Source: a virus
Direction: 5' to 3' (one strand)
IMG/VR virus record: IMGVR_UViG_3300029268_000081
Span: 1 to 32,159 of that record
DNA: 32,159 nt
A program made the position numbers and the translations under genes. Shown in pieces: positions 1-32,159 of the stretch; positions within the stretch are counted from its first letter, which is position 1, and each line of letters starts with the position of its first letter. A model generated the notes under the pieces. That model had not been told where the DNA came from. It made no database searches and worked only from the letters and a program-made list of their open reading frames with translations.

Positions 1-71
1 ACGCTAATGTTTACGGTCATCACAATCCTGAGTTTTTACATAATTTGAAAGAATCATTTAAGGTCAAATAA
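1..71 (+). CDS. C-terminal end of an upstream gene (partial)
   Basis: The frame ending in the TAA at 69-71 is open back to the window edge and reads ANVYGHHNPEFLHNLKESF then KVK. Only about 23 residues are visible, so no family can be named. The next gene starts 1 base after the stop (TAATATG), the same tight packing as between later genes of this group. It is therefore probably the previous member of the same operon. It could be a chance open frame, but the junction style argues for a real gene end. Confidence 0.55.
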   Translation, partial: ANVYGHHNPEFLHNLKESFKVK

Positions 72-72
72 T

Positions 73-3000
73 ATGAAAAAAACTCAACTTCCACTATTCC
101 CAGATTCAGAGTTACCTCAAGAAGAGCAGAGTAATTCTGGATTAAGAAATGAATATCAGCAATTAATAGCTGATGACGGTAGTTATAAATCATCAAGTAA
201 TATCCAAAGACACGCTCAAAAACATGGTTTCACCCCAGAAGAGTATTTTCATGCTCTAACTACACATCCGGGCTTTTTAAACGAAAATCCTAGAGCTATA
301 AGAACTATGATTCAAGAAAGCGGTCAAAATACTGAGGCAAATAACGAGAAAATATTCCAAGCCTTAAAAAAGAAAGCTAAGGGAAATGAAGGCGCTAGAG
401 ATACTTTAGAAGCTATAGTCAGACATGGACAAGTTCCTCAATCTCTACTAGAAGATGTTGCTAAAGGCAAAGATAGTATTATAGCAACTAGGCATAGGAC
501 TGATAGTGACGAAGAAGTGGCAAATGATGTATTTGGTAGACTTGCTCAAAATGATAATTTAGAAGAAAAACACTTTAGATTTCTACACGATAAGAATCCG
601 GCAGCCGTAGCTAGAATGTTTGATAAGTTACCAGATGATATTAAAAACAGCCTTATTAAAGATGATAAGACTATAGATAAAATTTCTGGTAGAGATTTAA
701 GAAATCATATTGAATCCGAGATGGCTAATCCTGAAGGTAGTGACCAGAAGTTTGGAGCCGCTGAAGCTAGAGCTATTCTCAATCATCCATCTCAGAGACA
801 TAAAGATTTAACATCCCAAGACCAGTTTGACCATGTATTAGGTAAATTACCTGAAATTGAAAGAAAGGCTTTTGCAGATAAGTATCTTGGTATTGAAGGT
901 GGAGAGCAGACTGATGCTGAAGGTAATAGATTAACTCCATTTCAAGATAATGAACTTCCTGAGGTTGAATTTGAAGGTGAGCATAATTGGAATAATTGGA
1001 ATCACGGCGAAGGCTACGACCAAGGAATGGCTAGTAAATTAGCTGCCTCTAAACATATCTCTGATGACCAAGCAGACCACATCAAAAGACACGGCTCTTT
1101 TGATGAAAAATATAATTTATACCATAATCAAGATATAGACCCTAAACATGGCGTTGAAATGTTCCGTAAATGGAATCAAGACCATGAGCAGCATGGTTAT
1201 GATGACGAGCAATTACAGAATAGATTTAAAAAAGACAAAAAAGATGTTTTTGATATCGATGATGTAGAAGAAGATTATTGGAATGAGCACGAAGACGATA
1301 TGCGTGAAGCTGGAGATAACTGGGCTAACGAAAGCTATTCTATGGATAAATATCTTCGTGATAACAATATCAATGCTTGGAAAGATAAAGACCCTTCAGA
1401 CCATAGAGGCGGAGAGGATTGGGTTGATGAGCATCTAAGAGAGAATCACGATTGGAAAGGCGATAACGCTAAATCTAAACAAAATGAAGGTCGTAATGAC
1501 TTTGATGCTTTAAATAAACTAGCTGAAGAATACGATAGAAATAATCTTATTAATTTAGACGATTTTAAAGAACATACAGGGATGGAGCATCCTTCTGAAA
1601 TTGGTATTCCGTATAATGAGAAAGCCGATACTATCGACATGGACCATATTCATGATAAATTAGATGAATTTGGCGGTCCTTTACAGATAGATTACGCTAA
1701 TCATGACGACTACACTATTCATAACCACCCTGATTTTGACGACAGATATACTGACGCTGTAAATGAGTGGCGTACTCACATGGATAATTCAGGTGACTTA
1801 CCTGATGATTATTACGAAGACCATAAAGATGATTATTACTATAGCGAAGGATATAATAACTCTCGTGCAGAAGGTGAGAAAGAATGGAAAGAAAGACACT
1901 TCAAAGAAGAGCTTTTACCAGACCTTTACGCTAACTCTCATAATGATGATAGATTTGTTCCTGAGCATATTCGTGACCATTTACCAGAATATCAGCAATT
2001 AAAAGAGAACAGGATTAATAAAACTGGAGATGGAGCTAATGGTCCATTTCTAGATAAGTATATAAAAGAGCGTTCTAGAGAGCATGAGTATGGAGAAGAC
2101 CAACACGCTTATGAAATGGTAAAAGACCACGCTAAAGCTAACGGTGGCTCTATTGACGTTGGAACTATGCATAAAATATTCCCTAACCAGAAAGAGAAGT
2201 GGAAGAAAATTTTTGACGGTAAAGGTAAATTAACTGAAGCTGAAGTAGATGAAAAAATAGCTCAGATACCTAAGACTAAGTATGGAATAAGTTACGGTAA
2301 ATGGGATTCTAATAAAATGCAGAATCTTAATCGTCAAGATGAGACCATTATGCGTTTAGACCATACGGATGAGTCTTTAGCTCCTATCAAAGAAGACCCT
2401 GAAATGTTTAGAACTTTCAATAAAGTAATGGAAACTTCTAAGCGTTCTGGACATCCTACTAAAGATAGAACGATTGCTTGGTCTCGTGTAGATATGTCAG
2501 ACCCGAAACACTGGCTAGTTGATGAACTTCAATCGGACTTTGGTAAGACAATGACTCAGTATCTTAAGAGTAACGGTCATGAAGATAAGGCTAGTCATAT
2601 CGAGAAGATTTCTGATTACCATAAAAACTGGCGTGAAGCTTTACTGAATCACATTATTAAAGAAGCTAAGAAACATGGCGTAGAAAAAATCTCAACTCAC
2701 TCTCCAGAGTCTAAGTCAGCTCACACCGGTTCGGACACTACTCATAGTGTTTATAATGATAGTTACGGTAAAGTTCCTAAATCTATGGGTTTTAAGCCTG
2801 TATCTGGCGATACATTACCATTAACAGATACTGGCAAAAGCACTTTTGTTAAGAAAGGCTCGTCTGGTAGTGACCCTACAAAACATAAGATGGCTATGGA
2901 CCATCATGCTCAAATGAATTTAATTCATGATAAAATAGCTAGTGAGTTGGGTACTAATCCAGCGGCAGACACTCATAGGAAATTATCACAACATCATAAA

Positions 3001-3381
3001 GACTTGTTTGGACAACACGGCGCAAAACTTAAGCAGATAGACTCAGACCATGGTTATAATGGAATGAGTATTCCTAACGTTGCAGAAAACCTGACAGATA
3101 TAGAACACTTAAGAAGCGATGCTAATAATGCAGGTCTTACTGCCGAGCACGTACCTCATAAAAATGATGATTTATTAAATAAACCAATTGAAGGCGATAA
3201 GGCTCTTGGCGGTCATACTCTAGAACTTAACCCTAGATTAATTAAGCATTTTATTGATGTTGCTGATACGCTAATGAAGGTCGAAGTTCTTTTTGTAAAT
3301 ACACTTGCTAAAAATGAAGATACTGATAAACTATTAGACAAAATTAAAGTTTTAAGAAAGTACCTAGGGTATGGGGTTTAA
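73..3381 (+). CDS. Large polyvalent-type phage protein with a 'VDELQSD' domain
   Basis: A 1102-aa soluble protein with no signal peptide. Residues about 745-950 carry a pattern seen in large phage polyvalent proteins: WSRVD, then HWLVDELQSDFGKTM, then a helical NWREALLNHIIKEAKKHGVEKI stretch and a later VPKSMGF segment. This corresponds to the (D/E)EIQSDW-type large polyvalent protein-associated domain, whose fold I take to be acyltransferase-like without certainty. Residues about 300-650 are extremely rich in Asp, Glu, His, Asn and Trp, with recurrent W..E/DH clusters, and look like a long charged linker. The N-terminus (residues 1-300) is helical. Family knowledge suggests such proteins are packaged in the capsid and enter the host with the DNA; that role here is inference. 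AAGG lies about 9 bases before the ATG. The gene is first in a run with the two following polyvalent genes. Confidence 0.7.
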   Translation: MKKTQLPLFPDSELPQEEQSNSGLRNEYQQLIADDGSYKSSSNIQRHAQKHGFTPEEYFHALTTHPGFLNENPRAIRTMIQESGQNTEANNEKIFQALKKKAKGNEGARDTLEAIVRHGQVPQSLLEDVAKGKDSIIATRHRTDSDEEVANDVFGRLAQNDNLEEKHFRFLHDKNPAAVARMFDKLPDDIKNSLIKDDKTIDKISGRDLRNHIESEMANPEGSDQKFGAAEARAILNHPSQRHKDLTSQDQFDHVLGKLPEIERKAFADKYLGIEGGEQTDAEGNRLTPFQDNELPEVEFEGEHNWNNWNHGEGYDQGMASKLAASKHISDDQADHIKRHGSFDEKYNLYHNQDIDPKHGVEMFRKWNQDHEQHGYDDEQLQNRFKKDKKDVFDIDDVEEDYWNEHEDDMREAGDNWANESYSMDKYLRDNNINAWKDKDPSDHRGGEDWVDEHLRENHDWKGDNAKSKQNEGRNDFDALNKLAEEYDRNNLINLDDFKEHTGMEHPSEIGIPYNEKADTIDMDHIHDKLDEFGGPLQIDYANHDDYTIHNHPDFDDRYTDAVNEWRTHMDNSGDLPDDYYEDHKDDYYYSEGYNNSRAEGEKEWKERHFKEELLPDLYANSHNDDRFVPEHIRDHLPEYQQLKENRINKTGDGANGPFLDKYIKERSREHEYGEDQHAYEMVKDHAKANGGSIDVGTMHKIFPNQKEKWKKIFDGKGKLTEAEVDEKIAQIPKTKYGISYGKWDSNKMQNLNRQDETIMRLDHTDESLAPIKEDPEMFRTFNKVMETSKRSGHPTKDRTIAWSRVDMSDPKHWLVDELQSDFGKTMTQYLKSNGHEDKASHIEKISDYHKNWREALLNHIIKEAKKHGVEKISTHSPESKSAHTGSDTTHSVYNDSYGKVPKSMGFKPVSGDTLPLTDTGKSTFVKKGSSGSDPTKHKMAMDHHAQMNLIHDKIASELGTNPAADTHRKLSQHHKDLFGQHGAKLKQIDSDHGYNGMSIPNVAENLTDIEHLRSDANNAGLTAEHVPHKNDDLLNKPIEGDKALGGHTLELNPRLIKHFIDVADTLMKVEVLFVNTLAKNEDTDKLLDKIKVLRKYLGYGV

Positions 3382-3382
3382 T

Positions 3383-4138
3383 ATGAGTATTAAAGAAAAT
3401 CTAGAACTACTCAGTAAGATTGAAGATATTGTAGAATCAGAGCTTAAAAAAGGCTTTATTGATACAGATATGCTTAATAAAAAATCTTCAGTAGTTCCTA
3501 AGGTTTCTTTAAATCCAGAACATGGTGCGAGAATTGCTCACGCCTATGAAACAATGAAGCATGAGCCTAATCATCCTCAAGTTAAAAACGCTTATAATTC
3601 ACTAATCAAAGAAACTAAAAAACAATATAAGGATTTATTAGGTAAGGGTTATAAATTTTCTAGGATAACAGACCCAGATTTTCAACCGTATAAAAACTCT
3701 AAAGAAATGCATTACGATATCGAAAACAATAAGCATTTGTATTACTTTCCCACTTCTATGGGTTTTGGCTCTGAGGGAGAGCATCCAAAAGACCACCCTT
3801 TATTGCAACCTACTGAGTTTTACTCTCATGATGGGGAGCAAATGATGGCTAATGACCTACTGAGGCAAGTTCATGACATAAATGGTCATCATATGGGTGG
3901 CAAATCAGGATTCGGTCCTACAGGAGAGCATCAGGCTTATTTGACCCACAAAAAAATGTATAGCCAGTCAGCTCAACCAGCTCTCGCTAATGAGTTAATT
4001 ATGCAGAATTCTTGGGTGAATTTCGGACCTCATGCAGAGAATAATAAGAAAAATCCTAAAAATACTATCTACGCTCCACAAAAAGCTGGACTTGTTCCTG
4101 AATGGGTTTATAATAGTAAATGGCATGGTGAAAAATGA
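3383..4138 (+). CDS. Phage polyvalent-associated protein with an HDxxGHH motif
   Basis: A 251-aa protein. The start was chosen at ATG 3383, just after the upstream stop (TAATATG), with GGGG about 8 bases before; an in-frame ATG at 3371 lies inside the previous gene. Residues 45-92 match a recurrent phage pattern (HGARIAHAYETMKHEP, then NAYNSLIKETKKQY and LLGKGYKF). Residues 156-217 contain NDLLRQVHDINGHH, GEHQAY, MYSQSAQPALANEL and QNSWVNFGPH. This block recurs in phage capsid-associated and polyvalent proteins. The His/Asp/Glu pattern looks like a catalytic or metal site, but no activity is established to my knowledge. The 3' end overlaps the homing endonuclease by ATGA. Confidence 0.65.
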   Translation: MSIKENLELLSKIEDIVESELKKGFIDTDMLNKKSSVVPKVSLNPEHGARIAHAYETMKHEPNHPQVKNAYNSLIKETKKQYKDLLGKGYKFSRITDPDFQPYKNSKEMHYDIENNKHLYYFPTSMGFGSEGEHPKDHPLLQPTEFYSHDGEQMMANDLLRQVHDINGHHMGGKSGFGPTGEHQAYLTHKKMYSQSAQPALANELIMQNSWVNFGPHAENNKKNPKNTIYAPQKAGLVPEWVYNSKWHGEK

Positions 4139-5037
4139 GCCGTTCTAGAAAATGGTCTTTAGATAAATTAAAGCAAGTAGCTGCAAAGTATACTAAAAAA
4201 AGTCATTTTCAAAAATTTGACAATCCTGCCTATCTTTCAGCCTCCAGACAGGGTGTTTTAGATGATATATGCTCTCATATGCAACAGAAAAATTATAAAA
4301 AATATTCTAGCGAAGAAATCAAGGATATAGCAGGGCTATATAGAACAAGAACTGTTTTCCAAAAAAGTAATAAGCAAGCTTACACTCAGGCTCTTTTAAT
4401 GGGCGAGGATTCCTTAGACAGCGTATGCTCACATATGCATTGTGTAAAAAAAATACAAAAACACACTAAAGAAAGCGCAGCTAAAGATGCTGTAAAATAC
4501 AAGACCAAAAGGGAATTTTGTATTAACGATGCGGGTTCTTATTTAGCGGCGCTTAAAAATGGTTGGATAGATGATATTTGCCAACATATGATAAGGAGTA
4601 CTAACTCATCAACAGCAGAGAGATTTATCTTAAGCAAAGTCCAGCGATACCATCCCGATGCAATTCAGAGGTATTTCTTTAATAAAGATAAGAGATTTAG
4701 GCAAAGCAGATATCAGTTGGATATCTATATCCCAAGTCTTAATAAGGGTATAGAGTACGATGGTACTTATTGGCACTCAGTAAGTGTATTGGCTAAAAAT
4801 AAGAACATTTCGATAGAGGAAGCTAGTAACTATCACGCCGATAAGGATGCTTTTTTTAGTAGTATCGGGATTGAAGTTTTACATATAGCTGAAGATAGTT
4901 GGGAAGCTCAAGAAATTTGGCAAAGCAGAATCTTTTTGAGTTTTATAGGTGTACTACCGAAAGTACCTTCTACCAAAAAACAAGATTTCTTTAGAAAAAA
5001 CACTGACGAATATATAGAAGAATTAAAATCTATTTAA
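4135..5037 (+). CDS. Free-standing homing endonuclease, Vsr-like/EDxHD type
   Basis: A 300-aa protein. Three N-terminal repeats (about residues 12-50, 63-102 and 118-152), each ending in a L/I-DDICSHM-like motif, resemble DNA-binding repeats of phage homing endonucleases. The C-terminal domain (about 158-265) has E162, D196 in QLDIYIP, then GIEYDGTYWHS with E207, D209 and H214, plus H234, D236 and D254. This is the order expected for a Vsr-like PD-(D/E)XK nuclease of the I-Bth0305I/EDxHD type. It is wedged between two polyvalent genes, starts inside the previous stop (ATGA) and has only a weak ribosome site (GGTGA). Its last 14 residues resemble the start of the next gene. Expected role: cleaving an unoccupied allele in a competing phage to spread itself. 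Confidence 0.8.
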   Translation: MSRSRKWSLDKLKQVAAKYTKKSHFQKFDNPAYLSASRQGVLDDICSHMQQKNYKKYSSEEIKDIAGLYRTRTVFQKSNKQAYTQALLMGEDSLDSVCSHMHCVKKIQKHTKESAAKDAVKYKTKREFCINDAGSYLAALKNGWIDDICQHMIRSTNSSTAERFILSKVQRYHPDAIQRYFFNKDKRFRQSRYQLDIYIPSLNKGIEYDGTYWHSVSVLAKNKNISIEEASNYHADKDAFFSSIGIEVLHIAEDSWEAQEIWQSRIFLSFIGVLPKVPSTKKQDFFRKNTDEYIEELKSI

Positions 5038-5048
5038 TAGGATTATAC

Positions 5049-8000
5049 ATGTCTTTACATAAAAAACACAGACGTAATACATCAGAATATCTAGAAGAGC
5101 TTGAAAACTTAGGTATATTAGGTAAGTCAGAAGAATATGAAAAGCTTGAAAAAGGTTCTTTACAGCGTAGACATAAGTTTAATCCTAAAGCTCCAGAAAA
5201 CGATAAAACTAGATTACAGCAAAGAGCTTGGACTCATGATGAAGAATCTGAAGCTAGAGATTCTTTACAGCCGATGGACGATACTGCTAAATTTCGTTCT
5301 TTAAGAAAACTAGCAGGTCAAACTCATGTTAGAAAACACCCTCAAACTGGTGAAAATCTATACCTTATGCATAGAGGTATGGGTCAGGAAGAGTTTGCTG
5401 GAACTAATAAAAATGGTAAAACAGTGCATATTGCAGGAGAAAGAACTAGTTGGACTCCAGATAAAGAAGTAGCTGAAAATTTTGGTCAAGAAAACGGCGA
5501 TAGAGCTACTTATGGCGGCGGAGTAGTTTCTGCTTGGATTCCAGAGTCAAATCTTATCCATAACCCTAATCAATTCAACGCTCCTAGTAATATTAAAGAC
5601 GAAGGTAATTTAAGTGAGTTTCAGAAACAACTCAACTCAACAAAGGCATCTATAGGTAAGTACGGCTCAAAATTCAAAGACCGCTCAGTTACCGAAAGAG
5701 AAGAGAAAGAATGGATTGTAGAACACGATAAACATGGCTTTCATCATGCAAACCTAGACGCTTTAGTACCACACAAAGCTGACGCTAAAATTAATCAAAA
5801 ACAAGGCAAGTCTGGCGATAAGTCTTCTTATAAAGCTAAAGATTTAAAACAAATGAAACCTAGAGATACTCACCAAGGTCAATTTGGCTGGACTCCAAAA
5901 GAAAAACTTGCAGCCTCAGAAAAAATCAATAATTCACTTAGAAAAGATGAAGAGATGGACGAAGCGCCTAAAAAATCAAAAGGCGCAAAGCAAGAAGAAG
6001 AGAAGGTCGGAGAGGCTTTATCTAATCTAGCTACCGATAAACAGACTACGGCTGGAATGAATAGCCGTATCTACAGTATGCCTAGCGCTGATAAAATGAA
6101 GCGCTCGAAAATGGCACAAAAAACAGGTCAAATTCCTAGCTCTATCAATATTTATGGCGCTCACTATCCTGTAGTTCGTTTAATGGATGATAATAAGACT
6201 CTTTTAGTTCATACATCGCCATACGGTCAAGATGGTAAAACAGAAGAGCTTATTGAGAAAATAGGTATGCAATTACCTGAGCATTTCCCAGACGCTCACG
6301 TTATTGAAATTCATCATCCTGACTATAGACATTCAGCCAGAATCATGAAAATGAGGAATCCTAATACTATTGCTGAGTATCTAAAACATGCTTCAGAAAA
6401 TCATCCTGATGAGAACTACAGAAAACATGCTGCTGAAGCTCACTTACATCTAACTAACCTTAATAAGATTAAAAAAGGTGAGTTTACTAAACCTATCCAC
6501 GCTAAGCGTACAGCTAGTGAAGGGTTTGACTACGATAAGAACGTCAAAGGTAGAGTAGATAGATTACACAATTATTTAACATCTTTAGGACTTACTCCAG
6601 ACGTACAAGATGATGAAAGCGGAAGAGATTTAGGAAGTAAAAGCCCTACATCTTTGACTATTAATAGACAAGGCGACCCGCATGACCAGCAAGTTCTACA
6701 CGAGGCTGGACATGCCTTACTTACTCCTCCGGGGATGAATTTACCTGAATATCAAAATCGTATTGGAGCGCCGGGGTTTTTAGGTAAGTTAAAACAAACA
6801 CAGACATCTGGTGAATTAAAACCAATGCATGGCGGCGGTATGCCTGAGCAAACAGCTCAGCACATGGAGGGTGGTATTGCTCGTAGAGCTGGTATTGAAC
6901 CTTTCAGAACTCCTAAACGTGGGAAGGAAGGAACTTCAGAAGAGCTTGCTAGAGAACATGCTAAACAGACTCTTAATGACTTGGACCAAGGTTTTTATAG
7001 ATTCGACCCATTTACTGGAGAGAAAGAATTACAAGCTAATCCAAACACATTAATTAATGCTAAGTCACATAAAGACTCAGGCTTATTTGGTAAGATTCGT
7101 CGTCAATTAATTGAGCAGCGTAAGTCTAGAGCCAATATTCCTCAGGAAGATTTAGATGATATGGCAGCTAGTGAAAAAGACGTATCTAAGCCATTCGGTC
7201 AACATCCTCGTAATTGGTATAAGGATAAGAAGTCTCAAGAGAAGCGCAAAATCATCGCTGAAAAAGATAGGCAGAAAACAGGTGCTAAAAAACCACTTGA
7301 TGCCGCTTTAGATAAATTCAAAGATTTCAATAAAGCCGAAGCTCCTAAGCCTTTCAAAACTGGCGACAGAGTTAATCATAAAGCCCACGGAGTTGGAACT
7401 GTACGTCAATCTCATGGCGATGGTCACTATACTGTAGGTTTTGATAATAGTAAGGACACTAGCCTTAATTACAAAGGACTTAAAGTTCATTCCAATGATT
7501 TTAATAAACCTCAAATTAAGAAATCTTCAGTAGCTTCTAGTCCAGTAGTTCCTGAGCAATTAGAAGGTTCTTTACAAAAACCTTTTAAGTCTAAAAAGAA
7601 ACGTAAAGTATCTTCTGATGAAATTCAAAAATGGGAAGGTAAGGCTCTCAAGTCAGGGGCTCTAGCTTTAGCTTTAGCTCATGGCGCTCATTATATGAAT
7701 CAAGAAAATGTTGAAGCTGCTAAAACGCCAGCCTCAAGAGAAGTTGCAGCCGCACCAATTGACCCAGCTCAAAGAGCTAGGGAATCAGGTAGAGCGCAAG
7801 CTGACGCTGACGTAGCTCAAATTATGCAGCGTAATTTTGTTAAGCACAATCCTTATAAGCCAAGTCATATTGCTATGAAAGAAACTATCAAGTCAAGTCC
7901 TGATTTGATGAATAAATACGGATACGCTCTTAAAATGAGTAAACCGGCTTTATCTGAATTAGTTCAAAGCCACCCTACAATGGGTCAAGAAGTTGGCGAG

Positions 8001-8114
8001 GCTCACTACTCTAAGTTGAATCAAGAGTTTGGTGGAGATAATGAAAAGATAGACCATGCTTGGAGAAATGGAATTAAGGCTACTAAAGTTAAATTTGGTA
8101 TGGAGAATCAATAG
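5049..8114 (+). CDS. Polyvalent protein: ADP-ribosyltransferase-like, HEAGH metallopeptidase and SH3/tudor-like domains
   Basis: A 1021-aa multidomain protein. Residues about 95-225 look like an ADP-ribosyltransferase: LMHRGM (R109), TSWTPDKEVAENFG (S134 of an STS-like motif), VVSAWIPESNLI, then EEKEWIVE giving an ExE pair at E219/E221. Residues about 545-620 hold VLHEAGHALLTPPG (HExxH at 551-555), a zinc-peptidase signature. Residues about 767-815 (FKTGDRVNHKAHGVGTVRQ to YTVGFDN) resemble a small SH3/tudor-like domain as at UvrD C-termini. The last ~90 residues (from KPSHIAMKETIK through GGDNEKIDHAWRNGIKATK) match a block common in large phage proteins. The combination suggests a virion-borne host-takeover effector that may modify and cleave host proteins; this is inference. 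No signal peptide is present. Confidence 0.72.
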   Translation: MSLHKKHRRNTSEYLEELENLGILGKSEEYEKLEKGSLQRRHKFNPKAPENDKTRLQQRAWTHDEESEARDSLQPMDDTAKFRSLRKLAGQTHVRKHPQTGENLYLMHRGMGQEEFAGTNKNGKTVHIAGERTSWTPDKEVAENFGQENGDRATYGGGVVSAWIPESNLIHNPNQFNAPSNIKDEGNLSEFQKQLNSTKASIGKYGSKFKDRSVTEREEKEWIVEHDKHGFHHANLDALVPHKADAKINQKQGKSGDKSSYKAKDLKQMKPRDTHQGQFGWTPKEKLAASEKINNSLRKDEEMDEAPKKSKGAKQEEEKVGEALSNLATDKQTTAGMNSRIYSMPSADKMKRSKMAQKTGQIPSSINIYGAHYPVVRLMDDNKTLLVHTSPYGQDGKTEELIEKIGMQLPEHFPDAHVIEIHHPDYRHSARIMKMRNPNTIAEYLKHASENHPDENYRKHAAEAHLHLTNLNKIKKGEFTKPIHAKRTASEGFDYDKNVKGRVDRLHNYLTSLGLTPDVQDDESGRDLGSKSPTSLTINRQGDPHDQQVLHEAGHALLTPPGMNLPEYQNRIGAPGFLGKLKQTQTSGELKPMHGGGMPEQTAQHMEGGIARRAGIEPFRTPKRGKEGTSEELAREHAKQTLNDLDQGFYRFDPFTGEKELQANPNTLINAKSHKDSGLFGKIRRQLIEQRKSRANIPQEDLDDMAASEKDVSKPFGQHPRNWYKDKKSQEKRKIIAEKDRQKTGAKKPLDAALDKFKDFNKAEAPKPFKTGDRVNHKAHGVGTVRQSHGDGHYTVGFDNSKDTSLNYKGLKVHSNDFNKPQIKKSSVASSPVVPEQLEGSLQKPFKSKKKRKVSSDEIQKWEGKALKSGALALALAHGAHYMNQENVEAAKTPASREVAAAPIDPAQRARESGRAQADADVAQIMQRNFVKHNPYKPSHIAMKETIKSSPDLMNKYGYALKMSKPALSELVQSHPTMGQEVGEAHYSKLNQEFGGDNEKIDHAWRNGIKATKVKFGMENQ

Positions 8115-8128
8115 GTTACGTTTAAGGC

Positions 8129-8158
8129 TTGTAAAAGCCCTCCTTATTGTGGTATAAT
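8129..8158 (+). promoter_or_regulatory. Extended -10 promoter for the lytic transglycosylase
   Basis: TATAAT at 8153-8158 is preceded by TGG (extended -10, TGnTATAAT). TTGTAA at 8129-8134 is an 18-base-spaced, 4/6 match to the -35 consensus. The predicted start of transcription is near 8165. The 12 bases TTGTGGTATAAT (8147-8158) recur exactly on the minus strand at 31993-31982, before the leftward gene group. This supports a shared sigma70-type signal. Confidence 0.7.
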
Positions 8159-8176
8159 TCAAGTAAGGGAGGGCTT
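8135..8176 (+). promoter_or_regulatory. RBS-sequestering hairpin with the promoter in its loop
   Basis: AAGCCCTCCTTA (8135-8146) pairs with TAAGGGAGGGCTT (8164-8176): 12 base pairs with one bulged G at 8167 and a 17-base loop. The right arm contains the whole Shine-Dalgarno (AAGGGAGGG) and ends directly against the ATG at 8177. The loop holds the TATAAT box. RNA reading through from upstream would hide the ribosome site. RNA started from the local promoter lacks the left arm and leaves it free. No U-run follows, so it is not an intrinsic terminator. Confidence 0.72.
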
Positions 8177-8713
8177 ATGAAACAAATATTTTTATTTATT
8201 AGTTTAATAGCCGCAACTACGCTTAACGCTTATGATTTTAAAACACCACGAGTTAAGCCAGTTAAGAGTAAAGTATTAGAACAGATTATCAAGAACAAGC
8301 CGGATATCGATAAGAATTTAGCCAAAAAACTCGCTAGTTCAATTGAAAGATATGCTAAAATATATAAAGCTGACCCTCATAGAGCCGCAGCAATAGCTAT
8401 GCAGGAATCAGGCTACAGAAATATAGCTACTACTAAGCATGGGAGTCATTTTGACGTTGGTATGTTTCAGATAAATATTCGCACTATTAAAGAATATGGA
8501 TTTAATAAGAAAGAACTGATTAAAAATATTGATTATGCCGTAGAAAGTTATTTTAAAGTTGTTACTGATAAGAAAAAAGCTTGTAAGTACTTGAAAGAAG
8601 ATGCATGGAGCTGCTATCACTCGAAAACCAAGCACTTAAGAAATAAGTACAAATCGTTAGTAAACAGATTTTATGTAAAAAAGGGCTATAATGAAAAAAT
8701 CGCCAACAATTAA
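8177..8713 (+). CDS. Secreted lytic transglycosylase (VirB1/IagB-like SLT domain)
   Basis: A 178-aa protein, started at ATG 8177 because it has a strong AAGGGAGGG ribosome site and gives a clean signal peptide (MKQIFLFISLIAATTLNA, likely cut before Y19). The SLT domain follows: AAAIAMQESGY with catalytic E77, then FDVGMFQIN (93-100), the DIGLMQIN motif of VirB1/IagB-type transglycosylases, and a C-terminal WSCYHS segment typical of the family. Expected reaction: non-hydrolytic cleavage of the MurNAc-GlcNAc bond in periplasmic peptidoglycan, for lysis or for DNA entry. A signal-peptide transglycosylase needs no holin. Its expression appears controlled by the embedded promoter and hairpin just upstream. 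The 3' end overlaps the next gene by 23 bases. Confidence 0.85.
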   Translation: MKQIFLFISLIAATTLNAYDFKTPRVKPVKSKVLEQIIKNKPDIDKNLAKKLASSIERYAKIYKADPHRAAAIAMQESGYRNIATTKHGSHFDVGMFQINIRTIKEYGFNKKELIKNIDYAVESYFKVVTDKKKACKYLKEDAWSCYHSKTKHLRNKYKSLVNRFYVKKGYNEKIANN

Positions 8714-8990
8714 GCCTTTCAAGAGGGAAGAATACGAGAAAGTTGTAAAAACTTTTGATTGGGATGAATTGGCTATAGATTTGATTAAGCTTCAGATTGA
8801 ATTTGAAGAGCTTAAAGAACATCTAACACCTAAAGAAATTGAGTTATTTCAACAACTTATACTTATATACGAAACTGAAAAAGCTGAGAGAGTGTCTGAC
8901 CAGTACGACCATTCAAGACGATATTTCGGAGACCAGTCGTTTGGAATTCCAGAAACAGAGCTTAGTGAAGAAGACCTAGAAAACCTTTAA
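8691..8990 (+). CDS. Hypothetical acidic helical protein
   Basis: A 99-aa protein with no recognised family. It is predicted to be mostly helical: residues 12-70 are rich in Glu, Lys and Leu (DELAIDLIKLQIEFEELKEHL), with a Tyr/Asp/Arg-rich tail ending in SEEDLENL. There is no signal or membrane segment. AAAGGG lies 5 bases before the ATG, inside the end of the transglycosylase gene, so translation is probably coupled to it. Position is the only functional hint. Confidence 0.7.
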   Translation: MKKSPTIKPFKREEYEKVVKTFDWDELAIDLIKLQIEFEELKEHLTPKEIELFQQLILIYETEKAERVSDQYDHSRRYFGDQSFGIPETELSEEDLENL

Positions 8991-8996
8991 AAATCG

Positions 8997-9011
8997 TAAT
9001 CTTTACCTTAT
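8997..9011 (+). promoter_or_regulatory. Putative phage-specific promoter, TAATCTTTA-N3-TAT
   Basis: TAATCTTTA, CCT, TAT occupies a 32-base intergenic gap, 11 bases before the ATG at 9023. The same 9-base block with TAT after exactly three bases recurs at 16462, 16728 and 20650, each in a non-coding gap before a virion or neighbouring gene. The box sits so close to the start codon that the leader would be very short, but AGGAG (9012-9016) is retained. Confidence 0.55.
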
Positions 9012-9022
9012 AGGAGTATATT

Positions 9023-9523
9023 ATGGATAATATCAAACCTGAAGAGGTTGAGTCGATTAAGGTTATTGGGGAGCTTCATGGAGAGGACGTTAAGGTTATT
9101 AAGACCATTGGCGGGTTTTTCTGTGCTGTCGGGCGTAAGTCTAAAAATAAGAAAACCGTAGAGCCTCTTGCAGCAGGTTCTCACGTTGCATTAGTTTCTC
9201 ACCAACTTGATAAACAGTTTAAAAACGAATTCAGACCAGCTATGTTTAAGTCTGAATCTGAATTACTACCTATTGTTAAAGAATATACAAAAAAGCTACC
9301 TCAAGAATTGGTTGATAATGGATATGAATTATTCACTTTAACTAAAAATGAAAAAGTTAATTTCGTAGCTACTAAACGTGGTGCTGAAGTATTGAACTTT
9401 GAAGGTTCTATTGGCGTTGACGGTGTTGAATTAGATAGAGTATACCCTGTTTCAAATAAGGGAACTAAAGAAACAAGCTCTATTTGCCATGTTATTGCAG
9501 AAATTATTAATGACCGAGAATAA
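9023..9523 (+). CDS. Hypothetical protein of the neck region
   Basis: A 166-aa soluble protein of unknown family. The sequence looks alpha/beta: N-terminal strands (SIKVIGELHGEDVKVIK, GGFFCAVGRK), a helix (SELLPIVKEYTKKLPQELV) and a C-terminal segment ending HVIAEIINDRE. It is preceded by AGGAG at good spacing and by a TAATCTTTA-type box. It is the first gene of the run leading into virion structural genes. A small virion or assembly protein is possible but unproven. Confidence 0.7.
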   Translation: MDNIKPEEVESIKVIGELHGEDVKVIKTIGGFFCAVGRKSKNKKTVEPLAAGSHVALVSHQLDKQFKNEFRPAMFKSESELLPIVKEYTKKLPQELVDNGYELFTLTKNEKVNFVATKRGAEVLNFEGSIGVDGVELDRVYPVSNKGTKETSSICHVIAEIINDRE

Positions 9524-9722
9524 GATAGTAAGTTTACAGAAAGTTCGCTCAGACAAGAAACAAAAATCTAGTATGAGAATGTTAGATGCTTCAGCCAGCT
9601 ACACATGTATTGAAAAATGCTTGAAATATTTAGAAATGAACGATATGCCTGAGCTTAAAGAACTTAAGAAAGATATGAAAGAAGTAATGAAGAAAATGAT
9701 TGAGATAGGAAAAAATGGCTAA
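9510..9722 (+). CDS. Small hypothetical helical protein
   Basis: A 70-aa Lys/Glu/Met-rich protein (MTENKIVSLQKVRSDKK through KKMIEIGKNG) with strong helical character (KCLKYLEMNDMPELKELKKDMKEVMKK). I start it at ATG 9510, inside the previous gene's end, rather than at the alternative start at 9489, because that shortens the overlap to 14 bases. Neither has a good ribosome site, so translational coupling is likely. It overlaps the next gene by 8 bases. No function recognised. Confidence 0.6.
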   Translation: MTENKIVSLQKVRSDKKQKSSMRMLDASASYTCIEKCLKYLEMNDMPELKELKKDMKEVMKKMIEIGKNG

Positions 9723-10623
9723 AAGACCCGCTAAAGGACCTCAATTAAACACCCTACCAAAGGCTTCTAATCAGCTAGAGCAGATTAGTTTCAATTTGGA
9801 TAAGCAGGATAGTTTTATTAAGTCTCATGGCGTTACTTTTGAACATTATAGAGCTATACCATCTCCTATTGGTTTAAAGGACCGTGGAGAATACAGAAGA
9901 AGTGATTCTCTCGATACTATTTCTTCAAATGGTTTTATTTATAAGAAATGTGGGACCTTTACTGCTGTTCTTTTGGGTAATAATAAGAGAGAGCAAGATG
10001 TAGAGGGTGGGATGTTTGATTATTCTACCGCTAGATTAACTCTTCCTAGATATTATGATGAAGATGATACTCATAAAGGCGAAACAATTCATTTAGCTCC
10101 GGGTGATAGAGTTTATATTAAGGATATGGAAGTTGCTGTAGTTAATTATCAAAGAGTTGATTATAATCCAGCAGGTATGGACTTTTTACAATACCCAGCC
10201 TTGTGCGTAGAATTCTTGATTGATTCCCGTGGACTTGAATATAAGCAAGGTCATGATTTTAGAATTGCTAGTAATGGATGTATTGATTGGATTGATGGTG
10301 GAAAAAACCCCGGAATAGACCCAGATACTAAAGCTGGAAGAGTTTATAGTGTAAGATACAGATACTCAGCTCATTGGTATATAGCTAGTATTATTAATGA
10401 AATTAGAGTTGGGAATATAACTGAAAATGGTGTGAGAAAACCTTCTAGGATGCCTTACCACGCAATGATTCAGAGAGAGTATGTTTATCATCAAAAAAAT
10501 AACGATGGTGAAAATGAAAATAAAAAAGAAAATGGTCAGCCAAGTCGTGTTTCTCCGAAACCAGACGAAGATGTTGAACCTAACAAATATCAAGTAAAAG
10601 TAAACGTTAATACACTTGAATAG
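9715..10623 (+). CDS. Virion structural protein, probable neck/connector component
   Basis: A 302-aa protein. The N-terminus SHGVTFEHYRAIPSPIGLKDRGEYRR and the following SSNGFIYKKCGTFTAVLLGN read like a conserved phage virion protein found near head-tail connector genes. That is recollection, not a search result. The central part is beta-rich (LTLPRYYDEDD, IHLAPGDRVYIKDM, VYSVRYRYSAHWYIASIINEIRVG). The C-terminal 45 residues are a disordered Glu/Asn/Lys-rich tail. Position before a small beta-protein, the acidic protein and the gp10-like neck protein supports a neck or connector role. Confidence 0.6.
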   Translation: MAKRPAKGPQLNTLPKASNQLEQISFNLDKQDSFIKSHGVTFEHYRAIPSPIGLKDRGEYRRSDSLDTISSNGFIYKKCGTFTAVLLGNNKREQDVEGGMFDYSTARLTLPRYYDEDDTHKGETIHLAPGDRVYIKDMEVAVVNYQRVDYNPAGMDFLQYPALCVEFLIDSRGLEYKQGHDFRIASNGCIDWIDGGKNPGIDPDTKAGRVYSVRYRYSAHWYIASIINEIRVGNITENGVRKPSRMPYHAMIQREYVYHQKNNDGENENKKENGQPSRVSPKPDEDVEPNKYQVKVNVNTLE

Positions 10624-10633
10624 AGAGGAATAT

Positions 10634-11041
10634 ATGGAAAGAAAAGGCAAAAACAAAAACTTTGACCCGCAATTAACTGCGAGTAATTCTTATAACGACC
10701 CAGCCGGTGCTCAGAAGAATGTAGTTGTAGGACCTAAGCTTAAACCTATTCAGCTTACGGCTACAACTTGGACAACTGATGCTACTACAGCTCGTCAGAT
10801 TCAAGCCGGTACTCAATTGGCTATTTATAATAATTCATCCACGCTTTATAGTGCAACATTTGGACAAACATCATCTGTAGCAGCCGCAGCCGCAGGAGCT
10901 GTAGATGCTTCTGGAAATGTTTCCTGTGCATGTAAGCCTAATGACTGGACGTATCTTGCAGCTTCTGAAGATACTTGGGTAATTACTCAAAACGCCCTAT
11001 TGTTAGTATTTATTATCGATGACCATACAACAATGAAATAA
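10634..11041 (+). CDS. Small beta-rich virion protein
   Basis: A 135-aa protein started at ATG 10634, which follows GAGAGGAATAT; the in-frame ATG at 10616 lies in the previous gene. After a basic N-terminus, residues 40-135 are Ala/Thr/Ser-rich and beta-like: a QIQAGTQLAIYNNSSTLYSA strand pair, an Ala-rich turn, and NDWTYLAASEDTWVITQNA followed by LLLVFIIDD. The composition resembles small phage decoration or head-completion proteins, but I cannot place the family. It is one base from the next gene. Confidence 0.6.
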   Translation: MERKGKNKNFDPQLTASNSYNDPAGAQKNVVVGPKLKPIQLTATTWTTDATTARQIQAGTQLAIYNNSSTLYSATFGQTSSVAAAAAGAVDASGNVSCACKPNDWTYLAASEDTWVITQNALLLVFIIDDHTTMK

Positions 11042-11042
11042 T

Positions 11043-11915
11043 ATGAATTCTAAACAGTTAGCTTTTATAAAATCTATGGTCGGTGATGATTTTCTAGAAA
11101 CTCTAGGAAAGTCAGAGCTATATAAACCCGATACTAAAACAACTGTAGACCCTCTTGAAATTAAAGCAGCCTTAAGTATTGTTCCTAGAATCCTATTGTC
11201 ATTTTTGATTAATGAACTTAAGCCTATGAAAGCTAAGGAAAATAAAGATATTCATATTCCTTGGGCTCCGGGTGTATTGCACGTTGAGAAACATGGACCG
11301 GATATCTATAGTGGTCAGATTACAAGCGCTGAAAATAAGATTATTTATGAATTCAAGTACCGCTCTCTTCCTTCCGTAGGATTGGTCATCCTGACCACGT
11401 TTGAGCTTTATGATTTAGAAGAAATGCACCAAGCGCCTGAGCCTGTCGTAACCATTACACCAGCAGAACCAGAAACTAAGTCATTGCAAGATTTAATCGA
11501 TGAAAGATTGAAACTTCATGGTATTATTAGAGAAGTAGTAGACCAGAGACTCTCGGAGAGAGAGGCTATACAACAACTTCTCCTTATGAGACTCAAGCCA
11601 ATTATGGAAGAGTCAGAGGAACATCATAGTGAGCCTACAATGGACAAGAAATTAAAACTCAAAGAATTCTTAGAGAATAGAAAATTACAGCCAGTAGATA
11701 TGGACAAGAAAGAAGATATTAGATGTCCAGACTGTAGTTTTAAAATATTTAAATCAGGTGAATCAGCTATTAAATGCTGTATTTGCTATGGTTCGTATCA
11801 TAATAAAGAAATCAAATTTAAAAAATCAGAGAAGGGTGTTAATTTTAATTTCCCTAAAGATTTTGATGCTGAAAGTATTAGTATGCTGATAGAAGCAATT
11901 AAAGGTAAAAAATAG
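11043..11915 (+). CDS. Virion-region protein with a C-terminal zinc ribbon
   Basis: A 290-aa protein. The N-terminal ~125 residues look globular (SIVPRILLSFLINELK, IHIPWAPGVLHVEKHG, GLVILTTFELYDLEEM). A Pro/Glu linker and an acidic helical segment follow. Residues about 227-252 contain CPDCSFKIF, then KCCICYGSYH, a CxxC...CxxC zinc ribbon. Before the ribbon is DKKLKLKEFLENRKL, a short motif echoed in two later genes of this cluster. The zinc ribbon suggests a protein or nucleic-acid contact. A role in head-tail assembly is inferred only from position. Confidence 0.6.
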   Translation: MNSKQLAFIKSMVGDDFLETLGKSELYKPDTKTTVDPLEIKAALSIVPRILLSFLINELKPMKAKENKDIHIPWAPGVLHVEKHGPDIYSGQITSAENKIIYEFKYRSLPSVGLVILTTFELYDLEEMHQAPEPVVTITPAEPETKSLQDLIDERLKLHGIIREVVDQRLSEREAIQQLLLMRLKPIMEESEEHHSEPTMDKKLKLKEFLENRKLQPVDMDKKEDIRCPDCSFKIFKSGESAIKCCICYGSYHNKEIKFKKSEKGVNFNFPKDFDAESISMLIEAIKGKK

Positions 11916-11924
11916 GGGTAATAT

Positions 11925-13664
11925 ATGGCACGTAAGTACATCGCCGTTAATGGAGATTCAGTGGGTGATTCTATTGGAAACGCAATTGTTTCAGATAATC
12001 ACGAAGAACTATCTAGAGTTTCACAAGCGGTTAAAAGCGCTCACCAATTTATTGACCAGTGGGTTGAATCTCACGGCGGTAAAGTAATTGTAACTTCAGG
12101 TGACGAAGGAATCTACGAAATCGATGAACAAGCTCTTCAGCAATTAGAGAGTATTCGTGCTGAATATCAAAAGATGGCTAATACTACTTTAACAGTGGGT
12201 GTTGGTAGTAGTATGTCAGAAGCTTCAAAAGCTTTGATATACGGTAAGATGAACAATAAGAATCAAATCGTAGAATACGAACCGCAAATCGATGACTATA
12301 TTGCTAATGATGGCGAAGCTCAACAACAAGAAGAGCAAGCTGAGTCTCAATTCCCTGAAGAAGCTCAAGAAGAGGGTGAAGAATCTGAACTACTATCTCC
12401 AGATGGAATTGAACAAGAAGGTCAGGAGCAAGAAGCTTTCGAGCAAGGTGCTGAGGGTGAAGAGGAATCCCAAGAGGGCGAAGAACAGTTTGAAGGTGAA
12501 GAATCTGAAGGCATGGAAGGCGAAGAAGAGTCTGAAGAGCCTCAAGCTAAGATGCCTCTTAAAGCCGCTGTTGATGAACATAAGAAATTAGTAGGTGCTT
12601 TAAAATCTCCCGGTAAAGAAGATGACCAACAACAGTTAGAAGAGCAAAGCTCTGAACTTGAAGACCTAGAGGGTCAGCAAGAGGAAGCTGAATACGCTGA
12701 CAATGAAGAACGGCCGGAAGGTGAAGAGTCTGAAGAAGGCGAAGAACAGTTTGAAGAAGAGCATGAGCAATCTGAAAGCCCTGAAGAAGAAATGGCTGAA
12801 GATGATGAGCAGGACGAGTCTGAAGAAAGTCAATTACCTCAAGAGGGCGAAGAAGAGCAATTTCAAGGTGAAGAATCTGAAGATGAGTTAGAAGACCCTA
12901 GTAATCCTCCTCATGAGCAAGGATTAAATCCTGAAGAAGAAATGGCTCATGATGCTGAAGAGCAAGAAGATGATGAGCAGGATGCTGATAATATTGAAGC
13001 TGACGAGGAGCCTAATGCTCTTGATGGTAATACTGAGCCTGACGATGAAGATTTTGAACAAGATTCTGAAGAATCTATCGATAATCAATTAGCAGATGAA
13101 GAAGATATGGAAGGTGAAGAATCTGAAATTCCTGAATTAGGAGAACATGAGATTGCTCAAGATGGTGAAGAACAGCCTGAAGAGGGTGGGGATAGTCAAT
13201 ACGGAATTATGTCTGAAATGATGAACTCAAATCTTCCTGAAGACGGTGAAGAAATGGGTGAAGAAGAGCCTTCTGAGGACAGTGATACTGAACTTAATTC
13301 TGATATCGTAGAATCTCTGATGGCTTTCAAAGAAAATAAAGAAATGTTAGAAGAACTTAAACAGAGTAATCCTAAGCTTTATCAAGCTAATATTATGATG
13401 CTTCGTTCTATGATTGAGATGGCTAAGAAGTTAAAGATGAAACCTGAGCAAAACTTTAATCAAGCTTCTGCTAATCAGGGAGCTTCAGAAGAAATGCCTG
13501 ACCAAGATGAGATGATGGATGACGAGGAGCAAGCGCAAGCTGGGCAACAAAAACAACAGCCTCCTATGCAGCAAAGACAGTCTCAGCCACCTCAAGCTCA
13601 AAAACAGACTCAACCATTTCAAAAGTCTGAGAATAAAAAGGTGACTCCTGTAAAAAAGCAGTAG
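11925..13664 (+). CDS. Palm-domain (GGDEF/mCpol-like) protein with a giant acidic tail
   Basis: A 579-aa protein in two parts. Residues 1-125 look like a nucleotidyl-cyclase/CRISPR-polymerase palm. YIAVNGDSVGDSIG (5-18) occupies the place of the first metal-binding DGDxIG loop, with N9 where Asp is usual. After a helix comes HGGKVIVTSGDEG (50-62), matching the GGDE(F) hairpin. TLTVGVGSSMSEASKAL then YGKMNNKNQIVEY (88-118) match the T-SVGVG--EA--AL--AK--GKNxI end of the fold. Residues 130-450 are almost entirely Glu, Gln, Asp, Ser and Gly, built from repeated GEESE/EGEEQF units. A helical segment (about 465-510) precedes a Gln/Pro-rich tail. The acidic part suggests a scaffold-like or DNA-mimic role. 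Cyclase activity is unproven and may be lost. Confidence 0.6.
   Translation: MARKYIAVNGDSVGDSIGNAIVSDNHEELSRVSQAVKSAHQFIDQWVESHGGKVIVTSGDEGIYEIDEQALQQLESIRAEYQKMANTTLTVGVGSSMSEASKALIYGKMNNKNQIVEYEPQIDDYIANDGEAQQQEEQAESQFPEEAQEEGEESELLSPDGIEQEGQEQEAFEQGAEGEEESQEGEEQFEGEESEGMEGEEESEEPQAKMPLKAAVDEHKKLVGALKSPGKEDDQQQLEEQSSELEDLEGQQEEAEYADNEERPEGEESEEGEEQFEEEHEQSESPEEEMAEDDEQDESEESQLPQEGEEEQFQGEESEDELEDPSNPPHEQGLNPEEEMAHDAEEQEDDEQDADNIEADEEPNALDGNTEPDDEDFEQDSEESIDNQLADEEDMEGEESEIPELGEHEIAQDGEEQPEEGGDSQYGIMSEMMNSNLPEDGEEMGEEEPSEDSDTELNSDIVESLMAFKENKEMLEELKQSNPKLYQANIMMLRSMIEMAKKLKMKPEQNFNQASANQGASEEMPDQDEMMDDEEQAQAGQQKQQPPMQQRQSQPPQAQKQTQPFQKSENKKVTPVKKQ
12477..12947 (+). repeat. In-frame direct repeats encoding the acidic tract
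   Basis: Exact 18-base copies of GGCGAAGAACAGTTTGAA occur at 12477-12494 and 12738-12755. Exact 18-base copies of CCTGAAGAAGAAATGGCT occur at 12780-12797 and 12930-12947. Many degenerate GGTGAAGAATCTGAA-like units lie between. All keep the reading frame. The tract has grown by slippage or unequal recombination and may vary in length among relatives. Confidence 0.75.
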
Positions 13665-13696
13665 GGCGAGGGAATATACCAAATTCACCATTTTCT

Positions 13697-13969
13697 TTGC
13701 CTGATAAACCTGTGAAACACATACCCGTACATCAACAACCGGTTGGCGCTAAGCGTAAAATGAAAATAAAAGTTCAGGATGGAACTACCGGTAAAGTTTC
13801 GTGGCGTTCTGGTAAGAAAGGACTGGTGCGTGATTATGATGGTGATGCAATCTCTACCAATTACTCTAATAAGGATATGAAAATCAGTCATAAGGTACAC
13901 GGTGGAGCTAAGGGTAAAACCGGTAAAGCACCTACTGATGGTAAAATGCCTGAGATGCCGGAAGAATAA
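13697..13969 (+). CDS. Small basic protein with a non-ATG start
   Basis: A basic protein of 90 aa from TTG 13697, or 97 aa from an ATA at 13676. There is no in-frame ATG near the expected start. A good ribosome site (GAGGG, 13668-13672) sits just before AATATACC, where neighbouring genes have AATATATGG, so the ATG may have been lost or an unusual start is used. The body (KRKMKIKVQDGTTGKVSWRSG, GLVRDYDGDAIS) is a small beta-like domain with a Gly/Lys-rich tail ending MPEMPEE. Its place between the acidic protein and the neck gene suggests a virion part. No family recognised. Confidence 0.6.
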   Translation: MPDKPVKHIPVHQQPVGAKRKMKIKVQDGTTGKVSWRSGKKGLVRDYDGDAISTNYSNKDMKISHKVHGGAKGKTGKAPTDGKMPEMPEE

Positions 13970-13971
13970 GT

Positions 13972-14730
13972 ATGGATTTTAAAATTGAAATCGATGCCAA
14001 AGAGATAGCTAAAGAATTTGGTAAATTAAATAAAGATGTAGAAGAGGCTGTTACTAAAGCAGTTGAAGCTACGTCCTTAGTTACTCATGCTAGAGCTAGG
14101 GAGATGGCTGCTGAAAAATTAGGTAGTACTAAGTATGCCTATATGGATGCTCTATCTTGGAAGAAAGTATCAGATGGCTTTTGGTTAGTAGAGCTTGATA
14201 TGAAGAAGGCTGGATGGATAGAAGAAGGGCGTAAGTCTGGATTTATGGAAGAGCTTCTTAGAGGTAAATCTTCTAGGACAGGTAAGAGCGGTAAAAAATA
14301 CGCAATTATTCCATTTCAACATAATAAATCTAAAGAGCAAGGTCAAACTCCTAAAGCTCAAGGTTTAATGGACCAGATTAAAGTTTTTTTGGATGACAAA
14401 AAAATCTCAACTACCAAGTTAGATTTCAATGCTGACGGAAGCCCTAAGTTAGGTTTATTACATAAGTTCGATATTGCTAGTGCTAAACCCTCAGCTAAAG
14501 CTAAATACCCAGCTCTTAAAGGTGTAAGTATTTATCAAAGAAAAGATGCTGACGGTACTGTTAAAAGAGATGTTATGACTTTTCGTATTATTACTGAAGA
14601 CCATAAAGCTGAAGGAAGATGGAATCATCCGGGCTCTAAAGGTGCTTTCATTATTGATGAGTGTTTCATGTGGGCTAGTACATATTTTGATACTGTAGTT
14701 TTACCTGAAGTATTAGGTAAATTTAAATGA
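13972..14730 (+). CDS. Neck/tail-completion protein, HK97 gp10-like
   Basis: A 252-aa protein. The N-terminal amphipathic helix (IEIDAKEIAKEFGKLNKDVEEAVTKAV), a following Arg/Ala-rich helix (THARAREMAAEKL) and the C-terminal RWNHPGSKGAFIIDECF match the general layout of HK97-gp10-like and other neck/minor-tail proteins, which end in W-HPG-----fi. These join the connector to the tail. At 252 residues it is longer than a minimal gp10 (about 110-150), because of an insert (about residues 90-200). It starts 2 bases after the previous stop and overlaps the next gene by ATGA. Confidence 0.6.
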   Translation: MDFKIEIDAKEIAKEFGKLNKDVEEAVTKAVEATSLVTHARAREMAAEKLGSTKYAYMDALSWKKVSDGFWLVELDMKKAGWIEEGRKSGFMEELLRGKSSRTGKSGKKYAIIPFQHNKSKEQGQTPKAQGLMDQIKVFLDDKKISTTKLDFNADGSPKLGLLHKFDIASAKPSAKAKYPALKGVSIYQRKDADGTVKRDVMTFRIITEDHKAEGRWNHPGSKGAFIIDECFMWASTYFDTVVLPEVLGKFK

Positions 14731-14909
14731 ATAATGCGGTAGCTATAGATATATTCTTACTGTTTCAGATTTTAAGTATCGTTATTGTCTATCTTGAATG
14801 GGATAATATGTCAAAGAATTGCAGTAAGCGTATTCTGGTTGGAAGACTTTTTATATTCTTCTTACCCAGTTTAGTTATGTTAAGTTTATTAATAAGACCT
14901 CTGGAGTAA
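14727..14909 (+). CDS. Small two-helix membrane protein
   Basis: A 60-aa protein with two clear hydrophobic segments (about residues 5-23, VAIDIFLLFQILSIVIVYL, and 40-56, GRLFIFFLPSLVMLSLL) separated by a short basic loop (KNCSKR). It overlaps the preceding gene by ATGA. It is not a recognised holin, although size and topology would allow one. It may instead have travelled with the homing endonuclease that follows, whose GGAG ribosome site lies inside its last codons. Confidence 0.55.
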   Translation: MNNAVAIDIFLLFQILSIVIVYLEWDNMSKNCSKRILVGRLFIFFLPSLVMLSLLIRPLE

Positions 14910-14910
14910 T

Positions 14911-15480
14911 ATGTTTATATACAAAATAACCAATATAATTAATAAAAAAGTATACATAGGAAAAACTATAGGGTCTGTTGAAAAAAGATGGCAAAGACAT
15001 GTTAGGTATTCAAAAAATCCAAAATACTGTAAAACTAAAATAGCTAATACTATCAACAAAAACGGTATTCAAAATTTTAAAATTGAGACTATTGATACGG
15101 CGTTGACTCTATGTGAACTAAATGAAAAAGAGATTTATTGGATATGTAAATATAATTCATTTATAGATGGCTATAATCTTACTAATGGCGGAGACGGTGG
15201 CGCTCAGGAAGGTGAAGCTCTAGAAAAAATCAGACAAAAAGCAAAAAATAGGATTACATCCCTAGAAACTAGAAATAAAATGAGTATCGATAGAACAGGT
15301 CATTTAAATGCAAGAAGTAAAAAAGTCACCATTGTAAGTGAGGCGGGTAAAGAGATAGCTTCTTTTTACTGCTTAAAGTACGCTTGTGATTATTTAAATA
15401 TAAATTACTCTACAGGCAGAGCAATTGCTCAGAAAATAAACAAAACAAATAAAACAAAAGTAATTATTAATTACGTGTAG
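14911..15480 (+). CDS. GIY-YIG homing endonuclease
   Basis: A 189-aa protein. The catalytic domain (residues 1-92) has IYK (3-5) and VYIGKT (14-19) as the GIY-YIG pair, R26, E74 in LNEKEIYWI and N89 in GYNLTNGGDGG. All key positions are present. The C-terminal part has a NUMOD3-like SLETRNKMS segment and a NUMOD1-like helix-turn-helix (ASFYCLKYACDYLNINYST), the usual DNA-binding modules. It is an intact free-standing mobile gene in the middle of the neck operon. It would cut a neighbouring site in related phages that lack it. Confidence 0.88.
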   Translation: MFIYKITNIINKKVYIGKTIGSVEKRWQRHVRYSKNPKYCKTKIANTINKNGIQNFKIETIDTALTLCELNEKEIYWICKYNSFIDGYNLTNGGDGGAQEGEALEKIRQKAKNRITSLETRNKMSIDRTGHLNARSKKVTIVSEAGKEIASFYCLKYACDYLNINYSTGRAIAQKINKTNKTKVIINYV

Positions 15481-15486
15481 GTAAAT

Positions 15487-16464
15487 ATGGCGATTTTTGC
15501 TGGCGATGTAATCATTAAAACCGCTATAGAACTAGGGCTAGATGATTTACGTAAAAATAATTGGCTAATTGAGGATATCTTCTCAGACTTTATTGAGAAT
15601 CCTATTTTAGCGCAACAATACGGTATGAAAGAAATTGAAAATGCTAAAAATTTCTTAAAAAACAATAAGATACATATTTTTATGGCGCATAGATTAGACA
15701 AAGAGGAGCTACCATGTATCACAATAGCTCTTGGAGATTCTACTGAAGATAAGTCTCTAGCTACCCTAGCTGACCAAAGTGCTGATATTGAAGATATGAG
15801 CGCTGAAGATATTGGTAAACCAATTCAATACATTATTAAGCCTTTTGAAGTGGTTAGTTATAATCAAGCTACCGGTACGGTGACTATACCTAAAGATGAT
15901 AATTTCCAATATGTTAATGAAGGTATGCTTTTAGTAGATTCAAGTACTGGAAATGCTTGGGTTATTAGAGGTAAGAAAGCTGGGAATAAGCTCCTTATAG
16001 ACCCCGGCTCTGAATTAGACGGTGAAAAATTTGGAGTGGCTCCTAAATATCAAATGTATAGAGCTAGAAGAGAACGTATTATATCTCAAGAAAGCTATAG
16101 TATTGGATGCCATACACATGGAGACCCTGCTACATTATTGTTTTTATTCGGTTTTGTTAAATATTGTCTATTGAGATACCGTGAAGGTCTTCTTGAGGCT
16201 AATAATTTTCAATTATCTAACCTTAGCGCTACCGACTTAATTAGAAACACAGCCTTTCAAGCTGAAAACGTATATTCTAGATTTATAACTCTTTCAGGTC
16301 AAACAGAAGAGAGCTGGATTAAGACTCCTTATAGAACTATTGAAGCGGTAGGAATAGAAGATGGTGAAGCTACTGGAATAAGAATAATTAGCAATGAAAA
16401 TACCGACCCTGATTCGGAAGAATCGGAAAATGATTTATGGGATACTATTGATTCAGAATCTTAA
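15487..16464 (+). CDS. Virion protein, probable tail-terminator/neck component
   Basis: A 325-aa protein. The N-terminus MAIFAGDVIIKTAIELGLDD and a long helical segment precede beta-rich regions (QYIIKPFEVVSY, GTVTIPKDDNF). A conserved-looking CHTHGDPATLLFLFGFVKYCLLRYREGLLEAN segment (about residues 210-241) is of a type seen in phage tail-completion and neck proteins. The C-terminal 25 residues are acidic. It precedes the sheath and tube genes, as a tail terminator would. Exact identity is uncertain. Confidence 0.55.
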   Translation: MAIFAGDVIIKTAIELGLDDLRKNNWLIEDIFSDFIENPILAQQYGMKEIENAKNFLKNNKIHIFMAHRLDKEELPCITIALGDSTEDKSLATLADQSADIEDMSAEDIGKPIQYIIKPFEVVSYNQATGTVTIPKDDNFQYVNEGMLLVDSSTGNAWVIRGKKAGNKLLIDPGSELDGEKFGVAPKYQMYRARRERIISQESYSIGCHTHGDPATLLFLFGFVKYCLLRYREGLLEANNFQLSNLSATDLIRNTAFQAENVYSRFITLSGQTEESWIKTPYRTIEAVGIEDGEATGIRIISNENTDPDSEESENDLWDTIDSES

Positions 16465-16476
16465 TCTTTAATATAT
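16462..16476 (+). promoter_or_regulatory. Putative phage-specific promoter, TAATCTTTA-N3-TAT
   Basis: TAATCTTTA, ATA, TAT; its first bases overlap the stop codon of the preceding gene and it lies 15 bases before the ATG at 16491. It keeps the same spacing as the copies at 8997, 16728 and 20650. Confidence 0.55.
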
Positions 16477-16490
16477 AAATAGAGGGTTGT

Positions 16491-16730
16491 ATGTCCAAGG
16501 AATATAAACAGGACGAAGTGGCAAAACTGCTTACTAAGTCAATTATAGGTAATGTTAAGAAGGCTTTAGCTGGAAAATCTCCGGTCGAGGATGTTCTTGA
16601 CCCTAATTTTAAGCCCGAAGCTGACCCACTTAAGATACCAGCTCCTAAAGAATCAGTTATGAATAAAGCTAAGCCGTCGAAATTAAAAGGTTTTCTAGAT
16701 AAAAAGATGTTAAAAAAGAAAAAATGTTAA
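16491..16730 (+). CDS. Small basic protein with an LKGFLDKK motif
   Basis: A 79-aa Lys- and Pro-rich protein of unknown family, started at ATG 16491 with GAGGG before it. The C-terminus KPSKLKGFLDKKMLKKKKC is strongly basic. The LKxFL(D/E) segment is shared with the next gene (HPKLKSFIEKRK) and with the zinc-ribbon gene (KLKLKEFLENRK). It has promoter-like TAATCTTTA boxes both before and after it, suggesting a separately transcribed gene. It could be an internal virion or assembly-targeting protein. Confidence 0.65.
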   Translation: MSKEYKQDEVAKLLTKSIIGNVKKALAGKSPVEDVLDPNFKPEADPLKIPAPKESVMNKAKPSKLKGFLDKKMLKKKKC

Positions 16731-16742
16731 TCTTTAAAATAT
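16728..16742 (+). promoter_or_regulatory. Putative phage-specific promoter, TAATCTTTA-N3-TAT
   Basis: TAATCTTTA, AAA, TAT, beginning in the stop codon of the small basic gene and 21 bases before the ATG at 16763. It would start transcription into the gene cluster leading to the tail sheath. Confidence 0.55.
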
Positions 16743-16762
16743 CATAGTTTAAAGGATATATT

Positions 16763-17215
16763 ATGTCAGAAAAGAATTACACACCCGTAGAAGCTGCCAA
16801 GAAAGTCTTGGAGAAGTGTCAAGAAATGTACAATTCTCAAAAGATTGAAAAAGCTGAAGCTATTGATAAGTGTGGAGAAATGAAAGCTGAGAAAAAAGAA
16901 AAATTTAAAGCTGAACTTGATAAGGTTGAGGAAAAAGAAGTAGTTCAACCTCAGGGCGTTCAAGAAATGCATCCTAAGCTTAAAAGCTTCATCGAAAAGA
17001 GAAAAGCTAAAAAAGCAGCTAAAATGGAAAAGATGATGGGGATTGGAGAAAAAGCTCCTGTAGCTCCAGCAGCAGCTCCAAATACTATGGATAAGCCTAA
17101 AGCTTCAGCTAAACCTATGGCTCCGCAAGCTCAAAGCGCAGCTCCTGTAAATGCTCCTAAACCGGCTTTACCTAAAGTTGGTGGACAGATGAGCAAATCA
17201 GAAAAGAAGAAATAG
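16763..17215 (+). CDS. Lys/Ala/Pro-rich protein with an LKSFIEKR motif
   Basis: A 150-aa protein, unknown family. The N-terminal half is a charged helix (PVEAAKKVLEKCQEMYN to EKKEKFKAELDKVEEK). HPKLKSFIEKRKAKKAAKM follows at about residues 73-91. The last 60 residues are an Ala/Pro-rich disordered tail ending in SEKKK. It has a good ribosome site (AAAGGATAT) and lies one base from the next gene. The motif shared with two neighbours suggests they bind a common partner. Confidence 0.65.
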   Translation: MSEKNYTPVEAAKKVLEKCQEMYNSQKIEKAEAIDKCGEMKAEKKEKFKAELDKVEEKEVVQPQGVQEMHPKLKSFIEKRKAKKAAKMEKMMGIGEKAPVAPAAAPNTMDKPKASAKPMAPQAQSAAPVNAPKPALPKVGGQMSKSEKKK

Positions 17216-17216
17216 T

Positions 17217-17558
17217 ATGAGTAAGAAAAATAAAAAACAAAACGTTGAAGTAGAGCAAATTGAAGCAGCTATAGATGCTGCCGTTGAAGCAGCTCCCGAA
17301 GCTGCCGTTGAAGCAGCTCTTGAGAATACTCTTGAAGAAATGAGAGAAAAACGTAGAGAAGTTGGTGAAGCTAAGAAAGCTGCTAAGGTAGCTGAACTTG
17401 ACCAGAGAGACGAATTTAGAAAGTTTTTTGCTAAAAAACGTGAAAAACTAAGCCTTGATTCTTCTATGGAGCACATTTTGTGGTTACATTTTGTGGCAAC
17501 GGGACATGCTGAAAAAGAAAAATTTGAAGACGGCTTAAAACATTTTGGAATACATTAA
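17217..17558 (+). CDS. Hypothetical helical protein before the tail sheath
   Basis: A 113-aa protein. The basic N-terminus (MSKKNKKQ) precedes an Ala/Glu-rich helix containing tandem AAVEAAPEA/AAVEAALEN units, then a charged helix (EEMREKRREVGEAKKAAKVAELDQRD) and a compact end (MEHILWLHFVATGHAEKEKF). It could be a small chaperone or tail-assembly protein by position. No family recognised. Confidence 0.65.
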   Translation: MSKKNKKQNVEVEQIEAAIDAAVEAAPEAAVEAALENTLEEMREKRREVGEAKKAAKVAELDQRDEFRKFFAKKREKLSLDSSMEHILWLHFVATGHAEKEKFEDGLKHFGIH

Positions 17559-17574
17559 TAAGTAGGAGAACAAT

Positions 17575-19728
17575 ATGGCTCAAAGAATTACAACCAGTTT
17601 TGTAAACACCAACAGACCCGGTGCTTATTTCGACGTTAAAGTACGCTCTAACCCAGTTGGCGTAGCTTCAAGCGGTAACATTGTTATTATCGGGGAATCA
17701 TCTGCCGGTAAACAATTTGCTGACGAAGTTTTAAAAGATAACTTCTATACACCTGACCAATTGGACAGAGTACTTAGTAAGTATGTATCTGGACCAATCG
17801 TAGATGCTTTTAGAGCGCTATCATCTCCTAGCTCTGACGCTGACGTTACAGGTTCTGCAAGCAGAATCTATATTGCTAAAACAAACGATAGCTCAAAAGC
17901 TTCTGCTGTACTAGCTTCGTCTTATGGTTCACTTAGCGATAAGAACGTTGGTCTAGATGGTAATAAGTACTATTTCCAAGTTACTCAACTTGAAGATGAA
18001 GTAGCTCCGTCAGTTTCTGGCACAACTATTGCAACTTTGGGAGCCGCTCTTACAGGCGTTGAGTTTAAGGTTCGTGTTAACGGTGGAGCTGAAACTTTAA
18101 TTAATGTTTTCACTGGACCAACTACAGCTTACGACAGTATCGCTGAAGTTATTGCTCTTATTGACGCCGCTCTTCCTGCTGGATTAGCTTGTGTTGCTGG
18201 AGCTGCTACTGATTCAATCAAAATTGAAGCTGACGTTGACGCTGCCGCTAATCAAAAAGGTAACGGTAAGTCTTTTGAGCTTATCGATTCATCTCCGGGC
18301 GACTTAGCTGCTCTTGGACTTGACGAAGCTCTTTCAGTATCTTCTCAAGAACCTAAAATCCAATTGGATGTCAAGCGTACTGACAATAATACTAACGAAT
18401 CTTTTTCAGTTCTTGCTGAAGTAGCTCTATTGATCGGATATGCCGGTACAACCGCTACCGTTACTGTAAATGCTACAACTTTAGCTGCTACCGTTACTGG
18501 TGGAGCTGGCGCTAACCTTAGCGTTGTTTTAGCTCAATACGCAACTCTTGCAGATTTAGCTGCCTTTATCAACTCTCAGACTGGTTATTCTTGTTCTGTA
18601 GTTTCTGGTTCAGGTCAACTTCCTACTTCATCTCTTGACCAAGTGTCAGCAGTTGGAATTTGCTCTACAGCAGCTTCTGCTAAGTCGGGAAGAATCAAGA
18701 AAGCTCTTAGTAATTTTAAACAAAAAGTTAGTCAATCAGCAGTTGTTGACTTCTCAGCTACTGCAACTAAAGGTCTTCCTGATGAAATGAGCAATATTGC
18801 TTACTTGTCTGGAGGTGCTCTTGGTGCAACTTTAGCTGCTGACGTTATCAATGCAATCGATGAGTGTGAATCAATCAACGTTAACTTCGTAGTACCTCTA
18901 TTCTCTAGAAACGCTGCTAGTGATATTGCCGATGGTCTAACTGATTCATCTTCAACTTATACTATCGCTGCTGTTAACGCTGCTGTTAAGTCTCACGTAC
19001 TTAAAATGTCTACAGCTAAAATCAAGAAGCACAGAACCGCTTTCCTTAGCTTCTGGGATAATACATTTGCCTCAGCTCAGGCTGAAGCTTCATCTCTTGC
19101 TAACGCTCGTATTTCTCTTGCTTTCCAAAAGACAAGTCAAGTTAATGCTCAGGGCGATATTAAAGAATTCTTCCCTTGGCATACCGCTGCAATTGCTGCT
19201 GGTATGCAAGCTGCTGGATTCTACAAAGCCATCGTTAACAAGTTCGCTAACGTTATCAGCTTCAAAGACCCTTCTGGGTTTGATTCTGGTTCACCGGGCG
19301 ATATTGAAACAGCTCTTGACTCTGGATTGCTATTCCTCGAAAAAGGTGTAGTAGGTAATAAATGGGTATCTGACCAAACAACTTATGGTGTTGATACAAA
19401 CTTTGTTTATAACTCTATCCAAGCTATGTACGCTGCTGACTTAGTAGCTCTTGACCTTGCTAATAGCTTCCAAACTGCTTTCGTAGGTAAATCTTTAGCT
19501 GACGTTGACGCCTCTACAGGTCTTAGCTTCTTGGCTTCTAAGATGGACCTTTACAAGAAGCAAAAATTGATTGCTGCTAGTGATGACGCTCCTCTTGGAT
19601 TCAAGAACGCAAAAGTTGAAATCTCAGGACCTATCATGTCTGTAGGTGTAGAGATAAAACTAGCAACTGCTATTTACTTTATCCCAATTTCTATTGAGAT
19701 TTCACAAGTACAAAATAACGCTGCTTAA
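17575..19728 (+). CDS. Contractile tail sheath protein
   Basis: A 717-aa protein. The N-terminus RITTSFVNTNRPGAYFDVKV followed by SSGNIVIIGESSAGKQF is the usual opening of myovirus sheath proteins (R-PG-Y, then G-VaiiGes--G). The middle (about residues 130-350) has Ala/Thr-rich beta domains that make the protein surface. The C-terminal half holds the conserved sheath core (STAKIKKHRTAFLSFWDNTF and onward to VEIKLATAIYFIPISIEI). Immediate coupling to a tail-tube gene confirms the call. It contains the only GATC site outside the tail-fibre block (18432). A strong ribosome site (AGGAG) precedes it. Confidence 0.88.
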   Translation: MAQRITTSFVNTNRPGAYFDVKVRSNPVGVASSGNIVIIGESSAGKQFADEVLKDNFYTPDQLDRVLSKYVSGPIVDAFRALSSPSSDADVTGSASRIYIAKTNDSSKASAVLASSYGSLSDKNVGLDGNKYYFQVTQLEDEVAPSVSGTTIATLGAALTGVEFKVRVNGGAETLINVFTGPTTAYDSIAEVIALIDAALPAGLACVAGAATDSIKIEADVDAAANQKGNGKSFELIDSSPGDLAALGLDEALSVSSQEPKIQLDVKRTDNNTNESFSVLAEVALLIGYAGTTATVTVNATTLAATVTGGAGANLSVVLAQYATLADLAAFINSQTGYSCSVVSGSGQLPTSSLDQVSAVGICSTAASAKSGRIKKALSNFKQKVSQSAVVDFSATATKGLPDEMSNIAYLSGGALGATLAADVINAIDECESINVNFVVPLFSRNAASDIADGLTDSSSTYTIAAVNAAVKSHVLKMSTAKIKKHRTAFLSFWDNTFASAQAEASSLANARISLAFQKTSQVNAQGDIKEFFPWHTAAIAAGMQAAGFYKAIVNKFANVISFKDPSGFDSGSPGDIETALDSGLLFLEKGVVGNKWVSDQTTYGVDTNFVYNSIQAMYAADLVALDLANSFQTAFVGKSLADVDASTGLSFLASKMDLYKKQKLIAASDDAPLGFKNAKVEISGPIMSVGVEIKLATAIYFIPISIEISQVQNNAA

Positions 19729-19755
19729 TAACTAAGATTTTATAGGAGATATTAT

Positions 19756-20232
19756 ATGGCTAAAGCAAAAACAATGGTAGGAGCAAGAGCGAAAGTCTAC
19801 GTAGACAACGTTCTAGTAGGAATCTTTGATTCATGCGACTACTCAGTAAACGTAGGTACGGAAGCTATTCACCTTTTAGGTCGTTATAGCGCCGCTGAAA
19901 TCACTCCAACAAGTTATGAAGCTGTTTCTTTAAACTGCTCAGGATTTCGTTTGATTGGTAACGGTGGACATATTCTTCCAAAAATGCCTAAACTACAAGA
20001 CCTTCTTCAACTTGAAACAGTAACAATCGCTGTTACAGACAGAGCTGTTACAGACAGACAAGGCGCTGCCAATGCAGCTCCAATCCTAGTAGCTCAAAAC
20101 TGTGTTCCTACATCTTATGGAACCGGATATTCAGCTAAAGCAACTTCAAGAATTCGTATTTCATATATGGGTACTGTTGCTTACGATGAGTCTGGAGTTC
20201 AAGATGAAGGTGATGCTGTAAATCTTCCATAA
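19756..20232 (+). CDS. Tail tube protein
   Basis: A 158-aa protein directly after the sheath gene. The opening VGARAKVYVDNVLVGIFDSCDYSV is a beta pattern typical of phage tail-tube proteins, which form hexameric rings through which the DNA passes. Length and gene order fit. TAGGAG precedes the ATG. An intrinsic terminator starts 11 bases after the stop, marking the end of the sheath-tube transcript. A 15-base tandem duplication sits inside the gene. Confidence 0.82.
   Translation: MAKAKTMVGARAKVYVDNVLVGIFDSCDYSVNVGTEAIHLLGRYSAAEITPTSYEAVSLNCSGFRLIGNGGHILPKMPKLQDLLQLETVTIAVTDRAVTDRQGAANAAPILVAQNCVPTSYGTGYSAKATSRIRISYMGTVAYDESGVQDEGDAVNLP
20029..20058 (+). repeat. 15-base tandem duplication in the tail tube gene
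   Basis: GCTGTTACAGACAGA occurs twice in direct succession (20029-20043 and 20044-20058). It encodes AVTDR-AVTDR in frame. The exact identity indicates a recent duplication tolerated in a loop of the tube protein. Confidence 0.85.
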
Positions 20233-20242
20233 TTAACGGTTT

Positions 20243-20265
20243 GCCCATGGATGGGCTTTATTTTT
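20243..20265 (+). terminator. Intrinsic terminator after the tail tube gene
   Basis: GCCCA (20243-20247), loop TGGA, TGGGC (20252-20256), then TTTATTTTT. The stem is short and the U-tract is interrupted by one A, so partial read-through into the small gene at 20278 is expected. Confidence 0.7.
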
Positions 20266-20277
20266 AAGGCGCTTAAT

Positions 20278-20583
20278 ATGAGTGAAAAACAAATCATATA
20301 CGACCTTGTAAAAGAAGTTAGGGAAGAGCAAAAAGATATCAAGAATGATATTTCTGATATAAAACAAGTACTTGCCTTAAATACAGCTTCCTTGCAAGAA
20401 CACATGAGAAGAACTGACGTTCTTGAGAAATTATACTATTCTCAAACTGAGCGTATCGATTCTCTTGAAGAGCCTAAAAAACTTAGAGAACTCCTGTTAA
20501 AACGATATGTTAAGGTAGCGGCTTTTTTAACAGCTACATTGACTTTAGCCGCAGCGGTAGCTAAATGGAAAGGGTTTATTTAA
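20278..20583 (+). CDS. Coiled-coil protein with a C-terminal membrane helix (XhlA-like)
   Basis: A 101-aa protein started at ATG 20278; the in-frame ATG at 20251 lies inside the terminator stem and is rejected. Residues 1-65 form a coiled coil (LVKEVREEQKDIKNDISDIKQVL, then LQEHMRRTDVLEKLYYSQTERID). Residues about 76-96 form a membrane helix (YVKVAAFLTATLTLAAAVAK). This matches the layout of XhlA/haemolysin-type lysis-accessory proteins and small phage tail-associated membrane proteins. It sits between two terminators, so it is expressed only by read-through or from an unseen promoter. Confidence 0.6.
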   Translation: MSEKQIIYDLVKEVREEQKDIKNDISDIKQVLALNTASLQEHMRRTDVLEKLYYSQTERIDSLEEPKKLRELLLKRYVKVAAFLTATLTLAAAVAKWKGFI

Positions 20584-20611
20584 TAAAAAATACACAATTA
20601 GAGATTTATAG

Positions 20612-20637
20612 AAAGGAGCTAACGCTCCTTTTTTTTT
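20612..20637 (+). terminator. Strong intrinsic terminator
   Basis: AAAGGAGC (20612-20619), loop TAAC, GCTCCTTT (20624-20631), continuing into a T-run to 20637: an 8-bp perfect stem plus U-tract. It ends the head/neck/tail-tube region. A TAATCTTTA-type box follows 13 bases later and restarts transcription. Confidence 0.9.
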
Positions 20638-20649
20638 GGTTTAAAAGAG

Positions 20650-20664
20650 TAATCTTTATAGTAT
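20650..20664 (+). promoter_or_regulatory. Putative phage-specific promoter, TAATCTTTA-N3-TAT
   Basis: TAATCTTTA, TAG, TAT directly after a strong terminator and 43 bases before the ATG at 20707. This terminator-promoter arrangement is the best contextual support that the motif is a promoter. Confidence 0.65.
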
Positions 20665-20706
20665 GGAGTCATAGGGTTGACTTCTTAAGGAAACGGTTAG
20701 GGTATT

Positions 20707-21645
20707 ATGGCTATCGAAAGAAAGCTGGGCTTAGTTAGTCCGGTATTATTCACATCTAATGGAACCGCTGGCGGCTTAGTCACAGTTCCTGATACTAAAG
20801 GCTTTGTAGTTAAAGCCCAAGTAGTTCTTACTGCCGATACACTACCTACCTTACAATTAGAAATCAAAAGAGTCCTTTCTTCAACACAATTCTTAGTGGG
20901 TGAAAAAGGCAAGATAGAGCAAAGGGCTAATATTCAAGCCTATACTACAGCTCTTAATTCATCTATATACCAGCCAGAGCAAGACCGTCCCGGCATCATC
21001 CTAGAACAGCATGAAAGAGCAGTATACGCTGAAGAGCCAATTATGGCTAAACGGTCTATACTAGTAGACGAGTTTGGTGAATACTACTCTAAAGAAAATC
21101 CTTTACCTATAGATATAGAAATGGCTGTCGAAAACTTAAACGTAGATGTTAAGTTAGACGCTTTTTCTGCTACTCCCGATTCTGCCTTGAGTGTAGGAAC
21201 AGAAGACGGTACTGCTAGCGGTGTTAAACATGTCATTAAAGTAGGTAGTGATTTAAACCTTAGAGTTAAAGATGAATCTGCTATTGTTGTATTAAATGAT
21301 ATTGACAGCGGTATTGATACTGCAAATCTTCATTTGGCAGATATTAGCAGTGCGTTGTCAAGTCCTTTACAAATAGACCAACCTGTAATTGTGGCTGGAA
21401 CAAAAGATGGCTCACCTACTGGTGAAGTGTTTGTAAACGTAAACAACGTTAAACAACAGATACTAGCTTCGCACAACAGAGAGCAGTTAATCGTCTACGC
21501 AGACTTTGGAACAAAGAATCAAAGAGTTATACAAATTGATTATTCAAGTCCAACCTTTGCTGGTTTTGTCGCACAAAAATTAATATCATATACATTAGTA
21601 AGCGGAAGATATAGAAGAGATTCAATCAATTGGTCTGTAATTTAA
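20707..21645 (+). CDS. Tail/baseplate-associated virion protein
   Basis: A 312-aa protein that starts the tail-fibre operon. The N-terminal beta domain (GGLVTVPDTKGFVVKAQVVL, LQLEIKRVLSSTQFLVG) leads to EQDRPGIILEQHERAVYAEEPIMAKRSILVDEFG. This is a pattern I associate with phage neck or tail proteins of large myoviruses, by recollection only. The middle is a repetitive beta segment (KLDAFSATPDSALSVGTEDG; VIVAGTKDGSPTGEVFVNV). The C-terminus is a compact domain ending RDSINWSVI. It contains no GATC site, so it belongs to the native backbone rather than the adjoining island. Confidence 0.6.
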   Translation: MAIERKLGLVSPVLFTSNGTAGGLVTVPDTKGFVVKAQVVLTADTLPTLQLEIKRVLSSTQFLVGEKGKIEQRANIQAYTTALNSSIYQPEQDRPGIILEQHERAVYAEEPIMAKRSILVDEFGEYYSKENPLPIDIEMAVENLNVDVKLDAFSATPDSALSVGTEDGTASGVKHVIKVGSDLNLRVKDESAIVVLNDIDSGIDTANLHLADISSALSSPLQIDQPVIVAGTKDGSPTGEVFVNVNNVKQQILASHNREQLIVYADFGTKNQRVIQIDYSSPTFAGFVAQKLISYTLVSGRYRRDSINWSVI

Positions 21646-21671
21646 CAAAATAGGCAGAATAAGGAGAACAT

Positions 21672-24002
21672 ATGAAAATAGTAAATGCAAACCTTCTGGA
21701 CAGTGTCGGAAGTTCTTATGATCAAACAAGAACAACATTACAAGGAAGAGCTACTCAGAAAACTATAGATGGTAAATCAGTACTTGGACCACCTCTTACT
21801 AAATTTATGGACTTTCAGACAGATACTGGTGGAGCCGTTATGGGTACTACTCTGTTTGCGTCAGAAAATAACCGACTATTTATTGTTGGTGCAGTTGTAG
21901 CTGGTGCTGCTTTTGCTCCTATCTTTCTTTATGATTTCGATTTTGCGACTGGAACTCATTCTTATGTTGGTCGTATTAACGTAAGTATTCCCAATAACCC
22001 TGTTACTACAGCTCATGCAGTACGAAGTCTTAAAGTATTGGATGTTGGCTTAACAGGATGGAAAGTGTATCTAATCACTGCTGCATCAGTAGGTCCAGTT
22101 TCTCATGGTGGAACCTTTTTAATTAATAGCGTAGATAAAGCTGATTTTTCTCAAATTTCTCCTCCTACTATTGCATTCGCTACTGGTAACAACCAGAAAG
22201 CAGTTTATAAAATATGTGAAGCCCCTGTGCAAACAGCAGCTTCTGTTACTATTACTGTAGCATCTCCGGGTAAAGTACAGTACGTATCCCATCCATTCGC
22301 AGTGAATGATCAAGTGTTATTTACTTCTGGAACAGTTCCTACAGGATTGCTTTTAAACACTGTATACTTTGTAAGAAATCCAGCATTAAATGATTTTGAA
22401 CTTGCTTTAACTTCTGGAGGAACTTCAATCGTTACGACTGGTTCTGCTGGTACGGCTATTCTACATTTATCTAAAACTGAAGTCGCTGCTATTGGTGCTG
22501 TTATTGATACTGTTTCTAATAGAATGTACACTCACAGTGGTTTGGCTACGTCTCATTCTTTTTATGTTAGAGATATGACAGTAGCTCCTACTTATAGTAT
22601 TGCATCTGCTATCAACATTACACTCGCATCGCCCGGTAAGGTGCAGTATGCTTCTCATCCATTCCAAGTGAACGATTCTATTATTTTTACTGCTGGTATT
22701 GCTCCGGGCGGTTTGGCTTTAAACATTGTTTACTATGTACGAAATCCTAGCTTAAATGATTTTGAAGTTTCTTTAACTTCAGGTGGAGCTTCCATAAACA
22801 CAACAACCGTTGGTTCTGTTGATATTGGCAGAGCTTTTGGAGAAAGTCCTTCTCAGTGGCTTTTTAAAACAGGTGTTCTTCCAGCTCTTGCTGGTGTTAT
22901 TTTAGCTACAGATTGCGAGAATAAAGCTATTCCTACAAATGCTCCTATCAACGGAAGTCTTTTGAATGGAAACTCTTGTATTTTCCTCGCCACTACTACA
23001 AACTTATATTTAGGTCTTATGTCTGAATTGGTTAAGGGTGGAATTACTTGGGCTAGTTTAACTACTTCAAATCTACTTGGTACTCCCAACCAAATCGTAG
23101 CTCCTACAGCTACTTTTGCCAGTTGGTCTGATTCTTTGGATCAAGCTTTGTATATTTGCAATACTTTAAAAGTTGTAAATAAGAAAGTACAAAACAATGT
23201 GATCAATGCCATCTATGGTCAAATGGGTATAACTTATTACGAAGGTATTGTACTTCCTACAAATGCTCAGCTAGAATTTGCAGCCGCTCCTACTAATTTT
23301 ACAAATCAGGCAGGATGGCAGTTTGTAATGGGACCAGCTGCCACAATAGGTCAACGTGGTCTTATTGCTCTTGATTTGCGATCTGATTGCTTGACAGATT
23401 ATTCTTATGTTGTTTCTAAAGTTATGACTATTCCTAACGGTCAGATTAAAAACCTAACAGTTTTTGAAGAGTTAGTTCAAACATCTGGAACAGTGGATAT
23501 GTTTTATAGAACTACAGGATTTGGATCGGTAACTGGTAACTGGATTTATCTTGATCACTATCAAGATTTGTCTGGTCTTTCTATTACAGGGCAAATTCAA
23601 TTTAAGATTACATTCAACGTTCAGTCAACTGGAAAGTCGTCTCCAATTCAAGTATCGGGTCTATTGTTAGGATACGAAGCAAATGAAGAACTATCGGATA
23701 ATTGGGAATACAGCTACGATGACTCGTCTACTTCTGTTCCAACAAGAGTAGGGTTTAGATTGAAGTCTACATACGCTACATCTATCCCAACTAGTTTACG
23801 ATTCAGAGCTTATGATTTAAGTAGTACTTTACTAATTAGTCAGAGTATTACATCAAATCCTAGTAACTTCCAGTATTCTACAGACGGTGGAACTACTTGG
23901 TTAAGTCTTGGAACTATTCCGAACGTAGTTGGAACACTTGTTCGTTATAACTTTACAAGTCCACCGGGAGTGGATGTACGCCCTAGTTTAAAGGATAGCT
24001 AA
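21672..24002 (+). CDS. Tail fibre/tail surface protein with duplicated beta modules
   Basis: A 776-aa beta-rich protein. Two copies of an inserted module occur at about residues 194-257 and 315-379. Both share ASPGKVQY-SHPF-VND, then F-(S/A)G--P-GL-LN-VY-VRNP-LNDFE--LTSGG-SI. This is the 'HGlsvGDxV' type of module that recurs as cassettes in phage tail proteins. A propeller-like N-terminal half (FLYDFDFATGTHSYVGRI, WKVYLITAASVG) and a C-terminal beta-sandwich follow. Eight GATC sites mark it as part of the acquired block. GGAG lies before the ATG and it overlaps the next gene by TAATG. Expected on the tail tip or fibres. Confidence 0.7.
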   Translation: MKIVNANLLDSVGSSYDQTRTTLQGRATQKTIDGKSVLGPPLTKFMDFQTDTGGAVMGTTLFASENNRLFIVGAVVAGAAFAPIFLYDFDFATGTHSYVGRINVSIPNNPVTTAHAVRSLKVLDVGLTGWKVYLITAASVGPVSHGGTFLINSVDKADFSQISPPTIAFATGNNQKAVYKICEAPVQTAASVTITVASPGKVQYVSHPFAVNDQVLFTSGTVPTGLLLNTVYFVRNPALNDFELALTSGGTSIVTTGSAGTAILHLSKTEVAAIGAVIDTVSNRMYTHSGLATSHSFYVRDMTVAPTYSIASAINITLASPGKVQYASHPFQVNDSIIFTAGIAPGGLALNIVYYVRNPSLNDFEVSLTSGGASINTTTVGSVDIGRAFGESPSQWLFKTGVLPALAGVILATDCENKAIPTNAPINGSLLNGNSCIFLATTTNLYLGLMSELVKGGITWASLTTSNLLGTPNQIVAPTATFASWSDSLDQALYICNTLKVVNKKVQNNVINAIYGQMGITYYEGIVLPTNAQLEFAAAPTNFTNQAGWQFVMGPAATIGQRGLIALDLRSDCLTDYSYVVSKVMTIPNGQIKNLTVFEELVQTSGTVDMFYRTTGFGSVTGNWIYLDHYQDLSGLSITGQIQFKITFNVQSTGKSSPIQVSGLLLGYEANEELSDNWEYSYDDSSTSVPTRVGFRLKSTYATSIPTSLRFRAYDLSSTLLISQSITSNPSNFQYSTDGGTTWLSLGTIPNVVGTLVRYNFTSPPGVDVRPSLKDS

Positions 24003-25093
24003 TGTCTAATTTACTTTTCTCTGGTGGAACTATCTCTCAAGGTACTTCCCTCGGAACAGTGTTTGGAAATCATTTAGTAACTGGAGGGTCGGTTCAATCG
24101 ACCTCTCAGGCTTGTATTTTAGATATTACTCCTCCTATTTTTTCAGGAATTGGATTCCTTACTTTAGGAGCGTTAGGGCAATTACAAGCTCAGTGGAATG
24201 CTGCTACAGACGTATCTAACGATATTAGATACGAAGTATATGTTAAAGCAAGTTCTCCAACTGGTCTTTTTAATTCTGCAAATTTATCTATAGTAACAAC
24301 GCAGCTACAGGCTAACATTTTCTCTCTTGGAGATGGAACACTTCTTCAGACTGCAGCTACCTATTATGTTGGAGTCAGAGCTACAGACGCTGTTGGTAAT
24401 AGAGATAATAATATTGTAAGTTTAAGTCAAATCAGTCCGGGTATTACTGGAGCTTTAAACGCTTCTATTAGTGGTGTTTTTAACATAAATGATTTAAACG
24501 AATTAATAGCTTCTTTCTGGGTAACAGACAGTGAAGGTGTAATTACTAATCCAATGCGATTAGGAACAGCTTCTTATGTTATATATGATAGAAATGGTGG
24601 AATAGTTCCGGGCATGTCAGAGTCAGGAATACTTGCCGATTCTGAAGGATTCTTTGAAATTGTTCCAGTTGCTTCTATCTTGGACTTAGATAATAATTTC
24701 TACGCAGCAAAAGTAACTATATTTATAGATGGAGTTAGTGTAACATATAACTTGCCAGTTCTACACGCTGCTGCAGGGCATCAATATGAATCTAGAGCCA
24801 TATTCTCGATCAGTTCTTCTAATGAATTACAGGGTACTTTATGGTGTACTAAAGATTCTGAACTGATGAGCGATGGAGTTCTAGGTGCTGCTAGTTACAC
24901 TATCTATGATAAGAATGGGAATTCCATTGGTATAACTGAGTCAGGAATTATGCCAGATGTAAACGGTTATTATCAAATTTCTCCTGTTAATGCTTCTTCT
25001 ATTCTAGATTTAACTCACTATGTTGTTAAAATTATTATCCTAGCTTCTGGGGAAAATAGAATAGGAACTGTCGGTATAACTTTAGGTGAATAA
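24002..25093 (+). CDS. Tail protein with an FN3 domain and two duplicated C-terminal domains
   Basis: A 363-aa protein. Residues about 42-140 form a fibronectin type III-like domain: ITPPIFSGI, LQAQWNAATDVSNDIRYEVYV, AATYYVGVRATDAVGNRDNN. This is a common module of phage tail proteins that contact host surfaces. Two homologous domains follow (about residues 157-258 and 265-360). Each has F-I---NEL----W-T--SE, a G-ASY-IYD-NG turn, SESGI/TESGI and a FEIVPV/YQISPV strand, so the protein grew by duplication. It shares stop/start bases with both neighbours, indicating coupled translation. Confidence 0.7.
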   Translation: MSNLLFSGGTISQGTSLGTVFGNHLVTGGSVQSTSQACILDITPPIFSGIGFLTLGALGQLQAQWNAATDVSNDIRYEVYVKASSPTGLFNSANLSIVTTQLQANIFSLGDGTLLQTAATYYVGVRATDAVGNRDNNIVSLSQISPGITGALNASISGVFNINDLNELIASFWVTDSEGVITNPMRLGTASYVIYDRNGGIVPGMSESGILADSEGFFEIVPVASILDLDNNFYAAKVTIFIDGVSVTYNLPVLHAAAGHQYESRAIFSISSSNELQGTLWCTKDSELMSDGVLGAASYTIYDKNGNSIGITESGIMPDVNGYYQISPVNASSILDLTHYVVKIIILASGENRIGTVGITLGE

Positions 25094-25425
25094 TGTCAAA
25101 TATATCTGACAATGCGAGACAAAGATTTCGACAGAAGCTGCAAAGCTTAGAATTTGCAGATGAAATTGTAGATGGATTGAATGAGTTTTTGCAAAGATTC
25201 GTTCTAATCTCTAATCAATTCTCTTCTAATGATTGGAATACAGTCCATACATATAGTCCAGTAGAGGATAGCGCAGTTATGCTTACGTTCTCTGTTATAG
25301 CAAAAGAACTGGACACTGGAAAATATGCTGGATTTAAGAAGACAGCAATGTTTTATAAATACAACAGTCTTGTGTCAGGATTGACAGTGCAGCAGTCAGA
25401 CTTTTATTTAAAGAAGATACTATAA
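25093..25425 (+). CDS. Small tail-module protein
   Basis: A 110-aa protein, unknown family. The N-terminal helix (ISDNARQRFRQKLQSLEFADEIVDGLNEFLQRFVLIS) precedes a beta part (AVMLTFSVIAKELDTGKYAGFKKTAMFYKYN). It overlaps the genes on both sides by one base (TAATG), so it is co-translated with the fibre genes. It may be an adaptor or assembly factor for the tail fibres. No GATC site falls inside it, which its short length makes uninformative. Confidence 0.6.
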   Translation: MSNISDNARQRFRQKLQSLEFADEIVDGLNEFLQRFVLISNQFSSNDWNTVHTYSPVEDSAVMLTFSVIAKELDTGKYAGFKKTAMFYKYNSLVSGLTVQQSDFYLKKIL

Positions 25426-25973
25426 TGGCAACAAGACGCATAAAATCTACGCTTAACAATAAGTACACCCAGCCATTGAAATTACGAATGGGCAGGAAAC
25501 TTGTGTTAACTTTAAACTGTGACTACAATTCTGTTCTGTTTACGCAGGCTCATAGAGCGTCTACTCCGAAAGACTACCAACTAAAGGTATGGGCAAAGTT
25601 TGCTCAAGATAACTTTGATGGAATTCACATTAGATCGTTCATTGAGAAAGATACTGAGGTTATGCAATCTTTTAATCACGTATTTGATATTTATACAGTC
25701 GCCACTGATTCCAACTGGGCGGAAACTTTCGTAACATCTAAAGTAGGAGTTATCCTATCGGACGGATCGTTCAAATGCTCAGTAACATCGTCAGACTTCC
25801 CTTCTTCTATTTCTATAGATGGAGAGCTAACTCTTGCGATAAAAACAACGTGTTCTAGACAAAACTCCAAGTTTGCTAAGAAAATATATGTAAATCACTT
25901 GGGTATATACGACAGCGTTGTGAGATTGAGACAGGATGTGGAATTCCTTGATATTACGAAATTGGATGAATAA
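25425..25973 (+). CDS. Tail-fibre-module structural protein
   Basis: A 182-aa beta-rich protein. The C-terminus VNHLGIYDSVVRLRQDVEFLDITKLDE resembles a conserved ending of phage tail proteins encoded beside fibre genes (recollection, not a search). The N-terminal part (YTQPLKLRMGRKLVLTL, YQLKVWAKFAQDNFDGIHI) is strand-rich. Two GATC sites (25633, 25766) place it in the acquired block. Likely a fibre-attachment or baseplate-peripheral protein. Confidence 0.6.
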   Translation: MATRRIKSTLNNKYTQPLKLRMGRKLVLTLNCDYNSVLFTQAHRASTPKDYQLKVWAKFAQDNFDGIHIRSFIEKDTEVMQSFNHVFDIYTVATDSNWAETFVTSKVGVILSDGSFKCSVTSSDFPSSISIDGELTLAIKTTCSRQNSKFAKKIYVNHLGIYDSVVRLRQDVEFLDITKLDE

Positions 25974-25990
25974 TTAATAGGACGAAAAAT

Positions 25991-27214
25991 ATGACTAAAC
26001 TATCAAAAGATACTAAAGAAAGAATAATTATATCACTTACTAGCGAGCCTGTTGGTAAGGAAGTTATTAAAGCTATTGAAGATGGCGATGATGTTCTTAG
26101 TGGAAACGGTGCTCCAAGCAATTCTCTAGGTGAAAACGGTAATTTATATATAAATCTTTTAAATGGTGATTTGTATAAAAAATACAACAATATCTGGAAA
26201 TTACAGCTAGACGGTCAAACAGCAGTAGAATCTGCTTTTGAAGATATTGAACAGCCAGTAGGATTTAAAGATCCAGATCAAGTAAGCTTATCCGTAGATG
26301 ATATCTCAAGAACTCTTACCGTAACTCCTGTCGGAGCATCTTTTGTTTGTTTTGTAAAAGGTAAGAGAATAGAAATTTCTTCTACTTTACAAGCTACATG
26401 GTCTACTGCTCATGGATTACACTTTTTTTATATTGACGCAACAGGTAGTTTAATTGTTACGACTACTTTTACAGATGCTATCATTACAGAATACACCATA
26501 GTTTCGATGGTATATTGGGATGCTACCGCTAATAAACACATCATATTTGCAAATGAAAAACACGGCATTAAAATGTCTCCTGTTACTCACCAATATTTAC
26601 ATAGAACTAGAGGCGCGGCTTTTGATAGCGGCGGTAAATTAGTTAATTTTGTAGTAAATGGCGGAGGAAGCAGCAATACCCACGCTCAATTTACATCAAA
26701 TTCTGGCGTAATTTGGGATGAAGATATTAGACTATCTTATTCGGCTCAAGCTCAGATACCTGTGTTTTACAGAAGCGGCGCTGGCGGATTGTGGAAACGT
26801 AAAGAAGCTAACAGTTTCCCCATAATTATGTCTGGAGAGGAAGGGTATAACGGAGAGCAAGGAAGACTTCCGTACAATAGTTTTGATGGTTCCAATTGGG
26901 GTCTAACTCAAGTTTCAAATAATGATTTTGTCTTAGTTCATATTTTTGCTACAAATGATATTGAATTCCCTGTCATAGCAATACAAGGTCAAGTAGTATA
27001 TACTAATAAACCCAACGCCAGAGCTGGTGCTTTAAAAGAAATTAAAGAACTATCGGGACTGCCTGTTTACGAATTTTGTCCTCTAGGTTCTGTAATATTT
27101 CAAACTGGTAGCTCTTATACTAACACTCCAAAAGCTCAAATTGTTTCCACTTTAGACGGAGATAACTACGAAGACCATAGAACTGAATCTATCAGACCGG
27201 GGAGTTTGGCTTAA
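25991..27214 (+). CDS. Tail fibre/receptor-region protein
   Basis: A 407-aa protein. Residues about 36-75 have the fibre-type motif GNGAPSNSLGENGNLYIN, then NGDLYKKYNNIWKLQ, matching the 'GaPs-slG-nGDlYid--tGdvYkk--g-W' module widespread in phage fibres. The remainder is beta-rich and ends SIRPGSLA. Both of its GATC sites (26270, 26276) are in the first third and the last 930 bases have none. The boundary between acquired and native sequence may therefore fall inside it, as expected for recombination within a fibre gene. Confidence 0.65.
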   Translation: MTKLSKDTKERIIISLTSEPVGKEVIKAIEDGDDVLSGNGAPSNSLGENGNLYINLLNGDLYKKYNNIWKLQLDGQTAVESAFEDIEQPVGFKDPDQVSLSVDDISRTLTVTPVGASFVCFVKGKRIEISSTLQATWSTAHGLHFFYIDATGSLIVTTTFTDAIITEYTIVSMVYWDATANKHIIFANEKHGIKMSPVTHQYLHRTRGAAFDSGGKLVNFVVNGGGSSNTHAQFTSNSGVIWDEDIRLSYSAQAQIPVFYRSGAGGLWKRKEANSFPIIMSGEEGYNGEQGRLPYNSFDGSNWGLTQVSNNDFVLVHIFATNDIEFPVIAIQGQVVYTNKPNARAGALKEIKELSGLPVYEFCPLGSVIFQTGSSYTNTPKAQIVSTLDGDNYEDHRTESIRPGSLA

Positions 27215-27216
27215 AT

Positions 27217-27507
27217 ATGAATAATCTATACGAAAAATTTAAAAAACAAATAGCTTCTTGGCAGAAAAATGGAGTCCCTATCTTATTCTGGCGTGATGAG
27301 CAAAAGAAAGCTCCTAGCGTTAGTTTGACTATGATGATTATATCTTTTGTTTTATGCGTATTTTCTCTTATAAACAAAGCTGCTAAAGTGGTTGAAGGTG
27401 TAGATGTAGAGAACAGTCTACAGCTATTTATGATATGTGCGGGTCTTTATTTTGGTCGTAGTTACGGAAAACTTAAACAATCGGAAGATAAAAAGCCTGA
27501 GCAATAA
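27217..27507 (+). CDS. Holin-like small membrane protein
   Basis: A 96-aa protein with two membrane segments (about residues 35-52, VSLTMMIISFVLCVFSLI, and 67-82, SLQLFMICAGLYFGRS), a charged N-terminus and a charged C-terminal tail. The 'PSVSLT...LYFGRSYG' layout resembles small phage membrane proteins found at the end of tail operons, often annotated as holins. It starts two bases after the fibre gene and overlaps the NlpC/P60-like gene by one base. Holin function is inferred from size, topology and neighbourhood. Confidence 0.5.
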   Translation: MNNLYEKFKKQIASWQKNGVPILFWRDEQKKAPSVSLTMMIISFVLCVFSLINKAAKVVEGVDVENSLQLFMICAGLYFGRSYGKLKQSEDKKPEQ

Positions 27508-27992
27508 TGATGGAACAAATAACTATAGGTTTTTCTAAATCCAGAAAGAAATTTGCAATAGGAAGCTGGCTTATTAGAGCCTATATGGGTACGCCATATA
27601 GTCACGTTTATCTTAAGTTTTACTCTCAATCCTTGAATAGAACATTGATTTACGAAGCCGTTGGCGGCGGAGTTAGATTTGTAGGAAGTAAGCAATGGGA
27701 AGACCACGCTGAAGAAGTTAAATCATACACTATTAATGTAAAGCAATGTAATAGAATAAGGCTGCTTCAGTTCTGTATAGATAATGCTGGAATAGAGTAC
27801 GCTTATAGTCAAAATGCCGGATTGGTTGTGGCTGATATATTCAATCTAAAGAAAAACCCATTTCGAGGTGGGCTTAATTGTTCTGAAGTGATTGGAGAAA
27901 TTTTTGCTTTGGAAGGCTATAAACTACATAAGGACGCCAATCTCTTGACGCCCTTAGATATCGATAAAATATTAGAATCCAACCCCAAGTAA
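27507..27992 (+). CDS. Permuted NlpC/P60-like papain-fold enzyme
   Basis: A 161-aa protein. H33 in GTPYSHVYLKF, E50 in LIYEAVGGGV and C125 in LNCSEVIGEIF give the His...Glu...Cys order of the circularly permuted NlpC/P60 group (YiiX-like). The N-terminal FSKSRKKFAIGSWLIRAYMGTPYSH is typical of phage members. Members act on peptide or acyl bonds; here a peptidoglycan amidase/endopeptidase or lipid-directed role is possible. There are two tandem ATGs (27507 and 27510) and the first overlaps the previous stop (TAATG). Its 3' end overlaps a broken gene on the other strand by 21 bases. Confidence 0.68.
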   Translation: MMEQITIGFSKSRKKFAIGSWLIRAYMGTPYSHVYLKFYSQSLNRTLIYEAVGGGVRFVGSKQWEDHAEEVKSYTINVKQCNRIRLLQFCIDNAGIEYAYSQNAGLVVADIFNLKKNPFRGGLNCSEVIGEIFALEGYKLHKDANLLTPLDIDKILESNPK

Positions 27993-28174
27993 TACACCTA
28001 CGCTTTCATTTATATCTACCTCAGCTCCCACAAACACATTGCTACCTACATTGCGCTGATACTGAACTCCTAAAGTAGTTTCTCTTCTTTAGTAGGTACG
28101 GCAGAGCCAGTTTCAAAATGAACTGCATAACCGCTGGTTGATAGAAACATTAGTACAAGTAGTAAAAATTTCAT
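27972..28174 (-). pseudogene. Frameshifted small outer-membrane-like gene
   Basis: From ATG 28174 (preceded by AAAGGATAATT) the frame reads a signal peptide MKFLLLVLMFLSTSGYA and continues VHFETGSAVPTKEEKLL to a TAG at 28072-28070. In the -1 frame the sequence continues as ETTLGVQYQRNVGSNVFVG, then AEVDINESVGVLLGVGF and TAA at 27974-27972. That looks like the end of a small beta-barrel protein with a terminal Phe. The shift must lie within about 28088-28072 (an A/G-rich AAAGAAGAGAAA tract). It is a decayed gene, a sequencing or assembly error, or, less likely, programmed frameshifting. It fills the whole gap between the two flanking genes. Confidence 0.65.
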
Positions 28175-28198
28175 AATTATCCTTTTTGGTTTAAGCTC

Positions 28199-28966
28199 TT
28201 AGTTTCTTTTTTCGTTTGTAATTCTGTAATCACTTGTTACTGTAAAAGAACAAGAAGAGTTTTGTACTGCATCAGTTGTAATGTAATTACCCGGAGCTAT
28301 AAGAGCCAATCTATCCTGATGAGGTCCACCGTCATAAAGAGCTAGGATACGACCGGTAGATAATTTAATAAACACTTCGTCGTTTGCAAATTCAACTCCA
28401 CAAGGATTGATGATTTCAGTAATATAGATTCCAGAAGCATTTTGACCGGCAGCGCCTGTTTGACCAGTAGTACCCGTCTGACCAGTTGCTCCGGTATCGC
28501 CCTTATCACCTTTAGCTCCGTCTACAACTACAGCAGAAGATGTTCCGCAAGTAATCGTGGCTGAGTTACCTACTTTATTAACAGAACAAGAAGTGCCATT
28601 TAAACCATCTTTACCGTCTTTCCCATCAGAACCGTTCGTTCCGTTTTCTCCGTCTTGACCATTCTGACCGTCTTCTCCATCTTCTCCGTCTTGACCATCA
28701 GAGCCATTACGACCATTGCAAGATACATATTGTGTCTGTACAGTATCTTCTGAATCAAAATCAAGACTTTGGTTTATATCAAGTGCTAAGAACACCATAG
28801 TACCACCAGCAGCGCCACAAATTTCAGGATTAGATTCAGAGCTAGATACTACAGAGTAACCATCTTTACCATCAGCTCCATCTTTACCTTCTACCGTTAC
28901 AGTTTTGGTTTGTTTGCCGCAACCAATAGTTATCGCAAGAATCATAGTTAGAATTAGAAATTTCAT
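28199..28966 (-). CDS. Lipoprotein with collagen-like Gly-X-Y repeats
   Basis: A 255-aa protein. The signal sequence MKFLILTMILAITIGC has a lipobox (TIGC, Cys16). Collagen-like triplets occur in three tracts: about 27-35 (GKDGADGKDG), 84-126 (NGSDGQDGEDGEDGQNG and onward) and 148-176 (GAKGDKGDTGATGQTG). They are separated by Cys-containing linkers. The C-terminal ~70 residues form a beta-like domain (INPCGVEF, EVFIKLSTGRILALYDGG, PGNYITTD, CSFTVT). It is expected to be anchored in the outer membrane as a trimeric stalk. The domain style is reminiscent of Bdellovibrionota lipoproteins, a low-certainty host clue. AAGGAGG precedes the ATG. Possible roles are superinfection exclusion or altered adhesion. 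Confidence 0.8.
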   Translation of the reverse strand: MKFLILTMILAITIGCGKQTKTVTVEGKDGADGKDGYSVVSSSESNPEICGAAGGTMVFLALDINQSLDFDSEDTVQTQYVSCNGRNGSDGQDGEDGEDGQNGQDGENGTNGSDGKDGKDGLNGTSCSVNKVGNSATITCGTSSAVVVDGAKGDKGDTGATGQTGTTGQTGAAGQNASGIYITEIINPCGVEFANDEVFIKLSTGRILALYDGGPHQDRLALIAPGNYITTDAVQNSSCSFTVTSDYRITNEKRN

Positions 28967-28996
28967 AGTTCCTCCTTTTAAAAGAACCGTAGTTTT

Positions 28997-29004
28997 ATTA
29001 TACC
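28997..29004 (-). promoter_or_regulatory. -10 promoter box of the collagen-like lipoprotein gene
   Basis: On the minus strand GGTATAAT lies immediately after the helicase stop codon, about 30 bases before the lipoprotein start. A TTCAAA at 29024-29019 could be a weak -35 with a 16-base spacer. It shares the GGTATAAT core with the sites at 8151 and 31989. Confidence 0.6.
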
Positions 29005-30033
29005 TTATTTAATATAACTTTGAAAAGCTTTTTTCTTCATTAAGTCAGCAACAGCATAAAGAATCTTTACTTCTTTATTAAAATTCGACTTCTTAGCTGT
29101 TGATATGTAGAACTTTTTGACACCATTTGGATGCTTTCTAAGTATACGTGCAAACAACTGGTTACGAGAATCTAAGTCTTTAGAAGACTTAAGGTCAATA
29201 AGAGCAGTAACCATATTATCAGAGAAGCCTAGAATTCCTTTATTAACTACGATAAGAGTATCAGCCTCACCATTCTTAAAACGATTAAGCTGCTCATTTT
29301 TAGAATCACTATTGGTAGATACAGCTACCTTACGACCGTTGTTATTAAGATAAGAGCCAAGATATTCAGCATCCTTAACGGTCTTACAAGCAATCATGAT
29401 TTTAGAACGGTCGAATCTTGGGTCAGTACAAAGCTTTTTAAAAGCTGTATTATAGTCATCGAGTACGTTATGACCCCAAACTTTAACTACATCGATAACA
29501 ACTTCAGAGTAAACTTCAGCATCAGCAAGCTCTTCGCCTGAGATATAGTACATGCCGTATAAAGACTTAAGCGAGTTCTTATTTGCGCTATTGTAGATAC
29601 CGGGAGAGCCAGTCATTAGGATTTGATGTTTAGGCTTAAAATTAGCTACGATTTCATCTATCATAGAACAGCCGTAGAAGTGATGAGCTTCATCAATTAC
29701 TAATACATCCATTGAAGTGATTTTGTGGCGTGAAGCTGGGATACCAACCTGAACCTGAGAGTTAGAGCCAAGCTCGCCAAAAGTAAACTCAGGCTTAACG
29801 AAGCCATCAGTAAACCCTTCGAGCATTTGGTCTTTAAGTAAGTTTTGATTGTGAGTAAGAACAACAATCCTATAAGAAGGAAAGTCCTTAATAAACATAT
29901 TTAAAGTGTGAATAATAATAGAGCTTTTACCGCCGCCCGGAGCGACTGCCAAAACAGCAGCTCGGTAATTACCCGATACTGCCATTTCGTATATTTTCTT
30001 AGCTGCTGGTATTTGGTATGAGTAGTTATTCAT
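29005..30033 (-). CDS. SF2 DNA/RNA helicase, UvsW-like
   Basis: A 342-aa helicase. Motifs in order: Q-tip-like YQIPAAKKIYE (6-16), Walker A APGGGKSS (31-38), motif Ia VVLTHNQNL (57-65), Walker B DEAH in VIDEAHHF (112-119), motif III TGSP (141-144), and motif VI QLFARILRK (292-300). These form a complete core without extra domains, shorter than T4 UvsW (about 500 aa). Likely roles are branch migration, R-loop unwinding or replication restart. ATG 30033 was chosen because the body begins MNNYSYQIP. A GTG at 30048 is in frame, but the TATAAT box lies between the two. No ribosome site is well placed, so the message may be leaderless. Confidence 0.82.
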   Translation of the reverse strand: MNNYSYQIPAAKKIYEMAVSGNYRAAVLAVAPGGGKSSIIIHTLNMFIKDFPSYRIVVLTHNQNLLKDQMLEGFTDGFVKPEFTFGELGSNSQVQVGIPASRHKITSMDVLVIDEAHHFYGCSMIDEIVANFKPKHQILMTGSPGIYNSANKNSLKSLYGMYYISGEELADAEVYSEVVIDVVKVWGHNVLDDYNTAFKKLCTDPRFDRSKIMIACKTVKDAEYLGSYLNNNGRKVAVSTNSDSKNEQLNRFKNGEADTLIVVNKGILGFSDNMVTALIDLKSSKDLDSRNQLFARILRKHPNGVKKFYISTAKKSNFNKEVKILYAVADLMKKKAFQSYIK

Positions 30034-30039
30034 ACCTAG

Positions 30040-30045
30040 ATTATA
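30040..30045 (-). promoter_or_regulatory. -10 box ending 6 bases before the helicase ATG
   Basis: TATAAT on the minus strand, in the 17-base gap between the spanin-like gene's stop and the helicase ATG at 30033. Transcription normally starts 6-8 bases after a -10 box, so the RNA would begin at or next to the ATG. No clear -35 was found. Confidence 0.5.
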
Positions 30046-30050
30046 CACGA

Positions 30051-30515
30051 TTAAAACTCTAATGCAAGCCCTAAACCAACTCTTTTATCAGTAGTAACTA
30101 AAGCCTGAGCTTTTAAGCTACCGAAAATTGGTATAGCCGCAGTCACACCATATTCAAGCTTATCACTAAAGCGTTGACCATTAGCAATTGCAAGTGCTCC
30201 AAGCGTCAAGCCTGACCCTTTTTTAACTACAACTTCTTTTTTTGAATCAATTTGAGTTGTGTTGTTAGTTTGAGTAGTTGAAGTAGAATCGTCGGTAATT
30301 ACAGTAGTGACGGTTTTAGTTCCGTCTTTGTTAATTACCTCAGTAATTATTGTTTTAACTTTCTTTTTCTCTTCTTTCTTTTCTTTATAGACTTCAACGT
30401 ATTTAACAACCTCTTTAGTTCGCACCTCAGACTTTGGTTGAATTACGTAACGACCAATAAGAATACCAGCAATAGCAATAAGTCCGAATAGACCATACTT
30501 CTTTAACGTTTCCAT
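30051..30515 (-). CDS. N-terminally anchored periplasmic protein (i-spanin-like layout)
   Basis: A 154-aa protein started at ATG 30515, which has a perfect AGGAGG at 8 bases. Residues 5-24 are a membrane helix (KKYGLFGLIAIAGILIGRYV). A charged helical stretch (EVRTKEVVKYVEVYKEKKEEKKKVK) follows, then a Thr-rich linker and a C-terminal beta segment (EYGVTAAIPIFGSLKAQALV, TTDKRVGLGLALEF). The anchor-plus-coil layout resembles an inner-membrane spanin, but the beta-rich end is not typical and no partner o-spanin is next to it. Proteins of this layout are common in phages with no fixed function, to my recollection. Confidence 0.65.
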   Translation of the reverse strand: METLKKYGLFGLIAIAGILIGRYVIQPKSEVRTKEVVKYVEVYKEKKEEKKKVKTIITEVINKDGTKTVTTVITDDSTSTTQTNNTTQIDSKKEVVVKKGSGLTLGALAIANGQRFSDKLEYGVTAAIPIFGSLKAQALVTTDKRVGLGLALEF

Positions 30516-30522
30516 GAGCCTC

Positions 30523-30714
30523 CTAAGCAGCCATACTGTATTCAGCGGTTTTATCCGCATCAAGTTCTCTTTTAATTTTCATAGCCATAGTAAACATAGT
30601 CTTAGCTGTTTCAAGAGATTGTTTCCAACCTTCTGAACCAGCAGCTTTCTGAAGCTTAGCATAATTGATATAAGTTCTAACATTCATCATACACATTTCA
30701 TATTTGTCCATCAT
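30523..30714 (-). CDS. Small Met-rich helical protein
   Basis: A 63-aa protein from ATG 30714 (a second ATG follows directly), with AGAGAGG about 5 bases before. It is helical and rich in Met, Lys and Ala (YEMCMMNVRTYINYAKLQKAA, then TAKTMFTMAMKIKREL). Its stop overlaps the AGGAGG of the following gene, so the two are probably co-translated. It has its own TATAAT box just upstream. No family recognised. Confidence 0.6.
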   Translation of the reverse strand: MMDKYEMCMMNVRTYINYAKLQKAAGSEGWKQSLETAKTMFTMAMKIKRELDADKTAEYSMAA

Positions 30715-30735
30715 ACGTACCTCTCTATACGTACC

Positions 30736-30741
30736 ATTATA
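30736..30741 (-). promoter_or_regulatory. -10 box before the small Met-rich gene
   Basis: TATAAT on the minus strand, 21 bases before ATG 30714 and next to the stop codon of the upstream gene. The context AGTGTATAAT is nearly the same as at the helicase box (TCGTGTATAAT). It would allow this gene and those downstream to be expressed apart from the first two genes of the arm. Confidence 0.5.
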
Positions 30742-30743
30742 CA

Positions 30744-31376
30744 CTATTCAGAGAGGATTGCAACAGCCCATTCAGGTACGTCTTTTCGGGTAACTAGCCA
30801 TTCAGACTTAAGAACTTCCTTCTGAAACATAACATTAAGCTCATGACCAATACGGTGAGCTAATAGGTCAAGCTGAGAGTTATAGAAGTAGTCAAAGCGG
30901 TGTTTAGCCCATGCTGAAATGATAGCACGTTGCTTCAGGTGTTGACTATCTCCATAGGTCGGCTCAACGATAACGGTCTCAGTAATAACCTCTCTAGGAC
31001 CAACTACAGCAAGACCAGCATCATTAGCATCTTCAACTCTAATAGGAAGTTTCTTATCTTGATAAATAGTTATTAACAGAGACCTGTACTCTTCCTCAAC
31101 AGTATTCTTCCAGCCTTTATACTTACCTGTATCCTTCTTACCTTCAGCAGTAACTAGGACTGTTTGAAGCTCTTTAGCAAATGTAATAGCTGTATTGTAG
31201 TTTACGCCGCCGTCAGCAAATACATCGATAAGCTGAGCGATAAGGTCGTCTCTGTTTTTAGCTAAAAACCTATCAGTGCCTGAATCAGCCATTGCTTGCT
31301 TCCAAGTAATAAAGAGCTGTCTGGCATATTCTGATTGAGTTAGTTTTTCTGAATCATCGATGTTAGGTGTTTTCAT
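30744..31376 (-). CDS. Hypothetical protein of the leftward arm
   Basis: A 210-aa soluble protein, family not recognised. It is mostly helical: SEYARQLFITWKQAM, DLIAQLIDVFADGGVNYNTA, EEEYRSLLITIYQD, then KQRAIISAWAKHRFDYFYNSQ and HRIGHELNVMFQKEVLKSE. It overlaps the upstream gene by ATGA, so the two are translationally coupled and may form a complex. Position next to a helicase and a repeat-rich control region hints at replication or early takeover, but nothing in the sequence proves it. Confidence 0.7.
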   Translation of the reverse strand: MKTPNIDDSEKLTQSEYARQLFITWKQAMADSGTDRFLAKNRDDLIAQLIDVFADGGVNYNTAITFAKELQTVLVTAEGKKDTGKYKGWKNTVEEEYRSLLITIYQDKKLPIRVEDANDAGLAVVGPREVITETVIVEPTYGDSQHLKQRAIISAWAKHRFDYFYNSQLDLLAHRIGHELNVMFQKEVLKSEWLVTRKDVPEWAVAILSE

Positions 31377-31963
31377 TTGATATCCTTTGAAGCAATTCTG
31401 GCATTAGTTTCTTCGATTATGTCTTTAGCTGATTTTAGTTTAGAAGGCTTAACGTCAGTATTATCATTAATACTTTCATTAGACTCATAGAACTCTAATA
31501 TAGCTCTTTCTTCAGCCTTGTAATAATCTTCAGCGGCTAATCGATGAAGTTCTTTGACTAAAGAAGGTAGTATTAATTGATAAACTCCAGCCTTACTTCC
31601 AGTAGGAGGTCTTAAAGTCTTAAAGAATTGGTTGTTATTATCACTAATCTGAGCCATCCATTTAGAATAGCCATCGTTACCAAGGCTTAGTTTATGGTTA
31701 ACATCCTCTTTCATAAGTTTAATGCAATAATCCCTAGTCATCATAAAAGTCTGTTTCTTTTGGGTAAATAGAGCATTAAGTAGAGTAGTAGTCCTTTTAA
31801 TCTCAGGATTTGGGAAAGAATACATTCTTTCAAAGAAAGGCAGTCCAGTCCTATCATCCTTCATACCAACTCTAGCATCTAGGTCAGAAGCAAGTGAGGT
31901 ACTTATCAGGAAAAACTCTTTGTTGTTACTAAGTATAAGTTCAGCAATCTGGTCAATATTCAT
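31373..31963 (-). CDS. Hypothetical protein, first gene of the leftward arm
   Basis: A 196-aa protein. I chose ATG 31963 (MNIDQIAELIL), with ACGGAG 6 bases before. An in-frame upstream start at 32005 would overlap the promoter and repeats. The protein is helical with a basic middle (EIKRTTTLLNALFTQKKQTFMMTRDYCIKL) and an acidic-to-basic tail (DVKPSKLKSAKDIIEETNARI). No family recognised. It is the promoter-proximal gene downstream of a TTGTGGTATAAT promoter and five 13-bp repeats, so it is probably expressed early. It might be a regulator acting on its own control region. Confidence 0.7.
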   Translation of the reverse strand: MNIDQIAELILSNNKEFFLISTSLASDLDARVGMKDDRTGLPFFERMYSFPNPEIKRTTTLLNALFTQKKQTFMMTRDYCIKLMKEDVNHKLSLGNDGYSKWMAQISDNNNQFFKTLRPPTGSKAGVYQLILPSLVKELHRLAAEDYYKAEERAILEFYESNESINDNTDVKPSKLKSAKDIIEETNARIASKDIK

Positions 31964-31981
31964 CAAATTCTCCGTTAATTT

Positions 31982-31993
31982 ATTATACCACAA
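31982..31993 (-). promoter_or_regulatory. Extended -10 promoter of the leftward arm
   Basis: On the minus strand TTGTGGTATAAT, with TGG before TATAAT (extended -10). It is identical over 12 bases to the transglycosylase promoter on the plus strand (8147-8158). No good -35 is visible; the usual -35 position falls inside the first 13-bp repeat. An activator or repressor bound to the repeats could therefore control it. Confidence 0.68.
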
Positions 31994-31996
31994 GTC

Positions 31997-32086
31997 GGAC
32001 AGCAAAGCAGGACAGCAATGTAAAATATGTTAAACGGACCTCTATTAGGACAGCAAAGCAGGACAGCAAAGCAGGACAGCACAAAA
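31997..32086. repeat. Five 13-bp direct repeats (iteron-like) upstream of the leftward promoter
   Basis: GGACAGCAAAGCA occurs exactly at 31997-32009, 32048-32060 and 32061-32073. Diverged copies lie at 32010-32022 (GGACAGCAATGTA) and 32074-32086 (GGACAGCACAAAA). They are head-to-tail in groups of two and three, separated by a 25-base AT-rich spacer. The first group abuts the leftward promoter. This could be an operator array or replication-origin iterons. The rest of the 31964-32159 intergenic stretch is AT-rich with no gene seen. Confidence 0.8.
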
Positions 32087-32159
32087 TAGAAGCTCACGGA
32101 CACTAAAGATATAGATTAATTTAAAGTTAAAGATAGAAAAGCCTCATCCCTTTTTAAAG

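Follow-up and report, generated by a model that had tools for sequence, protein, structure and literature searches.

A 32,159-nt stretch of viral DNA (record IMGVR_UViG_3300029268_000081; the whole stretch is termed the window here) covers part of the genome of a phage with a contractile tail, a distant relative of Myxococcus phage Mx1. Our analyses indicated that the tail-fibre module of this phage was in all probability (about 0.85) imported by recombination into a backbone purged of restriction sites and was derived from a lineage that does not avoid GATC.

The window contains 13 GATC sites, twelve within 21720 to 26276 (21720, 22308, 23139, 23201, 23380, 23524, 23553, 24808, 25633, 25765, 26270 and 26276) and the remaining one at 18432, in agreement with the original prediction. 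A codon null was generated by permuting synonymous codons within a gene set, such that the proteins and codon usage were retained (300 shuffles). The genes outside the fibre block exhibited 3 GATC sites relative to an expected ∼91.3 to 91.9 ± 6.1 (z, −14.6), with the lowest of the 300 shuffles having 78 sites; the four fibre genes (21672 to 25973) had 10 relative to an expected 12.0 ± 2.5. The depletion persisted, therefore, when codon usage was preserved. A further proposal, that Asp before a C-initial codon is encoded by GAC outside the block and by GAT inside it, was also borne out. Outside the block, GAC was used 79 times and GAT twice in this context (126 and 388 times, respectively, elsewhere), while GAT was used in 4 of 4 cases inside the block. 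Ser codons following nGA outside the block were AGY in 10 instances and TCN in none, ATC was used for Ile after a G-ending codon in 1 of 77 cases, and all three GATC reading registers were depleted. No change in GC content was detected at the block relative to the rest of the window.

All tetramers, merged by strand, were ranked against the codon null for the genes outside the block. GATC was among the three most depleted, the others being GGCC and CGCG; all three are palindromes (ratios of 0.04, 0.06 and 0.18, respectively), and the next most depleted tetramer was CCCC, with a ratio of 0.54. Outside the block, there was 1 GGCC site compared to ∼26.4 to 28 expected, 1 CGCG site compared to a small expected count of ∼7.5 to 7.8 and no CCWGG site compared to 21.3 expected. 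Inside the block, CCWGG was again absent (6.1 expected), as was GGCC, with low power due to an expectation of 2.2. The window phage avoids at least four sites, namely GATC, GGCC, CCWGG and CGCG, of which the original prediction noted GATC only. Strong depletion was seen only for sequences known to be recognised by type II enzymes, with other tetramers being much less affected, and has the form expected of type II restriction-site avoidance. Two other deviations from the codon null were observed outside the block: an excess of AGCT (259 observed and 191 expected) and an absence of CAGCTG (9.2 expected).

The proposal of import from a phage lacking GATC pressure was strengthened by detection of a donor-like phage. 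Searching with the 776-aa fibre protein recovered a 75-kb contig, IMGVR_UViG_3300028027_000057 (L027). In a DNA comparison covering 18 kb, L027 matched the window only at 21496 to 25972 (81% identity over 21496 to 25404 and 79% over 25402 to 25972), with no match in the flanks, and the whole L027 record contained no sheath homologue at an E value of 1e-5. Over 68 kb of open reading frames, the observed and expected counts in L027 were 225 and 236 for GATC, 55 and 54 for CGCG, 17 and 78 for GGCC, and 4 and 58 for CCWGG. This palette is consistent with that of the module in the window, where GATC is normal and CCWGG and GGCC are absent. The 19% DNA divergence indicates that L027 is a relative of the donor rather than the donor. 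The module genes for the 110-aa and 182-aa proteins are separated in L027 by ∼2.5 kb (11733 to 14287 of its record) that the window lacks, and another module-carrying contig, L043, has an insert of ∼2.5 kb at the same place.

Searching with the sheath gene recovered two near-identical contigs (L002 and L003), four sisters (L004, L005, L013 and L014) with 83 to 89% DNA identity to the window and a set of deeper relatives (L006 to L012) with ∼64 to 69% identity over the sheath region; no DNA similarity of the window to named phages was found. A near-identical contig, G001, extended the GATC-poor region ∼8.2 kb further upstream (1 GATC site in the 15.8 kb read) and ended at window position 21436, adjoining the left edge of the module. 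L003, which is derived from another sample, was 99.97% identical across the left joint and carries the left part of the module. No second contig was found over the right joint, which is known from the window contig alone.

Three of the sisters, L004, L013 (whose whole record is termed L070) and L014, share the site avoidance and the 83 to 89% DNA identity only outside 21161 to 25887, similarity stopping at the first of these positions and resuming at the second, with the exception of one segment of the fibre genes that is 68% identical. In the L070 backbone, the observed and expected counts were 1 and 25.3 for GATC, 0 and 8.6 for GGCC, and 0 and 7.4 for CCWGG. At the fibre locus, the sister has the same gene order and the same spacing before gene 25991 but a different allele, the proteins of which are 51, 61 and 38% identical to those of the window, with the 110-aa gene being unmatched. 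The closest alleles to that of the sister were those in L029 and L045 (84 to 86% DNA identity). The window and sister lineages, therefore, carry different fibre alleles, each being nearest to alleles found on other backbones. The sister module had 6 GATC sites relative to ∼12.7 to 12.8 expected (P of ∼0.03), while its nearest alleles, L029 and L045, had 9 and 13; this module may be part-way through GATC purging. GATC was present at normal levels in the outgroups L006 to L012, indicating that GATC avoidance is a property of the clade formed by the window and its sisters. The palette varied among these relatives: in L006 and L007, GGCC and CCGG are avoided whereas GATC and CCWGG are not, and L011 exhibits no clear avoidance of any site.

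Coordinates of the module, its joints and the flanking backbone are given in Table 1. The sheath protein matched phrog_279 (E value of 1.3e-27), and the module gave tail-fibre-like profile matches. Structure prediction for the 776-aa protein was too poor for use (mean pLDDT of 57), and a sequence search with this protein found no solved structural relative. The 363-aa protein is predicted, with moderate confidence, to consist of consecutive Ig/FN3-like sandwiches. Both module edges were sharp and located at or near conserved segments. On the left, the N-terminal part of the product of gene 20707-21645 was 81% identical to the sister protein, and residues 206 to 312 were 50% identical to L027. 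On the right, the edge lies within the 3′-terminal ∼85 bases of gene 25425-25973 (25887 to 25973), the final ∼38 bases of which form a candidate site for a homologous crossover. The right edge had been placed inside gene 25991-27214, but the product of this gene is 86% identical to that of the sister and the gene belongs to the backbone. As the imported DNA ends at ∼25972, the sites at 26270 and 26276, both inside this gene and the only GATC sites in the right backbone, are outside the module. The sister reads GACC and TCTC at 26270 and 26276, in a stretch that is locally more variable, and the two sites are best seen as local changes in a backbone gene.

Table 1. Features of the window relevant to import of the tail-fibre module (window coordinates; aa, amino acid identity)
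Feature	Position	Strand	Observation
Left backbone (head/tail genes, among them sheath gene 17575-19728)	1..21160	+	GATC-free except for 18432
Mosaic gene with left joint	20707..21645	+	N-terminal ∼150 to 175 residues backbone; residues 206 to 312 donor-like
Putative left recombination edge zone	21161..21496	+	Matches neither sister nor donor-like phage at DNA level
Putatively imported tail-fibre module	21496..25972	+	10 GATC sites, expected density; 79 to 81% DNA identity to L027
776-aa tail-fibre-like protein	21672..24002	+	87% aa to L027; ∼52% to sister and 15 other alleles
363-aa all-beta protein	24002..25093	+	86% aa to L027; 61% aa to sister
110-aa protein	25093..25425	+	97% aa to L027; unmatched in sister
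182-aa protein	25425..25973	+	88% aa to L027; 38% to sister
Putative right joint: conserved 3′ end of gene 25425-25973, ending DVEFLDITKLDE*	25935..25972	+	Near-identical in window, L027 and sister
Backbone, right part	25973..32159	.	GATC-poor; 83 to 88% DNA identity to sister where aligned

Maximum-likelihood trees of fibre and backbone genes were in strongly supported conflict, with the fibre gene pairing the window with L027 (support of 100/100) and gene 25991 pairing it with L070 (100/98). The palettes of module and flank were then compared in 17 module-carrying records, discordance being defined as a site present at <0.25 of expectation in the flank and >0.5 in the module. Only the window passed this threshold. 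The sister (6 of 12.7) fell just under it and was weakly discordant, while in the other carriers the module palette followed that of the flank. One of these carriers, L046, had no GATC in either its flanks (25.9 expected) or its module (7.5 expected), indicating that GATC is dispensable in the module proteins. As the window alone was clearly discordant and GATC is dispensable, the module is likely to have moved into the lineage of the window. Where the window and L027 can be aligned, they have 8 and 7 GATC sites, respectively, of which 5 are shared, indicating that there has been no net purge of GATC. L046 itself (IMGVR_UViG_3300042453_003688; 48.6% GC) has no GATC in 12.5 kb, including the fibre module, and exhibits no strong depletion of GGCC, CGCG or CCWGG.

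These results are consistent with a scheme in which the lineage of the window would have resided for a long time in hosts with type II restriction enzymes cutting GATC, GGCC, CCWGG and probably CGCG, and avoided sites would, due to this restriction, have been removed from the backbone by synonymous changes. Homologous recombination would then have replaced ∼4.5 kb of tail-fibre genes, with crossovers inside gene 20707-21645 on the left and, on the right, in gene 25425-25973 at its conserved 3′ end. The source would be a different phage lineage, infecting hosts in which CCWGG and GGCC are restricted and GATC is not, such that the module may have had few CCWGG and GGCC sites and normal GATC on arrival, with too little time or selection since import for GATC to be purged. 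We infer that restriction enzymes were the selecting agent, as the palette is palindromic, multi-site and lineage specific, and that the import was recent compared with the time needed for purging. Searches of 84,980 species genomes, including their prophages, with the sheath and fibre proteins detected no relative. Self-protection by a phage-encoded DNA methyltransferase was rejected, as neither PF02086 nor PF00145 was detected in 19 records comprising the window and its relatives, several of which are fragments.

A stronger version of import, compatible with it, is that acquisition of the module was accompanied by a completed host switch, moving the phage from GATC-restricting hosts to hosts restricting only CCWGG and GGCC and leaving the GATC-poor backbone as a fossil of the former host and the module under no present purging. 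The normal GATC content of the module, with no net loss relative to L027, the expected cost of twelve block sites in a GATC-cutting host, the apparent GATC permissiveness of the donor-lineage hosts and the fact that L003, from a second sample, has an identical left module part are all in keeping with such a switch. Backbone GATC has, however, barely recovered (3 of 92 expected), and depletion in the independently imported module of the sister (6 versus ∼12.8; P of 0.03) suggests that purging continues there; we regard the switch as possible, with the balance tilted somewhat against it. It is improbable that GATC was selected against by something other than an MboI/DpnII-type enzyme, such as a methyl-dependent DpnI/Mrr-like enzyme, a GATC phosphorothioation defence or Dam/MutH-linked repair. 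Each of these is a known source of selection centred on GATC; in 46 of 46 phages whose hosts bear the enzyme, GATC was under-represented, the site being scored as Type IIM (PMC6286503), and Mrr and phosphorothioation have been discussed for GATC-free haloviruses (PMC7230728). Ordinary type II restriction would, however, account by a single mechanism for the co-avoidance of GGCC, CCWGG and CGCG.

An assembly chimera, in which a foreign fibre contig was joined to the backbone, would fit with the end of G001 beside the left edge and with the single contig over the right joint; it is rendered very unlikely by the L003 contig spanning the left joint and by the location of both joints where the sister keeps gene order and spacing with a different allele. 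Retention of GATC in the fibre genes through a functional need, for regulation or a required codon pair, would explain the clustering of sites there but is less credible still and was rejected, due to the homologous L046 module lacking GATC altogether in GATC-free flanks; that only 5 of 8 window sites in the aligned region are common to L027 also argues against it. An origin in codon usage or base composition has next to no probability and was likewise rejected, given a minimum of 78 sites among the shuffles compared to 3 observed and a block GC content like that of the rest.

Several other genes in the window were noted. A 579-aa protein encoded in the head/tail cluster (11925 to 13664, plus strand) has at its N terminus a minimal CRISPR polymerase (mCpol) domain, matched over the full domain by PF18182 of Pfam (E value of 3.4e-16), followed by a very acidic low-complexity tail, and resembles Panoptes OptS (PDB 9mnr; E value of 4e-8). 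This protein is conserved in relatives, and weakly in Mx1, and is possibly virion associated. Homing-endonuclease-like genes of the HNH type (4135 to 5037, plus strand) and the GIY-YIG type (14911 to 15480, plus strand) are present in the structural region. In a convergent operon, a collagen-like repeat fibre (28199 to 28966, minus strand) is only 39% identical to its sister homologue, compared to 94% for the product of the neighbouring gene (29005 to 30048), and probably represents a further variable surface gene.

Avoidance of restriction sites is commonly summarised as a single value per phage genome and is here partitioned by module. As the imported piece fits the palette of the donor lineage, scans for palette discordance could reveal recent module imports, could give clues to the restriction systems of unknown hosts and could provide a rough clock for receptor-module swaps without culture. 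Were a host switch to have occurred, phage palettes could be read as a record, and as a rough clock, of earlier hosts and of exchanges of receptor modules. In the literature, most subscription journals being outside the scope of the search, no description of discordance in restriction palette at the level of a module was found.

Tail-fibre modules are exchanged among phages by replacement of the receptor-binding genes as a unit between conserved flanks. The window resembles such exchanges in that one gene is a fusion of a resident N terminus and an incoming C terminus, but differs in that the restriction palette of the donor is readable in the imported DNA. The nearest named relative of the backbone is Myxococcus phage Mx1 (OR576727.2), with 44% amino acid identity for the sheath and 30% for the mCpol-like gene; this phage is distant and was compared on few window genes, and a shared host group is not implied. 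Short palindromic type II sites are specifically missing from prokaryotic viruses, as in the window, with GATC under-represented in all 46 phages having a matching host enzyme (BMC Genomics 2018, PMC6286503). A text search of that study gave no mention of mosaic, horizontal, recombination or part of the genome, whereas avoidance in the window differs sharply between genome parts. Haloviruses of the HF1 group lack GATC and CTAG, the absence of GATC being read as protection against host defences, and also have divergent regions (PMC7230728); GATC is reported to be absent genome-wide in those isolates, whereas one module of the window has normal GATC. Both avoidance of restriction sites and exchange of tail modules are already known, and the window is a clean example of the two jointly.
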